Origin: Veillonellaceae bacterium DNF00626
GTDB lineage: Bacteria > Bacillota > Negativicutes > Veillonellales > Dialisteraceae
Assembly (NCBI GenBank): GCA_001553355.1
Contig: KQ960828.1
Location: forward strand, 129,668-193,667
Direction of reading: 5' to 3'
DNA: 64,000 nt
Part shown: piece after piece, positions 1 through 64,000 of the stretch
Numbering within the stretch: the first letter of the stretch is position 1
How the letters are laid out: each line of letters begins with the position of its first letter
Notes under the pieces: generated by a model
Told to the model about the DNA's origin: nothing
The model's input: the letters and a program-made list of their open reading frames with translations, nothing else
Database searches by the model: none
Position numbers and translations under genes: made by a program

Positions 1-86
1 ATTTTTTGATAAAAATAGTATCTTTTATGATCCGACTGAGTGTCTGAACTCAAATTTAAGCAAAAATAGAAAAGAAAGGGAAGCTA

Positions 87-1202
87 ATGTCTGAACATAA
101 ATCACGTAGATTTTTTATTTTGACAGCTAGCATAGGAACCGGGCATAGTCAAGCTGCACGTGCCATTGCAGAAGCGCTGAAAGATGAACATCCTGAAGAC
201 TCTGTTCGAGTTCTTGATTTTGTATCGCGTGATGCATTGTCAGTAGATCAAATCATTAAAAAAACTTACTTGCAACTAATCAAAATATTGCCGGAAATTT
301 ATGATATTTTGTATAATAATTCGCAAAACAGTAGTTTTGGAAAAACATCACAAACGTTACTTTCTTTGAGCTTTCGTCGACGGATGAAACGATTAATTCA
401 AGTATTAAAACCGGATGCATTGATTTTTACACATCCTTTTCCGGCAGGGGCTGCAGATTTATTAAAAAAACGTAGAGATATTTCTACACCCCTTTTAGGT
501 GTCGTGACAGATTTCGATATTCATCAATTATGGATTGATAGACATCTTGATGGGTATTGTGTCGCTACGCCTGAATTGGTAAACTCTCTTGTTGGATATG
601 GTATTTCACAGGATATCATTCATGCTACTGGGATACCGGTAAGAAAATCTTTTTACACCGAGAATATAGCGAAAACATCTGTGGAAAAAGGAACTGTTTT
701 GATAATGGGTGGCGGCTTAGGACTCGGAAGAATTATTGATGATATTAAAATACTTGATCAAGTAGAAGAAATATCAAAATTCATTGTAGTAACCGGGCAA
801 AATATAAGACTTTATGAAGAAGTAGCTGCTTTAGCTGATCAGTTGGCACATCCTGTAGAACTTCATAGTTACACGAATAAAGTGGCGACACTTATGGGAC
901 GCTCTGAATTATTAGTAACCAAACCCGGAGCTTTAACCTGTACAGAAGCTATGCTCATGAAATTACCCATGGTGTTGGTAAATACACTTCCGGGTCAAGA
1001 AAGAGCTAATGCAGCATACCTTATGGGATTAGGTTGCGCTGACGAAGCGAAGCCTGAAGAGTTGGCGGAAAAAGTAAAATTTATTCTTCATGATAAATCG
1101 AAAAGGGAAGTTATGAAAGATGCATGTCGATTGGTGTCTCCTTATAGTGCTAAAGCAGTAGTAAAGGTACTTTATGACATGGTGAAAACCGGGGACCAGT
1201 GA
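87..1202 (+). CDS. UgtP/MGDG-synthase-type glycosyltransferase (GT28)
   Basis: This 371-residue protein looks like a processive glycolipid glycosyltransferase of the UgtP/MGDG synthase group, which transfers a sugar from a nucleotide sugar to diacylglycerol at the inner membrane face. The N-terminal part (about 8-170) has the diagnostic SIGTGHSQAA start of the MGDG-synthase domain. The C-terminal half (about 200-365) is a MurG-like GT28 domain with GGGLGLGR near 208 and a KPGALTCTEA donor-binding stretch near 278. The length fits the family. The ATG has a GAAAGGGAAG ribosome binding site just upstream. The gene stands alone and ends before a terminator. The acceptor cannot be told from sequence. 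MurG itself is less likely because the N-terminal domain differs. Confidence 0.72.
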   Translation: MSEHKSRRFFILTASIGTGHSQAARAIAEALKDEHPEDSVRVLDFVSRDALSVDQIIKKTYLQLIKILPEIYDILYNNSQNSSFGKTSQTLLSLSFRRRMKRLIQVLKPDALIFTHPFPAGAADLLKKRRDISTPLLGVVTDFDIHQLWIDRHLDGYCVATPELVNSLVGYGISQDIIHATGIPVRKSFYTENIAKTSVEKGTVLIMGGGLGLGRIIDDIKILDQVEEISKFIVVTGQNIRLYEEVAALADQLAHPVELHSYTNKVATLMGRSELLVTKPGALTCTEAMLMKLPMVLVNTLPGQERANAAYLMGLGCADEAKPEELAEKVKFILHDKSKREVMKDACRLVSPYSAKAVVKVLYDMVKTGDQ

Positions 1203-1257
1203 TGTATAAATATACTTTATGTTTTTATTGAACAAAAATGAATAGTATGAAAAATCA

Positions 1258-1290
1258 AGCATCTACCGATGAGGTGGGTGCTATTTTTTT
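1258..1290 (+). terminator. Rho-independent terminator after the glycosyltransferase
   Basis: A 10-bp stem (AGCATCTACC with GGTGGGTGCT, two G-U pairs) encloses the loop GATGA and is followed by a run of seven T. It separates the glycosyltransferase from the ABC importer promoter. Confidence 0.85.
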
Positions 1291-1310
1291 ATAATTTTTC
1301 GTATAATCAT

Positions 1311-1339
1311 TTGACACTCATGCATATTTATGCTAATAT
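1311..1339 (+). promoter_or_regulatory. Sigma-70 type promoter of the amino acid ABC operon
   Basis: TTGACA, a 17-bp spacer and TAATAT form a near-consensus promoter. It lies 28 bp upstream of the importer ATPase start, with an AGGAGGG ribosome binding site at 1354-1360. Confidence 0.85.
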
Positions 1340-1367
1340 TTGTATATTATAACAGGAGGGACGTATA

Positions 1368-2111
1368 ATGAGTGAAGTGATATATGAAATCAAGCATATA
1401 AAGAAAAGTTATGGTACAACGATGGTATTAAAGGATATCAATCTATGTATAAAAAAAGGAGAAGTAGTAACAATAATTGGTCCGTCAGGATCCGGGAAAA
1501 GTACATTTCTTCGTTGCTTAAATTGTTTAGAAATTCCTGATGAAGGAGATTTAATTTTTAACGGAGAAAAAATTAATAGAAAGAGTGATATGCAAAAATT
1601 ACGAAAGCAAGTTGGCATGGTATTTCAAGCATTCCATTTATTTCCTATGTGGACTGCAGTAGAAAATGTTATGTATGCGCCAATTCATGTGAATCATTTA
1701 GATAAAAAAGAAGCGAAGGAAGAAGCTTTATATCAACTTCAGCAAGTAGGTCTTCTTGATCGAGCTGATTATTATCCTTCTCAATTATCCGGAGGACAGC
1801 AGCAGCGTGTGGCTATTGCAAGGGCATTAGCAATGAAGCCTGAAATGCTTCTTTTTGATGAACCTACTTCAGCTTTGGATCCGGAATTAGTAGGAGATGT
1901 ACTTAAAGTGATGAAGCAGGTGGCAAAAAATGGTATGACCATGGTTGTAGTAACGCATGAAATGACTTTTGCGCGAGAGGTATCTGATAGGGTGGTATTT
2001 ATGGATAAGGGGTATATTTTGGAAGAGGGAAATCCGGTAGAAATATTTACACAGCCTAAGGAAAAACGAACGCAAGAATTTCTTCAGAGACTTTTACACT
2101 TGGATATATAA
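1368..2111 (+). CDS. Polar amino acid ABC transporter ATPase (GlnQ/HisP type)
   Basis: This is the cytoplasmic ATPase of a polar amino acid importer. Of its 247 residues, the Walker A motif GPSGSGKST lies at 38-46, the Q-loop at VFQ (85-87), the signature LSGGQ at 140-144 and the Walker B LLFDEP at 161-166. The motif set and the length of about 245 are typical of GlnQ, ArtP and HisP. It is the first gene of a three-gene operon with a permease 11 bp downstream and a lipoprotein receptor. The substrate (glutamine, arginine, lysine or cystine) cannot be assigned from sequence. Confidence 0.93.
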
Positions 2112-2122
2112 GGAGAGAAGAC

Positions 2123-2818
2123 ATGGAATCAGTTATAAATATCGCCATTGAGTATCAGGATATTTTTCTGGCAGGTATCAAAATCACTATTATTATTTCT
2201 TTATTGGCTTGTTTATTTGGTTTGCTTTTGGGAATCATTTTGGCATTTATGAAATTATCAAAATATAAAATATTACGATGGATTGCAGTAGCGTATGTAG
2301 AAATTGTCAGAGGTACACCAATATTGGTCCAAATCGCATTAGTATTTTTCGGATTGCCTGTGTTGGGTGTAGAATTTCCTCATTTTGAAGTGTTAGGGGT
2401 AGATTTTGAACGTCTTTCCGCCGGTGTATTTGCTTTAATTCTTAATTCCGGTGCTTACCAATGTGAAATTGTTCGTTCCGGAATACAAGCAGTTCCTAAA
2501 GGTCAATTGGAGGCTGCATTATCTCTTGGATTTGCCCGATGGAAAGCAATGCTTCATATTGTAATGCCTCAGGCTATAAAACATATTTTACCGGTCATCG
2601 GTAATGAATTTGTTACATTAATCAAAGAGTCGTCTCAAGTTTCTGTTATTGGTATTGCTGATTTAATGTATACAGCGACAACAATTCAGGGTATTAGTTT
2701 CCAGGCATTTCCCCCGTTGATTATCATAGCAATATATTATTTTATTTTAACGTTTATAATGTCTCAAGCACTGCGATTATTTGAAAAAGATTTGCAGTGT
2801 CGGACAACGAAAGGATAA
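2123..2818 (+). CDS. Polar amino acid ABC transporter permease (HisM/GlnP type)
   Basis: This 231-residue inner membrane permease partners the ATPase encoded upstream. Hydrophobic segments begin around residue 17, and an IVRGTPILVQ stretch near 60-70 is typical of this family. The EAA loop that docks on the ATPase is visible near 133-155, with EAALSLGF followed by an IVMPQA segment. It probably has five transmembrane helices. There is only one permease gene, so it likely acts as a homodimer. The spacing of 11 bp upstream and 9 bp downstream indicates one transcript with its neighbours. Confidence 0.93.
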   Translation: MESVINIAIEYQDIFLAGIKITIIISLLACLFGLLLGIILAFMKLSKYKILRWIAVAYVEIVRGTPILVQIALVFFGLPVLGVEFPHFEVLGVDFERLSAGVFALILNSGAYQCEIVRSGIQAVPKGQLEAALSLGFARWKAMLHIVMPQAIKHILPVIGNEFVTLIKESSQVSVIGIADLMYTATTIQGISFQAFPPLIIIAIYYFILTFIMSQALRLFEKDLQCRTTKG

Positions 2819-2827
2819 AGGTGAAAA

Positions 2828-3676
2828 ATGATGAATAAGTGGATAAAAAGTATTGTATGCGGTTTATTTTTAGTAGGAATTTTTACAGTATCCGGTTGCG
2901 GATCTAATGAAACAAAAACAACATCTGCACCACAAAATTCTGTACATCTCTTGGAGAAAATTAAAGAAAGAGGAACCTTAGTGGTAGGAACGGCATCAGG
3001 ATACCCGCCTTATGAATTTGTTGATACATCAGTGGCAGAGAAAAAAGTAGTGGGTGTGGATATTGAATTAGCACAGAAAATTGCAGATGAATTAGGGGTT
3101 AAACTGGAAATACAAGATATGAATTTTCAGGCTCTGCTCAGTTCATTAGGAAGTGGTAAAGTGGATATTGCTATTGCCGGTATGAATGAAACGGCAGAAA
3201 GAAAGAAGTCTATGGATTTTTCTCACGGTTATTTACCGACACATGCGAAAATATTAATAAAGAAAAGTGATGCTGCTTTGTATCCGGAATTATCGTCTTT
3301 TGAGGGAAAGGCAATAGGAGTACAAAAATTATCCATACAAGAAAATTTAGTTAAGCAAAAAATGAAAAAAAGTCAGATTATAGCATTGGCGCATGTTCCT
3401 GATGTGATTATGGAATTAAAACATGGTAAAGTAGCTTGTGTGGTAACAGATAGTTTAATTGGAGAACAATATTTATTATTCAATGATGATTTGATGCTGT
3501 CTTCTATTGACTTAGGAGAAGAGGCACTATTATCAGCTGTTGCTATACCCAAAGGAAATAAAGAACTTTTAACGGTTATTAATAAAGTGATTGACAAAGA
3601 AACAGAAAACGGGAATATAGAAAAATGGAAGACTTATTATAATCAAAAAGTAGTAGATAATGTAATGAAGAAATAG
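2828..3676 (+). CDS. Amino acid ABC transporter substrate-binding lipoprotein
   Basis: This is the receptor of the importer, probably tethered as a lipoprotein in the periplasm or inner membrane. It has 282 residues with a short basic start, a hydrophobic segment and the lipobox VSGC, whose lipidated cysteine would be Cys24. The mature part is a type II periplasmic binding protein of SBP family 3, visible from GTLVVGTASGYPPYEF onward and in the stretch VDIAIAGMNET. The start is ATG ATG; the second ATG (2831) is equally possible and changes only one residue. It ends the three-gene operon and is followed at once by a terminator. Ligand is unknown. Confidence 0.92.
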   Translation: MMNKWIKSIVCGLFLVGIFTVSGCGSNETKTTSAPQNSVHLLEKIKERGTLVVGTASGYPPYEFVDTSVAEKKVVGVDIELAQKIADELGVKLEIQDMNFQALLSSLGSGKVDIAIAGMNETAERKKSMDFSHGYLPTHAKILIKKSDAALYPELSSFEGKAIGVQKLSIQENLVKQKMKKSQIIALAHVPDVIMELKHGKVACVVTDSLIGEQYLLFNDDLMLSSIDLGEEALLSAVAIPKGNKELLTVINKVIDKETENGNIEKWKTYYNQKVVDNVMKK

Positions 3677-3683
3677 ATGTCGA

Positions 3684-3722
3684 AATAGAGAGTTATATGG
3701 AAAAGAGAACTCTCTATTTTTA
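3684..3722 (+). terminator. Terminator of the amino acid ABC operon
   Basis: An 11-bp perfect stem (AATAGAGAGTT with AACTCTCTATT) with a 13-base loop is followed by TTTTAT. It lies 8 bases after the lipoprotein stop codon. Confidence 0.85.
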
Positions 3723-3772
3723 TCGGTTAGCATTAATCGTCCTATAAATATATGGAGCGGAATAAATGTTTA

Positions 3773-3781
3773 TGTTATACT
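3773..3781 (+). promoter_or_regulatory. Extended -10 promoter candidate for lysA
   Basis: TGTTATACT is an extended -10 element (TGn followed by TATACT). The -35 region 17 bp upstream (TGGAGC) is poor. It lies about 40 bp before the lysA start. Confidence 0.5.
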
Positions 3782-3821
3782 CAAGTAACAAAATAAATGA
3801 CATCATAGGAAGGTGATCGGA

Positions 3822-5075
3822 ATGAATGTAAAGAAAATACCGTTTAGCGATGAGTTACTAAGAGAAATTGCAACCACATATGGTACACCATTTCATATAT
3901 ATGACGAAAAGGGTATGAAGGATAATATAAAAAAATTCCAAGAAGCATTTTCGTGGCATGCAGATTTTAAGGAATATTTTGCTGTTAAAGCTACACCGAA
4001 TCCATGGATAATGAAATCTTTAAAAGAAGTAAATGTAGGTGCAGATTGTAGTTCGATGGCGGAATTAATATTAGCAGAAGCAGTAGGTCTTGAGGGCGAG
4101 GATATCGTCTTTTCCTCTAACGATACGCCGGATGAAGAATTTATAAAAGCTAACGAGTTAAATGCTATTATCAATTTAGATGATGAATCCAATATAGCGG
4201 ATCTGGAAAGACTTAATATTTGTCCTAAACGAATTTGTTTTCGCTATAATCCGGGCCCTGATGTGAATAGGGGCAATGGTATTATTGGAAAACCGGAAGA
4301 AGCAAAATATGGAATGACTCATGAGCAGCTTTTGCGTTCCGTACACTGGGCGAAAGAAAAGGGGATTTCTTATATCGGTATACACACGATGATTATTTCT
4401 GCCGAGTTGGAACTAAAAGGACTTTTGGGAACTATTGAACTTATGTTTGATCTAGCCAATGAAATAAAAAATAAAGAAGGAATTATAGTTAATTTTATTG
4501 ATTTTGGCGGAGGTATAGGAATTCCTTATAAACCGGAAGATACAGCTGTAGATTTAGAAAGATTAGGGGAAGAAACACGGAAATTATACGAGAAAAAAAT
4601 GAAAGGGTTTGATAATACAAGAATTTGTTTTGAATGCGGTCGTTCGATTACAGGACCTTATGGATTTTTAGTTACTGAAGCGATTCATTATAAACATATT
4701 TACCGAAATTACATTGGAGTAGATGCTTGTATGGCGGATTTAATGCGCCCCGGAATGTATGGCGCCTATCATCATATTACTGTATTAGGAAAAGAAAACA
4801 CCATTCATGATCAAGTATATGATGTCGTTGGTTCACTCTGTGAAAATTGTGATAAGTTTGCTATACAAAGAAAACTACCTGAAATAGAAAAAGGCGATTT
4901 GCTCATCATACATGATACCGGAGCTCATGGACATAGTATGGGATTTAATTATAATGGACGTCTTAGGCATCAAGAAATATTAGTACATAACGACGGGTCT
5001 GTGCAACAAATTCGTAGAAATGAGACATTGAAAGATTTATTTAGTACTCTTGATTTTCCGAAATTAATAAAATAA
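3822..5075 (+). CDS. lysA: Diaminopimelate decarboxylase
   Basis: LysA decarboxylates meso-diaminopimelate to lysine using PLP, the last step of lysine synthesis. The 417-residue protein has the PLP lysine in EYFAVKATPNP (Lys56), the glycine loop DFGGGIGIPY, the cofactor stretch ECGRSITGPYG and the substrate loop GAHGHSMGFNYNGR. A GTG at 3813 is in frame, but it lies inside the ribosome binding site AGGAAGGTG. The ATG at 3822, seven bases after it, is therefore the better start. The gene is single and has its own terminator. Other fold-III decarboxylases (carboxynorspermidine, ornithine) share the fold, so the substrate assignment is by overall similarity. lysC for the same pathway lies far away at 46.9-48.2 kb. 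Confidence 0.85.
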   Translation: MNVKKIPFSDELLREIATTYGTPFHIYDEKGMKDNIKKFQEAFSWHADFKEYFAVKATPNPWIMKSLKEVNVGADCSSMAELILAEAVGLEGEDIVFSSNDTPDEEFIKANELNAIINLDDESNIADLERLNICPKRICFRYNPGPDVNRGNGIIGKPEEAKYGMTHEQLLRSVHWAKEKGISYIGIHTMIISAELELKGLLGTIELMFDLANEIKNKEGIIVNFIDFGGGIGIPYKPEDTAVDLERLGEETRKLYEKKMKGFDNTRICFECGRSITGPYGFLVTEAIHYKHIYRNYIGVDACMADLMRPGMYGAYHHITVLGKENTIHDQVYDVVGSLCENCDKFAIQRKLPEIEKGDLLIIHDTGAHGHSMGFNYNGRLRHQEILVHNDGSVQQIRRNETLKDLFSTLDFPKLIK

Positions 5076-5097
5076 AAAAAACCGCCATAAAGGCGGC
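5073..5097 (-). terminator. Minus-strand terminator of the fabK/carbonic anhydrase unit
   Basis: Read on the minus strand, CCGCC and GGCGG enclose a short loop and are followed by TTTTTTTTATTTT. It lies just beyond the stop codon of the gene at 5119-5691. Confidence 0.85.
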
Positions 5098-5098
5098 T

Positions 5099-5134
5099 AA
5101 GAACACTCATGACTAATGTTATGAGTGTTCTTTT
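5099..5134 (+). terminator. Plus-strand terminator of lysA
   Basis: A 12-bp perfect stem (AAGAACACTCAT with ATGAGTGTTCTT) is followed by TTTTG. It overlaps the last codons of the convergent gene, so it sits inside that coding sequence. Confidence 0.75.
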
Positions 5135-5691
5135 GTAACGGTCGGTTCACCGTGATAAAGTTCTCCACCGATATTTGGACAAATACCATAGCGGATAGCC
5201 CACTCAGTTTTATACATAACAGCTTGATTGTGAATATTATCTATGCGATTTATGGTAGCTTTTACTTTTCCCGGAACGCCTACGACTAAAGAGTTCGGAG
5301 GAATGACTGCATCTTCCAACACAACAGCACCGGCAGCAATAATAGAACCGCGACCGATATGTGCGCCGGTAAGAACAGTGGCATTAATTCCAATCAAAAC
5401 ATGATCTTCAACGGTACAAGCATGAACACAAGCACCATGACCGATTGTAACATAATCACCGATAATACATGGGGCGTGGTCAGCTACATGTAAACAAGCT
5501 AAATCTTGCAAGTTTGAATATTCACCAATAGAAATATAATCCATGTCGCCACGAGCCACGGCACCGGGCCAAATGCTTGCATATTTACCCACACGGACGT
5601 CACCGAGGACTACAGCTGTAGGTGCTACAAAAGCATCGGCATCAATTTGAGGGATAATTCCCTGAAAAGCATTAGTAGAAAAAGTATGCAT
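5119..5691 (-). CDS. Gamma-carbonic-anhydrase-like hexapeptide protein
   Basis: This 190-residue protein has a left-handed beta-helix of hexapeptide repeats, seen as GDVRVGKYASIWPGAV, then IGEYSN, IGDYVT, IGINATV and IGRGSI. It belongs to the gamma carbonic anhydrase/YrdA/PaaY family. Candidate zinc ligands are the histidine in CLHVAD and two histidines in IGHGACVHAC. Many family members bind zinc, but few have proven carbonic anhydrase activity, so the reaction is uncertain. The start has an AAGGAGG ribosome binding site. It lies 48 bp behind fabK on the same strand and is probably co-transcribed with it. Confidence 0.85.
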   Translation of the reverse strand: MHTFSTNAFQGIIPQIDADAFVAPTAVVLGDVRVGKYASIWPGAVARGDMDYISIGEYSNLQDLACLHVADHAPCIIGDYVTIGHGACVHACTVEDHVLIGINATVLTGAHIGRGSIIAAGAVVLEDAVIPPNSLVVGVPGKVKATINRIDNIHNQAVMYKTEWAIRYGICPNIGGELYHGEPTVTKEHS

Positions 5692-5739
5692 AATAATACC
5701 TCCTTATTACACTCAAAAAGAGAGTGTATTCGTATAATA

Positions 5740-6690
5740 TTAAATTTTGGAAGTAGCTTTTTGAAGAACTTCTTCCGTTTCTTTGGTGATTTGGGCAATA
5801 ATATCACTTACCGGTTCTATTTGACGTAAATGAGTTAAAGACATTCCTGCCAAAACGAAGCCATTTTCCACATCACCATCAACTGCCGCAATTTTATTAG
5901 TTCCACGAGAAAGAGTTTCTAAATCCTCTCGGGATGCACCTTGATATTCTGCTTGTAAATATTTTTCTGTAAAGGTATTTTTTAGTCCACGAACACTATT
6001 ATTTTTTGAAAAACCGGTAACGGTGGAATCGGTATCAGCTGCTTGAATAATAGCTTGTTTTGCATTGGGATGTAAACGGCATTCTTCGGCTAAAAGGAAA
6101 CGTGTTCCCATTTGAACGCCGGATGCTCCCATGACTAAAGCGGCAGCAATACCACGGCCGTCAACAATACCGCCGGCAGCGACAACCGGAATTTCAATAT
6201 CAGGAAGTACATTTTCCATAAGAGCCATTAAAGTAATTTTTCCATCATGTCCACCGGCTTCCATGCCTTCGATAACTAAAGCATCAGCGCCTGCATCTTG
6301 TACACGACGAGCCAATTTTGCATTAGGGACGACAGTTACACATTTGATGCCATGAGCGTGAAGCGGTTCTAACCAAGGAACGGGATTTCCGGCGCCAATA
6401 GTAACAAACGGAACTTTTTCGTCACATGCAATTTGCGCGATGTCGTCTTTATTTCTATTTTGTAACATAAGATTAACGCCAAAAACTTTATTAGGTCCGG
6501 CAATATCTTTGAATCGACGAATTTCATTACGGACTTCATCAGGCGAAAAACCACCGGAAGCAATAACTCCGGCACAACCGGCATGACTCATAGCCGCAGC
6601 TAATTTGCCATCGGAAATATAAGCCATTGCACCTTGTATAATGGGGTAATCAATATTTAATAGTTGAGTGAATTTCGTTTTCCACATCAT
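5740..6690 (-). CDS. fabK: Enoyl-ACP reductase FabK (nitronate monooxygenase family)
   Basis: FabK is an FMN enzyme that reduces enoyl-ACP in the last step of each fatty acid elongation cycle. The 316-residue TIM-barrel protein shows YPIIQGAMAYISDG at the start, AGCAGVIASGG, GADALVIEGMEAGGHDG and AAGGIVDGRGIAAAL, all typical of the FabK/nitronate monooxygenase superfamily. Length and motifs fit FabK best, though a nitronate monooxygenase cannot be excluded without the neighbouring fab genes, which are absent here. Three consecutive ATG codons start at 6693; the second is 6 bases from the AGGAGG box and is chosen. The carbonic-anhydrase-like gene follows. Confidence 0.75.
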   Translation of the reverse strand: MMWKTKFTQLLNIDYPIIQGAMAYISDGKLAAAMSHAGCAGVIASGGFSPDEVRNEIRRFKDIAGPNKVFGVNLMLQNRNKDDIAQIACDEKVPFVTIGAGNPVPWLEPLHAHGIKCVTVVPNAKLARRVQDAGADALVIEGMEAGGHDGKITLMALMENVLPDIEIPVVAAGGIVDGRGIAAALVMGASGVQMGTRFLLAEECRLHPNAKQAIIQAADTDSTVTGFSKNNSVRGLKNTFTEKYLQAEYQGASREDLETLSRGTNKIAAVDGDVENGFVLAGMSLTHLRQIEPVSDIIAQITKETEEVLQKATSKI

Positions 6691-6759
6691 CATAATCCTC
6701 CTTTTAGGGCTAATAATTGAAAATAATCATCATTGATTGATACTCCATGATTTATATTC

Positions 6760-6789
6760 ATTATAACGCCTTTTTGATTGTTTTGAAAA
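6760..6789 (-). promoter_or_regulatory. Promoter candidate for fabK
   Basis: On the minus strand TTTTCA, an 18-bp spacer and a perfect TATAAT lie about 70 bp before fabK. The -35 element matches the consensus at four of six positions. Confidence 0.55.
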
Positions 6790-6931
6790 CATCATTGTAT
6801 TTATATTTTCTTTAGTTCTATATAGAATTTTTTATATAAATGAATCACTTATAGTAGAAACACAATGAAATATATTATTTTGCTGCGCAAGGTAAAAAGT
6901 GTACACTAATGCATCGATTTGGATACAGTTA

Positions 6932-6960
6932 TTGAGGCAATTAATTACCCGTGTTATACT
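6932..6960 (+). promoter_or_regulatory. Promoter of the glycolytic operon
   Basis: TTGAGG, a 17-bp spacer and TATACT with an upstream TGT (extended -10) form a strong promoter. The predicted transcript has a leader of roughly 90 bases before gapA. Confidence 0.8.
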
Positions 6961-7058
6961 ATATTAAACAGACTTTTATTATTAAAGTCGAAATTTCTTA
7001 GTGGCAGTGAGCACAAGATTGTCTAAATTATTACAGTTATTAGTTTGGAGGGTGCAAT

Positions 7059-8069
7059 ATGACAAAAGTAGCAATCAATGGATTTGGCCGAATCGGGCGT
7101 TTGGTATTTCGCGGATTATTGGATAGAGATGATTTAGATATTGTTGCTATTAATAATCCGAGTGGACCGGAAACAGCAGCATATCTATTAAAATATGATA
7201 CAGTTCATGGTCGTTTAAATAAAAAAGTAGAAATTGATGGAGATGATTTACTCGTAGACGGGAAACGGATTCATGTCCTTCATGATCGAGATCCTGAAAA
7301 TTTAGACTGGAGTGCATATGGAGTAGAAATAGTTATTGAATCTACCGGTAAATTAAAAGATCGTGCCGGTGCATCTAAACATTTGAGAGGTACCGTAAAA
7401 AAAGTTATCATCACGGCACCGGGAAAAGATGAGGATGCTACTATTGTTATGGGTGTTAATGAAAATATTTATAATCCGGATGAAGATCAAATTATTTCTA
7501 ATGCATCATGTACAACTAATTGTTTGGCACCGGTTTGTAAAGTATTAGAAAGAGAATTTGGCATTAAACGTGGACTTATGACTACTGTTCATTCTTATAC
7601 GAATGACCAAGCTATTTTGGAAAAAGCTCATAAAAAAGATCCTCGTCGTGGAAGAGCAGCCGCAGAAAATATGGTACCTACCAGTACCGGAGCAGCAAAA
7701 GCTATTGGTATCGTCATTCCGGCGCTCCAAGGGAAATTAAATGGGTTGGCTATTCGTGTACCGACACCGGACGTATCTCTTGTAGATTTAACAGTTGAAT
7801 TAAATAAAAAGGTAACAAAAGAGGAAGTTAATGAAGCTTTTAAAAAAGCTGCTGACAGTGATTTGAAAGGAATTTTAGCTTATACCGATGAACCGCTTGT
7901 GTCCGGTGATTTTAAAACGACATCAGTAAGTTCTACCATTGATAGTCTTCTTACAACGGTAATTAATGACAATTTAGTAAAAGTTATTGCATGGTATGAT
8001 AATGAATGGGGATACTCTATGAGAATCATTGATTTGGTAGCTTTTGTTGCCAAGAAAGGGCTGAAATAA
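7059..8069 (+). CDS. gapA: Glyceraldehyde-3-phosphate dehydrogenase
   Basis: This 336-residue enzyme oxidises glyceraldehyde 3-phosphate to 1,3-bisphosphoglycerate in glycolysis. The Rossmann motif INGFGRIGR is at 6-14, the catalytic cysteine is Cys151 in ASCTTNC, and the activating histidine is His178 in TTVHSYTND. After the second beta strand the sequence is INNP (31-34). NAD-specific enzymes usually carry an aspartate at the position of Asn33, so cofactor choice is less certain than usual and some NADP use is conceivable. The ATG follows a GGAGGG ribosome binding site. It is the first gene of gapA-pgk-tpiA-eno, with pgk 11 bp downstream. Confidence 0.96.
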   Translation: MTKVAINGFGRIGRLVFRGLLDRDDLDIVAINNPSGPETAAYLLKYDTVHGRLNKKVEIDGDDLLVDGKRIHVLHDRDPENLDWSAYGVEIVIESTGKLKDRAGASKHLRGTVKKVIITAPGKDEDATIVMGVNENIYNPDEDQIISNASCTTNCLAPVCKVLEREFGIKRGLMTTVHSYTNDQAILEKAHKKDPRRGRAAAENMVPTSTGAAKAIGIVIPALQGKLNGLAIRVPTPDVSLVDLTVELNKKVTKEEVNEAFKKAADSDLKGILAYTDEPLVSGDFKTTSVSSTIDSLLTTVINDNLVKVIAWYDNEWGYSMRIIDLVAFVAKKGLK

Positions 8070-8080
8070 GGAAGGGCTTT

Positions 8081-9268
8081 ATGAATAAGAAAACAGTTTA
8101 TGATATTGATGTATCAGGGAAAACAGTATTTCTTCGGGTAGATTATAATGTTCCGCAAGATAAGAATGGACATATTTTAGAAGATCGTCGAATTCGAACG
8201 ACAGTTCCTACTATTCGTTATTTACAAGAACATGGTGCAGCTATTGTTATTGGTGCTCATTTAGGTAGACCAAAAGGTGAAATCAAACCGGAGTTGTCTT
8301 TAAAGCCTTGTGCCGAACGATTAGGGGAATTATTAGGGCAAAAGGTAATCTTTGCTCCTGATTGCATAGGGGAAGAGACCAATGAATTAAAGAAAAATTT
8401 AAAGGCCGGTGATGTATTGCTCTTGGAGAATCTTCGTTTTTATAAAGGTGAAGAAAAAAACAATCCGGAATTTACAAAAGCTTTGATTTCTTATTGTGAT
8501 ATCGCTGTAAATGATGCATTCGGAGTTTCTCATCGTCCGCATGCGTCCATAGTTGGAGTAGGACAATCAGTGCCGATGGTAGCAGGTATATTACTGCAAA
8601 AGGAAATTGATTTCCTATCTAACGTAATTGATAATCCGGAAAGACCATTTGCTGCTATTATTGGCGGAGCAAAAATTGCAGATAAAATACAAGTAATTGC
8701 TAATTTGATGGAAAAAGCTGATGTTATTTTAATTGGCGGAGGTATGGCCAATACTTTTGTTGCTGCTGAGGGCTATGATATGGGACAATCTTTACAAGAT
8801 AAAGATCGTTTTGATTTAGCCAGAAATTTGATGGAAAAAGCTAAAGAATTAGGTTCCAGTATTATTCTTCCGGTAGATTTTACGGCAGCAGATTCTTTTT
8901 CAGAAACAGCACAAACTAAAGTATTAGAAGCCAAAGATTTTGGAGATCCTTGGATGGCACTTGATATCGGGCCCAAAACAATACAAATGTATGCTGATAT
9001 TTTGCGAAAGATGAAAACAGTGGTATGGAATGGACCTATGGGTGTTTTTGAAATGAAACCTTTTGCCACGGGAACAAATACCATTGCTAAAACCATTAGT
9101 GAATTAGATGCTATTACCGTTATTGGTGGTGGTGAATCAGCGGCTGTTGTAGACCATTTGGGCATTTCCGATAAATTTTCTCATGTGTCTACAGGTGGAG
9201 GCGCATCGTTAGAAATGTTAGAAGGAATGATTCTGCCAGGCGTCAGCATTTTACAAGATAAGGAGTGA
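8081..9268 (+). CDS. pgk: Phosphoglycerate kinase
   Basis: Pgk transfers the acyl phosphate of 1,3-bisphosphoglycerate to ADP. The 395-residue protein begins with the conserved FLRVDYNVPQ and has the hinge region and substrate motifs GAHLGRPKGE, LLENLRFYKGEE, NDAFGVSHRPHAS, WNGPMGVFE and GGGESAAVV in the expected order. The length is normal. It lies between gapA (11 bp upstream) and tpiA, whose ATG is 5 bp after the pgk stop. The AGGAG sequence that precedes tpiA overlaps the pgk stop, so translation of the two genes may be linked. Confidence 0.97.
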   Translation: MNKKTVYDIDVSGKTVFLRVDYNVPQDKNGHILEDRRIRTTVPTIRYLQEHGAAIVIGAHLGRPKGEIKPELSLKPCAERLGELLGQKVIFAPDCIGEETNELKKNLKAGDVLLLENLRFYKGEEKNNPEFTKALISYCDIAVNDAFGVSHRPHASIVGVGQSVPMVAGILLQKEIDFLSNVIDNPERPFAAIIGGAKIADKIQVIANLMEKADVILIGGGMANTFVAAEGYDMGQSLQDKDRFDLARNLMEKAKELGSSIILPVDFTAADSFSETAQTKVLEAKDFGDPWMALDIGPKTIQMYADILRKMKTVVWNGPMGVFEMKPFATGTNTIAKTISELDAITVIGGGESAAVVDHLGISDKFSHVSTGGGASLEMLEGMILPGVSILQDKE

Positions 9269-9273
9269 TAATA

Positions 9274-11336
<2,063 letters not shown>

Positions 11337-11340
11337 ATAA

Positions 11341-11390
11341 AATACTAAAAAGATGGTAAAGCTTCTAAAGCTTACCATCTTTTTAGTATT
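11341..11390 (+). terminator. Terminator of the glycolytic operon
   Basis: A stem of about 23 bp starts with AATACTAAAAAGATGG and closes with CCATCTTTTTAGTATT; the left arm has one extra A. The T-rich right arm serves as the tail. It begins 4 bases after the eno stop. Confidence 0.85.
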
Positions 11391-11865
11391 AAAAACGATT
11401 ACAGTATATGGTTTAAGGCATAATAAATTTTTTCTATATCGAAACTGAAAATAAAAATTATGATAAAAAGTCATAATAAAGATATTTATTAATTGAGATA
11501 CTCTATCAACATGATTGAGCGTCGATTGATAAATCGTTTATTTAAGCAATAAAATATGATATCAAGGTAATATAGGTAATTATAAATTTAGGAAATAATG
11601 CACACTATTTGCAAATCAGCTATGATTTAAACTAATTGTAAATTACATACCAACTAATTTCAAGATAATAAATTGAAAATAAAATACTTGAAATTATGTA
11701 AAATTATGATATGATTAATAAGTAAACAGAAAACCCTTGTCTATTTATATACTGTCAAAAAATTATTTGTAGTATGGCTCGGTAATATATTTAGTAAAAA
11801 TAATAATAATTCACGAGGGGGATTTGTATAGTTGTTTTTGTTTTTATTTTATAGGAGGGTTTATA
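11391..11865 (+). other. Long AT-rich region upstream of the response regulator
   Basis: This 475-bp stretch has no credible gene on either strand. It holds a promoter candidate (11688-11715) inside a 10-bp inverted repeat (11655-11696) and an AT-rich leader of about 140 bases. An in-frame TTG at 11824 exists, but the ATG at 11866 with ATAGGAGGGT is the better start of the downstream gene. Confidence 0.5.
11655..11715 (+). promoter_or_regulatory. Promoter candidate within an inverted repeat
   Basis: TTGAAA (11688-11693), a 16-bp spacer and TATGAT (11710-11715) form a promoter. The -35 box is part of the right arm of a perfect inverted repeat, TAATTTCAAG at 11655-11664 and CTTGAAATTA at 11687-11696, which could be an operator. 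Confidence 0.5.
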
Positions 11866-12546
11866 ATGAGAAATTGTGTTTTGATTGTTGAGAGTGATCC
11901 AAGTGTTAGTCGTTTCATGCAAATGAAATTAGAAGAAGAAGGATTTACCTGTATTATTGATAATACAGGCTCAGCTGTTATCGATTTAGCAGGACAACGC
12001 CAAGCTGATGTGATGATTTTAGATCCTGATGAACCGATGAAAGATGGGAAAAAGATTTTAGAAGAAGTTAGAGAAATTAGCAGTATGCCTATTATTTATT
12101 TATCTGCTGATAACGATGTTGACACTAAAGTAGAAGTGCTTAATGCCGGAGCTGATGATTATATTACAAAGCCATATGTAACAAAAGAATTAATTGCTCG
12201 CATTCGTTCTTCTATTCGTCGTCATAAAGAACCTAAAATTATTGTTGATCCATCTTTTACTATTGGCGATTTATCTATTTATCCTGACCGTCATGAAGTA
12301 CGTGCCGGAGAAGGTTCTATTGATTTGACGAAAAAAGAATTTGATTTATTATTGTTCTTAGCTAAAAATAAGAATCGCGTTTTGAAGAGAGAAGAAATTT
12401 TAGAAAAAGTTTGGGGTTATGGATATGCAGGTAAGACAAATATCGTAGATGTTTATGTTCGTTATTTGCGTAGTAAAATTGATGAACAAGTAGGGAAGAA
12501 GTATATTCATACTGTTCGCGGTATTGGTTACGTAGCAAGAGATTAA
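11866..12546 (+). CDS. OmpR/PhoB-family response regulator, orphan and atypical
   Basis: This 226-residue regulator has a receiver domain (about 3-118) and a winged-helix DNA-binding domain (about 130-224), recognised by LTKKEFDLLLFLAKN, VWGY and the C-terminal TVRGIGYVA. In the receiver the phospho-acceptor is Asp53 (MILDPDEP), the switch residue is Ser80 and the conserved lysine is Lys102 in TKPY. The usual acidic pair at the end of strand 1 reads Glu9-Ser10-Asp11, so one metal-binding acid is replaced by serine. No histidine kinase is nearby. The ATG at 11866 follows AGGAGGGT; a TTG at 11824 is weaker. rnmV follows after one base, which makes the regulator part of the rnmV-rsmA operon. Confidence 0.9.
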   Translation: MRNCVLIVESDPSVSRFMQMKLEEEGFTCIIDNTGSAVIDLAGQRQADVMILDPDEPMKDGKKILEEVREISSMPIIYLSADNDVDTKVEVLNAGADDYITKPYVTKELIARIRSSIRRHKEPKIIVDPSFTIGDLSIYPDRHEVRAGEGSIDLTKKEFDLLLFLAKNKNRVLKREEILEKVWGYGYAGKTNIVDVYVRYLRSKIDEQVGKKYIHTVRGIGYVARD

Positions 12547-12547
12547 T

Positions 12548-13102
12548 ATGATAAAGCAAGTCATCGTTGTAGAGGGCAAATCTGATATAGCCCGAGTGAA
12601 ACAGGCGGTGGATGCGGATATAATAGCGACCGGAGGCTTAGCCCTCCGGTCTGTTGTTATTGAAGATATTCGCCGAGCATATGAAAAACGCGGAATTATT
12701 ATATTAACGGATCCTGATGGACCGGGAGAACGAATAAGAAGAAAATTAACAAAATTATTTCCTAAAGCTTTGCATGCTTTTGTACCAAAAATGGATGCAG
12801 TTACTTGTGATGATGTAGGTATTGAAAATGCATCTCCGGAGGCCATACAAAGAGCTTTATCACAAATTCATATTTTAATACAAGAAGATAAAGAAATATT
12901 TACCATGAACGATTTATGGAATGCTGAATTGGTAGGTGGAATTAATTCATCAAAGAAACGAGAAGAAATAGGTGCTCTTTTAGGCATTGGTTATGGAAAC
13001 GGAAAACAGTTTCTAACGAAATTGAATCATTTCGGTATTACGAGAAAAGAATGGGAAATAGCTTTACAAAAATATAGGGAGATAAAAGATGAAGGATGCT
13101 AA
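12548..13102 (+). CDS. rnmV: Ribonuclease M5
   Basis: RNase M5 matures the 5S rRNA precursor in Firmicutes. The 184-residue protein begins with a TOPRIM domain, visible as VVEGKSDIARVKQA (catalytic glutamate near residue 9) and IILTDPDGPGERIRRKL with the DPD metal site. A C-terminal part follows that is specific to the M5 family. The length is normal. It starts one base after the response regulator and overlaps rsmA by 14 bases. The rnmV-rsmA pair is common in Firmicutes, which supports the call. Confidence 0.92.
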   Translation: MIKQVIVVEGKSDIARVKQAVDADIIATGGLALRSVVIEDIRRAYEKRGIIILTDPDGPGERIRRKLTKLFPKALHAFVPKMDAVTCDDVGIENASPEAIQRALSQIHILIQEDKEIFTMNDLWNAELVGGINSSKKREEIGALLGIGYGNGKQFLTKLNHFGITRKEWEIALQKYREIKDEGC

Positions 13103-13946
13103 TTTAGCGGATATAGAAGTTATAAAATATATTATTAAACGTTTTGGTATTCGGGCAAAACATAAATTTGGGCAAAATTTTTTAATTAGGCCGGATGTAC
13201 TGCAAGAAATAGTAGAAGCAGCTGAAATAAAAGAAGGGTCTCATGTACTTGAGATTGGAGCCGGTATAGGAACATTAACTCAAGCATTGGCAGAAACCGG
13301 AGCAAACGTGGTAGCTTATGAAATTGATCAAAGTTTAGAACGTGTTTTATCACATACCCTTGAGTCATATGATAATGTACAAATTGTTTACGAAGATATC
13401 ATGAAAGCTAATTTAATAGAACGATTAGGCAATCAAGATTGGCATGTGGCAGCTAATTTACCTTATTACATTACTACACCCATTTTATTATCCCTTATTC
13501 AATCTGAATTACCCTTATCGATTTTTGTTTTTATGATGCAAAAAGAAGTAGCTGATCGAATTTTAGCAAAACCCGGTACAAAAGATTATGGTGCTTTGAC
13601 ATTAGCCGTACAATTTGATTGTACGGTAGAGCGTATTATAGATGTTCCTCCGACAGCCTTTATTCCTCGTCCGGCAGTTACTTCTACTGTGTTAAAAATA
13701 AAGAAAAGGGAAAAACCTGCTATTACCGTAAAAGATCGGAAACTTTTCTTTCGTTTAGTTAAAATGGGATTTGGGCAAAGAAGAAAAATATTTACTAATG
13801 CCATGAAAGGCGGAGGTATAAATGAGGAATGTATAAAGGAAATAATGAGTATCACCGGTATTGATGGAAATCGTCGTGGTGAAACCTTTTCTATATCCGA
13901 ATATGGCTTATTAGCTGATGCCTGGTATGACTGCATTCATGGCTAA
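13089..13946 (+). CDS. rsmA: 16S rRNA dimethyladenosine transferase
   Basis: RsmA (KsgA) dimethylates two adjacent adenines near the 3' end of 16S rRNA during small subunit assembly. The 285-residue protein has KHKFGQNFL near 19-27, the SAM-binding EIGAGIGTLTQ, and the catalytic NLPYYITTP motif. The start is preceded by AGGGAGAT and overlaps the end of rnmV by 14 bases, which suggests translational coupling. It ends the operon that begins with the response regulator. Confidence 0.95.
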   Translation: MKDANLADIEVIKYIIKRFGIRAKHKFGQNFLIRPDVLQEIVEAAEIKEGSHVLEIGAGIGTLTQALAETGANVVAYEIDQSLERVLSHTLESYDNVQIVYEDIMKANLIERLGNQDWHVAANLPYYITTPILLSLIQSELPLSIFVFMMQKEVADRILAKPGTKDYGALTLAVQFDCTVERIIDVPPTAFIPRPAVTSTVLKIKKREKPAITVKDRKLFFRLVKMGFGQRRKIFTNAMKGGGINEECIKEIMSITGIDGNRRGETFSISEYGLLADAWYDCIHG

Positions 13947-14031
13947 GTTATAAAAATCAGTGAGCATATAGGAAATTATTCTTTTTTATGATTAGATAGA
14001 AAATAATAAATACGGTTTTTCATTTTATATC

Positions 14032-14059
14032 TTGAAATAAATTACAAATCATGTATAAT
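14032..14059 (+). promoter_or_regulatory. Promoter of rpsO
   Basis: TTGAAA, a 16-bp spacer and a perfect TATAAT precede rpsO. The predicted leader is about 80 bases. Confidence 0.8.
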
Positions 14060-14074
14060 ATACTTTGTATGAAC

Positions 14075-14144
14075 CGTGTCTCAGTATTTCGATACTCCGA
14101 CGATTTACCTTGACATGGCTATTTTATTTATAGGAGGCATAATT
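14075..14144 (+). promoter_or_regulatory. rpsO 5' leader with possible S15 autoregulatory site
   Basis: The leader contains the small hairpin AGTAT-TTCG-ATACT followed by CCGACG and then the AGGAGG ribosome binding site. S15 represses its own mRNA in many bacteria through leader structures of unrelated sequence. The position fits, but this is inference only. Confidence 0.35.
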
Positions 14145-14414
14145 ATGTTAACAGCAGAACAAAAGAAAGAAATTATTGAGACCTATGCTGTCCATGAAGG
14201 CGACACAGGATCTTCGGAAGTACAGATTGCTATTTTATCAAAACGAATTGCACTTCTTACGGAACATTTAAAGACTCACAAAAAGGATCATCATTCTCGT
14301 CGTGGATTACTTAAATTAGTAGGGCAACGTAGAAATATGCTCAACTATCTTCGTCGTAGCGACTTGGAAAGATACAGAATTCTAGGCGAAAAATTAGGAC
14401 TTCGCTTAAAATAA
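14145..14414 (+). CDS. rpsO: Ribosomal protein S15
   Basis: S15 is a primary binding protein of the 16S rRNA central domain. The 89-residue length is exactly the family norm, with [11 protein letters not shown] near 21-31, [11 protein letters not shown] and RRNMLNYLR typical of S15. An upstream in-frame start (14076) would add 23 residues, but the ATG at 14145 follows TAGGAGGCATAATT and gives the standard protein. It is a single-gene unit with its own promoter and terminator. Confidence 0.97.
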
Positions 14415-14430
14415 TTTGTAGTTATAAAAG

Positions 14431-14478
14431 GCAGTGATACGAGATAAAATTTTATTCATAGTATCACTGTTCTTTTTT
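14431..14478 (+). terminator. Terminator of rpsO
   Basis: CAGTGATAC and GTATCACTG form a 9-bp outer stem. An inner AT-rich stem ATAAAATTTTAT may add to it. The tail is TTCTTTTTT. Confidence 0.8.
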
Positions 14479-14491
14479 GTATTTATAAATT

Positions 14492-14520
14492 TTGCTATAT
14501 GTCAATACTTATGGTAAAAT
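14492..14520 (+). promoter_or_regulatory. Promoter candidate for typA
   Basis: TTGCTA, a 17-bp spacer and TAAAAT lie about 85 bp upstream of typA, beyond the rpsO terminator. Confidence 0.6.
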
Positions 14521-14603
14521 AAAATGCATTGCATAATGGAATATTGAAATTGATATAATTGTTTTTAGATAATATATTGTGATAGAGGGAGAAGAAAGAA
14601 CAA

Positions 14604-16424
14604 ATGATTAGAGAAGATATTCGTAATATAGCTATTATTGCACATGTCGATCATGGTAAAACAACTTTAGTAGATGCCATGCTTAAACAAAGTCACATTT
14701 TTAGAGAAAATCAAAAAGTGGAAGAACGTGTGATGGATTCTAATCCACTTGAAAGAGAACGTGGCATTACAATTTTAGCCAAAAATACTTCAGTTATGCA
14801 TGATGGTGTGAAAATTAATATAGTAGACACCCCGGGGCATGCTGATTTTGGCGGTGAGGTAGAACGTATTTTGAATATGGTAGATGGTGTATTGCTTTTG
14901 GTGGATTCACACGAAGGCCCTATGCCGCAAACAAAATATGTACTTCGTAAAGCATTGGAGCATCATCTTAAACCTATTGTAGTAATTAATAAAATTGATC
15001 GACCGGATCAACGTATTTCTGAAGTAGAAGGAGAAATATTAGAGCTATTTCTTGAATTAGAAGCGGATGATGAGCAATTGGATTTCCCTTTGATTTATGC
15101 ATCGGCAAGAAGCGGTATCGCTAAACTTCATATGAATGATGAAGCAAAAGATTTAACACCCCTTTTCAAAACGATTTTAGAAAAAATTCCGGCACCGCAA
15201 TGCGATCCTGATGGAGGTCTTCAGGTAATGGTGACAACTCTGGAAGCTGATGATTATTTAGGGAAAGTTGCTATAGGACGAGTTACACGCGGTACGGCTA
15301 AACAGGGAATGACGGTGGCTATTACTGACGGAGAAAAAATCCGGACAGATCATATTGGTCAATTATTTAATTGGCAAGGTATGAAACGTACCGCCATATC
15401 TGAAGCTAAAGCCGGCGATATTATCGCTATGGCAGGGTTCAAAGATATTAACATAGGAGAAACAGTAGCTGATTCTACTAATCCTGAAGCTCTTCCGGCT
15501 ATTCATATTGATGAACCTACTCTTTCTATGGTATTTCATGTAAATAAGAGTCCATTTGCCGGACGTGAAGGAGATTTTGTTACATCTAGGCATATTCGTG
15601 CCCGTTTAATGAAAGAAATTGAAACGAATGTAGCACTTCGTGTAGCGGAAATAGAAACATCGGATGCTTTTTTGGTATCGGGTCGAGGTGAATTACATCT
15701 GTCTGTTTTGATTGAAACAATGCGTCGGGAAGGTTTTGAAATGGAAGTATCAAAACCTCAGGTTATTTATAAAACAATCAATGGAAAGAAATGTGAGCCG
15801 TTAGAACGATTAACCATTGAAGTACCACAAGAATTTATGGGATCAGTAATGGAAGGATTGGGGCCACGGCGTGCAGAAATGATTTCTATGGAAGAAATTG
15901 CCGGTTATATGAAAATGGAATTTTCTATTCCGGCTCGTGGACTTTTAGGTTTCCGTAATGAACTTCTTACAACTACTCGTGGTACGGGTATTATGTATCA
16001 TGTATTTCAAGGGTATGCACCTTATAAAGGCGATATTCCTGAAAGGACAAGAGGCTCTTTGGTGGCTTTTGAAGGAGGAACAACTACTGCTTACGGTTTG
16101 AATTCTATCTTAGATCGTGGCGAATTATTCTTAGAACCCGGTATAGAAGTGTATGAAGGAATGATTATAGGTGAAAATGCACGTGAGCAAGATATGGATG
16201 TTAATCCTTGCAAAAAGAAACATTTAACCAATACTCGTGCATCCGGTTCGGATGATGCTATTAAATTACCACCTTGTCGGAAATTTACCTTAGAAGGCGC
16301 ATTAGAGTGGATAAATGATGATGAATTGGTGGAAGTAACACCAAATAATATACGTATGCGTAAAATGATTCTTTCTCGTCAACAACGCTATAAAATTGCT
16401 AATTCCAAAAAGAGTCAAAAATAA
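14604..16424 (+). CDS. typA: Translational GTPase TypA/BipA
   Basis: TypA is a ribosome-binding GTPase related to EF-G that helps 50S assembly and stress adaptation. The 606-residue protein has the G1 motif AHVDHGKTT at 13-21, the switch [10 protein letters not shown], and the G4 motif NKIDRPDQR, followed by an EF-Tu-like second domain, EF-G-like domains III and V and the TypA-specific C-terminal part containing [10 protein letters not shown]. Length and motif order fit the family. It is monocistronic, with a GAGGGAGAAG ribosome binding site and a shared terminator downstream. Confidence 0.97.
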
Positions 16425-16510
16425 ATTTGGACGTCTGATGTCTGTAAATATAAATATAGATATTGCATGTAATACTTATAGATGTTCAATATAACAAGAA
16501 ATATAATATG

Positions 16511-16558
16511 AAAAATCCCCTTCTATGGATTGACTTCAGTCCATGGAAGGGGATTTTA
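16511..16558. terminator. Bidirectional terminator between typA and the convergent dehydrogenase
   Basis: A long stem pairs AAAATCCCCTTC...TGGA with TCCA...GAAGGGGATTTT. It is flanked by A and T runs and works for both strands, ending at the dehydrogenase stop codon. Confidence 0.88.
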
Positions 16559-17503
16559 TTAATATCCTTTTCCTTTATCAACTATATTTTTTAAAGGCTT
16601 TGATTCATAAAACGCTTTCAGATTATCTTTGAGTAATTCTAAAAGTCTCTGCCACGTATCCGGAGTCCATGAAGCTACATGAGGGGTAATAATGACTTGC
16701 TTCATTGCCCAAAAAGGATGCTCATAGGGGAGTGGTTCTTTATTAAATACATCAAGACCGGCACCGGATAAATGACCGGAAGTTAATGCAGCAAGTAAAT
16801 CTTTTTCATTGACAATAGAGGCACGGGCAATATTTATAAAATAAGAATTTTCTTTCATCAAATTAAATTTTTCACTGTTAAAAAATTGATCGGTTTCCGG
16901 AGTAGAGGGAAGTGCTGCAATAGTTACATCTGCTTTTGGAAGAACTTGGTTAATTTCGTTAGTAGTATATATTTCATTTACTCCATCTTCTTTTGTATGA
17001 TGATTTTTAACTGCGATGATATGGCAATTGAATCCCTGGAGACGTTTAGCTATAGCGCGTCCAATATTTCCATAACCTATAATGGCGATAGTTTTTCCAT
17101 GTAAGAGAAAAGCACGTGGACGTTTCCAAATATGTTGTTCTTGTTGACGTATTGCAGTAGGAATAGAACGTGTGAGGGCAAGAAGCAATGCGATTGTATG
17201 TTCTGCAACCGCAATATCATGAACTCCACGAGAATTGGTCAAAAGAATAGAGCGATTCAACATAGAAGGAGATAATAATCGTTCTACTCCGTCAGACAAA
17301 GAATGAATCCATTTTACCTGTGGAGCAGCTTGTAAGAGTGGCTCTACATTTTGAAATCCCCATAAGGCAATGATATCTGCATCATGTACATGAGGAAGTG
17401 CTTCTTTCGGAGATAGATACCATTCTACGGAAAGACCGGGAATGAACGCTTCAAATTCTTTTTGTTTTTCCGGAGATAATTTATTGATGATAATTAATTT
17501 CAT
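16559..17503 (-). CDS. D-isomer-specific 2-hydroxyacid dehydrogenase
   Basis: This 314-residue NAD(P)-dependent oxidoreductase belongs to the family of D-lactate, glycerate and phosphoglycerate dehydrogenases. The cofactor motif IIGYGNIGRAIAKRL lies near 140. The catalytic arginine is in NIARASIVNE, the glutamate in DVFNKEPLP and the histidine in TPHVASW. It lacks the C-terminal regulatory domain of SerA, so a 3-phosphoglycerate dehydrogenase is unlikely. The short N-terminal half and the order of motifs resemble the YPL113C/GhrA-like branch. The substrate cannot be named. It is a single gene that converges on typA. Confidence 0.85.
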   Translation of the reverse strand: MKLIIINKLSPEKQKEFEAFIPGLSVEWYLSPKEALPHVHDADIIALWGFQNVEPLLQAAPQVKWIHSLSDGVERLLSPSMLNRSILLTNSRGVHDIAVAEHTIALLLALTRSIPTAIRQQEQHIWKRPRAFLLHGKTIAIIGYGNIGRAIAKRLQGFNCHIIAVKNHHTKEDGVNEIYTTNEINQVLPKADVTIAALPSTPETDQFFNSEKFNLMKENSYFINIARASIVNEKDLLAALTSGHLSGAGLDVFNKEPLPYEHPFWAMKQVIITPHVASWTPDTWQRLLELLKDNLKAFYESKPLKNIVDKGKGY

Positions 17504-17529
17504 AAATTTTACCTCTTTTCGTTTTCTTC

Positions 17530-17538
17530 AGTATAGCA
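17530..17538 (-). promoter_or_regulatory. Extended -10 promoter candidate for the dehydrogenase
   Basis: On the minus strand TGCTATACT provides an extended -10 element. I see no clear -35 box at the right distance. Confidence 0.4.
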
Positions 17539-17684
17539 CAATCATATTTATAAGAGATAAAAAATATTATAATTTACCATCAGGTTATGATACTCAAAAA
17601 AGTTGAAATATGTGATTTTATCGTACATAGTAAATAATCCGTATTTTACAATAAAGCAAAATTGTATATAATAAAATATATATG

Positions 17685-17712
17685 TTGACAGATGATGAAT
17701 TAATAGTATTTT
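17685..17712 (+). promoter_or_regulatory. Promoter candidate for phoH operon
   Basis: A perfect TTGACA, a 16-bp spacer and TATTTT lie about 65 bp upstream of the annotated phoH ATG and about 30 bp upstream of the alternative start at 17741. Confidence 0.6.
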
Positions 17713-17776
17713 TTGCATTATTCGGAAAGGGTGATGGTCCATAGCTAAGGTAACAAAGGATATTGTAGTATCTGAT

Positions 17777-18712
17777 ATGAATATAGCTTCTTATTTTTTT
17801 GAACGTGACAATGGTTGGCTTAGTGCAGTTTCTCATCATTACGGTATAGAGCTATTTGGCAGAGGAAATTTAATTCGCCTGAAGGGCGATGAGTTAGTAG
17901 TAAAAAATGCAGAAGCAGTTATTTACGCAGTTATTTCCATGATTAAGCGACAAATACCTGTATCAGTCAGGCAAGTGACAATGATTATGAAACTTTATGA
18001 TGCAGGAAAAATGAATATTCTTCGTGATATGGAAGAAGATGTTATTAATGTAACGAGAAGTGGTGAATCTATACGACCTCGTACATTAGGACAAAAGCAA
18101 TATATAGATACTATTCGTCACCATTTGATTACGTTTGGCATCGGTCCTGCCGGTACGGGAAAAACTTATTTATCTGTTGCACTGGCAGCATTTTATCTAA
18201 AAAATCATGATGTATCCCGTATTATTTTAGTAAGACCTGCCGTAGAAGCCGGAGAAAAATTGGGATTCTTGCCCGGCGATATGCAAGAGAAAGTCAATCC
18301 TTATTTAAGACCATTATTTGATGGATTACTTGATATGTTTGGCCCGGAAGAATTTATTCGATTGCAACAAAAGGGACAAATCGAAGTGGCTCCTTTAGCG
18401 TATATGAGAGGACGCACCTTGGAGAAGTCTTTTATTATCTTGGATGAAGCGCAAAACACAACAGTAGAGCAGATTAAAATGTTTTTAACTCGTTTAGGAA
18501 ATCGTTCAAGAATGGTGATTAATGGAGATATAACACAAATTGACTTACCCGATCATGTAAAGAGTGGACTTTCTGATGCTTGTAAAGTATTGAGAAACAT
18601 TCCGAATATTGCCACGGTCACTTTTTCTGAAGATGATGTGGTAAGACATGATTTGGTGGCTGCTATTATTCATGCTTATGAAGAGTCAGACAAAAATAGG
18701 AATAGGAGATAA
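17777..18712 (+). CDS. phoH: PhoH-family ATPase
   Basis: PhoH is a cytoplasmic P-loop ATPase of the RNA helicase-like group, often encoded beside ybeY and thought to act in RNA metabolism. The 311-residue protein has the Walker A motif GPAGTGKT near 125, VRPAVEAGEKLGFLPGD, and the Walker B FIILDEAQNTT. The first ATG gives a slightly short N-terminus and lacks a ribosome binding site at a normal distance (AAAGGAT is 15 bases away). The reading frame stays open upstream to an ATA at 17741 that sits 5 bases after AAAGGGTGAT, so translation may start there. It heads the operon phoH-ybeY-cdd-era-CNNM-recO. Confidence 0.93.
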   Translation: MNIASYFFERDNGWLSAVSHHYGIELFGRGNLIRLKGDELVVKNAEAVIYAVISMIKRQIPVSVRQVTMIMKLYDAGKMNILRDMEEDVINVTRSGESIRPRTLGQKQYIDTIRHHLITFGIGPAGTGKTYLSVALAAFYLKNHDVSRIILVRPAVEAGEKLGFLPGDMQEKVNPYLRPLFDGLLDMFGPEEFIRLQQKGQIEVAPLAYMRGRTLEKSFIILDEAQNTTVEQIKMFLTRLGNRSRMVINGDITQIDLPDHVKSGLSDACKVLRNIPNIATVTFSEDDVVRHDLVAAIIHAYEESDKNRNRR

Positions 18713-18715
18713 ATT

Positions 18716-19204
18716 ATGGATATAACTATTAGTTACAGTGATATGAAATTTTATCATTCTGATTTAGAGGAATTAATTTATCGTGTACTTACGAAAGGGG
18801 CAGAACTGCAGAATGTATCAGAAGATGCAGAAATAAGTGTATTGATTTGTGATGCAGATACTATTCATGAATTGAATAAAACTTATCGGAATATTGATGC
18901 TCCTACAGATGTTTTATCTTTTGCGTTAAATGAAGGGGAAGATGATATTCCGGAAGAAGAAAGAGCATTAGGCGATATCATCATTAATATAGATCGCGCT
19001 GAGTGGCAAGCAAAAGAGTATGGGCATAGTAAAGAACGGGAAACAGCTTATTTGGCAGTACATGGATTTCTTCATATTTTAGGCTATGATCATTATGAAG
19101 CAGAAGAGAAAAAAGCTATGAGAAAAGCTGAAGAAGATATTTTAAGTGCCTGCGGCTTGGAACGAATTGTAACGGAAGGACAATTAGATCGTGGGAAAAA
19201 ATGA
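18716..19204 (+). CDS. ybeY: Endoribonuclease YbeY
   Basis: YbeY is a zinc metalloprotein needed for 16S rRNA 3' end maturation and ribosome quality control. The 162-residue protein ends with the zinc motif HGFLHILGYDH, in which three histidines bind the metal. Upstream lies APTDVLSFAL, which is typical of the family. It starts 3 bases after phoH and overlaps cdd by 14 bases. The gene order phoH-ybeY is widely conserved, but the diacylglycerol kinase gene often found next is absent. Confidence 0.96.
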   Translation: MDITISYSDMKFYHSDLEELIYRVLTKGAELQNVSEDAEISVLICDADTIHELNKTYRNIDAPTDVLSFALNEGEDDIPEEERALGDIIINIDRAEWQAKEYGHSKERETAYLAVHGFLHILGYDHYEAEEKKAMRKAEEDILSACGLERIVTEGQLDRGKK

Positions 19205-19607
19205 TATACAAGAATTAATTGAGCAGACATTACAGATACGAGATTGTGCATATGCACCTTATTCTGATTATCCCGTAGGAGCTTTAGCCGTTACGGAAGA
19301 TGGAAAATATTTTTCCGGTTGTAATGTAGAAAATGTATCTTATCCTGCCGGTTCTTGTGCAGAAAGAAATGCAATAGCCGCCGCCATTGCAGCAGGAAAT
19401 AAGAATTTTGCATTTATTATCATTGCAGGAGATTTGAAGCATCCCACATATCCCTGCGGTATTTGTCGACAAGTGATGGCAGAATTTCAGATACCCTATG
19501 TTATTATTGTGAAAGAAAATAAACAATATGAAAAAATCGCTTTGGAAGAATTATTGCCACATTCATTTACTGCCGCACTGGTTAAGAATATAAGGAGTTA
19601 TAAATGA
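19191..19607 (+). CDS. cdd: Cytidine deaminase
   Basis: Cdd deaminates cytidine and deoxycytidine in pyrimidine salvage. The 138-residue length is that of the homotetrameric short form. The catalytic zinc site is seen as CAERNAIAAA, with one cysteine and the proton-shuttling glutamate, and PCGICRQVM, with two more cysteines. The start is GTG at 19191, 10 bases after GGAAGGA and inside the end of ybeY. Its last codon overlaps the era start in ATGA. Confidence 0.95.
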   Translation: MGKNDIQELIEQTLQIRDCAYAPYSDYPVGALAVTEDGKYFSGCNVENVSYPAGSCAERNAIAAAIAAGNKNFAFIIIAGDLKHPTYPCGICRQVMAEFQIPYVIIVKENKQYEKIALEELLPHSFTAALVKNIRSYK

Positions 19608-20503
19608 CAGAAAAATTTCATTCAGGTTTTGTAGCCTTAGTGGGGCGACCAAATGTGGGCAAGTCTACATTGATGAATACTATTTTAGGTGAAAAAATCT
19701 CTATTGTATCTGTTCATGCGCAAACCACAAGAAATAAAATCACCGGTGTATGGAATGGAAAAAACTCACAAATTGTTTTTTTGGATACACCCGGTATGCA
19801 TAAACCACAGAGCAAACTGGGAGAAGTTATACGACAAAATACGGTAGATGCCTTAGATGAAGTAGATGCTATTATATTTATTTGTGCCTGTGATGATCCT
19901 TTAGGTGCAGGGGATAGATATATTTTAAGCCTTTTAGAAGGTAAAAAAGTACCGGTTATTCTGGTATTGAGTAAAATTGATTTGATTAAAAAAGAACAAT
20001 TATTAAAAAAAATTGAACAATATAAGAAACTATTCCCCTTTGCAGAAATTGTTCCGTTATCAGCAAAAAGTGGAGAAAATATAGAGCGGTTCACCGGTAT
20101 AATTGAATCTTATTTACCGGAAGGGCCTAAATATTTCCCTGATGATATGGTAACTGATCAACCGGAACGTAATATTGTGCAAGAAATTGTGAGAGAAAAA
20201 TTATTACTTCGTACGCGTGAAGAAGTACCTCATTCTATTGGTGTCTTCACTGAAGAATTTAAAGAAAGAGAAAATGGTAAAGTGTATATTCGCTGTACAA
20301 TTTATGTAGAGCGTGAATCGCAAAAAAGAATTATTATTGGTAAAAAGGGGACACTTATGAAAGAAGCCGGAAAAGAAGCACGAGAGGAAATACAAAATTT
20401 AATTGGCGCTCCGGTATATCTTGATTTATGGGTCAAAGTAACTAAAGATTGGAAAAATAAAACATATCTTTTACGTGAATTGGGCTATATCGAGAGGAAA
20501 TAA
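19604..20503 (+). CDS. era: GTPase Era
   Basis: Era is a GTPase that binds the 3' end of 16S rRNA and helps 30S maturation. The 299-residue protein has the G1 motif GRPNVGKST near 12-20, the switch II DTPGMHKP, the G4 motif SKID and a C-terminal KH domain with IIIGKKGTLMKEAG near 240-255. The start overlaps the cdd stop in ATGA. Together with ybeY and rsmA elsewhere in this window, it forms a set of small-subunit maturation factors. Confidence 0.97.
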   Translation: MTEKFHSGFVALVGRPNVGKSTLMNTILGEKISIVSVHAQTTRNKITGVWNGKNSQIVFLDTPGMHKPQSKLGEVIRQNTVDALDEVDAIIFICACDDPLGAGDRYILSLLEGKKVPVILVLSKIDLIKKEQLLKKIEQYKKLFPFAEIVPLSAKSGENIERFTGIIESYLPEGPKYFPDDMVTDQPERNIVQEIVREKLLLRTREEVPHSIGVFTEEFKERENGKVYIRCTIYVERESQKRIIIGKKGTLMKEAGKEAREEIQNLIGAPVYLDLWVKVTKDWKNKTYLLRELGYIERK

Positions 20504-20530
20504 TCTTATTAGCGGAAGGAATAGGAAACG

Positions 20531-21874
20531 ATGCATATTAAAATGGCCATTAGTTGGCTCATAATTGCCATTTTGGCAGGATTAATGAATTATGCTTGTA
20601 CAGCAGTTAATTTTTCATTTTCACGAATGCGAAAAAAATATATTGAAGATAATAATGAATTAGACACTGTATTAGTAAAAAAAGTAGCGCCTTTTTACCA
20701 AAAGACATCTTTTCTCTTAGGCTCTACACAATTTATGGGACTTTTTTGTACGGCTATATATACATTATCCATATATCAATTAATTAGTGAAATAGAAACT
20801 TTAATGACAATGATTTATCCGATGTTGTCAGAAGCATTGATAACAACTATAAGTATTTTATTTTTTATTATTTCACTATTCTTTTATTGGGTGCTCACCA
20901 TATTAATACCGGGCGCCATAGCATTAGTGCGTCCTATTTTTCTTTTAGCAGCTTTTACTTGGTTCGCAAGATTTATTATTAAATGTTGGAAACCTTTAAC
21001 CACCATCGGACTTTATGCAACCAAAAAGATAATGGCTGCTAAAAAATTACCATTTCGCGATGAAGTAAATTTTACTTATACAGAAGATGAAATACGGTGT
21101 ATTGTAGAAGAAAGTAATCGAGGTGGGCGACTAAATAGCTTAGAAAACACATTGATAAAAAATTCTTTTGATTTTTTTGACTTAGATGTACGCGATGTAA
21201 TGATTCCAAGAAATAAAATGGTGGTACTTGATTTTGATGACACTATGGAAACCATGCGAAGTGTAATTTCTCATACACATCATACTTGTTATCCTGTTTG
21301 TATGGATGATAAAGATGAGATTTTGGGATTTATTCATGTAAAAGATTTTTTAGAAAGTCTTTTACGTAATGAATATAATATTAAACGCATTATGCGCGAA
21401 ATTCTCATTGTCCCGGAAATAATGCCTGCTGCGGCATTGTTAAAATTGATGAAAAATCGTCGTATTTATTTAGCTGTTGTAGTGGATGAATATGGTGGTA
21501 CGTCCGGATTAGTAACTTTAGATGACTTATTGGAAGAATTAGTGGGTGAAATACCACAAACAGAAGATCCTGCGCCGGCAGAAATTATGAAAATAGATGA
21601 CAACCATTATGAATTTGATGGAACAGTTATTATTGAAGATGTATTCGAATCACTTGATATGGATTTAGTGGGAGAAGAGAGAAATAATACTATCGGTGGG
21701 TTTGTTTTTTCTCATTTAGAACGAATACCGAAAGTAGGCGATCAATTTATTTTCGATGGATGGATATTTAAAGTCCTTCGAATGGAGGGATTCCGTGTGG
21801 TGCGTATTGGGGCAGAACGCATGGAATCAGATGAAATAAAAAAGGAGAAACATGAAATCGACGTGGAAAAGTGA
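20531..21874 (+). CDS. CNNM/CorC-family transporter or hemolysin-like membrane protein (DUF21-CBS)
   Basis: This 447-residue protein has an N-terminal membrane part of about 170 residues with four hydrophobic segments (DUF21/CNNM), then two CBS domains (about 215-335) recognised by VRDVMIPRNKMVVLD and VVVDEYGGTSGLVTLDDLLEELVGE (shown in part), and a C-terminal CorC_HlyC domain with NTIGGFVFSHLERIP. Such proteins are linked to magnesium or cobalt efflux, although the hemolysin name is historic. It lies between era and recO and overlaps recO by 23 bases. Its presence there is unusual compared with the common era-recO order. Confidence 0.88.
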   Translation: MHIKMAISWLIIAILAGLMNYACTAVNFSFSRMRKKYIEDNNELDTVLVKKVAPFYQKTSFLLGSTQFMGLFCTAIYTLSIYQLISEIETLMTMIYPMLSEALITTISILFFIISLFFYWVLTILIPGAIALVRPIFLLAAFTWFARFIIKCWKPLTTIGLYATKKIMAAKKLPFRDEVNFTYTEDEIRCIVEESNRGGRLNSLENTLIKNSFDFFDLDVRDVMIPRNKMVVLDFDDTMETMRSVISHTHHTCYPVCMDDKDEILGFIHVKDFLESLLRNEYNIKRIMREILIVPEIMPAAALLKLMKNRRIYLAVVVDEYGGTSGLVTLDDLLEELVGEIPQTEDPAPAEIMKIDDNHYEFDGTVIIEDVFESLDMDLVGEERNNTIGGFVFSHLERIPKVGDQFIFDGWIFKVLRMEGFRVVRIGAERMESDEIKKEKHEIDVEK

Positions 21875-22490
21875 TGAAGGGATTTTACTTTACGAAACTG
21901 ATGGTAAATCCGGGAGTCGAAAAATTGATATATTTACACCGAATAATGGTCGAAAAATATTTTATGTACCGAAAAATATCATTAACAAAAATGGTCCCGG
22001 CGGATTATTGCCATTTTCTTATATACGCTTTTCCTATACAGAAAACGATGAACAATCTTTAGTAAATCAATATGAAAGTCAAAAAATATTTCATATCATG
22101 AATTTATCTTATGAAGATTTAAATGCTTGGTATTATTTTATAGAAGTGGTACAAACATTTTATCCGTTGAACGCTGTTGATCAAAATGCATTTCGTATTT
22201 TATTACAAGTGCTGGTAAAGGGGAAGAATAAAAATAATCGAGTAGTGGTGCTCATTGCTATTTTTCAATTATTACAAGAATCAGGCTTTTTTTCTCAGGA
22301 TATAAATAATATTCCGTTATCGGATGAAGGGATACATTTATTAAATGCTTGTTTATCGTATGACTGGCAAGAAGATTTTCCGGTATCTATAAAAAAAGAA
22401 ACTTGCAAAGAAATTATTTCATTTATGGAACGATGGATCTTAACAGAATGCGATGTAACTCTTAAAATGTCAGGATTACTTGTCATATAA
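21852..22490 (+). CDS. recO: Probable DNA repair protein RecO, short form
   Basis: This 212-residue protein is placed as RecO, which loads RecA by helping it displace single-strand binding protein. The N-terminal part has an OB-like start (EGILLYETDGKSGSRKIDIF) and LLPFSYIRFSYT, which match the RecO pattern, and helices follow. It is shorter than the usual 240-260 residues and has no CxxC pairs of the zinc finger. Position directly downstream of the era region supports the assignment. The ATG follows AAAGGAGAAAC and lies inside the end of the CNNM gene. Similarity is weak, so this call depends partly on gene order. Confidence 0.62.
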   Translation: MKSTWKSDEGILLYETDGKSGSRKIDIFTPNNGRKIFYVPKNIINKNGPGGLLPFSYIRFSYTENDEQSLVNQYESQKIFHIMNLSYEDLNAWYYFIEVVQTFYPLNAVDQNAFRILLQVLVKGKNKNNRVVVLIAIFQLLQESGFFSQDINNIPLSDEGIHLLNACLSYDWQEDFPVSIKKETCKEIISFMERWILTECDVTLKMSGLLVI

Positions 22491-22516
22491 AATTTATAAA
22501 AATATTTTTAGACTAA

Positions 22517-22555
22517 AAAAGTCTATTCGTTATCATAAGAAACGAATAGACTTTT
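22517..22555. terminator. Bidirectional terminator between recO and sstT
   Basis: A 15-bp stem (AAAAGTCTATTCGTT with AACGAATAGACTTTT) with a 9-base loop lies between convergent genes, with A and T runs on both sides. Confidence 0.88.
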
Positions 22556-22567
22556 AAATTTTATAAA

Positions 22568-23821
22568 TTATGCATGAGGAGTTAAATCAGCAGATGAAAG
22601 TGTTCCGGCTTTTCTACGCTCTGCAAACTCTGCCGTGGCAGTGAAAAGTACGTCACTCGAACTATTTAATGCAGTTTCAGAAGAATCTTCCAATACACTG
22701 ATGATGAATCCGATCCCTACAACTTGCATAGCAATGTCATTACCGATACCAAATGAAGCACACGCTACCGGGGTAATAAGAAGTGATCCTCCGGCTACAC
22801 CGGAAGCACCGCAAGCGCCAACTGTAGAAATAAGACAAAGCAGTAAAGCAGTAGGTAAATCAACTTCAATCCCCAATGTATGAGCGGCTGATAATGCTAA
22901 TACAGAAATAGTAATGGCTGCCCCTGCCATATTAATAGTAGCTCCTAAAGGAATCGAAATAGTGAATCTATCCGGAGTAAGTCCTAAACGTTTACAAAGT
23001 GATAAATTTACCGGAATATTAGCAGCGGAACTTCTGGTAAAGAATGCATATACGCCACTTTCTTTAATAGTTGTCCAAACTAATGGATAGGGATTGCAAC
23101 GAATATGATAATATACAATTGCCGGGTTAATAATGAGTGCTACAATGAGATAAGCACCGATAAGTACGCCTAAGAGTTGTATATAACTTAAAAGTGCTTC
23201 GATACCGGCTGTTCCTACAGAATCAGCAACAAGTCCCATAATACCCAAAGGAGCGAAATGAATGATCCATGTTACAATTTTGGATATGGCTTGTGCTAAG
23301 TCATTAATGACTGATTTAGTAGCACCTGTACCATAACTACGAAGTGCTAAGCCTAAGATAATAGCCCAAGTTAAAATACCTATATAATTAGCATTTAATA
23401 ATGCATTAACAGGATTATCTACTATAGACATGATTACATTATGTAGTATATCAATAATTCCGGAAGGTGCAGATAGTTTCGTATCCGCAGCTACCTGCAG
23501 ATGCAAAGTACTGGGGAAAAGAAACGCCATGGTAACGCCTACTAAAGAAGCAAAAAATGTACTGACGACATAAAGCATGACAATTGGCTTCATTGAATCA
23601 CTACCGTCAGATTTTTTCTGTGCCATAGCATTCATGACTAAGAAAAATACAAGAATCGGTGCAATGCCTTTCAACGCTTTAATAAAAAGGTCTCCGAACA
23701 ATTTAACAAACGGAATAACTGATGGTGCATAAATGGCAATAATAATACCAATAACAAGGCCCACCGCAATTTGCTTGATTAAAGCGATTTTGTTCAATGA
23801 TTTAATAATAAGATGAATCAA
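22568..23821 (-). CDS. sstT: Serine/threonine:sodium symporter SstT
   Basis: SstT imports serine and threonine with sodium and belongs to the DAACS family. The 417-residue protein has about eight hydrophobic segments. Its substrate and ion region shows FFTRSSAANIPVN, GATINMAGAAI, STVGACGASGVAGGSLL and FIISVLEDSSETALNSSSD, in the order found in SstT. The start is a TTG at 23821, 8 bases after AGGAGG; there is no suitable ATG near. It is a single gene with its own promoter and converges on recO. Confidence 0.92.
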   Translation of the reverse strand: MIHLIIKSLNKIALIKQIAVGLVIGIIIAIYAPSVIPFVKLFGDLFIKALKGIAPILVFFLVMNAMAQKKSDGSDSMKPIVMLYVVSTFFASLVGVTMAFLFPSTLHLQVAADTKLSAPSGIIDILHNVIMSIVDNPVNALLNANYIGILTWAIILGLALRSYGTGATKSVINDLAQAISKIVTWIIHFAPLGIMGLVADSVGTAGIEALLSYIQLLGVLIGAYLIVALIINPAIVYYHIRCNPYPLVWTTIKESGVYAFFTRSSAANIPVNLSLCKRLGLTPDRFTISIPLGATINMAGAAITISVLALSAAHTLGIEVDLPTALLLCLISTVGACGASGVAGGSLLITPVACASFGIGNDIAMQVVGIGFIISVLEDSSETALNSSSDVLFTATAEFAERRKAGTLSSADLTPHA

Positions 23822-23864
23822 AACGACATCCTCCTTTTTTATAATCCATAATGATATTTTTTAA

Positions 23865-23893
23865 AGTATACTGTTTACCTCGATAAATTGCAA
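23865..23893 (-). promoter_or_regulatory. Promoter of sstT
   Basis: On the minus strand TTGCAA, a 17-bp spacer and TATACT lie about 44 bp before the TTG start. Confidence 0.75.
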
Positions 23894-23979
23894 GCTATTA
23901 TACCTAATATGAATAATTTGTGTAGACTATATAAGTTGCAATATATTTTTATCATAATAAATTTTGTTTGAAAGAAGGA

Positions 23980-24007
23980 TTGATACAGCTTCTGATAAAT
24001 ATATATG
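23980..24007 (+). promoter_or_regulatory. Weak promoter candidate for the LPS operon
   Basis: TTGATA, a 16-bp spacer and TATATG lie about 53 bp before lpxI. The region is AT-rich and other placements are possible. Confidence 0.3.
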
Positions 24008-24060
24008 TAGATAAGGAAAAATATGGTAAAATAATAAAGAATAAAGGTTCGGGAGGAAAT

Positions 24061-24885
24061 ATGAAACGAGTGGGATTATTGGCAGGTGTTGGGATATTGC
24101 CTGTAGAATTTGTTAAAGCTTGTCATATGGAAAATATCGAAGTAGTATGCATAGCAGTTATTCCCGGAGTAAACCCGGCTTTGAAAAACTTATCTGATAA
24201 ATACTACGAAATTAGTGCATTTAAGTTGGACCAAGTAATTCGGACATGTTTAGATGAAAAAATTGATGAAGTAACCATGATTGGTAAAGTTACAAAGGAA
24301 TGGCTTTTTAAGAATCATGTGCTTCCGGATTGGCGAACAATAAAACTATTGAATCGATTGAGAAAAGCAAATTGGAAAGATGATACTATTACATTAGCCA
24401 TAGTGGACGAATTAAAAAAAGATAATATTGAAGTAGTAGATCAGACCAAATATTTACGCCCTTTTATGCCGGGTGCACAAATATTTACTAAGAAAAAACC
24501 GACCGAAGAAAATTTACAGGACATTCGATTGGGATTTGAAACAGCAAAAGCAATCGGCGCAATGGATTTAGGGCAAACTGTGGTTGTAAAAAATGGTGCC
24601 GTCATGGCTGTGGAAGCTATTGAAGGAACGGATGCTTGTATCAAACGTGGTGGAACATTGGCTCGTGGAAATGCAGTGGTAGTAAAGGTTGCAAAGCCTT
24701 TGCAAGATACTCGTTTTGATATGCCTACCGTAGGATTAACAACTATTTATTCTATGAAAGAAGGAGGATGCTCCGTATTAGCAATAGAAGCGCACTGTAC
24801 ATTATTGGCTGAACGGGAAAAGGTGATTAACGAGGCTGATCGTTTAGGTATGGTAATAGTAGCAGTGGAGCAAAATAATTTATGA
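24061..24885 (+). CDS. lpxI: UDP-2,3-diacylglucosamine diphosphatase LpxI
   Basis: LpxI hydrolyses UDP-2,3-diacylglucosamine to lipid X and UMP in lipid A synthesis. It is unrelated in sequence to LpxH. The 274-residue protein starts with GLLAGVGILPVEFVKA, and its C-terminal half has LRPFMPGAQ, QTVVVKNGAVMAVEAIEGTDA and LARGNAVVVKVAKP, which are typical of this family (formerly DUF1009). An upstream in-frame start (23968) would add 31 residues, but the ATG at 24061 has GGGAGG seven bases away. It overlaps lpxB and opens the LPS operon in this window. The earlier genes lpxA, lpxC and lpxD are not here. Confidence 0.9.
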   Translation: MKRVGLLAGVGILPVEFVKACHMENIEVVCIAVIPGVNPALKNLSDKYYEISAFKLDQVIRTCLDEKIDEVTMIGKVTKEWLFKNHVLPDWRTIKLLNRLRKANWKDDTITLAIVDELKKDNIEVVDQTKYLRPFMPGAQIFTKKKPTEENLQDIRLGFETAKAIGAMDLGQTVVVKNGAVMAVEAIEGTDACIKRGGTLARGNAVVVKVAKPLQDTRFDMPTVGLTTIYSMKEGGCSVLAIEAHCTLLAEREKVINEADRLGMVIVAVEQNNL

Positions 24886-26021
24886 AAATCATGATATCCG
24901 CCGGTGAAGCATCCGGTGACATGCATGCTTCAGCTGTTATAAAGGAAATAAAAAAAATAATACCATCAGCAGATATATTTGGTATGGGCGGAAGTCAAAT
25001 GCAAGCTGCCGGTGCACGTATTATTTATGATATAAATAATTTAGGTATAATAGGGATTGTTGAAGTAGTGAGGCATATCCCTTTTTTCCTTAAATTGAAA
25101 AAATATTTAAAAGAAACAATGAAAAAAGAAAAACCGGACGTTCTTGTTTGTGTGGATTATCCCGGGTTTAATATGAGGCTTGCAAAAATAGCACGAGAAC
25201 TTTCTATTCCGGTGGTTTATTATATTGCTCCCACTATTTGGGCATGGCAAAAAGGGCGAGGGGCGAAAATCACAAGAGATGTAAAAAAAGTTATTTCCAT
25301 ATTTCCTTTTGAAAAAGAAGCCTATGAAAAGATTGGTGCAGATGTAACTTATGTCGGAAACCCATTGATTGATACTGTGAAGCCTTCGTTATCGTATGCT
25401 GACGCTATGGCATATTTTCACGGAGATTCTAAAGCAAAACGAATTTTACTCATGCCCGGAAGTCGACTAAATGAAATTGAGTCACTCTTACCGGCGATGT
25501 TAAAAGCGGCTCGATTATTACTGCAAAAAATGTCATGTCAATTTTTTCTTCCTAAAGCTTCTACTATACCAAAAGAAAAATTAACGGACATTTTAGAAAA
25601 ATATCCGGATGTACCGGTGAATATCACAAATGATAAAACTTATGATTTGATGCAAATTTCCACCGTTTGTATAGCGTCATCAGGAACTGCAACCTTAGAA
25701 ACGGCATTAATGAAATTACCCACGGTCTTGGTATATCGATTATCGCCTTTGACTTGGTTTTTGGCTAAACGTTTAGTACATGTATCTTATGTTGGTCTTC
25801 CGAATATTCTTTTAGGGAAAGAGATAACACCGGAGTTATTACAAAATCAAGTAACTGCGGAATCTATCGCCCATATCGTAGGTAAGTGGATAACAGAGGA
25901 ACAACTTCTTGAGGAAAACCGAAAAGCGTTAGAAGATGTTAGACGATTATTGGATATCGGTGGTGCGGTACGACAAGCAGCACAAATTATTATAGAAACA
26001 GCAGGAGATGCTCATGGATAG
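24882..26021 (+). CDS. lpxB: Lipid-A-disaccharide synthase
   Basis: LpxB condenses UDP-2,3-diacylglucosamine with lipid X to the beta-1,6-linked disaccharide of lipid A. The 379-residue GT19 protein starts with the family motif GEASGDMHA. It contains VDYPGFNMRLA, YYIAPTIWAWQKGR and CIASSGTATLE near 265, which are characteristic. The length is normal. The ATG overlaps the lpxI stop, and the last 8 bases overlap msbA. Confidence 0.95.
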   Translation: MKIMISAGEASGDMHASAVIKEIKKIIPSADIFGMGGSQMQAAGARIIYDINNLGIIGIVEVVRHIPFFLKLKKYLKETMKKEKPDVLVCVDYPGFNMRLAKIARELSIPVVYYIAPTIWAWQKGRGAKITRDVKKVISIFPFEKEAYEKIGADVTYVGNPLIDTVKPSLSYADAMAYFHGDSKAKRILLMPGSRLNEIESLLPAMLKAARLLLQKMSCQFFLPKASTIPKEKLTDILEKYPDVPVNITNDKTYDLMQISTVCIASSGTATLETALMKLPTVLVYRLSPLTWFLAKRLVHVSYVGLPNILLGKEITPELLQNQVTAESIAHIVGKWITEEQLLEENRKALEDVRRLLDIGGAVRQAAQIIIETAGDAHG

Positions 26022-27765
26022 AAGTAAATGGCAAAGCTATAAACGATTATTAGCCTATTTATGGCCATATAAAAAACGCTTGGGATTATCTATTATTTTC
26101 ATGATTTTTGTCGCATTTTCCAATTTAGTTGTGCCATGGATTATTAAAGATGTGATTGATGGTGTTTTGGGAAATAAAGACATATATATGCTCTATTTAA
26201 TTATTCTTGGCATTTTATTTATTTTTTTCATTCGAGCATTAGCCACTTTTGGTCATCGATATTACATGGGATATATCGGACAGTCTGTGATTATGGACAT
26301 TAGAAATGTACTTTACCATCATTTGCAAACGTTATCCGTATCTTATTATGACCGTCGTCGTACCGGTGATATGATGAGTAATCTTACTAATGATATTGCA
26401 GCTCTTCAGACGGCAATTGTGGCAGATTTTGTTAGCTTAGTACAAGAAGTAGCAATTTTTATCGGATCTTTTGCATCCATGCTTTATTTACAATGGAAAT
26501 TAACCATTTTATGTTTAATTATTGTACCTTTGGTTTCTTATGTAATCAATTTCTTTGGGAAAAAATTACATGCCAGTGGATTAGATGTACAAGCCGCATT
26601 GGCTGATGTAACATCTATGCTTCAAGAAACTATACAAGGCGTTCGTATCGTAAAAAGCTTTAACCGAAGTGATTATGAAGAAGAGCGTTTTAATAATGTA
26701 AATAAATCAAATTTTCATGCCAATGTACGCACTATCAAACAGCAAAGTCAATTAACGCCATTAGTGGAATTTTTTGCGGCTTTAGGAATTTGTGCCATCA
26801 TATGGTATGGTGGAATATCAGTTATCGATGGAGTCATGACTACCGGAGAATTGATTGCATTTTTAATTTATGCGATTAATTTAGCCAATCCCACTCGACG
26901 CATTGCGGAAAGTATGGGAAATATTCAAAAATCATTAGCAGCGGCAGATCGTATTTTTGATATTTTAGATGAACAACCGGAAATAGAAAATAAAAAAGGA
27001 GCGCGCCCCCTTATAATAAAAAATGGAGATGTAAAAGCTGAACATGTATCTTTTGCTTATGAACCGGGACACTGGATATTGAAAGATGTTAATTTTATAG
27101 CTCATCCCGGTGAAACGATCGCTTTAGTAGGTCCTTCAGGATCAGGAAAAACAACTGTAGCAAACCTATTACCACGTTTTTATGATGTAAGTTCAGGTTG
27201 TATCAAAATAGATGGAGTGGATATTCGTGATGTAACTATTGAATCACTTCGCGAACATATTGGCATTGTACCGCAAGATACATTGTTATTTAATACAACC
27301 ATTAGGGAAAATATTTTATACGGTAAATTAGATGCTACTGATGAAGAAATAGAAGCAGCCATTAAAGCGGCTAATGCAGAAGAATTTATTCATGCTCTCC
27401 CTGAAGGTATATATACTAAAGTAGGAGATCGTGGGATGATTCTTTCCGGTGGGCAACGCCAAAGAATCGCTATTGCACGTGCTATTCTAAAAAATCCGGC
27501 CATACTTATTTTAGATGAAGCTACATCAGCATTAGACACGGAAAGTGAGAAAATCGTGCAAGAAGCTTTAGATCGATTAATGAAAGGTCGGACATCTTTT
27601 GTTATTGCACATCGTTTATCGACAATCAAAAAAGCTGATCAAATATTAGTTCTTCATGATGGTTGTGTGGCAGAACACGGCACTCATAAAGAATTAATTG
27701 CGCAGCATGGTTTATATTATGAATTATATACTTTATCCGATCGTAAAAAGGAAGGAGATAAGTAG
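26014..27765 (+). CDS. msbA: Lipid A ABC flippase MsbA
   Basis: MsbA flips core-lipid A across the inner membrane as a homodimer. The 583-residue half-transporter has six transmembrane helices in the first 320 residues. Its nucleotide-binding domain shows Walker A GPSGSGKTT, the Q-loop IVPQD, the signature LSGGQRQR, Walker B ILILDEATSALD and the H-loop in AHRLS. The ATG at 26008 directly abuts the AGGAG box, while the ATG at 26014 is 6 bases from it and is preferred. It overlaps lpxB and is followed by waaA with the stop and GTG sharing one base. Its place in the LPS operon supports lipid A as substrate over other drugs or lipids. Confidence 0.9.
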   Translation: MDRSKWQSYKRLLAYLWPYKKRLGLSIIFMIFVAFSNLVVPWIIKDVIDGVLGNKDIYMLYLIILGILFIFFIRALATFGHRYYMGYIGQSVIMDIRNVLYHHLQTLSVSYYDRRRTGDMMSNLTNDIAALQTAIVADFVSLVQEVAIFIGSFASMLYLQWKLTILCLIIVPLVSYVINFFGKKLHASGLDVQAALADVTSMLQETIQGVRIVKSFNRSDYEEERFNNVNKSNFHANVRTIKQQSQLTPLVEFFAALGICAIIWYGGISVIDGVMTTGELIAFLIYAINLANPTRRIAESMGNIQKSLAAADRIFDILDEQPEIENKKGARPLIIKNGDVKAEHVSFAYEPGHWILKDVNFIAHPGETIALVGPSGSGKTTVANLLPRFYDVSSGCIKIDGVDIRDVTIESLREHIGIVPQDTLLFNTTIRENILYGKLDATDEEIEAAIKAANAEEFIHALPEGIYTKVGDRGMILSGGQRQRIAIARAILKNPAILILDEATSALDTESEKIVQEALDRLMKGRTSFVIAHRLSTIKKADQILVLHDGCVAEHGTHKELIAQHGLYYELYTLSDRKKEGDK

Positions 27766-29060
27766 TGTATTTCCTATATAACGCCTGTTTATTTTTCCTA
27801 TGGCAAGTTATCTATCGCCCGCTACGAATTTATGGAAAGTTAAAAGGGAATGGTGTTTATCTTCGTGAAAAGCATAATAAAAAAATATTAGATTCATGGA
27901 TTGGTGGAGACACCATTTGGATTCATGCGGCATCAATTGGCGAAGTAATTGCCGCCATTCCTATTATTAAAGAAATAAAAAGGCAGCATCCTAATAAGAA
28001 AATTTTCTTATCCCTTTTGACTGAAAACGGTTTTCACATGGCACAAAAGAAATTATCAGAGGTAGATGGATTTTTCTATTTTCCCTTTGATTATCCTGCT
28101 AAATTAAAAGAAATATTTGACATCATTCAGCCAAATTCGGTTATCTTGATAGAAACCGAATTGTGGCCTAATTTCATTTCTATTGCCCATAAAAGATCCA
28201 TCCCTATTTTCTTGATGAATGGACGTATTAGTGAAAACTCAATGAAATATTATAAATTCTGCCGACGGCTTTTTTCAAAGATTTTACCATATATATCCAT
28301 TTTTTCTATGCAAACACAAGTTGATCAAGAGCGGATTATCAAATTAGGCGCATTACCAAAACAAGTAACAGTTACAGGAAATACAAAGCGTGAACAAGAA
28401 TGGAAGTCTATGACGGAAAAAGAATGGCATCATTGGTGTCACTTATTTTCCATAAAAGAGGAACCCATCATCGTTGCAGGAAGTACACATCAAGGAGAAG
28501 AAGAAATATTATTAGATGCTTATGGAAAAATATTGAAAAATATTCCTACTGCACGACTTTTTATTGGTATTCGCGATATAAATAGACGAGAAGAAATAAG
28601 AAAATTAGTTAAGCAACGAGGTTATAGCGTTGCTTTGAGAAGTGAAATAAAGGATATTTGCGATACACAAATTATTATTGTGGATACTATTGGTGAATTG
28701 GGATATTTTTATGGTCTTGCTACGGTAGTTGTCGTTGGCGGTAGTTTTGTACCTATAGGAGGTCATAACATTTTAGAACCGGCTGCATGGGGAAAGGCAA
28801 TTATTGTAGGACCACATATGGAGAATTTCAAAGAGATCTATCAATCATTACTAACAAAACGAGCTTGCATTACTGCGACAAACGAGAAAGAATTGACGGA
28901 TATATTATTAGATTTAATACGCCATGAAGAAAAAAGAAATGCAATGGGAGAACAAGCAAAAAAAATGGTAAAACTTAATTCCGGTGCTACTCAAAAAAAT
29001 GTTGAACTTTGGGCTAATTATCTTACGGAGTTCTATTCAACGCAAGGTGAAAAACCATGA
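27765..29060 (+). CDS. waaA: Kdo transferase
   Basis: WaaA (KdtA) transfers one or more Kdo residues from CMP-Kdo to the lipid A precursor. The 431-residue protein has an N-terminal membrane anchor and the motifs WIHAASIGEVIAAIP near 52-66, FFYFPFDYP, and VILIETELWPNF near 125, all diagnostic for Kdo transferases. The C-terminal half holds GGSFVPIGGHNILEPAAWG, a GT30 hallmark. The start is GTG at 27765, which shares its first base with the msbA stop, after GGAAGGAG. The number of Kdo residues added cannot be read from sequence. Confidence 0.94.
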   Translation: MYFLYNACLFFLWQVIYRPLRIYGKLKGNGVYLREKHNKKILDSWIGGDTIWIHAASIGEVIAAIPIIKEIKRQHPNKKIFLSLLTENGFHMAQKKLSEVDGFFYFPFDYPAKLKEIFDIIQPNSVILIETELWPNFISIAHKRSIPIFLMNGRISENSMKYYKFCRRLFSKILPYISIFSMQTQVDQERIIKLGALPKQVTVTGNTKREQEWKSMTEKEWHHWCHLFSIKEEPIIVAGSTHQGEEEILLDAYGKILKNIPTARLFIGIRDINRREEIRKLVKQRGYSVALRSEIKDICDTQIIIVDTIGELGYFYGLATVVVVGGSFVPIGGHNILEPAAWGKAIIVGPHMENFKEIYQSLLTKRACITATNEKELTDILLDLIRHEEKRNAMGEQAKKMVKLNSGATQKNVELWANYLTEFYSTQGEKP

Positions 29061-30166
29061 ATATAGTAACTTATATATTGAAACTCCAAAACAAAAAGCA
29101 TCATAGCGGAATAGATCGATGGATATGGATAAGCCTTAGAGCATTAGAAAAGATATATGCCTTTAGCCTGAAAAATAAAAGAAAAAGAGATATAAAAAAT
29201 CAACAAAAACTTTCAGTTCCGGTAATTAGTATAGGAAATATTACTGCCGGTGGCACAGGGAAAACCCCATGTATGATACGAATAGCTAATGAAATAAAAA
29301 AAGAGGGACATCACCCGGCCATTCTCTTAAGAGGTTATAAAAGTCAATGGGAAAATAAAGGTGGAGTTATATCCGATGGTATCCATATGCTTGTAGATAG
29401 AAAAATTGCCGGTGATGAAGCATACATGACAGCGCTACGAGTACCCGGCGTTCCTATCTATATAGGGAAAAACAGAGAATTATCTGCTAAAAGAGCAATA
29501 AATGATGGTGCTGATGTTATACTTATAGATGACGGCTTTCAATATTGGAAACTTCATCGAGATTTAGATATTCTGCTTATTGATGGTATAAACCCATTTG
29601 GGAATACACATCTTCTACCGTGCGGGATTTTACGGGAACAATTGTCCGAATTAAAAAGAGCAAATTTATTTATTTTGACAAAAAGTGATCAAATAACGGA
29701 AAATGAAAAAAATGATATTAAACTCATATTGAAGCAATGGGCACCATGCACACCAATTATTGAAGGGAATCATACGCCCAAAGGATGTATAGCTTTATCT
29801 GCTTGGAAAGAAAAAAAATACGAAACCATAACGAAATTTACGAATGACAATGTTTTATTAGCATCAGGGATTGGAAATCCAAAATCCTTTTCACATACCG
29901 CAAAAGAAATAGGACTTCACCCGGTAGCAGAAATACATTGGGATGATCATCACGACTATACCGAAAAAGATATAAGGGAAATAGCACAAAAAGCCAAATC
30001 CCTTTTTCTAAATAAAGTAATTATTACTGAAAAAGATGCCGTAAAAATAGGTGATTTTTCTTTAGCTTTTAACTGTGGAGTTGATTTTTACGTACTGCCT
30101 ATTGAGATGACTTTTGCATTAAAAGACGAAGAAATACTAAGGAAGCACTGGGAGGATTTATTATGA
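29057..30166 (+). CDS. lpxK: Tetraacyldisaccharide 4'-kinase
   Basis: LpxK phosphorylates the 4' position of the tetraacyldisaccharide to give lipid IVA. The 369-residue protein has the Walker A region of the family in VGNITAGGTGKTP-like sequence (here ISIGNITAGGTGKT near 54-67), LLRGYKS, VILIDDGFQ and the C-terminal TEKDAVKI. It overlaps waaA by 4 bases in ATGA form and kdsB by 4 bases. In many diderms waaA and lpxK lie together, which agrees. Confidence 0.94.
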   Translation: MNIVTYILKLQNKKHHSGIDRWIWISLRALEKIYAFSLKNKRKRDIKNQQKLSVPVISIGNITAGGTGKTPCMIRIANEIKKEGHHPAILLRGYKSQWENKGGVISDGIHMLVDRKIAGDEAYMTALRVPGVPIYIGKNRELSAKRAINDGADVILIDDGFQYWKLHRDLDILLIDGINPFGNTHLLPCGILREQLSELKRANLFILTKSDQITENEKNDIKLILKQWAPCTPIIEGNHTPKGCIALSAWKEKKYETITKFTNDNVLLASGIGNPKSFSHTAKEIGLHPVAEIHWDDHHDYTEKDIREIAQKAKSLFLNKVIITEKDAVKIGDFSLAFNCGVDFYVLPIEMTFALKDEEILRKHWEDLL

Positions 30167-30894
30167 AAGTAGCATGTATTATCCCATCGCGCTATGGATC
30201 TACTAGATTACCGGGAAAACCGCTTCGCTTGATTGGGGGAGAACCATTGATTCGTCGTGTCTATGAACGAGTTATATTAGCTAAAAGCCCGGACTTAGTA
30301 ATGGTAGCTACTGATGATGAAAGAATTTTAAAAGAAGTTCAAAATTTTGGCGGGCGGGCTATCATAACTGCTAAAACACATCGAACCGGAACAGATCGAT
30401 TAGCAGAAGCTGCAGAAAATCTGATTGATTATGATATTATAATCAATGTACAGGGGGACGAACCTTTTATTTCTCCGGCCATTATTGATCAATTAGTAAA
30501 TGTTCTAAAAAATAGTAGAGATTTATCTATGGCGACTGTAGCTACACCAATGAAAGAAAAAGAATATAATGATTCATCAGCAGTAAAAGTAGTTATGAAT
30601 CAAAAACAAGAAGCGTTATATTTCTCTCGCTCATTGATTCCTTATCCACGCGAAATAAAACAATTTCCGGTATGGAAACATGTGGGAATTTATGCCTATC
30701 GAAGAGATTTTCTACTACATTATGCAAAAATGGAACAGACTCCCTTAGAAAAAGTAGAGTCATTAGAACAACTTCGAGCATTAGAAAATGGGTATAAAAT
30801 AGGTGTTATTATTACACAAACAGAAAGTATCGGTATTGATACGGAGGAAGATTTAATTCGTGCCAATGAATATTGGAGGAGGAGCAAACAATGA
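30163..30894 (+). CDS. kdsB: CMP-Kdo synthetase
   Basis: KdsB makes CMP-Kdo, the donor used by WaaA, from Kdo and CTP. The 243-residue protein starts with IIPSRYGSTRLPGKPL, the nucleotide-binding motif of the family, and has VQGDEPFI with the metal-binding aspartate and MATVATP. The length fits. It overlaps lpxK and kdsA at ATGA junctions, consistent with tight co-expression. Confidence 0.96.
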   Translation: MKVACIIPSRYGSTRLPGKPLRLIGGEPLIRRVYERVILAKSPDLVMVATDDERILKEVQNFGGRAIITAKTHRTGTDRLAEAAENLIDYDIIINVQGDEPFISPAIIDQLVNVLKNSRDLSMATVATPMKEKEYNDSSAVKVVMNQKQEALYFSRSLIPYPREIKQFPVWKHVGIYAYRRDFLLHYAKMEQTPLEKVESLEQLRALENGYKIGVIITQTESIGIDTEEDLIRANEYWRRSKQ

Positions 30895-31712
30895 AACCTA
30901 TTCAAGTAGGATCTTTGACATTAGATACGAATCACTTGTTTTTAATAGCCGGTCCTTGTGTTATTGAAAACTATGATCGTACATTAATGATTGGTCGTGA
31001 AATAAAGAAAATCTGTGCGAAGCTAAATATCCCTTATATCTTTAAGGCTTCGTATGATAAAGCTAATCGATCTTCATATCGATCTTTTCGTGGGCCGGGA
31101 TTAGATGAAGGATTAGAAATATTAGCATCAATAAAAAAAGAATTACAGGTGCCTGTACTTTCTGATGTTCATGAAGTAAATCAATTGGAAAAAGCAGCAG
31201 ATGTATTAGATATGATCCAAATTCCTGCATTTTTATGTCGCCAAACGGATTTGGTTTATGGCGCCGCCAAAACAGGAAAAGCGGTAAATGTCAAAAAAGG
31301 ACAATTTATGGCTCCTGAAGATATGAAAAATGTTATTGAAAAAATGGAAGAAGCACATAATGAAAATTTAGCATTAACGGAAAGAGGAATTTCCTTTGGT
31401 TATCATAATTTAGTTGTAGATATGAGAGCATTACCAACTATGAGACAATTCGGTTATCCTGTAATTTACGATGCAACTCATAGCGTACAACTTCCCGGAG
31501 GTATGGGAACGAGTACCGGAGGCATGCGTGAAATGATTCCTTATTTAGCTCGAGCCGCAGCGGCTACAGGTGTTGATGGCTTTTTCATGGAAGTGCATGA
31601 TAACCCACCGGAAGGATTATCTGATTCAACAAATATGCTTTATTTATCTGCGCTGGAAGATTTACTTAAGGATTTAATTGCTATCAATGATGTTGTTAAA
31701 CATGATAAATAA
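30891..31712 (+). CDS. kdsA: Kdo-8-phosphate synthase
   Basis: KdsA condenses arabinose 5-phosphate with phosphoenolpyruvate to Kdo 8-phosphate. The 273-residue TIM barrel shows IAGPCVIEN, FKASYDKANRSS, RGPGLDEGL, VPVLSDVHE and YDATHSVQLPGG. Whether it is the metal-dependent or independent form is open: the segment ending AGPCVIEN has a cysteine at the position that binds metal in some KdsA enzymes. A TTG at 30873 is in frame, but the ATG at 30891 follows GGAGGAGG and overlaps the kdsB stop. kdsD lies 20 bp downstream. Confidence 0.96.
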   Translation: MKPIQVGSLTLDTNHLFLIAGPCVIENYDRTLMIGREIKKICAKLNIPYIFKASYDKANRSSYRSFRGPGLDEGLEILASIKKELQVPVLSDVHEVNQLEKAADVLDMIQIPAFLCRQTDLVYGAAKTGKAVNVKKGQFMAPEDMKNVIEKMEEAHNENLALTERGISFGYHNLVVDMRALPTMRQFGYPVIYDATHSVQLPGGMGTSTGGMREMIPYLARAAAATGVDGFFMEVHDNPPEGLSDSTNMLYLSALEDLLKDLIAINDVVKHDK

Positions 31713-31732
31713 TACACGTAGAGGAGGAAACT

Positions 31733-32704
31733 ATGGCTGCTATTGATATTGCTATTCGTGTACTTCGAGATGAGGCAGCTGCAATAGAAGAAATAACCTG
31801 TCAATTAGATGATTCTTTTAATCAAGCCATTGATTTAATTTTATCTACCAAAGGACGCGTTATTCTTTCCGGTATGGGAAAATCCGGTCATGTAGCGCGA
31901 AAAGTAGCTGCTACTATGGCTAGTACAGGAACTCCGGCATTTTTTCTTCACCCTGCGGAAGCCATACATGGTGATTTAGGCATGGCAACAAAACATGATG
32001 TGATAATTGCTTATTCTAATAGTGGGGAAACAGCAGAAATATTACATATGATTCCTTCTATCAAACGTATCGGGACATCACTCATTGCTGTTACAGGGAA
32101 AATAAAATCTACTTTAGCCCAAAATGCTGATATTTCCTTAAATAGTCATGTGAACAAGGAAGCGGATAGCTTAGGATTAGCTCCTACTAATTCTACTACG
32201 GCAGCATTAGCATTAGGAGATGCATTGGCTGTGGCATTGATGGAAATGAGACATTTTACCTCAGATAATTTCGCAGTTTTTCATCCCGGAGGCTCATTAG
32301 GTAAGAAATTACTTCTTACGGTAGATGTGCTTATGCATAAAGGCCATGATAATCCCATTATTAATAAAGATGCATCAGTGAAAAATGCACTTTTCATAAT
32401 GACCGATAAAGGATTAGGCGCAGTGTCTGTTGTTGATGAAAATAAAAAACTTTTAGGAATTCTCACTGACGGAGATATTCGAAGAGCTATTGAAAAAGGC
32501 ATAGATTTTCTTCAATGTCCCGTAGAAAAAGTAATGACTGCATCTCCCCGAGTTATTTTTCCAAGCCAACTGGCAACAGAAGCACTCCGCATAATGGAAA
32601 CACATACACCGCGACCAATTACGGTATTACCGGTAACGGATGAAGAAAATCAAGTAATAGGAATGATTCATATTACTGATTTATTAAAACGAGGTATAGT
32701 ATAA
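31733..32704 (+). CDS. kdsD: Arabinose-5-phosphate isomerase
   Basis: KdsD converts ribulose 5-phosphate to arabinose 5-phosphate, the first step of Kdo synthesis. The 323-residue protein has a SIS sugar-isomerase domain (about 30-180) with GMGKSGHVARKVAATMASTG (shown in part) and SNSGETAEI, then two CBS domains (about 205-320). The length and domain order match KdsD/GutQ. Its place between kdsA and kdsC supports KdsD. Its stop overlaps the kdsC ATG by one base. Confidence 0.95.
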   Translation: MAAIDIAIRVLRDEAAAIEEITCQLDDSFNQAIDLILSTKGRVILSGMGKSGHVARKVAATMASTGTPAFFLHPAEAIHGDLGMATKHDVIIAYSNSGETAEILHMIPSIKRIGTSLIAVTGKIKSTLAQNADISLNSHVNKEADSLGLAPTNSTTAALALGDALAVALMEMRHFTSDNFAVFHPGGSLGKKLLLTVDVLMHKGHDNPIINKDASVKNALFIMTDKGLGAVSVVDENKKLLGILTDGDIRRAIEKGIDFLQCPVEKVMTASPRVIFPSQLATEALRIMETHTPRPITVLPVTDEENQVIGMIHITDLLKRGIV

Positions 32705-33225
32705 TGAGCGATGTAAAAAATATAAAGTTATTGGCTTTTGATGTAGATGGTACATTAACTCCGGGTGATCTTATATTCGGAAAAGAAGGAGAAGTTTATA
32801 AATCCTTTTGTGTGAAAGACGGTATGGCCATGGGACTTGCTCATTATGCCGGATTTATTACCGGATTTATTACCGGCCGATCTTCCGATATCGTAAAAAA
32901 AAGAGGAGAAGAATTACATATCGATTTTCTTCTTATGGGAATAGAAAATAAAGAAAAGGCATTGGAGAATATTTTGAAAAAGTACCGTATTTCATGGGAA
33001 GAAGTGGCATACATGGGTGATGATTTAAACGATCTGCCCTTATTTTCTAAAGTAGGTCTATCCGGATGTCCGGCAGATAGTTGTAAAGAAATTATCATGA
33101 CTGCCGGATTTGTTTCTCAATATAACGGTGGAAAAGGCGCTGCTCGAGAATTTATTGAGAAAATTATGAAAGCACAAAATCGATGGAATCAGGCAGTAGA
33201 ACATTTTATTTCATTACGAAAGTAA
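32704..33225 (+). CDS. kdsC: Kdo-8-phosphate phosphatase
   Basis: KdsC removes the phosphate from Kdo 8-phosphate. The 173-residue HAD phosphatase lacks a cap domain, as in the tetrameric C0 family. Motif I is DVDGTLTPG with the nucleophile Asp near 13, motif II is ITGRSS, and motif IV is MGDDLNDLPLF. The segment GCPADS is also typical of KdsC. With kdsD, kdsA and kdsB the full route from ribulose 5-phosphate to CMP-Kdo is encoded in consecutive genes. Confidence 0.94.
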   Translation: MSDVKNIKLLAFDVDGTLTPGDLIFGKEGEVYKSFCVKDGMAMGLAHYAGFITGFITGRSSDIVKKRGEELHIDFLLMGIENKEKALENILKKYRISWEEVAYMGDDLNDLPLFSKVGLSGCPADSCKEIIMTAGFVSQYNGGKGAAREFIEKIMKAQNRWNQAVEHFISLRK

Positions 33226-33248
33226 AGGATATTTAATAGAGGCTGTAT

Positions 33249-34202
33249 ATGAAATGGCGATGGAAATATAAAATATTAAAGGGGCTTAGTTATTTACTTT
33301 GTTCTTTATCTTATGAGCGAATACTCATCATAGGAAAATTTATTGGCCCGTTTATTTTAAATCATATTGAGAAACAGAAAAAACGAGGGATTTCTCAAAT
33401 TATGACAGGCATGGAATATAAACAAAAAGAGGCTGAAGCTTTATTGCAAAAAGTTTATGAAAATATAGGCATGACTGTTATGGAAATACTTTATATGCCT
33501 CGTCTATGCAAAGAAAAAGAAAATTTATCCAAATATATTACAATCAACCATGCAGAACGCTTAGAAAAAGCATATGCAGAAGGGAAGGGGATTGTTGGCC
33601 TTACTGCACATATAGGTAATTGGGAATGGTTAGGTGCAGGCTTAGCACTTTCAGGATACGCTACATCAGCTATCGGGAAAAAACAAGACGATAGTGGGAT
33701 TATGGAAATTTTGAACAACTATCGTTCAGCAGCAGGAGAACATATTTATCTTACCGGTACAGGCGGATATCAAATGATTGCTGCTGCTAGAGCCATAAAA
33801 AATAATCACATTTTAGGATTTCTTTCAGACAAAGATGCCAGAAAAGATGGTGTACCTGTCAGGTTCATGAATCGAATTTTTTCTTTTCCTTTAGGACCGC
33901 TTACATTTGCTGATAAATTTCAAGCACCTATTATTCCTCTTTTTATTGTAAGAAATAATAACGGAATTGGTCATGTTATTCATATAGAAGAACCTTTTCT
34001 CTATGAACGAACAGGTAATAAGGATAAAGATATTTTGATAAATGCACAACGAATGGCTTCATTATTAGAAAACTTTATCAAGGCATATCCTGATCAATGG
34101 ATGTGGTTTCAACATCTTTTTTGGACAGAAGCTAAAGATATTAAACGATATACAGTGTTAAGTGCGGAAGAAAAAGAGCAGTATGGATTGAATGAAAGCT
34201 AA
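33249..34202 (+). CDS. lpxL: Lipid A late acyltransferase (LpxL/HtrB family)
   Basis: This 317-residue protein belongs to the LpxL/LpxM family, which adds secondary acyl chains to Kdo-lipid A at the inner membrane. The catalytic dyad is seen as HIGNWE, with His121 and Glu126 in the H-x4-E arrangement. A second family motif appears as FLSDKDARKDGVPVRF. There is one hydrophobic segment near the N-terminus. It is the only such enzyme in the window, so whether it acts as LpxL or LpxM, and on which chain, cannot be decided here. It lies 23 bp after kdsC. Confidence 0.85.
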   Translation: MKWRWKYKILKGLSYLLCSLSYERILIIGKFIGPFILNHIEKQKKRGISQIMTGMEYKQKEAEALLQKVYENIGMTVMEILYMPRLCKEKENLSKYITINHAERLEKAYAEGKGIVGLTAHIGNWEWLGAGLALSGYATSAIGKKQDDSGIMEILNNYRSAAGEHIYLTGTGGYQMIAAARAIKNNHILGFLSDKDARKDGVPVRFMNRIFSFPLGPLTFADKFQAPIIPLFIVRNNNGIGHVIHIEEPFLYERTGNKDKDILINAQRMASLLENFIKAYPDQWMWFQHLFWTEAKDIKRYTVLSAEEKEQYGLNES

Positions 34203-34214
34203 AAAGAAAGGATC

Positions 34215-34748
34215 ATGATGATATTACATAGTAAAAAATTATGGTTGATTATAATCATGGGGATTTTTATAGGGTCATTTTGCTTTTTCTTTTGTAATAA
34301 AGAAAAACCCACAGAAGAAAATCAATCCACTATTGAATTTACCGGTGTAGAGTTAAAAGAAGAACAAAATGGCAAAGTTATATGGAAACTAAAAGTAGAC
34401 CATGGTAAAGTAGATAGAGAAAATAATATCATTCAACTAACAGGTATTGATGGCTATTTCATCAAAGATGATAATCAATTACAGATTGTAGCAAAAGAAG
34501 GACGTTGGGAGAAAAATGATAAAATTATTTTTCTAGAAGGACATGTAGAAGGGAAAACAAGCGATGGCGGGCATGTTTCCGCAGAAAATATCAAATATGA
34601 TGAGAAAATAGATACGCTTTCCACAGATAAACCTTTTACTATAGAAAAAGATGGACGCATTTTATCTGCCGATTCCTTTACAGCTGATAGAGTGTTAGAA
34701 GAAATAACGGCTAAAGGACATGCAAAATTGAAAGATAAGGAGAAATAA
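34215..34748 (+). CDS. lptC: LPS export protein LptC
   Basis: LptC is a bitopic inner membrane protein that receives LPS from the LptBFG transporter and passes it to LptA. The 177-residue protein has a single N-terminal membrane segment (about 8-27) and a periplasmic beta-jellyroll with repeated strands such as IQLTGIDGYFI, IFLEGHVEGK and ITAKGHAKL. Two ATG codons at 34215 and 34218 are both possible after AGAAAGGA. Position before lptA and lptB supports the call. Confidence 0.85.
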   Translation: MMILHSKKLWLIIIMGIFIGSFCFFFCNKEKPTEENQSTIEFTGVELKEEQNGKVIWKLKVDHGKVDRENNIIQLTGIDGYFIKDDNQLQIVAKEGRWEKNDKIIFLEGHVEGKTSDGGHVSAENIKYDEKIDTLSTDKPFTIEKDGRILSADSFTADRVLEEITAKGHAKLKDKEK

Positions 34749-34750
34749 AA

Positions 34751-35467
34751 ATGAAAAAAACATATAAATATTTATGGATTATGCTTTTCCTTATTTTTAG
34801 TATGAGTACTGTATCCGCTGATGAAATTACTGCTGATAGTCTTACCTATAACGGAAAATCACAAATCGTAACTGCCACAGGAAATGTTATTATTCAAAAT
34901 AATGAGGGAGCAATAATAACCGGTAATGAAGGTGAATATAATTTCATTACTCATACAGCTTATATAACAGGAAATGTAGTATATGAAAAAGACTCTATCC
35001 ATATGACAGCAGGGAAAATATCTCTCTATTCAGACCATACCATCCATGGTAGTGGACATGTATCTATCGAAGATAGTTCAGGTCCTCATCTATTGAAAGG
35101 AGAAGAAATAACATACCAAGATGAAACAGGATTTGGTAAAATAATAGGTAATGCATATTATGAATCAGCCAAAGGATATTTAAGCGCTCCACAGATAGAA
35201 GGAAATATAAAGGAAATTCATATAGAAGCTATTGGTGGAGTTACTTTTTCTTATCCTGCACAAAATGCGGAGGGAAGATCTGATACAGCTGTATATACAC
35301 GAAGCGGAATGAACGGAACTGATGGACAATTAGTACTTACCGGAGCAGCACATGTGATACAGAATGGAAATATTTTCGATGGCCCGGAATTAATTATTCG
35401 TGATAATGAGCAAATTGTAGAAACCGGTGGACGTAGCACGCTTGTTATTCAAACGGATAAATCATGA
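34751..35467 (+). CDS. lptA: Periplasmic LPS bridge protein LptA
   Basis: LptA builds the periplasmic bridge that carries LPS from LptC to the outer membrane LptD. The 238-residue protein has a signal peptide ending near SADE (about residue 24). A beta-jellyroll of OstA type follows, with repeating units such as ATGNVIIQNNEGA, ITGNVVYEKDS and GSGHVSIEDSS. It is longer than E. coli LptA (185), so it may have extra strands. It is 2 bp from lptC. Confidence 0.85.
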   Translation: MKKTYKYLWIMLFLIFSMSTVSADEITADSLTYNGKSQIVTATGNVIIQNNEGAIITGNEGEYNFITHTAYITGNVVYEKDSIHMTAGKISLYSDHTIHGSGHVSIEDSSGPHLLKGEEITYQDETGFGKIIGNAYYESAKGYLSAPQIEGNIKEIHIEAIGGVTFSYPAQNAEGRSDTAVYTRSGMNGTDGQLVLTGAAHVIQNGNIFDGPELIIRDNEQIVETGGRSTLVIQTDKS

Positions 35468-35482
35468 ACATAAGGAAAATTT

Positions 35483-36205
35483 ATGAAAATACAAACTTTA
35501 GATTTATTAAAAAAATACGGAAAACGTACCGTAGTTGATCACGTTAATATAGAAGTAGAACAAGGCACTATTGTTGGACTTTTAGGCCCAAATGGTGCCG
35601 GAAAAACTACAACATTTTATATTATTGCCGGTATTATTTCTCCGGATGGTGGCGAAGTGTATGTTGATGAAGTTCTGTTAACTCATATGCCCATGCATAA
35701 GAGATGTCAATTTGGTATTAGTTATTTACCACAAGAAGCATCCGTATTTAAAAAAATGACAGTTTGGGAAAATTTAATATCACTTTTAGAAACAAGAACT
35801 GATTTAACAGAAAATCAAAAAAAAGAAAAAGCGGAACAATTGTTAACGGAATTTCACATTATGCATGTGAAAGACACAATAGGAGAAGCTCTCTCCGGGG
35901 GAGAAAGAAGAAGAGTAGAAATTGCAAGAGCGCTTACTATGGATCCTGCATTTATCTTATTAGATGAACCATTTGCCGGAGTTGATCCTTTAGCCGTAGA
36001 AGATATACAAAGTGTTATCAAGCAACTTAAAACAAAAAATATAGGCATCTTAATTACAGATCATAATGTACGTGAAACATTACATATAGTAGACGAAGCA
36101 TATATTTTATCAGAAGGAAAAGTACTTTTAAAAGGGACAGCAGAAGATATCTCTCAAAATCCTATTGCAAAAACATATTATTTGGGAGAAAATTTTAGTT
36201 TATAA
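35483..36205 (+). CDS. lptB: LPS export ATPase LptB
   Basis: LptB powers extraction of LPS from the inner membrane. The 240-residue ATPase has Walker A GPNGAGKTT near 38-46, the Q-loop YLPQEASVF, the signature LSGGERRR, Walker B FILLDEPFAGVDP and ILITDHNVRETL, which together are typical of LptB. It lies between lptA and the LptF/G-type permease with short gaps. Confidence 0.95.
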   Translation: MKIQTLDLLKKYGKRTVVDHVNIEVEQGTIVGLLGPNGAGKTTTFYIIAGIISPDGGEVYVDEVLLTHMPMHKRCQFGISYLPQEASVFKKMTVWENLISLLETRTDLTENQKKEKAEQLLTEFHIMHVKDTIGEALSGGERRRVEIARALTMDPAFILLDEPFAGVDPLAVEDIQSVIKQLKTKNIGILITDHNVRETLHIVDEAYILSEGKVLLKGTAEDISQNPIAKTYYLGENFSL

Positions 36206-36224
36206 CAAGAAAGAAGGGGGACTT

Positions 36225-37316
36225 ATGCGCATATTAGATAAATATATACTAAAAGAATTTATAAGCCCTTTTCTTTTTGGCGTAGCTGCCTTCACATCTA
36301 TTTTTTTAGGAGCAGATACTTTACTTAAAATCGCTAATTATGTAACTACATATGGTGCATCCACTCTATCAGCACTTAAAATATTTTTACTCGCATTACC
36401 ACAAATTATTATCTATACTTTTCCTATGGCTATTCTATTAGGTAGTCTTATGGCTATGTATAGACTATCCGGTGATAGTGAATTAGTTATTATGCGTACA
36501 TCGGGACAAAGCTTTTTACGACTTGCTCGACCTATTTTTATTTTTGCATTTATTATTAGCATTGGAACTATATTATTTAATGAATATGTAGTACCATGGA
36601 CAAATACACAATATGAATATGTAATTAACCATGAAATAAAACAAAATTTAGAACCTAAATCGGCTGAACATGTAGTTTTACGTGACGTAGAAGATGGGCA
36701 GATAAAACATTTACTTTATGCACGAAGATATAATGCAGAAACAAAAAAATTAGAAAATATAACAATACAAGAATTTCAAAATGATAAAGTTATACGCATA
36801 GAAAACGCCCCCTTTGCTAATTGGCAAAATGGGATATGGAATATGACAAATGGCATTATATATGACTTATCTGATGATGGCGTTCAACGTATGGTTACTT
36901 TCAAAAATCAAATTATCCCTTATATTCAGACCCCGGAAGAAATAGCAAAAACGCAAAGAAGTTTTGATCAATTAACAATTAGAGAACTTATAGCCATTTA
37001 TAAAGCCTATGAGTCAGCTCATACAGATACAACAGCCGTTATTATGGAAATTGAAAAACGATTTTCTTTGCCGATGGCGAGTTTCCTTTTTGCTCTTATT
37101 GGTGCCCCTTTAGGTGTAAAAAAAGGACGCTCATCATCCTCTTTAGGATTTGGATTATCAGTAGCAATTATTTTTGCTTATTACGCTATCATGACATTTT
37201 TAGAAGCTATGGGAAAGGGGCATATTTTACCGGCAACCTTAGCCGTGTGGCTTCCTAACATAATTGTTTTTTTCTGCGCAATATATCTAATAAGACAAAA
37301 AGACGGTAAAATATAA
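36225..37316 (+). CDS. LptF/LptG-family permease
   Basis: This 363-residue inner membrane protein is an LptF/LptG (YjgP/YjgQ) permease that forms the LPS extractor with LptB. The N-terminal RILDKYILKEFISPF and the following hydrophobic segments, the central periplasmic beta-jellyroll (about 130-270) and the C-terminal helices with SLPMASFLFALIGAPLGV match the family. The ATG at 36225 has AAGAAGGGGG and replaces an upstream in-frame start inside lptB. Only one permease gene of this type is present in the window, so either a second copy lies elsewhere or the protein acts as a homodimer. Confidence 0.9.
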   Translation: MRILDKYILKEFISPFLFGVAAFTSIFLGADTLLKIANYVTTYGASTLSALKIFLLALPQIIIYTFPMAILLGSLMAMYRLSGDSELVIMRTSGQSFLRLARPIFIFAFIISIGTILFNEYVVPWTNTQYEYVINHEIKQNLEPKSAEHVVLRDVEDGQIKHLLYARRYNAETKKLENITIQEFQNDKVIRIENAPFANWQNGIWNMTNGIIYDLSDDGVQRMVTFKNQIIPYIQTPEEIAKTQRSFDQLTIRELIAIYKAYESAHTDTTAVIMEIEKRFSLPMASFLFALIGAPLGVKKGRSSSSLGFGLSVAIIFAYYAIMTFLEAMGKGHILPATLAVWLPNIIVFFCAIYLIRQKDGKI

Positions 37317-37330
37317 CAAGGAGGATTTCT

Positions 37331-38542
37331 ATGTTTATTGGTGTAGCCATATTTCTCATTCTTATGCTTATGGGCGGAATAATTGCTTTTTTGGGAGATA
37401 AAATTGGCTCAAAAGTAGGAAAAAAAAAGATGACTCTTTTTGGCTTACGCCCGCGATATACATCTATCATTGTTACCATTATCTCAGGTGTTCTCATTTC
37501 TTTTCTCACTATTGCAGTATTGGCAGTAGTTAATGAAAACGTGCGAGTGGCTCTTTTCGGTTTAAATAAATTACAGACAGAAATGGCTCACTTAAATCAA
37601 GAAATTAAAGTTAAAAATCAAGAATTAGCAGAGGGAAATCGACGCCTTGGTGAAGGTCAAAAACAATTAGAAGAAAGAAATAAAGAATATGATGAAGTTA
37701 CACGTCGCGCAGAATCTACATCTCGTACATTAGCAAGAGTAGAAAGCCAAAGATCTTATATAGAAAATGAATTAACCACAGCACAAAATGCTTATGAAGA
37801 AGCAAAAAAAGGTGTTGAAAAATCTGCTGAAGAAATCAAAACATTGGAAAACGTTAAAACTGAATTATCCGGAAACATTGAAAAATTGAATAAAGAAAAA
37901 CAAACACTTATTGGCAGTATAGCAGCTATTCGAGAAGGTGTTGTTGTTTTTCGTGCCGGTCAAGTGCTTACCGATGCAGTAGTTGATGAACATATGACAA
38001 AAGAACAATCAGAACAAGTTCTGGCAAGCATTTTAAACGATATTAACAACATGCTTATAGAAAAAATGAACATTACCGATAAAAATGCTTATTTAATTCG
38101 TATCTCACAAACAGATTTTGATGAAGCGGTAAACAAAGTAACTAATTCGGAAAAGAAAAAATTACTTCGGATTATATCTGTGGGAAATATTATTTTAGGT
38201 GAACCGGCTGTGGTTACTTTTGATGTACATGACAATAATCTTATTTTCCATAAAAATGAAACTATTCTGACTGCTTACATGTACGAATATAAAGGATTTA
38301 AGCAAGCTGATGCCCAAGTATTAAGTCTTTTAAGTGAACTAAATAGCTTAGCACAAAAAAGGGGAGTATTGTCTGATCCGATTACCGGAAAAGTGGGAAA
38401 ATTAGAAGGTCAAGAACTTATTAATGTAATTGAAAAAGTAAAAAATGCTAATAGTCGTTGTACGCTTATTGTAAAAGCCAAGACCGATATTTATACCGAA
38501 GGACCGCTTCTGATTACAGTAAAAGTGAAGGAAGACAACTAA
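37331..38542 (+). CDS. DUF3084 membrane coiled-coil protein
   Basis: This 403-residue protein matches the DUF3084 type known from Cyanobacteria and Negativicutes. It has two N-terminal membrane segments (about 2-24 and 43-66) joined by a short basic loop that includes KKKMTLFGLRPRYT. A long coiled coil of about 120 residues (75-195) follows, then a C-terminal soluble domain with IREGVVVFRAGQVL and GNIILGEPAVVTF. The function is not known. It is placed directly after the Lpt permease (14 bp) and overlaps the RuvC-like gene by one base. Its position suggests an envelope role coupled to LPS export, but that is inference. Confidence 0.8.
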   Translation: MFIGVAIFLILMLMGGIIAFLGDKIGSKVGKKKMTLFGLRPRYTSIIVTIISGVLISFLTIAVLAVVNENVRVALFGLNKLQTEMAHLNQEIKVKNQELAEGNRRLGEGQKQLEERNKEYDEVTRRAESTSRTLARVESQRSYIENELTTAQNAYEEAKKGVEKSAEEIKTLENVKTELSGNIEKLNKEKQTLIGSIAAIREGVVVFRAGQVLTDAVVDEHMTKEQSEQVLASILNDINNMLIEKMNITDKNAYLIRISQTDFDEAVNKVTNSEKKKLLRIISVGNIILGEPAVVTFDVHDNNLIFHKNETILTAYMYEYKGFKQADAQVLSLLSELNSLAQKRGVLSDPITGKVGKLEGQELINVIEKVKNANSRCTLIVKAKTDIYTEGPLLITVKVKEDN

Positions 38543-38976
38543 TGATACTTGCTATTGATCCCGGAACAATAAAAAGTGGTATAGCCATTATAGAAAATGA
38601 TGGACAATTGGTGATGAAAACTATTATAGCCACTGCAAATTTAGAAAAAGAAATAATCACATTGCTCACTAAATATTTAGTGCATGTTATAGTATCAGGA
38701 AATGGAACAAATCATAAAGCCGTAAAAAAAAGATTAACGGAATTACTAAAAGCTGAAAACATATCATTATCTATCGAGTTAGTCAATGAAAAATATACTA
38801 CAGAAATGGGTGAAGAATGGTATTGGAAAGACCATAAACCAAAAGGATGGAAACGCATTATCCCTAAAGGATTTCGCACTGTTCCTGTACCTATTGATGA
38901 CTATGTGGCTTGGATTATAGGAAATATCTACATTGGTCGAATAAAAGAAGAAGACGTAAATCATAAAAAAACATAA
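38542..38976 (+). CDS. RuvC/YqgF-like RNase H-fold protein
   Basis: This 144-residue protein has an RNase H-like fold of the RuvC/YqgF superfamily. The N-terminal AIDPGTIKSGIAI has the first catalytic acid (Asp6), VNEKYTTE has a conserved glutamate (Glu83), and PIDDYVAWI has the C-terminal aspartate (119 or 120). Between the last two lies an unusual basic and tryptophan-rich stretch (91-116). It could process structured nucleic acid, but that is untested. The ATG at 38542 overlaps the DUF3084 stop; a longer in-frame start at 38458 lies inside that gene and is rejected. It is the last gene of the LPS operon. Confidence 0.65.
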   Translation: MILAIDPGTIKSGIAIIENDGQLVMKTIIATANLEKEIITLLTKYLVHVIVSGNGTNHKAVKKRLTELLKAENISLSIELVNEKYTTEMGEEWYWKDHKPKGWKRIIPKGFRTVPVPIDDYVAWIIGNIYIGRIKEEDVNHKKT

Positions 38977-39007
38977 ACTAATTAGATTAAATAACTATTT
39001 TCTAAAA

Positions 39008-39053
39008 CAAAAAAGAACGTTCAACGCAAAATCGTTAAACGTTCTTTTTTTTG
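39008..39053. terminator. Bidirectional terminator after the LPS operon and the tRNA pair
   Basis: AAAAGAACGTT-C-AACG pairs with CGTT-A-AACGTTCTTTT around a 6-base loop, with T runs on both strands. It ends the plus-strand LPS operon and the minus-strand tRNA-Pro/tRNA-Arg unit. Confidence 0.85.
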
Positions 39054-39128
39054 GTGACCCAGGGGGGATTCGAACCCACGACCTACCGCTTAGAAGGCGG
39101 TTGCTCTATCCAACTGAGCTACTGAGCC
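39052..39128 (-). tRNA. tRNA-Arg (TCT)
   Basis: The 77-base gene folds as a full cloverleaf. The acceptor GGCTCAG pairs with CTGGGTC, the anticodon stem is ACCGC/GCGGT with loop CTTCTAA (anticodon TCT), and the T loop is TTCGAAT. The CCA end is encoded. Confidence 0.96.
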
Positions 39129-39135
39129 ATGAAAT

Positions 39136-39211
39136 TGGTCGGGGCAGCCGGACTCGAACTGGCGACCCCCTGCTCCCAAAGCAGGTGCGCTACCAACTGC
39201 GCCATGCCCCG
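39136..39211 (-). tRNA. tRNA-Pro (TGG)
   Basis: The 76-base gene has the acceptor CGGGGCA, anticodon stem CCTGC/GCAGG with loop TTTGGGA (anticodon TGG), T loop TTCGAGT and an encoded CCA. It precedes tRNA-Arg on the same transcript by 7 bases. Confidence 0.96.
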
Positions 39212-39223
39212 TGATACCGAATA

Positions 39224-39252
39224 ATTATAGTATAAATATTCGATTTTGTCAA
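39224..39252 (-). promoter_or_regulatory. Consensus promoter of the tRNA-Pro/tRNA-Arg unit
   Basis: On the minus strand a perfect TTGACA, a 17-bp spacer and a perfect TATAAT lie 13 bp before tRNA-Pro. Confidence 0.9.
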
Positions 39253-39310
39253 TGAAAATCAGGATATTTCAAGAATTTTTGGTTAAATCAAAAACATAGG
39301 AATAATTCAA

Positions 39311-39357
39311 AGTCACATTACTTCCGATAATTTAATGTTATCGGAAGTAATGTGACT
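39311..39357 (-). terminator. 20-bp perfect hairpin downstream of the glutathione-peroxidase-like gene
   Basis: AGTCACATTACTTCCGATAA is followed by a 7-base loop and its exact complement. It begins 2 bases after the minus-strand stop codon. There is no proper T run on either side, so it may be a mRNA-stabilising 3' hairpin rather than a classical terminator. Confidence 0.55.
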
Positions 39358-39359
39358 AA

Positions 39360-39905
39360 TTAGAATAACTTCTTTATTTCATCTTCCATGGCATATGGAG
39401 TTTTTATCGGTTCGAAACGAGCAATGACTTTTCCTGTTCGATCAATTAAAAATTTAGTAAAATTCCATTTTATATCGTCCCCAACCAAGATTTTAGGAAA
39501 GTTATTTTTGATAAAATTCTCTAATTTTTTAGCTGCAGGATACTGTGTATTGAATCCGAAAAAAGGTTTTTCTTTAACTAAATATTGAAATATAGGTTGT
39601 GCTGTTTCGCCGCGAACATCCCCTTTATCAAAGAGTTGAAAAGTAACTCCATAGTTTATGCGGCAAAAATTTGCTGTATCATTATTCGTTCCGGGATCTT
39701 GCCCGGCAAACTGATTACTGGGGAATCCTAAAATTTCTAAACCTTGCTCTTTATATTTTTTATATAGGTTTTCTAATTCTTCAAATTGCGGTGTAAATCC
39801 GCATTTACTGGCAGTATTAACGATAATCAACACTTTCCCTTTATAATCAGATAAAGATTTCTCTTTACCATCAATTGTTTTACATGTGAAATCATAAATA
39901 GACAT
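39360..39905 (-). CDS. Glutathione-peroxidase-family peroxidase (Cys type)
   Basis: This 181-residue thioredoxin-fold protein is a GPx-family peroxidase that reduces hydrogen peroxide or lipid hydroperoxides, usually with thioredoxin as donor in bacteria. The peroxidatic cysteine is in TASKCGFTPQ near 35, the glutamine in FPSNQFAGQ and the tryptophan in KWNFTKF complete the catalytic set. It is a cysteine enzyme, not selenocysteine. The ATG at 39905 follows AGGAGGGTATC; an earlier in-frame start adds nine residues without a ribosome binding site. It is a single gene. Confidence 0.92.
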   Translation of the reverse strand: MSIYDFTCKTIDGKEKSLSDYKGKVLIIVNTASKCGFTPQFEELENLYKKYKEQGLEILGFPSNQFAGQDPGTNNDTANFCRINYGVTFQLFDKGDVRGETAQPIFQYLVKEKPFFGFNTQYPAAKKLENFIKNNFPKILVGDDIKWNFTKFLIDRTGKVIARFEPIKTPYAMEDEIKKLF

Positions 39906-40040
39906 GATACCCTCCTTTATAAAATAAATCAAAATATATCCATATTACATACTTTCATTTATCGATAAAAAATGACATTAACATAAAATTACTTTTTTTA
40001 CTGGGAATGATTCTGCTCCAATATTATATTATGATAAGCA

Positions 40041-41588
40041 TCATAACATTTTACTCATCATATCTTTCAAATCATCCGCGCTTAATTTTTTCATTGCTTC
40101 AGCCATGCGTTTCATAGATTCTGTATTACTACTACCTCCCATTTTCATAGCCTTGTCCATAGCTTTTTTCATTAATTCATCTTTTTCTGTTGCATCTTGT
40201 GCTGCTACTTTGTCCATAACAAAACTAGTCTCCCCTGTCATAATATGCTCTAACGCCTCTAAGGTAGATTGTCCTATATTAATATTCCAAAATTCACCGG
40301 CTTCTGTCAAACTATATAAAATACCATTATATTTTACAAGTCCTCTTTGTTCCCAAAATTGATATAGTTCATGCAACATAGATATTCGTGAATCTATTTT
40401 TGCTATAGCATCTATATTGAGATAGTTCATATCTAATTCTGATAAGATCCGATAAATTATAGGTTGCAATTTGGGCTGACGTATAAGCCCCATAAAAGGT
40501 TTTTTCCCTAATTCTACCATTGCTTCATAAGGTTTTAGTGCTCTATAAAGCATGGTGGTATAGCCATCTATTGAACCACCTGCACCACTACCAAAAGGAA
40601 ACATAGTTGCGCCTGATGTAGCCAAGCGATTATATAAACTACGTTCTCTGTTACTTCGTGACCAGTGGCAATTACTAATACGTCGATAAGCGCATTTCAT
40701 CAGATATGATCTACCGAAAGAAAACATCTCTGATTGTTGTGCAGTTGTAGCAGCCGGTGGTACTTGTCCCGATTGAATTTGCCTATTTAAATCACTATCT
40801 TCAAATACATTAAGTTGGTATAAATCAGCACCATCAATGCCTGATGCAACTAATAAGGATAAATCTTTTTCCCAAACGTCCATCGTTTGACCGGGAAGTC
40901 CATACATTAAATCAATAACCACACTACATTGAGCATATTCCATTAGCGCAGATAGTCTTTCTAATACTACATCTTCTGAATCAAGCCGCCCCACCAATTT
41001 GCGTACTTTGGTATCAAAAGACTGCACACCAAGTGATATGCGATTAACTCCATTAGACATCCATATATCAGTTTTCTCAGGAATAACATCATGAATACGA
41101 CCTTCTAAAGTTAATTCGTAGTCATTGGCAAGCGGTAAATATTTTCTAATAGCCTTTAATAGCTTTTCTGAATTTTCAGGTGTTAATGAAGTTGGCGTAC
41201 CTCCTCCTATAAAAACGGAATGAATCAAGCCATTTTTGAGTCGTGGAGAATCAGAGGCCATTTGCATCTCTTTAATTAAAAAATTTATATATTGATCTTC
41301 TACATTCTTGCTATTTGGATTGATAAAAAAATGGCAATAAGTACATTTCGTACGACAAAAAGGAATATGAATATATGCCGCTTGAATTTGCCCTTTTTTC
41401 GGTATATTTTTCATCAATTTATCCCATATATTTTGAGAATCTTTGGGCGGTACAAAAGTCCCGTTTAATCCGGGATGTACTACTCTTTTATAAGGAAATG
41501 CATTAGCTAATGGTGTATCAGTTTTTATACCAAGTTGCAATATTTTCTTTTCTTCCGGTAGTGCTTCAAAATATTCTAATAGTGACAT
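40041..41588 (-). CDS. hutW: Anaerobic heme-degradation radical SAM protein (ChuW/HutW/HmuW type)
   Basis: This 515-residue radical SAM protein resembles ChuW/HutW/HmuW, which open the heme ring without oxygen and release iron. It belongs to the HemN-like class. The cluster motif is CRTKCTYC (Cys78, Cys82, Cys85), followed by FIGGGTPTSL, NRISLGVQSFD and VVIDLMYGLPGQT. The first 65 residues and the absence of the HemN-specific cofactor arrangement favour the heme-degrading group over coproporphyrinogen dehydrogenase. The last 58 residues carry 11 methionines. The ATG at 41588 follows AGAGGAAAT and shares one base with the flavodoxin stop. The flavodoxin is the likely electron donor. Confidence 0.75.
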   Translation of the reverse strand: MSLLEYFEALPEEKKILQLGIKTDTPLANAFPYKRVVHPGLNGTFVPPKDSQNIWDKLMKNIPKKGQIQAAYIHIPFCRTKCTYCHFFINPNSKNVEDQYINFLIKEMQMASDSPRLKNGLIHSVFIGGGTPTSLTPENSEKLLKAIRKYLPLANDYELTLEGRIHDVIPEKTDIWMSNGVNRISLGVQSFDTKVRKLVGRLDSEDVVLERLSALMEYAQCSVVIDLMYGLPGQTMDVWEKDLSLLVASGIDGADLYQLNVFEDSDLNRQIQSGQVPPAATTAQQSEMFSFGRSYLMKCAYRRISNCHWSRSNRERSLYNRLATSGATMFPFGSGAGGSIDGYTTMLYRALKPYEAMVELGKKPFMGLIRQPKLQPIIYRILSELDMNYLNIDAIAKIDSRISMLHELYQFWEQRGLVKYNGILYSLTEAGEFWNINIGQSTLEALEHIMTGETSFVMDKVAAQDATEKDELMKKAMDKAMKMGGSSNTESMKRMAEAMKKLSADDLKDMMSKML

Positions 41589-42115
41589 TATTTCCTCTCT
41601 ATACAAATTTTATTCCACACGTTTTTCGCAAATATTTTTGCATTCTTTAAATCTATATCATCGGGATGGGTAGATGCTCTTTTATGAAGTGCATCATTTT
41701 CCGGTGTTTTTCCATGCGGATGACCTACAGGAAACATTTTATACATCATTTCAATAATTTTTGGATCAATAGCTCCTTGACATATGAAATTGTTCATTGA
41801 TGTAATTCCTTTTGGCAACAAATTTGCTGCATTAATTAAACATTTCCTTGCATGTTCTGACTCAGGATCAGCTCCCAAAGTAGCAAATAATGCAATATAA
41901 GGATTATGTAATTTCTTAATTTGTTCTGCTGCTAATGAATCCGCTGTTCCTTTGTCGATCCAAAATCCCATAAAAATACAATCGTAACTTTCTAAATCTT
42001 CAGGTGAATTTTTGATATCTACGCAATTTGTGCCTTTTGGTAATACACTACAAATAGCTTCGGCTACTTTTTTAGTATTCCCTGTTCTTGATGAATATAA
42101 TACAATAGCTTTCAT
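41588..42115 (-). CDS. Flavodoxin-family protein, likely donor to the heme radical SAM enzyme
   Basis: This 175-residue protein has the flavodoxin fold. The FMN phosphate loop is SSRTGNTKKVAEAI at the start, and FMGFWIDKGTAD and LFATLGADPES contribute the other flavin loops. It is like the small flavodoxins encoded with heme-degrading radical SAM enzymes (HmuF with HmuW in Fusobacterium) and like BilS. The stop and the hutW start share one base, so the pair is made together. The ATG at 42115 is 5 bases from GGGGG; the ATG at 42118 is too close. A Fur-like motif lies upstream. Confidence 0.85.
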   Translation of the reverse strand: MKAIVLYSSRTGNTKKVAEAICSVLPKGTNCVDIKNSPEDLESYDCIFMGFWIDKGTADSLAAEQIKKLHNPYIALFATLGADPESEHARKCLINAANLLPKGITSMNNFICQGAIDPKIIEMMYKMFPVGHPHGKTPENDALHKRASTHPDDIDLKNAKIFAKNVWNKICIERK

Positions 42116-42181
42116 CATATCCCCCTTTTTATCTTAAGACTCATCATATCCCGATAATTAATAATTCTTCTTTATTTATCT

Positions 42182-42210
42182 ATTATAATCGACTCTATTA
42201 CTTTCTTCAA
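42182..42210 (-). promoter_or_regulatory. Promoter of the flavodoxin-hutW operon
   Basis: On the minus strand TTGAAG, a 17-bp spacer and a perfect TATAAT precede the operon by about 65 bp. Confidence 0.8.
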
Positions 42211-42223
42211 ATATAATTACTAC

Positions 42224-42236
42224 ATGATAACCATTA
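42224..42236 (-). promoter_or_regulatory. Fur-like box candidate upstream of the heme operon
   Basis: The minus strand reads TAATGGTTATCAT, close to the core of the Fur box (GATAATGATAATCATTATC). It lies about 14 bp upstream of the -35 element. The match to the full 19-bp consensus is only partial. Confidence 0.35.
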
Positions 42237-42284
42237 CTTAAATATTATTACTTGTTCTACATTTTTATTTATAAATTAATGCCA

Positions 42285-42313
42285 TAAAAAAACCGTGGTC
42301 ATTTACCACGGTA
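42285..42313 (-). terminator. Terminator of tRNA-Lys
   Basis: On the minus strand ACCGTGG, loop TAAATGA and CCACGGT are followed by TTTTTT, 10 bases after the tRNA-Lys 3' end. Confidence 0.85.
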
Positions 42314-42322
42314 ATCATTTAC

Positions 42323-42398
42323 TGGTGGATCATCAGGGGTTCGAACCCCGGACACCCTGATTAAGAGTCAGGTGCTCTACCAACTGAGCTAATGATCC
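42323..42398 (-). tRNA. tRNA-Lys (CTT)
   Basis: The 76-base gene has the acceptor GGATCAT, anticodon stem CCTGA/TCAGG with loop CTCTTAA (anticodon CTT), T loop TTCGAAC and encoded CCA. Confidence 0.95.
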
Positions 42399-42412
42399 GT
42401 TCAACGAAACTA

Positions 42413-42441
42413 ATTATATCATCGTAATTCTCCACTGTCAA
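42413..42441 (-). promoter_or_regulatory. Consensus promoter of tRNA-Lys
   Basis: On the minus strand a perfect TTGACA, a 17-bp spacer and a perfect TATAAT lie 15 bp before tRNA-Lys. Confidence 0.9.
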
Positions 42442-42553
42442 ACAAATTTCAGTAAGAAGATTGATATATGAATCGTAAAAAACATCATAAATAAAATTTT
42501 TTCCATAAAAGACAATTTATCAGTACTGAAATTATAAAATATAGTAATTTTTA

Positions 42554-42582
42554 TTGAGGAGTACTAAAGAGTATGATATAAT
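42554..42582 (+). promoter_or_regulatory. Promoter of tRNA-Arg (CCG)
   Basis: TTGAGG, a 17-bp spacer and a perfect TATAAT lie 12 bp before the tRNA. Confidence 0.88.
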
Positions 42583-42594
42583 GTGTTTCGATAA

Positions 42595-42669
42595 GCGCCT
42601 ATAGCTCAGCGGATAGAGCACTGGTCTCCGGAACCAGAGGCGAGGGTTCGATTCCCTCTAGGCGCTCCA
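42595..42669 (+). tRNA. tRNA-Arg (CCG)
   Basis: The 75-base gene has the acceptor GCGCCTA pairing with TAGGCGC, anticodon stem CTGGT/ACCAG with loop CTCCGGA (anticodon CCG), T loop TTCGATT and encoded CCA. It reads the rare CGG codon. Confidence 0.96.
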
Positions 42670-42742
42670 CAAAAATATTGGATAGATATTATTTATTTGA
42701 TACGATACTAAAATCAGAGTTAATATCTATCAAGTTCTCATC

Positions 42743-42786
42743 AAAAAGCAGAGCAATATCTTTTACGATAATTGACTCTGCTTTTT
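42743..42786 (+). terminator. Terminator of tRNA-Arg (CCG)
   Basis: AAAAAGCAGAG pairs with CTCTGCTTTTT, and inner CAAT/ATTG pairs extend the stem. It lies about 75 bases after the tRNA end. Confidence 0.75.
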
Positions 42787-42826
42787 GTGTTTCTAACCAA
42801 TTCCTTATTCTGTAATTTAACTAACT

Positions 42827-42882
42827 AATATCAAAATGCACTCTTTATTGATTCAATTTGATAAAGAATGCATTTTGATATT
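42827..42882 (-). repeat. 22-bp inverted repeat downstream of tRNA-Val
   Basis: The arms at 42827-42848 and 42861-42882 are complementary at 21 of 22 positions, with a 12-base loop. The one difference is a C/A mismatch on the plus strand but a G-U pair on the minus strand, so the RNA hairpin forms fully only in the minus transcript. It lies 15 bases after the 3' end of tRNA-Val. No T run follows. Confidence 0.6.
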
Positions 42883-42896
42883 ACATGATATTTTCA

Positions 42897-42973
42897 TGGT
42901 GGGGTTATGAGGAATCGAACCTCAGACCTCAGCGATGTCAACACTGCGCTCTAACCATCTGAGCTATAACCCC
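42897..42973 (-). tRNA. tRNA-Val (GAC)
   Basis: The 77-base gene has the acceptor GGGGTTA, anticodon stem CAGTG/CGCTG with loop TTGACAT (anticodon GAC), T loop TTCGATT and encoded CCA. It lies 30 bp after gluQ on the same strand, and I see no clear promoter between, so it may be read from the gluQ transcript. Confidence 0.94.
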
Positions 42974-43003
42974 TTATTGGGCGTCATATACCAAGAAAAC
43001 AAT

Positions 43004-43939
43004 TTATATAGAAATAGTCATATGATTAAGATTTTTACATTCATTGAAAGATATTTCGTTGCATGCCTTTTGTGCTGATATAGGTTCTAAATGTGAAATA
43101 GCGCCTGCCCAATATAATAATTGCCCGATAATTTGTTCCGGCGAGATATGATTTTGTTTTAATTCTTGTATTGTTAAGCCTTTTTGCCGTTTGGATAATC
43201 GAATTCCATCTTTATCCACTAATAACGGAAGATGTCCGTAGACCGGTACCGTATAATTTAACTTTTTTAAAATATAAATTTGATAAAACGTAGATGGCAA
43301 TAAATCTGATCCACGAAAAACATGTGTTATTTTCATCGCTCCATCATCTGTTGCCGTAGCCAATTGATACGCTACAGCACCGTCAGCTCTAAAAATAGCA
43401 AAATCATCTTTTTCGCGTTCTAAATTTTTTGATTGTAAATGATGGAATAAATCATTAAATTCTATGGATGTATTTTCTACTTTTAATCGCCAAGATGGTT
43501 TTTTGGTTAAGGCCTTTTGTTCCTCTTGTGAAAGATATCTGCAATGACCATCATAATAGGTTATTGTTTCACCCTTATGAGGAGCTGATGAAATTTGATG
43601 CAAACGAGTACGCGAACAGAAACAGGGATATATTTCTCCGGAGTGTTGCCATCTTTGTTTTATTTCTTCATAAATAGGAATTCGTTTACTTTGTAAGGGT
43701 TCCCCATAGAAATAGCATGTCCCCGGCTCTTCATCCCAATCTATTCCCAACCATTCTAAATCATTTTTTATAAAGGAAATATAATTTTTATGGCATCGGG
43801 TTTCGTCAATATCTTCAATACGTAATACAATTTTCCCTTTATGTTGTCGTGTCCAAAGCCAATTAAGAAAGGCGACCCATATATTGCCTAAATGCAAATA
43901 ACCCGTAGGACTTGGAGCAAATCTTGTACGAATATTCAT
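43004..43939 (-). CDS. gluQ: Glutamyl-Q tRNA(Asp) synthetase
   Basis: GluQ activates glutamate and attaches it to queuosine at position 34 of tRNA-Asp. The 311-residue protein corresponds to the catalytic core of glutamyl-tRNA synthetase without the anticodon-binding domain. It has FAPSPTGYLHLGN, with the HIGH-like motif at 16-19, the zinc-site residues CFCSR and YDGHCR, and the KMSKS-like LSKRQ. The stop-start overlap with the M16C gene indicates co-transcription. The zinc site and the missing C-terminal domain separate it from GltX. Confidence 0.9.
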   Translation of the reverse strand: MNIRTRFAPSPTGYLHLGNIWVAFLNWLWTRQHKGKIVLRIEDIDETRCHKNYISFIKNDLEWLGIDWDEEPGTCYFYGEPLQSKRIPIYEEIKQRWQHSGEIYPCFCSRTRLHQISSAPHKGETITYYDGHCRYLSQEEQKALTKKPSWRLKVENTSIEFNDLFHHLQSKNLEREKDDFAIFRADGAVAYQLATATDDGAMKITHVFRGSDLLPSTFYQIYILKKLNYTVPVYGHLPLLVDKDGIRLSKRQKGLTIQELKQNHISPEQIIGQLLYWAGAISHLEPISAQKACNEISFNECKNLNHMTISI

Positions 43940-46866
43940 TATTTTGGCATAGATAAAATAGCGTGGAAGAGATTTTTATTCTTTTTGATTTTTTCCTCTC
44001 CTCCCATAACGCAAATATAAGGATCATTCATAATGCTTTGAATCATTGGTGCCAATTTTCTTATATCTTGCGGCTCACAATTGATAATTTCATTTCTGAT
44101 TTTCATTCGTGCTTCTTTTGTATTACCTGTTAATTTATTCAGAAAAGCACGATCGCCTTTCATTGATGGTGTTAATTGCGTTTCAAAAGCCGCCATCGTC
44201 CCTATTACATATTTTGTCATTTCTCTTTCTGATAAATCAAATTTTTCTAAATATTCAGGTAATTCAGTATATGTAGCTAATGTTTCTGCCAAATTAGGAT
44301 CTCTATAGGAGCACAGTATTGCATTACCGTTACGTGTGAATTGTGTGAAGGCGCCATATGCACCTCCTAATACTCTCACTTTTTTCCATAAATATTCGTA
44401 ACGTAAAATAGTTTCCATGACCGGAATTGCCCCGGTATAGTTAAACCCGTGTGTTTTGAAATTGCTACCTTTAGTCACATATTGAACTTTTCCTGAAGTG
44501 AGAAATGCTTCATTAATTTCTGCATCATGAAATGTCCACGGCGTAAAATCTTTTATTTCACCATCAGGAAGTACATCCAATAAAATCGGCAAAGTATTTT
44601 TCAAGGATACTTGTTCACCATCTAAACCGGTTGTATGAATGCAGAGATTTGCTTTGGTAAAAATTTTAGCAGATAAATCCCTTAATTTTTTTACCAATGT
44701 TTCATATTCATCATCAAAATGGCTTATTAAATTCGACAAGAAATAATAATACGCTAAGCCTGATTTTTCCGCCACTTTGCCGGTTTCAGAAAAATAGGAA
44801 GACAAACGTAGCATGGTTAATATATGCCCTCTATCGAAAGCTGTCATATCCCAACCGGATTTTTCCTCATATAATATTTCTTTTAATCGATTTTTGTTGT
44901 CATATTTTGTTGATGAAATAACTTCCCCCATTAATTGCATGAGCTCCTCAATTTGAGTAGTCAATGCTTTTCCTTTTACTATAAAATAAGGTGTATATTT
45001 TTTATCATTTTCTATATCACTGATCGTATTAAAACAAAATTCAATCCCTCCGGTATGTGCGTTGGAACGACGAATCAATTGCGGATAAGTTGATTTTTCT
45101 GTATCCATTGACATTAAAATACGAGTTAGAATATTCATATAAGAAATATCTTCTATCGCTATTTCCGGTGTTTTGAAATATAAATTAACATAGGAAATTC
45201 CATTGGTATCTACCTGTGCGTGATAATTTTTTATTCCATCAATAGTATATTCAAGTAATGGCGTATCATCTATGGATCGGGTTAGATCTTTTCTTGTTAG
45301 CAATGGAATACTTTGTAGTGCTTCTTCCGAATCCATAGATGATTGACGTTGTTTTAATGCTTGTGTACTTTGTATTATTTCTTCTACTTGTTCATCAGAT
45401 AAACTATTTTTATAAGTTGCTAATTTATTTGCTAATTCCGCATTTTTCTTTTCCGTTAACCCTTTTTCTGCGTTCATGGTAATCAAAACTTGATGAGTAT
45501 TTTTTAGCAAATATTTCAAAATCAAATTTTCAAAATATCCTGTATCGATATCAGCACGTAATTCATTAATATCATTTTCATAACGAAGTGCAGTTATGGG
45601 GTTTTTATCATATAGCCAAAGTTGCATAACTCTAACGCCGTAATATAATCCTTTAGGACGTCCTTGATAATCACTTTCACGAGAGATAAATTCCGTTCGA
45701 TTTAATGCAGCATGAAGCATATTTTTATCAATACCTTCTACCACCAAATTTCGTAAGGTTTTATTTAGTGTTTTATAAAATTGTTCTTGCTGATTTTTTT
45801 CTGAACCGATTAACTCTACAGACCAAACCGGTTGTTTATAACTTTCTTCATATGCCCCGATGATGTCATTACCTAATTTGGCATCTAAAAGGGCTTTACG
45901 CAAAGGAGCTCCATCCATTTCAATGAGAACATATTGTAAAATACGAAAAGCCAAAGATTCCTTTGTAGTCATATGATCAGTCATCGCTGTATATAAAGCA
46001 TGAATACTTTTATTCCGTTCATCTTCATCATTAGCAATACCATAAGAATGTTCAGTTATAACTTTCTCTTTGAATGGTTCTTGTGTCTTTATAGTAGAAT
46101 CAATTATTCGTTTATCAAAAGCTGATAAATATTCATTATTTAAATACGCTAATATATTTTCTATATCCATATTTCCATAAAGATAAATATAGCTATTCGA
46201 TGGATGATAGAATCTATGATAAAATTCAGTAAATTCTTTCATTGATAAGGTGGGAATAACGTTAGGATCTCCACCTGATTCTACGCTATATGTATTATCA
46301 GGAAATAGTTTTTCCATAGCAGCATCTTCTAATAGGGCTTCCGGAGATGAAAGTGCACCTTTCATTTCATTGTATACTACCCCATTATAAGTCAATTCTC
46401 CTTGTTTATTATTTAATTCATAATGCCATCCTTCTTGCATAAGAATTTGCGGGTCAGTAAGACAATTGGGATAAAAAACTGCATCTAAATATACATCCAT
46501 TAAATTTCTGAAATCAATTTCATTTCTACTGGCGACCGGATACATTGTTTTATCCGGCCAGGTTATGGCATTTAAAAATGTATTTAAAGAACCTTTAGCT
46601 AATTCCACAAAAGGCTCTTTAACATTATATTTTCTAGATCCACAAAGTGTAGAATGTTCCAAAATATGTGGAATACCCTTGGAGTTATTTGGTGTAGTTC
46701 TAAAGCAGATATAAAAAACTTTATTATCATCCTCCGAATCTATATAGATTAATTTTGCTCCGGATTTTATATGTTGCATTACATAGGCATCTGCTCCGAT
46801 TTCTTTTATGTGATCTTGATCAATAACACGAAATCCGTTTACTATATCTTGTTTATTCCATCTCAT
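43939..46866 (-). CDS. M16C-family zinc metallopeptidase (presequence-protease-like)
   Basis: This 975-residue protein belongs to the M16C peptidases, related to mitochondrial PreP/Cym1 and bacterial homologues, which degrade short peptides inside a closed chamber. The inverted zinc motif HILEH has His67, Glu70 and His71, and a second glutamate lies about 75-80 residues later near NEMKGALSSPEA. The full length of about 970 residues, with the M16C-associated middle region, is intact. No signal peptide is seen, so it is probably cytoplasmic. Its gene overlaps gluQ by one base. The substrate is unknown. Confidence 0.9.
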   Translation of the reverse strand: MRWNKQDIVNGFRVIDQDHIKEIGADAYVMQHIKSGAKLIYIDSEDDNKVFYICFRTTPNNSKGIPHILEHSTLCGSRKYNVKEPFVELAKGSLNTFLNAITWPDKTMYPVASRNEIDFRNLMDVYLDAVFYPNCLTDPQILMQEGWHYELNNKQGELTYNGVVYNEMKGALSSPEALLEDAAMEKLFPDNTYSVESGGDPNVIPTLSMKEFTEFYHRFYHPSNSYIYLYGNMDIENILAYLNNEYLSAFDKRIIDSTIKTQEPFKEKVITEHSYGIANDEDERNKSIHALYTAMTDHMTTKESLAFRILQYVLIEMDGAPLRKALLDAKLGNDIIGAYEESYKQPVWSVELIGSEKNQQEQFYKTLNKTLRNLVVEGIDKNMLHAALNRTEFISRESDYQGRPKGLYYGVRVMQLWLYDKNPITALRYENDINELRADIDTGYFENLILKYLLKNTHQVLITMNAEKGLTEKKNAELANKLATYKNSLSDEQVEEIIQSTQALKQRQSSMDSEEALQSIPLLTRKDLTRSIDDTPLLEYTIDGIKNYHAQVDTNGISYVNLYFKTPEIAIEDISYMNILTRILMSMDTEKSTYPQLIRRSNAHTGGIEFCFNTISDIENDKKYTPYFIVKGKALTTQIEELMQLMGEVISSTKYDNKNRLKEILYEEKSGWDMTAFDRGHILTMLRLSSYFSETGKVAEKSGLAYYYFLSNLISHFDDEYETLVKKLRDLSAKIFTKANLCIHTTGLDGEQVSLKNTLPILLDVLPDGEIKDFTPWTFHDAEINEAFLTSGKVQYVTKGSNFKTHGFNYTGAIPVMETILRYEYLWKKVRVLGGAYGAFTQFTRNGNAILCSYRDPNLAETLATYTELPEYLEKFDLSEREMTKYVIGTMAAFETQLTPSMKGDRAFLNKLTGNTKEARMKIRNEIINCEPQDIRKLAPMIQSIMNDPYICVMGGEEKIKKNKNLFHAILSMPK

Positions 46867-46889
46867 AAATTAAATCTCCTTTTAGTTCA

Positions 46890-46922
46890 TAGAAAAAGCG
46901 CAGGATTGATTATACCTGTGCT
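46890..46922 (-). terminator. Terminator of lysC
   Basis: On the minus strand AGCACAGG and CCTGCGCT (one G-U pair) enclose a 10-base loop followed by TTTTTC. It lies between lysC and the M16C gene. Confidence 0.7.
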
Positions 46923-46931
46923 ATTTTATAG

Positions 46932-48167
46932 TTACATATGCAGCTGAGTTTCTTCAAAAAATTCTTCATGGATAGCTTGTACAGCTGCCTCAACTTTGTC
47001 TCTGTTGATTAAGCAAGATACACTAATTTCAGATGTACTTACGATAAGAATATTTACCTGTGCCTTACTTAGTGCACCAAACATACGAGCCGCGATCCCG
47101 GGTGTACCAAGCATACCGGCTCCTACAATGGAAACTTTTGCCATGTTCTCATCATAAATAACTTTATCAATTAGTCCATCTTCTTGCAATTTACTTAATG
47201 TTTGACGAGCATCTGATAAATCAGTATCACTTATAGTAAACACCATATCGGTTAAACTATCATCAGATGTCTGTACACTTTGTACAATCATATCTACATC
47301 AATATGATCATTTGCTAATGTTTGAAATAATTTATGTGCAACACCCGGTACATTTTTTACATTCAAAACAGATATTCTAACGGCATGCGTATCTTGTGCT
47401 ACGCCTTTTATGACATAATGATTTCCTTCCATAGTACAATTCTCCTGTATAATAGTTCCTTTTTCATCGCTAAAGGTAGAGCGCACATGAATAGGGATAT
47501 GATAATGTAAACCTATTTCTACACTTCGAGGCTGCATAACCCCGGCACCCAAGCGTGCCATTTCAAGCATTTCTATGTTAGTGATTTCTTCCATTTTTAT
47601 AGCTTTCGGACACCATCGAGGATCCGCCGAATACACACCATTTACATCGGTAAAAATCTCACAGATATCTGCTTTCATTGCTCCTGCCAATGCTACTGCA
47701 GTAGCATCACTACCGCCACGTCCCAAAGTGGCGATATCTCCATTATCCATAATTCCTTGAAAGCCGGCAACAATAACAATTTTTCCCAATTCTAATTCCT
47801 GAAAAATTCGGCTCGGATTAATCTCTTTAATTAAAGCTTTACCATGTGTTCCGGTACAAGAAATTCCGGCTTGTTCTCCGGTAAGTGAAATAGCTTCTAC
47901 ACCTAAACTTTTAAATGTCATCGCTAAAAGAGAAATCGATACTTGTTCTCCTGTGGACAAAAGCATATCCATTTCCCTGCCATGACTCACAGAATAAGCC
48001 GATTTAGCTAAACTTAATAAATTATCGGTGCTATCACCCATTGCGGAAACCACAATAACAATTTTGTCGTTTTCTTTTTTATCGCGAATGACACGTTGCG
48101 CAATAAATTTCATTTTTTCCGGTGTTGCTACAGATGATCCGCCGAATTTTTTCACATAAAGTGTCAA
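46932..48167 (-). CDS. lysC: Aspartate kinase
   Basis: LysC phosphorylates aspartate, the first step toward lysine, threonine and methionine. The 411-residue protein has the start YVKKFGGSSVATPE, the GRGGSDATAVALA loop, TDVNGVYSADPR and two C-terminal ACT domains (about 265-410) for feedback control, with SIVGAGMLGTPGIAARMF (shown in part) in the second. The start is TTG at 48167, seven bases after GAGGGA; no suitable ATG is near. There is no lysine riboswitch in the 77 bp upstream. lysA is 43 kb away. Confidence 0.95.
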   Translation of the reverse strand: MTLYVKKFGGSSVATPEKMKFIAQRVIRDKKENDKIVIVVSAMGDSTDNLLSLAKSAYSVSHGREMDMLLSTGEQVSISLLAMTFKSLGVEAISLTGEQAGISCTGTHGKALIKEINPSRIFQELELGKIVIVAGFQGIMDNGDIATLGRGGSDATAVALAGAMKADICEIFTDVNGVYSADPRWCPKAIKMEEITNIEMLEMARLGAGVMQPRSVEIGLHYHIPIHVRSTFSDEKGTIIQENCTMEGNHYVIKGVAQDTHAVRISVLNVKNVPGVAHKLFQTLANDHIDVDMIVQSVQTSDDSLTDMVFTISDTDLSDARQTLSKLQEDGLIDKVIYDENMAKVSIVGAGMLGTPGIAARMFGALSKAQVNILIVSTSEISVSCLINRDKVEAAVQAIHEEFFEETQLHM

Positions 48168-48244
48168 TTTAAATCCCTCATTTATATTTTGATATTAACG
48201 CAATTCTATCATGTGTTTTATAGCATGTAAAGCGAAATTATCCA

Positions 48245-48793
48245 TTAAAACTCAATCCCTTTTCGAGCATGTATACCTTTTTGAAAAGCATGCTTAATCA
48301 AAGTCATTTCTGTCACTGTATCTGCCAATTCAATAAGTTCCGGTCTTGCATATCTTCCTGTTAATATCATATTCAATCGTGATGGTCTTTCTGTAACAAG
48401 TTGCACTACTTTTTCCACATTTATCATTTCAAATTGAATAGCATAATTAATTTCATCCAAAATCACAAGATCCCATGCATCACTCATAACTTCTTGCACT
48501 ACCATATTCCAAGCTTTTTCTGCTAAAAGTTTCTTTTTTTGATATACTTCTTCATCTTCTTTTCGGTTATGAAATACAAATCCATCCCCCATAGGGCGTA
48601 TTTCGATATTTCCATTAATTTTATGTAATGCTTCAATGGAATTTAATTCGCCATATTTCCATCCACCCTTTATAAATTGGAGAATCAATACTTTTTGACC
48701 ATTTCCCCATGCACGTAATGCCGTACCCAAGGCTGCTGTTGTTTTTCCTTTCCCTTCTCCGGTATTAATGAGAAGTAAGCCTTTTTGTTCCAT
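48245..48793 (-). CDS. cobO: Cob(I)yrinic acid a,c-diamide adenosyltransferase
   Basis: CobO/BtuR adenosylates the cobalt of corrinoids using ATP and gives the upper ligand of coenzyme B12. The 182-residue protein has the P-loop GEGKGKTTAALGTALRA near 11-27, ILQFIKGGWKYGE and VILDEINYAI. It is the CobA/BtuR type, not PduO or EutT. The ATG follows AAGGAGGTTGAC. It lies one base after cbiA and is the last of three cobalamin genes. Confidence 0.93.
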   Translation of the reverse strand: MEQKGLLLINTGEGKGKTTAALGTALRAWGNGQKVLILQFIKGGWKYGELNSIEALHKINGNIEIRPMGDGFVFHNRKEDEEVYQKKKLLAEKAWNMVVQEVMSDAWDLVILDEINYAIQFEMINVEKVVQLVTERPSRLNMILTGRYARPELIELADTVTEMTLIKHAFQKGIHARKGIEF

Positions 48794-48794
48794 G

Positions 48795-50171
48795 TCAACC
48801 TCCTTGCTGTATACGAAATTCTTTAGCGGATTCTATAAATTTTTTAGCTGCCTTTGGTTCACCATCAAAAGAAATATGTAAATAAGTTGCTAAGATATTT
48901 CCTTTAGCATAACCTTCCAAATGACTTTCTTTTTGACGTGTTCCTTGTAATTCATAGGCCCAAGAAAAATTGTCTTCACCTTCTAATATAGAAAAATGAA
49001 ATTCATGGCCCTTTAATATATCGCCTTTATTCGCTAAAATATTTTTACATAATGCTGTACCCGTGACATACCCCACGCGTTGTAACTTTTTTTGCATTCG
49101 ACACCGCGCCGGGACAATATTTACCATACTATATTTTTCGTCATTAAATCCTATTATCTCATGGCAGAGATACATTAATCCCCCGCACTCAGCATAAATA
49201 GGCATTCCCTTATTTGCTTGTTTTTTTATGTCGTTGCGCAGAGAAATATTTTTTTCCAATTCTTTTAGGAACATTTCCGGAAATCCACCACCAAATATGA
49301 GTCCATCAACATCCGGTAATTTCGTATCTCGTAAAGGACTGAAATAGATAAGTTCCGCCCCTTGTTTTTCTAATGCCATCAAACTCGTAGGATAGTAAAA
49401 AGAAAAAGCCTCATCTTTAGCAATACCAATACGTACCGTTTTTGAGGTAGAATTATATTTTATTGATTCTATTTCAAACGAAGGTGCACTCTGCGCTACT
49501 TTTATCAGCATAGATAAATTTATCCATTTATCCGCAGCATCTTTCATATATTGAATAAGTGTATCCGTTTCTATTTCTGTTACCGGTGTAAGTCCTAAAT
49601 GCCGTTCCGGAGTTTTTAATTCATCATCTCTATGAAAAGCTCCGATTACCGGTATATGAATTTTATCCATCGCTTCACGAATCATATTTTCATGACGATC
49701 AGATCCTAATTTATTTAAAATAACTCCGGCAATATTTATATCTTTGTCATACTCACGAAATCCCAACGCAGTTGCAGCCATACTCTCTCCTGCTGCTTTA
49801 CAATCAAGTACCAATATAACCGGTGCATGTAATTTTTTCGCAATTTCTGCTGTACTGCTAACTCCTTTAGCTCCACCGTCATATAGCCCCATAACTCCTT
49901 CTATAATAGAAATATCAGCGCCTTCAGATAGTGTAGCAAAAGTTGCTTCTAATTGACTTTCCGGAGTCAACCAAGTATCAAGGTTATAGGAATTTCTTCC
50001 TGCTGCTTTACCATGAAATCCCGGATCGATATAATCAGGTCCCACTTTAAAAGGTTGTACCGTATATCCTTTCTGATGGAGACTTGCTAATAACCCTGTT
50101 ACAATAGTTGTTTTACCCACACCACTATTTGTACCTGCAATGACAATACGAGGTCTCGTTGCAGTTTCCAT
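48795..50171 (-). CDS. cbiA: Cobyrinate a,c-diamide synthase
   Basis: CbiA (CobB) amidates the a and c side chains of cobyrinate with glutamine and ATP. The 458-residue protein has the N-terminal P-loop GTNSGVGKTT, VGPDYIDPGFH, EGVMGLYDGG and a C-terminal class I glutamine amidotransferase domain with GGFPEMF and YAECGGLMYL, whose cysteine is catalytic. The ATG at 50171 is 8 bases after AGAGAGAT; a TTG at 50192 adds seven residues but has no ribosome binding site. It starts one base after the cbiL stop. Confidence 0.93.
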   Translation of the reverse strand: METATRPRIVIAGTNSGVGKTTIVTGLLASLHQKGYTVQPFKVGPDYIDPGFHGKAAGRNSYNLDTWLTPESQLEATFATLSEGADISIIEGVMGLYDGGAKGVSSTAEIAKKLHAPVILVLDCKAAGESMAATALGFREYDKDINIAGVILNKLGSDRHENMIREAMDKIHIPVIGAFHRDDELKTPERHLGLTPVTEIETDTLIQYMKDAADKWINLSMLIKVAQSAPSFEIESIKYNSTSKTVRIGIAKDEAFSFYYPTSLMALEKQGAELIYFSPLRDTKLPDVDGLIFGGGFPEMFLKELEKNISLRNDIKKQANKGMPIYAECGGLMYLCHEIIGFNDEKYSMVNIVPARCRMQKKLQRVGYVTGTALCKNILANKGDILKGHEFHFSILEGEDNFSWAYELQGTRQKESHLEGYAKGNILATYLHISFDGEPKAAKKFIESAKEFRIQQGG

Positions 50172-50172
50172 T

Positions 50173-50880
50173 TTATTTATCTCTCTTTGCAATAATTGTG
50201 CTCAAATAATTAGGATCATAATCCGCCGGTAAACTATCCAAATCTTTTTCAATAATTTCATCAGGTAATCCGGCACGAGAAATAAGAATTGCATTTTTAA
50301 TCATATGATGCTTTCTTAATAATCTCTGTACAAGCGCAAATCTCTTATACACTTTCATGATTACTGCATTATCGCACGCAGCCAATGCTTGATCAAATTT
50401 TGCTTCTTCTGCTGTTGCCGGAATAATTAACAAATTCTCTTCCCATTCCGTCACAGGCATATTCATGTAAGATGCAATCCCTAAAAAAGCCGGAATTCCC
50501 GGAATCGTTTCAATTTCATAGCCTGCATTTTCTACCGCACGGAAAACATACATATAAGTACTATATAACATAGGATCACCTAATGTTAAAAATACTATAT
50601 TTTTCCCTTCTTCCAATTTCTCAGTTATCATTCTACGATTTTCTTCCCACTGTTGTGTAACAACAGTCATGTCAGTAACCATTTGAAATACAATAGGCAA
50701 AATTTCCGTCTTTTTTGAAATATAGGGTTGTGCAATTTGATAAGCTACTGAATTATCTTTTTTTTCTGTTTTCGGTGTAAGTATAATGTCAGCTTGCTGA
50801 ATAGCTTCCACTGCCTTTACTGTTAATAATTTTGAATCTCCCGGTCCTACACCAATACCAAATAGTTTTCCTTTTTTCAC
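50173..50880 (-). CDS. cbiL: Precorrin-2/cobalt-factor II C20-methyltransferase
   Basis: CbiL/CobI methylates C20 of the corrin precursor using SAM. The 235-residue protein has GIGVGPGDSKLLTVKAVE, IQQADIILTPK, FLTLGDPMLYSTY and ETIPGIPAFLG, which place it in this family among the cobalamin methyltransferases. Whether it acts on precorrin-2 or its cobalt form is not visible; anaerobic hosts usually use the cobalt form. The start is GTG at 50880 after AGGAGGG; an earlier ATG at 50910 has no ribosome binding site. It is the first of three cobalamin genes here. Confidence 0.85.
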   Translation of the reverse strand: MKKGKLFGIGVGPGDSKLLTVKAVEAIQQADIILTPKTEKKDNSVAYQIAQPYISKKTEILPIVFQMVTDMTVVTQQWEENRRMITEKLEEGKNIVFLTLGDPMLYSTYMYVFRAVENAGYEIETIPGIPAFLGIASYMNMPVTEWEENLLIIPATAEEAKFDQALAACDNAVIMKVYKRFALVQRLLRKHHMIKNAILISRAGLPDEIIEKDLDSLPADYDPNYLSTIIAKRDK

Positions 50881-50936
50881 TATAATCCCTCCTAAAATAT
50901 ATAATTTCATCTATATTCTTATTCTATCATTTTTAA

Positions 50937-50978
50937 CAAAAAAAATCTGTAGAAATATAATTAACTTTCTACAGATTT
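50937..50978 (-). terminator. Terminator of the exbB-exbD-tonB operon
   Basis: On the minus strand AAATCTGTAGAAA and TTTCTACAGATTT form a 13-bp stem with a 10-base loop and a following run of T. It lies 38 bases past the tonB stop. Confidence 0.88.
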
Positions 50979-51015
50979 AAATGCATAGATTTAGACCTAC
51001 ATATTACATGTACTA

Positions 51016-51759
51016 TCAAAGTGTAAAGGATACCGGTAGTCGAGCTTGTACTTCTATTGCTACTCCATTCTGTTTAGCAGGAGCAAATCGCCAACTATAA
51101 ACAGAATTTACGGCAGCTTGATCTAATGTACTATTACCTGATGAACTTTCCACCCAAGCACTAGTTACCGTACCTGATACACTAATAGTTAAACCTACCA
51201 TAACAGTACCTTCTACATCAGCTGCACGCGCAGATTCAGGATAAGCGGGAGTTGTACTATACAATAATTGCGGACCTATAGTTTCACCTGTTCCATCGCC
51301 GGTCCCATTACCTATACCAGCTCCTTCACCCGAACCTGTACCGGAGCCTACACCAGAGCCTACACCGCTTCCTGTGCCTGAACCACTACCGTTCCCGGTA
51401 TAACTACGCCGATGAGAACGTGCCTTCTTGACTTCTTTTGTTTGTTCCTCTTGTGTTTTATTTGCTATTTCATGCACATCATTCACAGCTTCATTATCTG
51501 CTTCATAATCTGCAGATACCGGTGGATTATAATCCTCTTCATCGTCCTGAGATTCTTCCGGCTCATCAGAAGTTTCTGCTTCTTCACCGCCACCGCCACC
51601 ACCACCTGCTAATGATACTAAATCTACTTGTAACGGACCTTTATCTTTAGGTATTGATGGATATAAAGAAGCCAAAGCACCAATCAAAACAATTCCTAAT
51701 GCATGAGAAACTAATGACACCCCGAAGGCAGTTAGCCATGGATACTTTTTCGTAACCAT
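51016..51759 (-). CDS. tonB: TonB-family protein with a Gly/Ser-rich linker
   Basis: TonB carries energy from ExbB-ExbD to outer membrane receptors. The 247-residue protein has an N-terminal membrane anchor (about 9-32) with Ser15 and His19 in the conserved S-x3-H arrangement. An acidic segment (58-85) follows, and a C-terminal TonB domain (about 160-247) with PAYPESARAADVEGTVMVG-like sequence (shown in part) and the SWRFAPAKQNG stretch. The linker is rich in glycine, serine and threonine (125-160) rather than the common proline repeats. It is the last gene of the exb-ton operon, 9 bp after exbD. Confidence 0.9.
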   Translation of the reverse strand: MVTKKYPWLTAFGVSLVSHALGIVLIGALASLYPSIPKDKGPLQVDLVSLAGGGGGGGEEAETSDEPEESQDDEEDYNPPVSADYEADNEAVNDVHEIANKTQEEQTKEVKKARSHRRSYTGNGSGSGTGSGVGSGVGSGTGSGEGAGIGNGTGDGTGETIGPQLLYSTTPAYPESARAADVEGTVMVGLTISVSGTVTSAWVESSSGNSTLDQAAVNSVYSWRFAPAKQNGVAIEVQARLPVSFTL

Positions 51760-51768
51760 ATGACCTCC

Positions 51769-52188
51769 TTATTCTCGATCGGGTGTTTTTACTTCAGTAG
51801 CAATACCGATTTTACTCACACCTGTAGCTTTTAACTGATCCAAAACAAAAACAAATGTCCCATGTTCTGATTTAGCATCAGCACGTAAAATAATACTTAG
51901 ATCCGGGTTTCTGGCTTTTTCAATTTCAATACGTTTCCGTAAAGCTTCTTTCGGAATTTGTTCTTGCTCAACAAATATTTTTCCATCTGCTGTAACCGCA
52001 ATAGGTACTGTTTTATCCATATTTAAACGAGCACTGGTCGTTTGCGGTAAATTCAAATTAATGGATTTTTGAACAACCATGCTAAGCATACTCATCATAA
52101 AAAATACCAATAAGAAAAATATAATATCAATCATTGGTATAATCATAATTTTCGGCTTTTTTTCGACGCCTAATGATTCTAATTTCAT
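51769..52188 (-). CDS. exbD: Biopolymer transport protein ExbD
   Basis: ExbD is the inner membrane partner in the TonB energy complex and holds the proton-binding aspartate in its single helix. The 139-residue protein has this residue as Asp21 in PMIDIIFFLLVFF, and a periplasmic domain with AVTADGKIFVEQEQIP. It overlaps the exbB stop in ATGA. The length is normal. Confidence 0.93.
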   Translation of the reverse strand: MKLESLGVEKKPKIMIIPMIDIIFFLLVFFMMSMLSMVVQKSINLNLPQTTSARLNMDKTVPIAVTADGKIFVEQEQIPKEALRKRIEIEKARNPDLSIILRADAKSEHGTFVFVLDQLKATGVSKIGIATEVKTPDRE

Positions 52189-52793
52189 TTTTTATCACCT
52201 ACTACAATGGATAAGTAAATAGAAGATAACTTTTCAATCGCTGAAACATATCTAGCGACTACTTGTGACAAATATGTATAAACAATCAGTGACAAAATAG
52301 CGACAAATAATCCGGTTGCGGTACAAACCAAAGCTTCTGCCACACCGCCGGTAATAGCAAACGGTTGCCCTTCAGTTCCTGATAATACATCAAAAGAATT
52401 AATCATCCCAATAACTGTTCCTAAAAGTCCCATTAAAGGTGATAAGGTTACGATGACATCTAAATAATTTAAATAGCTCTTTAAAAGTCCGGCCTCATGT
52501 ACCGCAGCACCCTCTAAAATGGTTTCTTGATGCGCACTTGTATTAAAAATCTTGACACCTTCTAAAATAACCTTAGCAGGTATACCATGATCTTTTTCCA
52601 ATACGCCTTTTAATCCTTCGATATCATTACGTGATAAAAATTCCGGTATATCATTAGCTAATTTTTTTACATTTGATTTATTAGCGTGATAATAACTAAA
52701 GCGCTCAATAAAAATAGCTACTACAATAATAGAGCAAATCACCAGTGGATACATCATAAAACCACCGGCATGAAATAAATGAAGCAAATCCAT
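52185..52793 (-). CDS. exbB: Biopolymer transport protein ExbB
   Basis: ExbB is the inner membrane channel component that works with ExbD and TonB to use the proton gradient. The 202-residue protein has an N-terminal helix (about 10-30) and two C-terminal helices with LSPLMGLLGTVIGMINSF and GGVAEALVCTATGLFVAI (both shown in part), typical of ExbB/TolQ. Encoding with tonB supports ExbB over TolQ. The ATG follows AAGGAGGATATT. Confidence 0.93.
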   Translation of the reverse strand: MDLLHLFHAGGFMMYPLVICSIIVVAIFIERFSYYHANKSNVKKLANDIPEFLSRNDIEGLKGVLEKDHGIPAKVILEGVKIFNTSAHQETILEGAAVHEAGLLKSYLNYLDVIVTLSPLMGLLGTVIGMINSFDVLSGTEGQPFAITGGVAEALVCTATGLFVAILSLIVYTYLSQVVARYVSAIEKLSSIYLSIVVGDKK

Positions 52794-52821
52794 AATATCC
52801 TCCTTGTTTTCATTAATCCGG

Positions 52822-52857
52822 CGCTTAATTAACTAAAAGTTATATAATAATTAAGCG
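52822..52857 (-). repeat. Inverted repeat in the exbB 5' leader
   Basis: CGCTTAATTA (52822-52831) and TAATTAAGCG (52848-52857) are exact inverted arms with a 16-base AT-rich loop. It lies between the predicted transcription start and the exbB start codon. Confidence 0.5.
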
Positions 52858-52886
52858 AATACCTCTGATTACATTTATCATAAATC

Positions 52887-52915
52887 ATAATATCACTCAA
52901 AATTGACTAAATCAA
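52887..52915 (-). promoter_or_regulatory. Promoter of exbB-exbD-tonB
   Basis: On the minus strand TTGATT, a 17-bp spacer and TATTAT lie about 95 bp before exbB. A TATGATAAATG sequence just downstream could hold an iron-responsive site, but no clear Fur box is seen. Confidence 0.6.
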
Positions 52916-52946
52916 ATGAAAATCTTTTTGATAAAACATTTATCTT

Positions 52947-53282
52947 TTAATATCCATTTGTCTGACTAACTACACGAAAATCATCTACATGAAATGCATG
53001 ACAGATTGATTTCCAATAAACACCGGTTAATATAGAGCGATACATCTCATTTTTTGTGATTATTAGTAAACGACTTCCATCTTGGGTAATACGAATGAGT
53101 CCATTGTTAATATATTTTTGATAATCCTTTTCTTCCATTAAATTTTTCAAGCGTAGTAACCCTTCTCGTTCTTCCCCACTTTGATACTCAGGCCGTTCTA
53201 AAATTGGAGTAAATCGTACTTCATAAATTTTATCACTATATCCTTTTTCTTTCGCTGAGTATCGTTCTTCTTTATTATCCAT
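52947..53282 (-). CDS. Small protein of unknown function, possibly DnaA domain I-like
   Basis: I do not recognise this 111-residue protein with confidence. The first 35 residues are charged and polar. The C-terminal part (about 70-106), with LLIITKNEMYRSILTGVYW followed by KSICHAFHVDDFRVV, resembles the pattern of DnaA domain I (hydrophobic strand, NE-x-Y/F, helix, final strand). No AAA+ or DNA-binding domain is present. The ATG at 53282 is used; a GTG at 53291 adds three residues and no better ribosome binding site. It is 23 bp after radC on the same strand, which is probably co-transcribed. The gene is likely real because of its spacing. Confidence 0.55.
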   Translation of the reverse strand: MDNKEERYSAKEKGYSDKIYEVRFTPILERPEYQSGEEREGLLRLKNLMEEKDYQKYINNGLIRITQDGSRLLIITKNEMYRSILTGVYWKSICHAFHVDDFRVVSQTNGY

Positions 53283-53305
53283 TATAATCACACTTTCTTC
53301 TTTTA

Positions 53306-53989
53306 TTAAATTTGTCCACGTTCTTGTAGACTAACAAAAATACCATCACCAATAACAACATGATCTAAAACCGTCATATCCAACAAATTAGCGGCTTTAG
53401 CAAAGGCCTTAGTAAGATGAATATCTGCCCGTGATGGTTCAGGATCCCCCGACGGATGATTATGAACTAATATCAATCCATTTGCTTTGAAACGAAGGGC
53501 CCAACGCATAGTTTCTTTTATATCTGCCGGTGCAGCATTCATATTTCCTATACTAATCTCTTTGTATCCTAAAAGACGATTTTTTACATTTAAAAAACAG
53601 ACAAAAAAATGCTCTTGCTGTTCATGACGCAATTGTTCCATAAAATGACTTGCCACTTTAGAAGGTTGCCCAAAATAAAGTAATGTATTTTTTTGACATT
53701 GTTTAGTAAGACGACGTCCTAATTCAATAGCAGCACAAACAGTTATGGCTTTATCCGGCCCAATACCATTAACAGTCGTTAAATCTCTCCAATCTAAATT
53801 ATCAAATCTATTAAGTCCTTGTTCTACTGTAAGTTTTGCAACCACCTCTTGAGCGATTTCCATAACAGAATGCCCCTTTCTTCCGGTCCGCAACAAAATA
53901 GCTACTAAATCTGCTAATGTTGCTTGTTTTGGTGATTCTGCAAATTTTTCTCTTGGTTTATCTTCATTTTGCATCTCTCTAAGTAGCAT
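53306..53989 (-). CDS. radC: RadC-family JAB-domain protein
   Basis: RadC (YsxA/DUF2466) has an N-terminal helix-hairpin-helix region (about 45-85) and a C-terminal JAB/MPN metal-binding domain. The metal motif is HNHPSGDPEPS near 176-186, with the histidines and aspartate, and an upstream glutamate in YKEISIG. The role is not settled, though the name comes from an old and disproved repair assignment. The 227 residues are the normal length. The ATG follows AAGGAGGATTTTC. It lies 26 bp after DUF4321. Confidence 0.93.
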   Translation of the reverse strand: MLLREMQNEDKPREKFAESPKQATLADLVAILLRTGRKGHSVMEIAQEVVAKLTVEQGLNRFDNLDWRDLTTVNGIGPDKAITVCAAIELGRRLTKQCQKNTLLYFGQPSKVASHFMEQLRHEQQEHFFVCFLNVKNRLLGYKEISIGNMNAAPADIKETMRWALRFKANGLILVHNHPSGDPEPSRADIHLTKAFAKAANLLDMTVLDHVVIGDGIFVSLQERGQI

Positions 53990-54015
53990 GAAAATCCTCC
54001 TTACTCAGTTGATGA

Positions 54016-54285
54016 TTAAAACTTTTTATAAATCCATGCTGCCAATAAAATACCAAAAATACTAATTAAATTTGGTGCAAAACGGATACCGAAATTGATT
54101 TCGATAATGGCTAAATTTAGATAAATATCTTTAACATCGAAAATCTCATAAGTTTTCGTTAAATATGGCATAATTCCGCTCAAGCTAATTTGACTAAGAA
54201 GTTGTCCCAATATTCCGCCTAAAAGAGCTCCACAAACTAAAAATAAAATCAATCCAAATACGCTATTTTTCCCTACTCTCATCAT
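54016..54285 (-). CDS. DUF4321 small membrane protein
   Basis: This 89-residue protein matches the DUF4321 type of small Firmicute membrane proteins. It has two hydrophobic segments at about 8-30 and 68-87, and a middle part with IYLNLAIIEINFGIRFAPNLISI (shown in part), which is the recurring family pattern. The function is unknown. Such genes often lie near maf and radC; here only radC follows. Two consecutive ATG codons (54285, 54282) are both possible. Confidence 0.75.
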   Translation of the reverse strand: MMRVGKNSVFGLILFLVCGALLGGILGQLLSQISLSGIMPYLTKTYEIFDVKDIYLNLAIIEINFGIRFAPNLISIFGILLAAWIYKKF

Positions 54286-54398
54286 CTCACCACGCTTTTT
54301 ATATAATATTTGTCACGGTAGGCACAAAAATTTTATTCTCCCTTCAAGCCATTAATCAAAATTATTATATCAAGGATTTTCTTGATAGTAAATTTCTA

Positions 54399-54407
54399 TG
54401 GTAAAAT
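54399..54407 (+). promoter_or_regulatory. Extended -10 promoter candidate for tmcAL
   Basis: TGGTAAAAT is an extended -10 element. The TTGATA upstream is at only 14 bp spacing, which is too short for a standard promoter. Confidence 0.4.
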
Positions 54408-54430
54408 ATTAGATACATAAGGAGAATAAT

Positions 54431-55591
54431 ATGTACATCGGAATAACTGCTGAATGGAATCCTTTTCATAATGGTCATTATTACATGATAAACAAAATAA
54501 AAGAACAATTTCCCGATACCCCTATTATAGCAATTATGAGCGGCTCTTTTGTGCAGCGTGGTGAACCGGCTTTATTTGATAAATGGACACGTGCCCAATG
54601 GGCTATTCAACATGGAATTGATGCCGTAATCGAGTTACCGGTACTTTGTACTATACAAAGCGCCGATAAATTTGCTGAAGCAGCCGTATTCCTATTACAT
54701 TCTTTAGGATGTACTCATATCGCATTTGGCACTGAATCTTTTTCAATATCAGATTTAGAAAAAATCGTTCAATGGACGCTAAATCCATTTTTTGATGAAT
54801 TGTTTCATCAATTTCTGAATGAAGGAAATACTTATTCTATTTCTATAGATAAAGCGATTTCAATAAAATTCCCTCAATGGGACAAAGAATTAACAAAACC
54901 AAATAATTTGCTAGGCTTGCGATACATACAAACTGCCCGAAAAAATAATTGGCCGCTTTCATTTATCTCCATCAAACGAGATAAAAATCATCCCGCTTCT
55001 GCGACAATAGCCAGACAAGAATTGTGTACAAAAGGAAGTTATGAATTACTTCCTCCAAATATAATTAATGATATAACCACATTAATACAAGAAGGTCATA
55101 TAATATCTTATCACCGTTATGAAGATGCCTGTTTGTTATCTTCTCGAATTTTTACAAAAAGCGACTTAAAACGCTCTTGTCTATTTTCAGAAGGATTAGA
55201 AAATCGCTGGTATGATAAGCTTCAGAAAGATTCTTGGCCAAATATTTTACATGATATAAAAAACAAGCGATATCTTTACAGTCGCTTAAAACGAATTAGT
55301 GCTGCCTTGTTAATTGCCGGCACCCGCGTACCATCACCGTTTTCACAACTTCATCTACCGGGTTATGCAAGACTTTTAGCATTACGCCAAGAATCAAGCT
55401 ATATTTTAAAAAAAGCACAAATACCCATTATTACTCGTCTTGCTAAAGATTATAAAGATTTAAATAAAGCTAACCAATTGATGCTTGATTTAGATGTTCG
55501 TGCAACAGATATACAATGCTATTGTTTTAAAAATAACATTTTCCGTCAATCACGAATTGATTTCTATCATTCTCCTCTATTAATAAAATAG
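54431..55591 (+). CDS. tmcAL: tRNA(Met) cytidine acetate ligase TmcAL
   Basis: TmcAL (YlbM) uses acetate and ATP to make N4-acetylcytidine at the wobble base of elongator tRNA-Met. The 386-residue protein starts with the nucleotidyltransferase motif EWNPFHNGHYYM (HxGH near 13-16) and has IMSGSFVQRGEPALFDKWTRA (shown in part) and ELPVLCTIQSADKFAEAAV-like sequence (shown in part). The remaining helical part fits the family. Its presence agrees with a Firmicute host. A tRNA(CAT) gene in this window could be its substrate. Confidence 0.9.
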   Translation: MYIGITAEWNPFHNGHYYMINKIKEQFPDTPIIAIMSGSFVQRGEPALFDKWTRAQWAIQHGIDAVIELPVLCTIQSADKFAEAAVFLLHSLGCTHIAFGTESFSISDLEKIVQWTLNPFFDELFHQFLNEGNTYSISIDKAISIKFPQWDKELTKPNNLLGLRYIQTARKNNWPLSFISIKRDKNHPASATIARQELCTKGSYELLPPNIINDITTLIQEGHIISYHRYEDACLLSSRIFTKSDLKRSCLFSEGLENRWYDKLQKDSWPNILHDIKNKRYLYSRLKRISAALLIAGTRVPSPFSQLHLPGYARLLALRQESSYILKKAQIPIITRLAKDYKDLNKANQLMLDLDVRATDIQCYCFKNNIFRQSRIDFYHSPLLIK

Positions 55592-55677
55592 GGCTTTACT
55601 TTATTCCTTGAATCCAGTATCATACTAAAATGACTACTTTTAACAAAAACTAATAGAATATAAGGAGCAAAACATTT

Positions 55678-57165
55678 ATGAACATAGAAGAAAATTTAGG
55701 GATATTAAGTGCATTCATTCTATATTTAGGTGGCATGATAGCTATAGGTATATACTATTATAAGCAACAAAAAAAATTATCCCAATTTATATTAGGAGAT
55801 CGTAAATTAGGACCATGGATAACATCTATGAGTGCTGAAGCATCCGATATGAGCGGATGGATGCTTATGGGTCTTCCGGGCTTTGCTTATTTAAATGGAC
55901 TATCTGCTTTTTGGACCGGGTTCGGATTAATTATTGGTACATGGGCCAATTGGGCTATTACATCTCGGCGTTTACGTCATTATACAGAAGTTGCCAATAA
56001 TAGTTTAACTATTCCTGATTATTTATCGAATCGCTTTGAAGACAAAAAAGGTGGACTTCGCTTAATTTGTGCTATTTTCATTATTTTCTTTTTTATTATC
56101 TATACCTCTTCAGGATTTGTGTCAGCAGGAAAATTATTTAATACCATTTTTAACATACCTTATACTTCAGCACTCCTCATTGGTGCACTTGTCGTAATAT
56201 TTTACACATTTCTGGGCGGGTTTGCAGCTGTAAGTATGACAGATTTTGTACAAGGAACAATGATGTTTTTTACAGTTATATATATACCAATTGCCGCTGT
56301 AATTATTATGGGTGGACCTGCCCCTACTTTAGAAACGTTAGCCGGTGAAGGCCCTGACTTTTTTTCATTCTTTCCTGAATCCATGAGCATTTTATCCATT
56401 ATTATTTTAGTTCTCTCTTCTGCCGGTTGGGGATTAGGATATTTTGGACAGCCCCATATTTTAGTTCGCTTTATGGCTATTAGCAATCCAAAGGAATTAA
56501 AAAAATCCACTCAAATTGCCGTAGGATGGGTGATATTATCTCTTTTATTTGCCATCGCTATCGGTATTGTGGGTAAAGCCTACTTAACAATTCCGTTAAA
56601 AGAGGCTGATGCAGAACGAGTATTTATTATTATGGCAGAAACTTTATCATTCCCCTTTTTAACCGGACTCATTTGGTCTGCTATATTAGCTGCCATTATG
56701 AGTAGTGCCTCTTCACAATTATTAGTAACAGCTTCAGCAGTTGCAAAAGATTTATATTCCCCTTTTATCAGAAAACAAGCAAGTGATCGAGAACTCTTAT
56801 TTATCAGTCGACTAACTATTTTGGGAATTTCTGCCTGTGCATTATATTTAGCATCAGACCCCAATAGTTATATTTTCTCTATTGTCTCTTATGCATGGGC
56901 CGGATTTGGTGCATGTTTCGGTCCTACCATTCTTCTTTCCCTTTACTGGAAACGCATGACATTAAAAGGTGCTTATGCCGGTATCATCACCGGTGGAATT
57001 ACCGTTCTTATTTGGAAACATTTTGCTTGGTTTGGCCTTTATGAAATAGTTCCTGGTTTCTTCTTTTCTTTACTTGCCATTTATATAGCAAGTATCTTTG
57101 ATAAAAAACCATCGGCTTCAATGCAAAATCATTTTGACGAAGTCGTTAAATTATCAAAATATTGA
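55678..57165 (+). CDS. putP: Sodium/proline symporter PutP
   Basis: PutP imports proline with sodium. The 495-residue protein has about thirteen hydrophobic segments and the SSSF hallmarks: SAEASDMSGWMLMGLPG near 53-69, the sodium-site region SSASSQLLVTASAVAKD and SYAWAGFGACFGPTILLSLYW (shown in part). These match PutP better than PanF or other SSSF members. The ATG follows AAGGAGC at 9-10 bases. It is a single gene and ends at a strong bidirectional terminator. Confidence 0.9.
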   Translation: MNIEENLGILSAFILYLGGMIAIGIYYYKQQKKLSQFILGDRKLGPWITSMSAEASDMSGWMLMGLPGFAYLNGLSAFWTGFGLIIGTWANWAITSRRLRHYTEVANNSLTIPDYLSNRFEDKKGGLRLICAIFIIFFFIIYTSSGFVSAGKLFNTIFNIPYTSALLIGALVVIFYTFLGGFAAVSMTDFVQGTMMFFTVIYIPIAAVIIMGGPAPTLETLAGEGPDFFSFFPESMSILSIIILVLSSAGWGLGYFGQPHILVRFMAISNPKELKKSTQIAVGWVILSLLFAIAIGIVGKAYLTIPLKEADAERVFIIMAETLSFPFLTGLIWSAILAAIMSSASSQLLVTASAVAKDLYSPFIRKQASDRELLFISRLTILGISACALYLASDPNSYIFSIVSYAWAGFGACFGPTILLSLYWKRMTLKGAYAGIITGGITVLIWKHFAWFGLYEIVPGFFFSLLAIYIASIFDKKPSASMQNHFDEVVKLSKY

Positions 57166-57176
57166 TATCTACATGC

Positions 57177-57215
57177 AAAAAGCGTGATGAGAATTAAACC
57201 TCATCACGCTTTTTA
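57177..57215. terminator. Bidirectional terminator between putP and RNase P RNA
   Basis: AAAAAGCGTGATGAG and CTCATCACGCTTTTT form a 15-bp perfect stem around an 8-9-base loop. T runs on each side serve putP on the plus strand and rnpB on the minus strand. Confidence 0.9.
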
Positions 57216-57248
57216 TATGTAAAGAACAACCATGTTCCTTTATTTCAG

Positions 57249-57594
57249 TGCAAGCATTCAATAAGCCGAGTTCTGTACCATTTTTATGGCGATGATTATC
57301 TATCTAGTTGATAAATTACTTTACCAATCAAGCGACGCAACCCGGAAGGTCAGCGGGCAACCTCAACCCTTCCCTATTCGGTCTTGCTTCGGATGGGGTT
57401 TACCAAGCCATTCGGTCTCCCGAATGCTGGTGCGCTCTTACCGCACCTTTCCACCCTTACCGTTTACACGGCGGTTTCCTTTTCTATGGCACTTTCCCTA
57501 GAGTTACCTCCGCCGGACGTTATCCGGCATCCTGCCCTGCGAAGCTCGGACTTTCCTCACGCCTTACGGCCCGCAATCATCTTTCCTGCTTGCG
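57249..57594 (-). ncRNA. rnpB: RNase P RNA (catalytic subunit)
   Basis: The minus strand carries the conserved features of bacterial RNase P RNA. P1 is formed by GCAAGCA near the 5' end and TGCTTGC near the 3' end. GAGGAAAGTCCGAGCTTCGC and GGGCAGGATGCCGGATAACG are present in the order expected. The 3' end has GGTACAGAACTCGGCTTATT, which contains the invariant ACAGAA. A strong promoter lies at 57601-57629 and a terminator downstream at 57177-57215. Ends are estimated to within about 5 bases. Plus-strand reading frames here are not genes. Confidence 0.96.
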
Positions 57595-57600
57595 AATAAT

Positions 57601-57629
57601 AGTATAACATTCTCTTTTTTTTATTTCAA
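57601..57629 (-). promoter_or_regulatory. Promoter of rnpB
   Basis: On the minus strand TTGAAA, a 17-bp spacer and TATACT with a preceding TGT give an extended promoter that should start transcription near 57594. Confidence 0.88.
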
Positions 57630-57633
57630 GATT

Positions 57634-58677
57634 TTATAAATAATGAAATATATCGACAGCATCACTATCTTCTTCTACTTCAATAGCCCATTGTCTCTTT
57701 TCAAATTCATCTCTTAATCTTTTTGCTAAGGATGAAACGATCACACGCTCTGTATAGAAATGCCCACCATCTACTATTAATAAATTTTCTGATGCTTCTT
57801 GTGCATCATGATATTTAACATCAGCTGTTAAATATAAATCTGCTCCGGCAGCTTTAGCAAAACTAAAAAATTCCATGCCGGATCCACCTAATAAAGCTAC
57901 CTTTTTTACCATATGTGAATCATCTCCGGCATAACGTATACAAGGAATCTGCAGTTTTTCCTTTATATATAAAATCGCTTCTACCCCTATCATTTCTTTA
58001 GGTAAATATCCTATTCGACCCATAAATTCTTGTTTCTCGTGATTCTCTAATATATGTATATCAAATGCTATACTTTGATCTATATCTTGAATTATTGTTT
58101 TTACCATAGTAAGTAAATGCGTAGGGACACTACATTCTAGACGTACTAATTTATCCATATTATCTTCATCTTCCAATACATAAAAAAATTGTATCTCATT
58201 TTCAGATTGTTCCTTTATCCGCTTTTGTATAACTTTACAATTCATGGCAGATGTATATATGGTTACCTTATTCATATATTCTTTATAAACAGGCACAAGC
58301 CCCTTACAATTTTGAAGTCCTAACGCTTTCGAAAGAGCATCATTTACTCCTTGCTGCGCAGTATCTAAATTTGTATGCGCGGCAAATAATGTAATATCGT
58401 TTTTCATTACATCTTTTATAATTTTCCCTTTATCAGATGTTGCATCAATTACGTGCAATGATTTAAATAAAAAAGGATGGTGGGAAATAATCATCTGAAT
58501 CCCATGATTAGCTGCATATCGTACATTATTTCGTGTAACATCAAGTGAAACCAATATACGCTCGACTTTTTTTGACGGCGTTCCTATTTGCATCCCGGGA
58601 TGATCCCATTTTTCTGCTAAATATGATGGTGCCCATTCATCCATCAATGTCATGATATCCTTTACGTAAATTCCCAT
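57634..58677 (-). CDS. Nif3/YqfO-family dinuclear metal protein
   Basis: This 347-residue protein belongs to the Nif3-like family (DUF34), which forms a hexamer with a two-metal centre. The motifs are WDHPGMQIG near 24-32, IISHHPFLFKSLHVI, FAAHTNLDTAQQGVN and, near the C-terminus, LTADVKYHDAQEASE and DGGHFYTE. It has a central insert (about 130-240) with a ferredoxin-like shape, as in B. subtilis YqfO. Some databases label it GTP cyclohydrolase type 2, without proof. The ATG overlaps trmK by 16 bases. Confidence 0.9.
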   Translation of the reverse strand: MGIYVKDIMTLMDEWAPSYLAEKWDHPGMQIGTPSKKVERILVSLDVTRNNVRYAANHGIQMIISHHPFLFKSLHVIDATSDKGKIIKDVMKNDITLFAAHTNLDTAQQGVNDALSKALGLQNCKGLVPVYKEYMNKVTIYTSAMNCKVIQKRIKEQSENEIQFFYVLEDEDNMDKLVRLECSVPTHLLTMVKTIIQDIDQSIAFDIHILENHEKQEFMGRIGYLPKEMIGVEAILYIKEKLQIPCIRYAGDDSHMVKKVALLGGSGMEFFSFAKAAGADLYLTADVKYHDAQEASENLLIVDGGHFYTERVIVSSLAKRLRDEFEKRQWAIEVEEDSDAVDIFHYL

Positions 58678-59357
58678 AGAATTTCCTCCAATCTTTTTTT
58701 ATCATCAAGCGCCTTTTCTCTCTTTTTTAAATTTTGTGCATTTTTAGTATCCATAGGGATATTTTCAATGATTAATGCCTTTTTCTTTATTATTTTCTTT
58801 AAATATTCAACAAATAAAGGATCTTCGTACCTACTATGAGTTACGCCTATTTCAGCATCAAATAAAGAGAATCCCTTCATTTCGCCATGTGTAACTAATA
58901 ATATTTCATAAAATCGCTCTGCTTCATGTGCCAATAGTTCTTTTGCAATTTTATAATGATTCTGTTGTAACCATAATCGCAATTCTGCTATATAATTTTG
59001 CGGTTGTAATATAAACCAAGATATTCGGCTACATATTTGAGGACTATCTTTCATAATTGATTGTATCATCAATCCACCCATGCCGGCCATAATAACGCCA
59101 TTTACCAATTCATTATTTAAAATAGATAATCCTGCCCCTATTTTTACTTTTGCTTGTGATAATAAATTTTCATTATGCAAATGATTCATTGCCCGACTTG
59201 CAGGACCTTTATGTATATCTGATGCTATCGCCTTTTGTATCCTTTTAGTTTTCAAAAGATAAATAGGTAAATAAGCATGATCCGTACCTATGTCTGCAAT
59301 ACATTGACAATTAGGCACTAAATCTGCTACTGCCTGTAGTCTTGGTGATAATTTCAT
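58662..59357 (-). CDS. trmK: tRNA (adenine(22)-N1)-methyltransferase TrmK
   Basis: TrmK methylates N1 of A22 in tRNA D-loops using SAM. The 231-residue protein starts with LSPRLQAVADLVP, has the SAM-binding DIGTDHAYLPIYLL, and NGVIMAGMGG near 85. The C-terminal coiled region fits the family. The rpoD-trmK-nif3 neighbourhood is common in Firmicutes, where a tRNA gene, as here, may be inserted. Confidence 0.92.
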   Translation of the reverse strand: MKLSPRLQAVADLVPNCQCIADIGTDHAYLPIYLLKTKRIQKAIASDIHKGPASRAMNHLHNENLLSQAKVKIGAGLSILNNELVNGVIMAGMGGLMIQSIMKDSPQICSRISWFILQPQNYIAELRLWLQQNHYKIAKELLAHEAERFYEILLVTHGEMKGFSLFDAEIGVTHSRYEDPLFVEYLKKIIKKKALIIENIPMDTKNAQNLKKREKALDDKKRLEEILWEFT

Positions 59358-59370
59358 CTTTCCCTCTCCA

Positions 59371-59400
59371 CAAAAAAAGACCGAGTAACCTACTCAGCCT
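59371..59400 (-). terminator. Terminator after tRNA (CAT)
   Basis: On the minus strand GGCTGAGTA and TACTCGGTC enclose GGT (two G-U pairs) and are followed by seven T. It lies 12 bases after the tRNA and 13 bases before trmK. Confidence 0.85.
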
Positions 59401-59411
59401 TCAAATTTTAT

Positions 59412-59488
59412 TGGTGGGCCCACTAGGACTCGAACCTAGGACCAGGCGGTTATGAGCCGCCGGCTCTGACCAACTGAGCTATGGGCCC
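59412..59488 (-). tRNA. tRNA (CAT), elongator Met or Ile2
   Basis: The 77-base gene has acceptor GGGCCCA, anticodon stem GGCGG/CCGCC with loop CTCATAA (anticodon CAT), T loop TTCGAGT and encoded CCA. It starts with a normal G1-C72 pair, so it is not the initiator. Elongator Met and the lysidine-modified Ile (AUA) cannot be separated by eye; the CTCATAA loop fits both. Confidence 0.85.
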
Positions 59489-59507
59489 TCATGCACCAAC
59501 AAGTAAT

Positions 59508-59536
59508 ATTTTACCAGTAAATACACGTGCCGTCAA
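59508..59536 (-). promoter_or_regulatory. Promoter of tRNA (CAT)
   Basis: On the minus strand TTGACG, a 17-bp spacer and TAAAAT lie 19 bp before the tRNA, inside the short gap after rpoD. Confidence 0.8.
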
Positions 59537-59543
59537 TATATAT

Positions 59544-60689
59544 TCAGTTACTAATCAAGGATTTGCCCGATTTTTTTAATTTACTAAGAGCTTTACTTTC
59601 TATCTGACGAATTCGTTCACGTGTGACATCAAAATATTTCCCAACTTCTTCCAAAGTTCGAGCTTTCCCATCATATAAACCAAAACGCAATTCCAAAACA
59701 TGTCGTTCTCTCTCTGTTAACTCTTTTAATAAATCTTCAATTTGTTCACGAAGTAAAATAGAATTAGCTGCTTCATCAGGAGCAATAGCTTCAGGGTCCT
59801 CAATAAAATCACCTAAATGGGAATCATCTTTTTCCCCAATTGGCGTCTCTAAAGAAATAGGATCTTGAGCTATTTTTTTTATTTCACGTATTTTAGCCGG
59901 TGTTACACCCATAGCTTTTGCTAATTCTTCATTAGTAGCTTCTCTTCCTTTTTCTTGGAGTAATGTGCGCGAAAAGCGATTTAATTTGTTTATAGTTTCT
60001 ACCATATGCACAGGAACACGAATCGTCCTTGCTTGATCTGCAATCGCTCTTGTAATGGCTTGTCGAATCCACCATGTAGCATATGTACTAAATTTATAGC
60101 CCTTTGTATAATCGAATTTATCAACAGCTTTTAATAATCCAAGATTACCTTCCTGAATCAAATCCAAAAATTGCATTCCGCGACCTAAATATTTTTTGGC
60201 AATAGACACGACCAAACGTAAATTAGCATCAGATAATGCTTTTTTAGCCAATACAGCGTCCTCTTTATCTGCTTTTGTAGCCTTAGCTTTTCCGCCTTTT
60301 TCTACTCTCTTAGCTAATACCACCTCTTCATCTGCCGTGAGCAATTCCACTGAACCAATTTCTTTTAAATACATTTTTACAGGATCATCAATATTGATTG
60401 ATTCATTTATATCTACATTAGCTAATACTTCTTCAATATCCTGCTCTTCTGTTTTTTCATCATTTTCTTCATCCAATAATTCTAACTCTTCATCAGAAGC
60501 ATCTTCCGTAAAAGTGACCGTAATATCCGACTGAAATAATCCTTCGTAAATATCAGATAAAGCTGTTTTATCTAAATGTTCTCTTGTGATAAATGCCATA
60601 ATGTCTTTATTTGAGATCGAATTATCGCCATCTGTTTGCTTTTTTAATTCTTCTATCCAATTATTCATTCTTACCGTTTTTTGACCCAT
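59544..60689 (-). CDS. rpoD: RNA polymerase sigma factor RpoD (SigA)
   Basis: This is the main sigma factor, which directs RNA polymerase to the TTGACA/TATAAT promoters seen all over the window. The 381-residue protein has a region 1.1-like acidic start, region 1.2 with [17 protein letters not shown], region 2 with [37 protein letters not shown] (in separate pieces) and region 4 with [13 protein letters not shown] and [14 protein letters not shown]. The ATG at 60689 (MGQKTV) is 4-5 bases after GGAGAG; earlier in-frame starts lack a ribosome binding site. It lies 31 bp after dnaG. Confidence 0.97.
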
Positions 60690-60720
60690 ATAGCTCTCCT
60701 TCATCACAATACATATATAA

Positions 60721-62505
60721 CTATAATAAACGAATTTCATTACTCAATTCAATACAAATCATTTGTTCCTTTTTCGCCTCCTCCGGATTCGTTATCATTA
60801 ATTCTGAAGCCCTTTTCGTATGATATTTATACTCATTTTGCAAATATATTTTCCTTAAAAGTCTGATATATTCCTTCAAAATAATTTCTCGATTATTTTC
60901 TTGCAACATAAGTTTTGCCAATTCTTGTGTCTCGTCACGTTCCAACTGCATTTCTACTTTTTCAACACTTATCTCTTGCCCCTTCATGCTCTTAAGTATT
61001 TTATATAACCGATCATAAAATGGCAAAGTAAATTGATAATTATCAAGCAATGCCAATTCCTCAGGAAACATGCGATGTATAAGACAATATCTTAATATCT
61101 CGCATTCCATTTTACATTGTTTTTGCGACACATCTTTAGACAAAGCTCCAATTTCATCAGAATTTGTACGAGGAGAAATATAAACTTTGGAATGATTCTC
61201 TTTAGTATAACGAATAGCTTCACTACGAATAAGACCTTCATCCATATGCAATTTTTTCGACATTTTACGAATAAAAGCATTAAATACATATGTATTTTCT
61301 TGTGCAGCCAAAGACGAAAACATTTCTGTTAAAATATGTTGCTGTCCATCCAAAGTTGTACCATCATATTGTTTGCACAATGAATGGAATAAATAATCTA
61401 ATGCCGGTTCCGCCTGTTTAACAACTTCTAAAAAAGCCTCTCCACCATGTAAATTGACAAACTCATCCGGATCTTTCCCTTCGCCGATAAGTGCCACTCT
61501 CAATTTTAATCCCACTGATCCGGCTATTTCTAAAGCACGTTTGGTCGCATTTTGACCGGCAGAATCCATGTCATAACTAAATACTACCTCATCAGCATAT
61601 CTTTTCAATAATCGTGCCTGTTCGATAGTAAACGCTGTTCCCAAAGAAGCTACCGCATTTTGTATACCATGAGTATGAAGTGAAATAGCATCCATATACC
61701 CTTCCACCATGATAGCTTGTCTTTTCTTTCGTATTTCCGGAAGAGCTTGATAAATGGGGAATAACAAACGACGCTTATTGAATATAGGCGTTTCAGGTGA
61801 ATTCAAATATTTAGCTAAACTATCTTGACTATTAAGAACACGTCCGCCAAAAGCCACCACTTTCCCTCGTAAATCCATAATAGGAAACATGCATCTATTT
61901 CTAAACACATCATAATGCTTATTATTCTTAACACCCACCAATCCGGATTGAATTAATACATCTGGACGCACATGCTTTCTTTCTATAAAATCTCGATATA
62001 AACGATCCCACTCCGGCGGGGCAAACCCCAACTTGAATTTATCAATAGTTTCTCTTGATAAATGACGCTTAGTAAAATAAGCAAGTCCGGCTTTTCCCAT
62101 CTGTGTTTTTAACAGACAATTATGAAAATATTCTCCCGCTAATTGTGCCACTTCATATAATTGCTCTTTGAAAGCTGCTTCTTTTTTTTCTTCTTCAGAA
62201 TATGATTCTTCCGGTATTTCCATATGTGCCATATTGGCCAATTTTTCTACAGCATCTGTAAAAGACATTGATTCCATTTTTTCTACAAATGTAATCATAT
62301 CTCCCGATACATGACACCCGAAGCAATAGTAAAATCCTTCTTCCAAAGAAATAGAAAAAGAAGGAGTTCTCTCATTATGAAAGGGACAACAGGCCCAGTA
62401 CTTACTCCCTTTTTTCTTAATATCAACCCCATAAGATTGAATGACATCTGTTATATATAATGTATCCTTGAGTCGCTGAAGGAACTCATTATTAAATTTA
62501 ATCAT
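60721..62505 (-). CDS. dnaG: DNA primase
   Basis: DnaG makes RNA primers for DNA replication. The 594-residue protein has the zinc-binding domain with Cys40, His43, Cys61 and Cys64, seen as [13 protein letters not shown] and CFGCHVSGD. The TOPRIM domain follows with [12 protein letters not shown] and [12 protein letters not shown], and a C-terminal DnaB-interacting helical domain is seen. The ATG follows AAAAGGAGGAACG. It heads the dnaG-rpoD pair, a common arrangement. Confidence 0.97.
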
Positions 62506-62529
62506 CGTTCCTCCTTTTTAATAAAATAC

Positions 62530-62560
62530 GAAAAAACTGACAATAAAATATTTGTCAGTT
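62530..62560 (-). terminator. Terminator of the ATP-grasp gene
   Basis: On the minus strand AACTGACAA and TTGTCAGTT enclose an 8-base loop and are followed by TTTT. It lies between this gene and dnaG. Confidence 0.8.
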
Positions 62561-62580
62561 CCTCCTTTCTATTAACACCT

Positions 62581-63318
62581 TTAATTAACCGTTTCTTCTA
62601 ACATAGATTCCTTTATTAACTCTTGCCAACGAGTCATAAGAATTTTTGTATATAATACCGGATCCAGCCCAAAACTACTCAACGCATACGCATCACTAAC
62701 TTCCACTAAAAGAGTCTTCCCCTCATCAGTTACGCCAAAATCTAAAGCATAAGCCTGCGGTGCTGAATGATAAGCTTCCACAGCATTTTTCAATATACCG
62801 GGATCCGGAAATAAATCCCATTGTCCACGATAAGGACTTAAGCCCACAATATTTCCCTGAAGGACCCAAATTCTCCACTCTGACAGGAATTTGACCTTTT
62901 CACTACACCAAACATGAATGTCTTCCAATCCACCGCCTAATTTTATTAAGTCTTCTGATTTATCAAGCACTGTACCACGGAAACGTTTCACATCTACTAC
63001 CGGTTTTACAAATACATGCCAATATTCCGGATGACTGGTAATAGTAAATAAAGTGGATTGCCATATTTTCCTTCCTACAAATGGCATTAATTCATCAGGA
63101 TAATCAACAGGCGTTAATTGAACACCTAATTTGTCCAAAGCTACACTTACATCTGAAAAAGTTCCTACTACCAAATCAGTTGGGTCATTATCTGTTACAG
63201 AATAAATAGCCTTATATCGAATAATAGGAATATCCATTTTTTCACAACCCTGATAAACAGAATAACAATTCTGATTATATAAATCTCCAGAGTGACGAAC
63301 ACGGATAAATGCTTTCAT
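62581..63318 (-). CDS. ATP-grasp domain protein (DUF4343 type), unknown substrate
   Basis: This 245-residue protein seems to have a compact ATP-grasp fold of the DUF4343 type. Visible elements are FVKPVVDVKRFRGTV near 103-117, the acidic and hydrophobic EWRIWVLQGNIVG near 147-159, and YALDFGVTDEGKTLLVEVSDAYAL (shown in part) near 192-215, with the metal-binding glutamate. ATP-grasp enzymes join a carboxylate to an amine or thiol, but neither partner is clear. It is a lone gene between uppP and dnaG. Confidence 0.65.
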   Translation of the reverse strand: MKAFIRVRHSGDLYNQNCYSVYQGCEKMDIPIIRYKAIYSVTDNDPTDLVVGTFSDVSVALDKLGVQLTPVDYPDELMPFVGRKIWQSTLFTITSHPEYWHVFVKPVVDVKRFRGTVLDKSEDLIKLGGGLEDIHVWCSEKVKFLSEWRIWVLQGNIVGLSPYRGQWDLFPDPGILKNAVEAYHSAPQAYALDFGVTDEGKTLLVEVSDAYALSSFGLDPVLYTKILMTRWQELIKESMLEETVN

Positions 63319-63388
63319 GAAGCCCCCTATAAATAATCTATAACTACTGTGTTTTTCATAATATCATCTTTAAATCAAAGTAGCAACT

Positions 63389-64000
63389 TTACATAAAATA
63401 TATAAGGGCAAAAATAGCTACCAAGAATCTATACACAGCAAATCCGGTTAACGTCGAAGTATTTAAAAATTTCAAAAACCAAAGTATTGAACCATAAGCT
63501 ACGATAAATGATGTAATAAATCCTACCGCCAATATTCCAAAATCGTTCATTGATAAACTATTAGCCGCTTTATATAAATCATATAGACACGCTAAGAACA
63601 TAAGCGGCACTGCCATAATAAAGGAAAAATCTGCTGCAGCCTTTCTCGATATTCCCAAAAAAAGACAACCTGCAATCGTACTACCGCTTCGAGAAAATCC
63701 GGGCCAAAGTGAAAGACATTGAAATAATCCAATCTTCAATGCATTCAATGACCGAATTTCATCTACATTATTCACATGAAAAGCTGTCCGTTTCTTCTCC
63801 GCTACTATCATAAATAGACCGCCCAATACAAGCCCAATAATCACCGTCATAGGGCTAAAAAGTCGTTCTTTAATAAACCCATGTCCGATTAACCCCAATA
63901 AACAAGCAGGAAACATGGCAATAGCTAAATTCAATGGTGATGCCCCTTTGGTAAGAAACCAATGATGGGTATTTAACATGTATAAAAACTTCTCTCTATA
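63389..64000 (-). CDS. uppP: Undecaprenyl-diphosphatase UppP/BacA, partial at the window edge
   Basis: UppP recycles undecaprenyl diphosphate, the lipid carrier for peptidoglycan and LPS O-chains. The visible part (about 203 residues) has the motif LWPGFSRSGSTIAG with the catalytic residues and the C-terminal helices with GFITSFIVAYGSI and GFAVYRFLVA. The family usually has about 265-275 residues and an N-terminal EFLPVSSTGHL motif, which is missing. The frame stays open from the ATG at 63979 to the window end, so the true start is beyond 64000 and the ATG at 63979 is internal. Confidence 0.88.
   Translation of the reverse strand, partial: YREKFLYMLNTHHWFLTKGASPLNLAIAMFPACLLGLIGHGFIKERLFSPMTVIIGLVLGGLFMIVAEKKRTAFHVNNVDEIRSLNALKIGLFQCLSLWPGFSRSGSTIAGCLFLGISRKAAADFSFIMAVPLMFLACLYDLYKAANSLSMNDFGILAVGFITSFIVAYGSILWFLKFLNTSTLTGFAVYRFLVAIFALIYFM

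What the first reader, a model, noticed from the sequence alone, without database searches (positions are those of the whole stretch)
37331..38976. DUF3084 and a RuvC/YqgF-like protein fused to the end of the LPS operon
After the Lpt permease come a two-helix coiled-coil membrane protein (DUF3084) and a 144-residue RNase H-fold protein with the acids Asp6, Glu83 and Asp119/120. They overlap by one base, so their levels are linked. A membrane coiled-coil protein paired with a nuclease-like protein in an LPS-export operon has no known explanation and could link envelope and nucleic acid events.
Basis: partly seen in the sequence, partly recalled or inferred. Interest (0 to 1): 0.6.

Follow-up and report, generated by a model that had tools for sequence, protein, structure and literature searches.

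The report
LPS-operon membrane protein with nuclease partner
At the end of the outer-membrane (LPS) operon of a Dialister bacterium sits a published but unexplained gene pair, a membrane coiled-coil protein and a small nuclease-like protein, which nearly always occur together across two bacterial phyla and may link the cell envelope to RNA or DNA handling.

Summary
DUF3084 (37331-38542) and a 144-residue RuvC/YqgF-like protein (38542-38976) share one base (TAATG) and close a 16-gene lpx-kds-lpt operon that ends in a terminator. The pair is not new: Antunes et al. 2016 (PMC5007114) named both as unexplained genes of the outer-membrane cluster in all Negativicutes and Halanaerobiales. Added here: (1) In 300 Bacillota genomes the RuvC-like gene (72) occurs only with DUF3084 (76), always downstream and on the same strand when on one contig (63/63). 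In 38 Margulisbacteria genomes both occur in the same 10, adjacent in all 10, although 37 have LPS permeases, so the link there is more than 'both need an outer membrane'. (2) Asp6, Glu83 and Asp119 are invariant, the predicted fold is RNase H (best match Tex), and a separate true RuvX exists in every genome checked. (3) DUF3084 proteins have a basic, conserved 24-residue loop predicted cytosolic, with the coiled coil and a duplicated alpha/beta domain predicted periplasmic; only the loop could meet a cytosolic nuclease. Best reading: an Lpt-associated scaffold recruiting a YqgF-type nuclease, probably an RNase. Contact, activity and substrate are untested.

The parts
23968..38976 (+). 16-gene LPS operon: lpxI, lpxB, ABC exporter (MsbA-type), kdtA, lpxK, kdsB, kdsA, kdsD, kdsC, lipid A acyltransferase, lptC, lptA, lptB, lptF/G, DUF3084 and RuvC-like, short-spaced or overlapping
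   Evidence: Pfam and NCBIfam; ORF spacing; the gene upstream (22568-23821) is on the other strand
36222..37316 (+). LptF/LptG permease, the only copy in the genome, directly upstream of DUF3084
   Evidence: PF03739 2.2e-89; single copy; same neighbour in 60/76 Bacillota and 10/10 Margulisbacteria
37331..38542 (+). DUF3084 inner-membrane protein, 403 aa
   Evidence: PF11283 1.1e-28; in all 41 relatives
37340..37531 (+). Transmembrane hairpin, residues 4-21 and 46-67, with a basic conserved loop (residues 22-45) predicted to be cytosolic
   Evidence: Mean K+R 7.0 in the loop, 0 before TM1 and 2.7 after TM2 over 30 homologues; 13 of the 19 invariant columns lie in residues 1-77
37565..37933 (+). 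Long helix / coiled coil, residues 79-201, predicted periplasmic
   Evidence: AlphaFold2 helix 79-201; coiled-coil matches only in PDB and NCBIfam
37940..38233 (+). C-terminal alpha/beta repeat 1 (residues 204-301)
   Evidence: hhalign repeat 1 against repeat 2: probability 97.7, E 2e-12; reversed control 0.5; block pLDDT 84-97 from residue 211
38234..38533 (+). C-terminal alpha/beta repeat 2 (residues 302-401)
   Evidence: as repeat 1
38542..38976 (+). RuvC/YqgF-like RNase H-fold protein, 144 aa, last gene of the operon
   Evidence: PF16921 1.7e-7 above cut-off, PF03652 1.5e-5 below cut-off; AlphaFold2 91.8; Foldseek Tex 9.5e-6
38557..38559 (+). codon of Asp6 (strand 1)
   Evidence: invariant
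38788..38790 (+). codon of Glu83 (just after strand 5, the YqgF/Tex position)
   Evidence: invariant; strand 77-81 in the model
38896..38898 (+). codon of Asp119 (start of the C-terminal helix)
   Evidence: invariant; helix 119-130
39009..39050 (+). Intrinsic terminator: 17-bp stem with one mismatch, running into a T-tract
   Evidence: fold -16.4 kcal/mol, z -5.1, 0 of 200 shuffles as good; converging tRNA genes begin at 39052

Best explanation
The pair is a conserved functional unit of the LPS-export region in LPS-bearing diderm Bacillota and in part of the Margulisbacteria. Shown: the two genes co-occur almost without exception, in fixed order, usually behind an LptF/G permease gene, and here they are the last two genes of the operon. 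The second protein has a predicted RNase H fold with a complete, invariant YqgF-type acid triad and is not the cell's RuvX. Inferred: the DUF3084 protein is anchored by its hairpin next to the LptB2FG transporter, with its coiled coil and duplicated alpha/beta domain reaching into the periplasm. Its basic, conserved cytosolic loop, or the transporter itself, holds the YqgF-type nuclease at the membrane. The nuclease then cuts nucleic acid, most likely RNA as shown for Deinococcus YqgF, in step with the state of LPS export or the envelope, for example messages for envelope proteins translated at the membrane. The contact, the activity and the substrate are all untested.
For: Exclusive co-occurrence: the 72 RuvC-like genomes all lie within the 76 with DUF3084, of 300; two of the four exceptions have DUF3084 near a contig end. 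In Margulisbacteria both are in the same 10 of 38 while 37 of 38 have LptF/G, so possession of LPS transport does not explain the pairing there. Order and strand are fixed in 63/63 same-contig cases. DUF3084 lies upstream in 75 of 80 named loci, within 450 bases in 74, including Halanaerobiales and Margulisbacteria. LptF/G lies directly upstream of DUF3084 in 60/76 and 10/10. Start-stop overlaps of 1 or 4 bases in all 12 family-level genomes. Triad invariant in two 40-row sets. Fold. Separate RuvX in all 41 relatives and in 4 distant genomes. Topology and loop conservation. Deinococcus YqgF with the same kind of triad is a Mn-dependent RNase, blocked by E106A and D122A (PMC9601230).
Against: In 34 of 63 same-contig Bacillota cases other DNA lies between the two, SLH-domain outer-membrane protein genes in most of the loci inspected, so direct adjacency is not required. 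YqgF-type sites have only three carboxylates, and nuclease activity has been disputed for some members (PMC3985635). Within Bacillota the pair tracks LptF/G almost perfectly, so there the outer membrane alone could explain the pattern. The 10 Margulisbacteria may be a single clade, which would make their agreement one evolutionary event.
Confidence: 0.4

Rival explanations
1. Cluster passenger: both genes are old residents of the large outer-membrane cluster and are kept or lost with it. The RuvC-like protein does a housekeeping job (rRNA processing or junction cleavage) unrelated to DUF3084.
For: The cluster is very large and conserved (PMC5007114). In Bacillota the pair tracks LptF/G. Other genes may lie between the two.
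Against: In Margulisbacteria 27 genomes keep LptF/G but have neither gene, and the 10 that have one have both, adjacent. A canonical RuvX is already present in every genome checked. No genome of the 338 sampled has a strong RuvC-like match without DUF3084.
Confidence: 0.3
2. Envelope bridge with a non-nuclease partner: DUF3084 is a periplasm-spanning tether or Lpt accessory that works with SLH/OmpM-type outer-membrane proteins, and the RuvC-like protein is a binding or assembly factor in which the acid triad serves folding or metal binding, not cutting.
For: Long helix of about 120 residues, predicted periplasmic, and a duplicated domain. SLH-domain proteins lie between or beside the genes in several lineages. 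Tex, the closest fold match, lacks the third carboxylate and has no shown nuclease activity (PMC3985635).
Against: Unlike Tex, all three acids are invariant here, which a purely structural role does not readily explain.
Confidence: 0.2
3. The RuvC-like protein is a Holliday-junction resolvase, as its COG0816 annotation says, and sits in the LPS operon only for growth-rate control.
For: Fold similarity to RuvC and RuvX; MtYqgF and HpYqgF resolve junctions (PMC9601230).
Against: Closest to Tex in both sequence and fold, the second acid is in the YqgF position and not the RuvC position, and RuvX is present elsewhere. Strict linkage to a membrane protein gives no support for a resolvase role.
Confidence: 0.08

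Closest known systems
COG0816 + COG4372/DUF3084 pair of the outer-membrane cluster (Antunes et al. 2016, PMC5007114)
   Different: That passage gives no mechanism, catalytic residues, topology or duplication, and the comparison stays within Firmicutes; here Margulisbacteria are added, with a test against LptF/G and the recurrent lptF/G - DUF3084 - ruvC-like order
YqgF/RuvX (PF03652), e.g. Deinococcus YqgF, a Mn-dependent RNase
   Same: RNase H fold, Asp on strand 1, Glu after strand 5, Asp on the C-terminal helix
   Different: Scores below the Pfam cut-off (25.8 against 29.2) and far below the NCBIfam cut-off (17 against 155); GNGT motif as in Tex; own conserved GW-RR-P-PP-PVDD segment; a true RuvX is present separately
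Tex YqgF-like domain (PF16921; PDB 3bzk)
   Same: Best sequence family above cut-off and best fold match; shared GNGT motif
   Different: Stand-alone 144-residue protein, not one domain of a protein of over 700 residues; keeps the third acid that Tex lacks
RuvC resolvase
   Same: Fold
   Different: Second acid after strand 5, not on strand 4
LptC and other Lpt accessory membrane proteins (comparison from general knowledge)
   Same: Inner-membrane anchor with a periplasmic domain, encoded beside the Lpt permease
   Different: Two-helix hairpin, coiled coil and a duplicated alpha/beta domain instead of a beta-jellyroll; LptC is encoded separately in the same operon

Membership tests
DUF3084 (PF11283) | N-terminal hairpin domain above the gathering score | tested here: met
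   99.4 bits against 25
RNase H-like superfamily | beta1-beta2-beta3-alpha1-beta4-alpha2-beta5-alpha3 fold | tested here: met
   AlphaFold2 pLDDT 91.8; Foldseek Tex 9.5e-6, RuvC 1.0e-4, RuvX 1.5e-4; a predicted, not solved, structure
RuvX/YqgF (PF03652) | Curated score cut-off | tested here: not met
   25.8 against 29.2 for the window protein; NCBIfam 17.3 against 155; only 5 of the 41 genomes' copies of this gene pass the Pfam cut-off
RuvX/YqgF (PF03652) | Asp / Glu after strand 5 / Asp triad | tested here: met
   D6, E83, D119 invariant; strand positions
RuvX/YqgF (PF03652) | Groups with RuvX in a tree | tested here: not met
   All RuvX form one group at 100/100 without any member of this family; the deeper placement is unresolved
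Tex | Multidomain protein with the YqgF-like domain inside | tested here: not met
   144 aa, single domain
RuvC | Glu at strand 4 and two acids on the last helix | tested here: not met
   Strand 4 is 49-53 with invariant Gly53; Glu83 follows strand 5; only Asp119 is invariant on the last helix
YqgF-type nuclease (functional claim) | Metal-dependent cleavage of RNA or DNA | not testable with these tools
   Needs a biochemical assay
Lpt-associated module | Encoded beside the LptF/G permease | tested here: met
   60/76 Bacillota and 10/10 Margulisbacteria
Lpt-associated module | Physical association with LptB2FG or between the two proteins | not testable with these tools
   No complex prediction was available

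The most novel reading that the evidence does not exclude
The unit is a new kind of envelope-to-nucleic-acid relay: a periplasm-reaching sensor on the LPS-export machine whose cytosolic loop controls a dedicated membrane-recruited nuclease, so that envelope or LPS-export state directly sets RNA decay or processing in these LPS-bearing lineages.
Probability: 0.18. Interest if true: 0.85.

Novelty: new variant of a known kind. Interest (0 to 1): 0.5.

Why it matters
The outer membrane of the diderm Bacillota is thought to be ancestral. Two genes of its LPS-export region still have no function that I could find, ten years after they were flagged. The data here turn them into one testable unit: a YqgF-type protein with a complete triad, distinct from RuvX, nearly always paired with a membrane scaffold beside the LPS permease, with one predicted contact site (the 24-residue cytosolic loop) and three named catalytic residues. 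If the unit works as proposed, it would be a direct physical link between envelope export and nucleic acid turnover.

Tried and rejected
Gene fusion: rejected, separate ORFs. Chance adjacency: rejected. The RuvC-like protein as the genome's RuvX: rejected. A defence-system component: only coiled-coil matches to LmuB and JetC for DUF3084 and nothing for the RuvC-like protein. A known fold for the DUF3084 C-terminal domain: best PDB match E 0.17, the weak eL31 hits are not significant, and the PDB profile search returned only coiled coils. A Pfam scan of the isolated C-terminal pieces failed on a frame error of mine and was not repeated. The DUF3084 papers checked outside PMC5007114 use the name for other coiled-coil matches. 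Cyanobacteria: control genomes show DUF3084 in Synechococcus elongatus, Thermus and Deinobacterium, but the RuvC-like partner could not be searched for there. The promoter scan found fewer sites than shuffles and gave no usable operon promoter; its terminator rule missed the terminator found by folding.

Full report
Observation. The two genes are as described. DUF3084 runs from ATG 37331 to the TAA at 38540-38542, and the RuvC-like ORF begins at the ATG that reuses base 38542 and ends at 38976. Upstream stand lpxI, lpxB, an ABC exporter, kdtA, lpxK, kdsB, kdsA, kdsD, kdsC, an acyltransferase, lptC, lptA, lptB and one LptF/G permease, all on the + strand from 23968 and closely spaced. A 17-bp stem running into a T-tract at 39009-39050 (-16.4 kcal/mol, z -5.1) ends the unit in front of converging tRNA genes. 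The RuvC-like gene is therefore the last gene of the operon. That the whole run is one transcript is inferred from spacing, strand and the terminator.

Prior knowledge. The pair is in the literature. Antunes et al. 2016 (PMC5007114) list three proteins of unclear annotation with conserved synteny in the outer-membrane cluster. [quoted passage not shown] No functional study was found in the searches made, which cover open-access papers only.

Linkage. All 41 closest genomes hold both genes, and the 12 family-level genomes overlap by 1 or 4 bases. Among 80 named loci in GTDB genomes, DUF3084 is found upstream in 75. L113, L118, L124 and L139 have too little upstream sequence. L110 has no DUF3084 in its upstream sequence, the one real exception, and in L137 the two lie 3.1 kb apart. 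In 300 genomes of the phylum DUF3084 occurs in 76 and a strong RuvC-like match (E < 1e-14) in 72, all of them among the 76. On 63 shared contigs the RuvC-like gene is always downstream on the same strand, directly adjacent in 29. Where other genes intervene, most of those scanned carry SLH domains, as outer-membrane tether proteins do. Two of the four DUF3084-only genomes, G153 and G206, have DUF3084 near a contig end.

Is the linkage only the shared need for an outer membrane? In Bacillota this cannot be excluded: LptF/G above the cut-off occurs in 74 genomes, all of which have DUF3084. In the Margulisbacteria sample the answer is different. LptF/G is in 37 of 38 genomes, but DUF3084 in 10 and the RuvC-like gene in 10, the same ten, adjacent in each. 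If those genomes were independent, the chance of identical sets would be about 3e-9. They are not independent and may be one clade, so the honest claim is at least one joint presence/absence difference among LPS exporters. In all ten an LptF/G gene lies 21-36 bases upstream of the DUF3084 match, giving the order lptF/G - DUF3084 - ruvC-like in two phyla.

The RuvC-like protein. The model is confident (pLDDT 91.8) with RNase H topology. Foldseek ranks Tex first (9.5e-6), then RuvC and RuvX. By sequence PF16921 (Tex YqgF-like) passes its cut-off and PF03652 (RuvX) does not. Asp6, Glu83 and Asp119 are invariant in two 40-row sets, which overlap in part and both contain the window protein. Glu83 follows strand 5, which is the YqgF/Tex position and not the RuvC position (criteria from PMC9601230 and PMC3985635). 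Tex lacks the third acid; this family keeps it. A canonical RuvX lies elsewhere in all 41 relatives and in four distant genomes. In a tree RuvX and Tex each form a group at 100/100 without members of this family, though the deep order is unresolved and one divergent member (L203) falls weakly beside Tex. Deinococcus YqgF is a Mn-dependent RNase with no junction activity, so RNA is the more likely substrate. That is an inference by analogy.

The DUF3084 protein. The invariant columns concentrate in the hairpin region: 13 of 19 lie in residues 1-77. The loop between the helices averages 7.0 Lys+Arg, against 0 before the first helix and 2.7 after the second. By the positive-inside rule the loop is cytosolic and everything after residue 67 is periplasmic. 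A helix of about 120 residues follows (confidence is low near its start), then a region that profile comparison shows to be a tandem duplication of a domain of about 97 residues (probability 97.7, E 2e-12; reversed control 0.5). No solved structure matches it.

Mechanism. Shown: near-exclusive co-occurrence, fixed order, operon context and invariant triad; the fold is a confident prediction. Inferred, in decreasing certainty: the topology; that the two proteins act in one process; that the RuvC-like protein is an active nuclease; that the DUF3084 loop or the Lpt permease recruits it; that the substrate is RNA and the signal is LPS export or envelope state. The passenger explanation is the main rival and is weakened, not excluded, by the Margulisbacteria pattern.

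Verdict. Observation confirmed, interpretation partly supported, pair previously published without function. Novelty is set at 'new variant of a known kind' for the protein family and the cross-phylum module; the co-localisation in diderm Firmicutes itself is already known. Interest is moderate: the question is old and open, and is now directly testable through one loop and three residues.

Noticed in passing
36222-37316; G000: The genome has only one LptF/LptG-family gene, as do the other Negativicutes in the phylum sample, while most other diderm Bacillota there have two; the permease may be a homodimer here.
   Followed up: partly
G241:C13:137894-138934, G290:C79, G288:C152, G187:C101, G117:C81: In several diderm Bacillota an LptF/G domain lies in an open frame of about 1050-1140 residues, perhaps a permease fused to another domain.
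   Followed up: no
L187:5928-8534, L188:7329-13653, L192:6428-10411, L193:4195-5016: SLH-domain (OmpM-like) genes stand between DUF3084 and the RuvC-like gene in some lineages, or directly after DUF3084 at a contig end (L192).
   Followed up: partly
37940-38533: Tandem duplication of an alpha/beta domain with no solved relative in the C-terminal half of DUF3084 proteins.
   Followed up: partly
G037:C30:20952-21367: The RuvC-like gene is split by a frameshift in one draft genome of the same order; may be a sequencing error.
   Followed up: no
39224-39252: Perfect TTGACA-17-TATAAT on the - strand in front of tRNA-Pro and tRNA-Arg.
   Followed up: no
23968-24885: The UDP-diacylglucosamine hydrolase step is encoded by lpxI in this operon.
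   Followed up: no

Follow-up and report, generated by a model that had tools for sequence, protein, structure and literature searches.

Domain I is known as a part of the replication initiator DnaA, in which it serves for docking. Its elements run in the order a1-a2-b1-b2-a3-a4-b3, and it is described as sharing the KH motif (PMC4285326). In B. subtilis, the binding of SirA and DnaD depends on two residues of DnaA, Trp27 and Phe49 (PMC4285326, PMC10201431), and this regulator site is poorly conserved between H. pylori and B. subtilis (PMC4285326). The Trp27/Phe49 hot spot is a functional feature and does not define the fold family. Genes under cobalamin riboswitches are usually expressed mainly under B12 shortage. 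A study of riboswitches in Sporomusa and Veillonella (PMC9600662) does not contain 'DnaA' in its main text. In the open literature, no relevant paper on a free DnaA domain I protein tied to cobalamin was found among the matches listed; the sole match for DnaA domain I together with cobalamin concerns the acetylation of E. coli DnaA. A widespread protein that consists of this domain alone and stands under cobalamin riboswitches was not found in the literature searched.

Here we analyze the protein product of positions 52947-53282, which we call Q, of a window of Veillonellaceae bacterium DNF00626, by which we mean the whole stretch of 64,000 nucleotides examined. Our main reading, to which we assign a probability of about 0.6, is that Q is a docking protein built on a stand-alone DnaA domain I, and that the Q family has ties to the cobalamin regulon.

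The Q Locus

A preliminary description of this DNA had placed an open reading frame of 111 aa at these positions; we confirm it and find it on the minus strand, which had been left unstated. The minus-strand gene order in the window is radC, Q, exbB/tolQ, exbD/tolR, tonB, cbiL, cbiA, cobO:

53306..53989, minus: radC (NCBIfam NF000642, TIGR00608), directly upstream of Q, 23 bases apart
52947..53282, minus: Q, a 111-aa predicted DnaA-domain-I-like protein without other DnaA parts; start ATG 53280-53282, stop 52947-52949
52185..52793, minus: exbB/tolQ-type energiser (TIGR02796/TIGR02797, under the curated cut-offs), 153 bases downstream of Q
51769..52188, minus: exbD/tolR-type energiser (TIGR02801 and ExbD models, under the curated cut-offs)
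51016..51759, minus: tonB family protein (TIGR01352, above cut-off)
50173..50910, minus: cbiL/cobI, precorrin-2 C20-methyltransferase (TIGR01467, above cut-off)
48795..50192, minus: cbiA/cobB, cobyrinate a,c-diamide synthase (NF002204 and TIGR00379, above cut-off)
48245..48793, minus: cobO, cob(I)yrinic acid a,c-diamide adenosyltransferase (TIGR00708 and NF004637, above cut-off)

The adjacency to radC that had been pointed out earlier thus holds, and the two genes are possibly cotranscribed. The Q of the window would be produced with RadC, and perhaps also with the downstream TonB and cobalamin genes; promoter- and terminator-like sites around Q are no commoner than in shuffles. The window's gene order recurs in two more loci of the Dialister-type family (L085, L086), and at three loci tested in other families (L083, L084, L087) radC was not found beside Q. 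In the loci compared, occurrence beside radC is confined to the Dialister-type family. Because the adjacency is limited to that family, and because RadC is outside the 25 commonest Pfam families among 134 neighbors of Q, we reject RadC as a general partner, and the role with RadC put forward in the preliminary description is unsupported.

We also considered Q as a TonB accessory, exbB-exbD-tonB following it in the window. TonB is present in 55 of the 60 genomes of the order, with or without Q, and exbB-exbD-tonB persists without Q in two congeneric genomes (G003, G005); because TonB is near-universal and these two genomes keep its genes without Q, TonB alone fails to explain Q.

Two other features of the window lie further upstream. 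An 89-aa membrane-like protein without NCBIfam match is encoded upstream of radC (54016-54285, minus) and is conserved near radC in two relatives. At 57247-57592 (minus) there is a class A RNase P RNA (Rfam RF00010, 281 bits), and the small ORFs there are likely spurious.

Spread of the Q Family

A single-sequence search detected relatives of Q in 22 of 60 related genomes at the order level, including its own genome (1.59 Mb, 64 contigs). With a family profile made from 22 relatives, we detected Q in 129 of 380 genomes of the class Negativicutes and in 92 of the 234 better assemblies of the class. Among the carriers are Dialister succinatiphilus, Veillonella magna, V. ratti, V. seminalis, and V. 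intestinalis; the plasmids and phages searched gave no match. Given these relatives across the class, the Q ORF is more than a chance frame. The open frames of the family are mostly about 92 to 150 aa long, and the two longest of those inspected (G290, G294) owe their length to an extension into the upstream leader, with no fusion to a recognizable domain.

In two genomes of family f2, a MeaB-like gene is followed by another, diverged copy of Q, some 6 kb away from the first (L023 in G018, L024 in G021). On the family tree, these second copies group near those of family f24.

Resemblance to DnaA Domain I

The Pfam model DnaA_N (PF11638) matches residues 43-97 of the window's Q with an E-value of 0.011 and 15.9 bits, short of the curated cut-off of 24.6 bits. 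At E <= 1, it matches 39 of 49 Q members (best 6.9e-7), and three members (G021, G121, G122) pass the curated cut-off in whole-genome searches. The similarity, which the preliminary description had allowed might disappear in an alignment of relatives, is thus stronger with them. An hhalign comparison of the 49-row Q alignment with domain I of 20 DnaA proteins of the class gave a probability of 94.3 and a score of 44 over Q residues 39-99, as compared with at most 3.2 and 17.6, respectively, for 20 column-shuffled controls, and 0.06 and 7.6 for a reversed control. The least biased homology test is the reverse search, in which the Q-family profile was run against 398 genomes spread over the phylum: it matched in 18 genomes outside the class, and all 18 matches are N-termini of full-length DnaA, each in a frame of 398 to 539 aa that has the DnaA Walker motif and is strongly similar by BLAST to the DnaA of the window's genome.

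The structural model points the same way, with the following predicted feature:

52965..53174, minus: DnaA domain I fold a1-a2-b1-b2-a3-a4-b3, Q residues 37-106 (AlphaFold2 model)

This model of the window's Q has a pLDDT of 83, and above 90 in the core. Its best solved match is B. subtilis DnaA domain I (4tps, 4tps_B; Foldseek E 5.3e-3, VIA-align Z 8.6, 2.9 A over 76), followed by those of H. pylori (2wp0, 2wp0_D; Z 8.0, 2.2 A over 73) and E. coli (2e0g; Z 6.6, 3.3 A over 76), with V. cholerae DciA fourth (Z 6.5). The model of a second, distant member (L073), which has an additional helix ahead of a1, returned the identical first four with Z of 8.7, 8.1, 6.7, and 6.1. The Foldseek E-values of the two models are only 5.3e-3 and 1.4e-2, and because unrelated models can come close to a Z of 8, the weight of the fold rests on its agreement with the sequence evidence. 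Ribosomal-protein and KH-domain chains also match the Q models, at Z of about 5 to 6, below DnaA domain I; the arrangement is a common one. No clear other fold emerged, the top three solved structures being DnaA domain I for both members.

By every test run, Q is predicted to be a stand-alone homolog of DnaA domain I. The free domain proposed in the preliminary description gains support from the profile alignment with its shuffled controls, the structure comparison of two members, and the 18 of 18 DnaA matches of the reverse search. Its placement in the C-terminal third of the product needs correction, as about two thirds of the protein are covered, the fold elements of the model running from residue 37 to 106. 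The statement that Q holds nothing else of DnaA stands: at 111 aa, it has neither the AAA+ ATPase (domain III) nor the DnaA-box binding domain (IV), and a separate complete DnaA of 558 aa is encoded elsewhere in its own genome.

Several observations were made on the DnaA proteins themselves. Domain I of the DnaA of the window's genome (L025 961-2637) is so diverged that Pfam DnaA_N gives no match. The same model is unmatched in five of 30 genomes (G004, G008, G012, G054, G057), all of the window's order, and it matched in the other genomes of the class searched. In another genome, a second frame of 529 aa with a DnaA N-terminal domain (G293:C93:3176-3343, L119) occurs in addition to a normal DnaA, and represents either a second DnaA or contamination. 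Weak matches of Q to YutD-like (E 0.091), TraY (E 0.11), and YbaB (two of 49 members, best 0.011) models were set aside.

Conserved Residues and the Regulator Site

Ahead of the domain, the family carries a signature without counterpart in DnaA:

53181..53225, minus: N-terminal signature motif F-T/S-P-L-x-E-R, residues 20-34

Arg30 and Phe97 are invariant in all 49 members, and Arg82 (46/49), Pro26 (45/49), and Arg103 (42/49) are nearly so. Mapped without gaps onto B. subtilis DnaA, Tyr57 of Q falls on Trp27 and Met80 on Phe49. Neither Trp27 nor Phe49 is kept at these columns in any of the 49 members: the first is occupied by Tyr (35), His (5), Leu (4), and others, the second by Met (20), Leu (14), Arg (8), Ile (6), and Lys (1). 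In the DnaA of Q-bearing genomes, Trp is found at the Trp27 column in 23 of 25 cases and Phe at the Phe49 column in 17 of 25.

The preliminary description had suggested a decoy for regulators of domain I. Because both hot-spot residues are lost in 49 of 49 members, a plain decoy for the known regulator site is not favored, and this idea is weakened accordingly. Judging from these alignments, we favor a changed docking face on Q. Together with the N-terminal motif and its invariant Arg, such a face would suit a partner other than DnaA's, or one besides it.

Cobalamin Genes Around Q

The recurrent company of the Q family consists of genes for cobalamin synthesis, uptake, and use, transporters of B12 type among them. 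We counted Pfam families among the 134 proteins encoded within two genes of Q at 40 loci, excluding the window's own neighbors, dropping proteins shorter than 120 aa and cutting each protein at 330 aa. CbiK was the commonest (11); other leading families were the Tyr/Trp-type synthetase family tRNA-synt_1b (9), methylmalonyl-CoA mutase (7), ABC ATPase (6), CbiX (6), MscL (5), periplasmic binding protein (5), and TonB plug (4); the CbiX matches are probably the same proteins as those matching CbiK. The tRNA synthetase and MscL neighbors come mostly from family f5 and its neighbors f6 and f8. Many members of the Q family are found outside a B12 context, one group lying beside tyrS/mscL and others beside copper or sensor genes.

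The phyletic pattern within the 60 genomes of the order also involves cobalamin. CobO scoring above 205 bits is present in all 22 genomes with Q; among the 38 without Q, it is present in 17 and absent from 21. Put differently, Q occurs in none of the 21 genomes without a high-scoring CobO, and 17 of the 39 with one have no Q. The line between two kinds of CobO at 205 bits was set after seeing a gap in the scores (194.5 to 210.8 bits). Because 17 of the 21 genomes belong to one family, the association does not amount to 21 independent cases; independent evidence comes mainly from the window's own family, with four genomes (G001, G003, G006, G009), of which G003 is 75% complete.

A link to the class II (B12-dependent) ribonucleotide reductase was considered for the window and rejected. 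Using the NrdJ_Z model only, we obtained no match in the window's own genome and matches over the cut-off in relatives that have no Q.

Cobalamin Riboswitches Ahead of Q

A cobalamin riboswitch (RF00174) lies on the same strand as Q, within 800 bases upstream, at nine of 47 loci from 40 genomes, against 0.057 expected from the number of cobalamin riboswitches per genome (Poisson P 1.6e-17). These counts concern position only, and the 47 loci had been picked for spread before any look at riboswitches, except that of G337, which was added later; the other eight genomes are G131, G373, G336, G289, G273, G297, G293, and G117. A later scan of 39 loci, three of them repeats of the earlier 47, yielded 11 further loci with an upstream riboswitch among the 36 new ones, and because these were picked after the pattern had been seen, the overall 20 of 83 is not an unbiased rate. 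At three of the later loci (L162, L163, L164), only part of the aptamer model is matched (35.5 to 41.7 bits), and the small loci scanned gave no additional upstream riboswitch. For 20 genomes, in which the genome-wide scan gave the best matches only, each Q locus was also scanned individually.

The carriers span four families (f5, f11, f24, f31), in which the riboswitch stands directly ahead of Q. On the family tree, the riboswitch label must change at least four times given the strongly supported branches; the best tree has seven changes, vs. a mean of 17.2 in shuffles, with L091, a near copy of L055, counted as having no riboswitch without a scan. The genes that follow differ: at L055, the riboswitch is followed by Q, mutase genes, and a MeaB-like gene; at L072, L092, and L093, by Q and cbiK; and at L066/L165, by Q only, the next gene being on the opposite strand. 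In other cases (L007, L010, L011, L020, L075), the riboswitch is downstream of Q or divergent. Two of these (L007 1879-2052, L010 1844-2013) are located right after Q and ahead of a methylmalonyl-CoA-mutase-like gene.

The Q family is thus statistically strongly linked to cobalamin regulation, a connection in genes and riboswitches that the preliminary description had missed. The window itself contains no cobalamin riboswitch, and at least eight are found elsewhere in the genome among the best matches listed. Because no riboswitch lies near Q, the B12 link of the window is one of gene order only, with a gap of 153 bases between Q and exbB.

Possible Roles of Q

As a docking protein, which domain I is in DnaA, Q would be non-enzymatic, and where a riboswitch precedes it, it would be made mostly at low B12. 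Its partner could belong to replication, as for example the helicase or the helicase loader do, or to the cobalamin pathway; we hold these two to be about equally possible, and the smaller share of the probability goes to nucleic-acid binding or something else.

A tentative explanation is replication control, which adds a B12 trigger to the earlier idea of a decoy or adaptor: Q would compete with or replace domain I of DnaA on a shared partner, such as the helicase DnaB, a DnaD-like protein, or DnaA itself, and so tune or slow initiation at low B12. Q and DnaA domain I share fold and family, and over 25 genomes Q resembles domain I of the DnaA in the same genome more than that of other genomes (permutation p 0.0014). 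This excess is not due to composition, since none of 400 column-shuffled controls reaches it, and it persists when each of 14 families is represented by a single genome (median p 0.018). These tests were devised after the data had been seen, however, and as proof of a shared partner the similarity is suggestive only: it is not concentrated at the known regulator site (p 0.71), it falls short of significance in the family sampled best (p 0.22), and shared history can cause it. The loss of Trp27 and Phe49 throughout the family also speaks against this explanation, and Q does not track NrdJ_Z. Taken furthest, a riboswitch-controlled free DnaA domain I would couple replication initiation or helicase loading in the Negativicutes to the supply of corrinoids; a fall in B12 would cause the free domain to be made and change what docks on the initiation machinery. 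We consider this coupling rather unlikely.

No less plausible than replication control, and equally provisional, is an adaptor of the cobalamin pathway, in which the docking fold would have been recruited, for example, to retain corrinoid enzymes such as CobO, CbiK, or the mutase with MeaB, to pass them on, or to regulate uptake. Consistent with this are the repeated placement of Q with genes for corrin synthesis, uptake, and mutase and behind cobalamin riboswitches, its phyletic link to high-scoring CobO, and the N-terminal motif with its invariant Arg along with the two near-invariant R82 and R103. The large family f5, however, has a Q copy next to tyrS/mscL without an adjoining B12 gene, and because the B12 genes beside Q vary by family, no single enzyme stands out as a partner.

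An RNA- or single-stranded-DNA-binding protein of KH-like type, acting for example on mRNAs of the cobalamin regulon, seems improbable to us: the KH-like fold and the Z of about 5 to 6 for ribosomal and KH-domain chains would suit it, but structural scores are lower than for DnaA domain I and no KH family occurs among the Pfam matches of the 49 members. That Q is an ordinary passenger, a conserved small protein unconnected to replication or B12 whose neighbors are there by chance, would fit the mixed neighborhoods of many members but is very unlikely in view of the riboswitch proximity at nine of 47 loci against 0.057 expected and of the label changes, four or more, forced on the tree.

Under our main reading, the family hints that B12 supply and a docking protein of the replication type are connected in a way not described before. 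Should Q touch replication, initiation would receive through a free domain an input under metabolite control; should it work in corrinoid metabolism, a new pathway would have recruited the initiator's docking domain.

Comparison With Known Systems

The closest known relative of Q is DnaA domain I (PF11638), which it resembles in predicted fold order, in the best structural matches of two models, in profile similarity, and in reciprocal detection. It differs from domain I in being a separate protein without AAA+ or DNA-binding domain, in its extra N-terminal motif with an invariant Arg, and in the replacement of Trp27 and Phe49 in 49 of 49 members. The helicase loader DciA (DUF721) is a small KH-like protein that may have its general fold in common with Q, the two Q models scoring Z 6.5 and 6.1 against V. 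cholerae DciA; unlike in the case of domain I, no Pfam DciA match was found in the 49 Q members at E <= 1, where 21 families matched, and the structural score is lower than for DnaA domain I. SirA, HobA, and DiaA are accessory proteins that act via DnaA domain I, as Q would if the replication explanation is right, but they bind domain I and have other folds (PMC4285326), whereas Q itself would be a domain I. Finally, Q resembles riboswitch-regulon genes of the Negativicutes such as V. parvula mutA and S. ovata btuB2 (PMC9600662) in having RF00174 directly upstream, at 20 loci.
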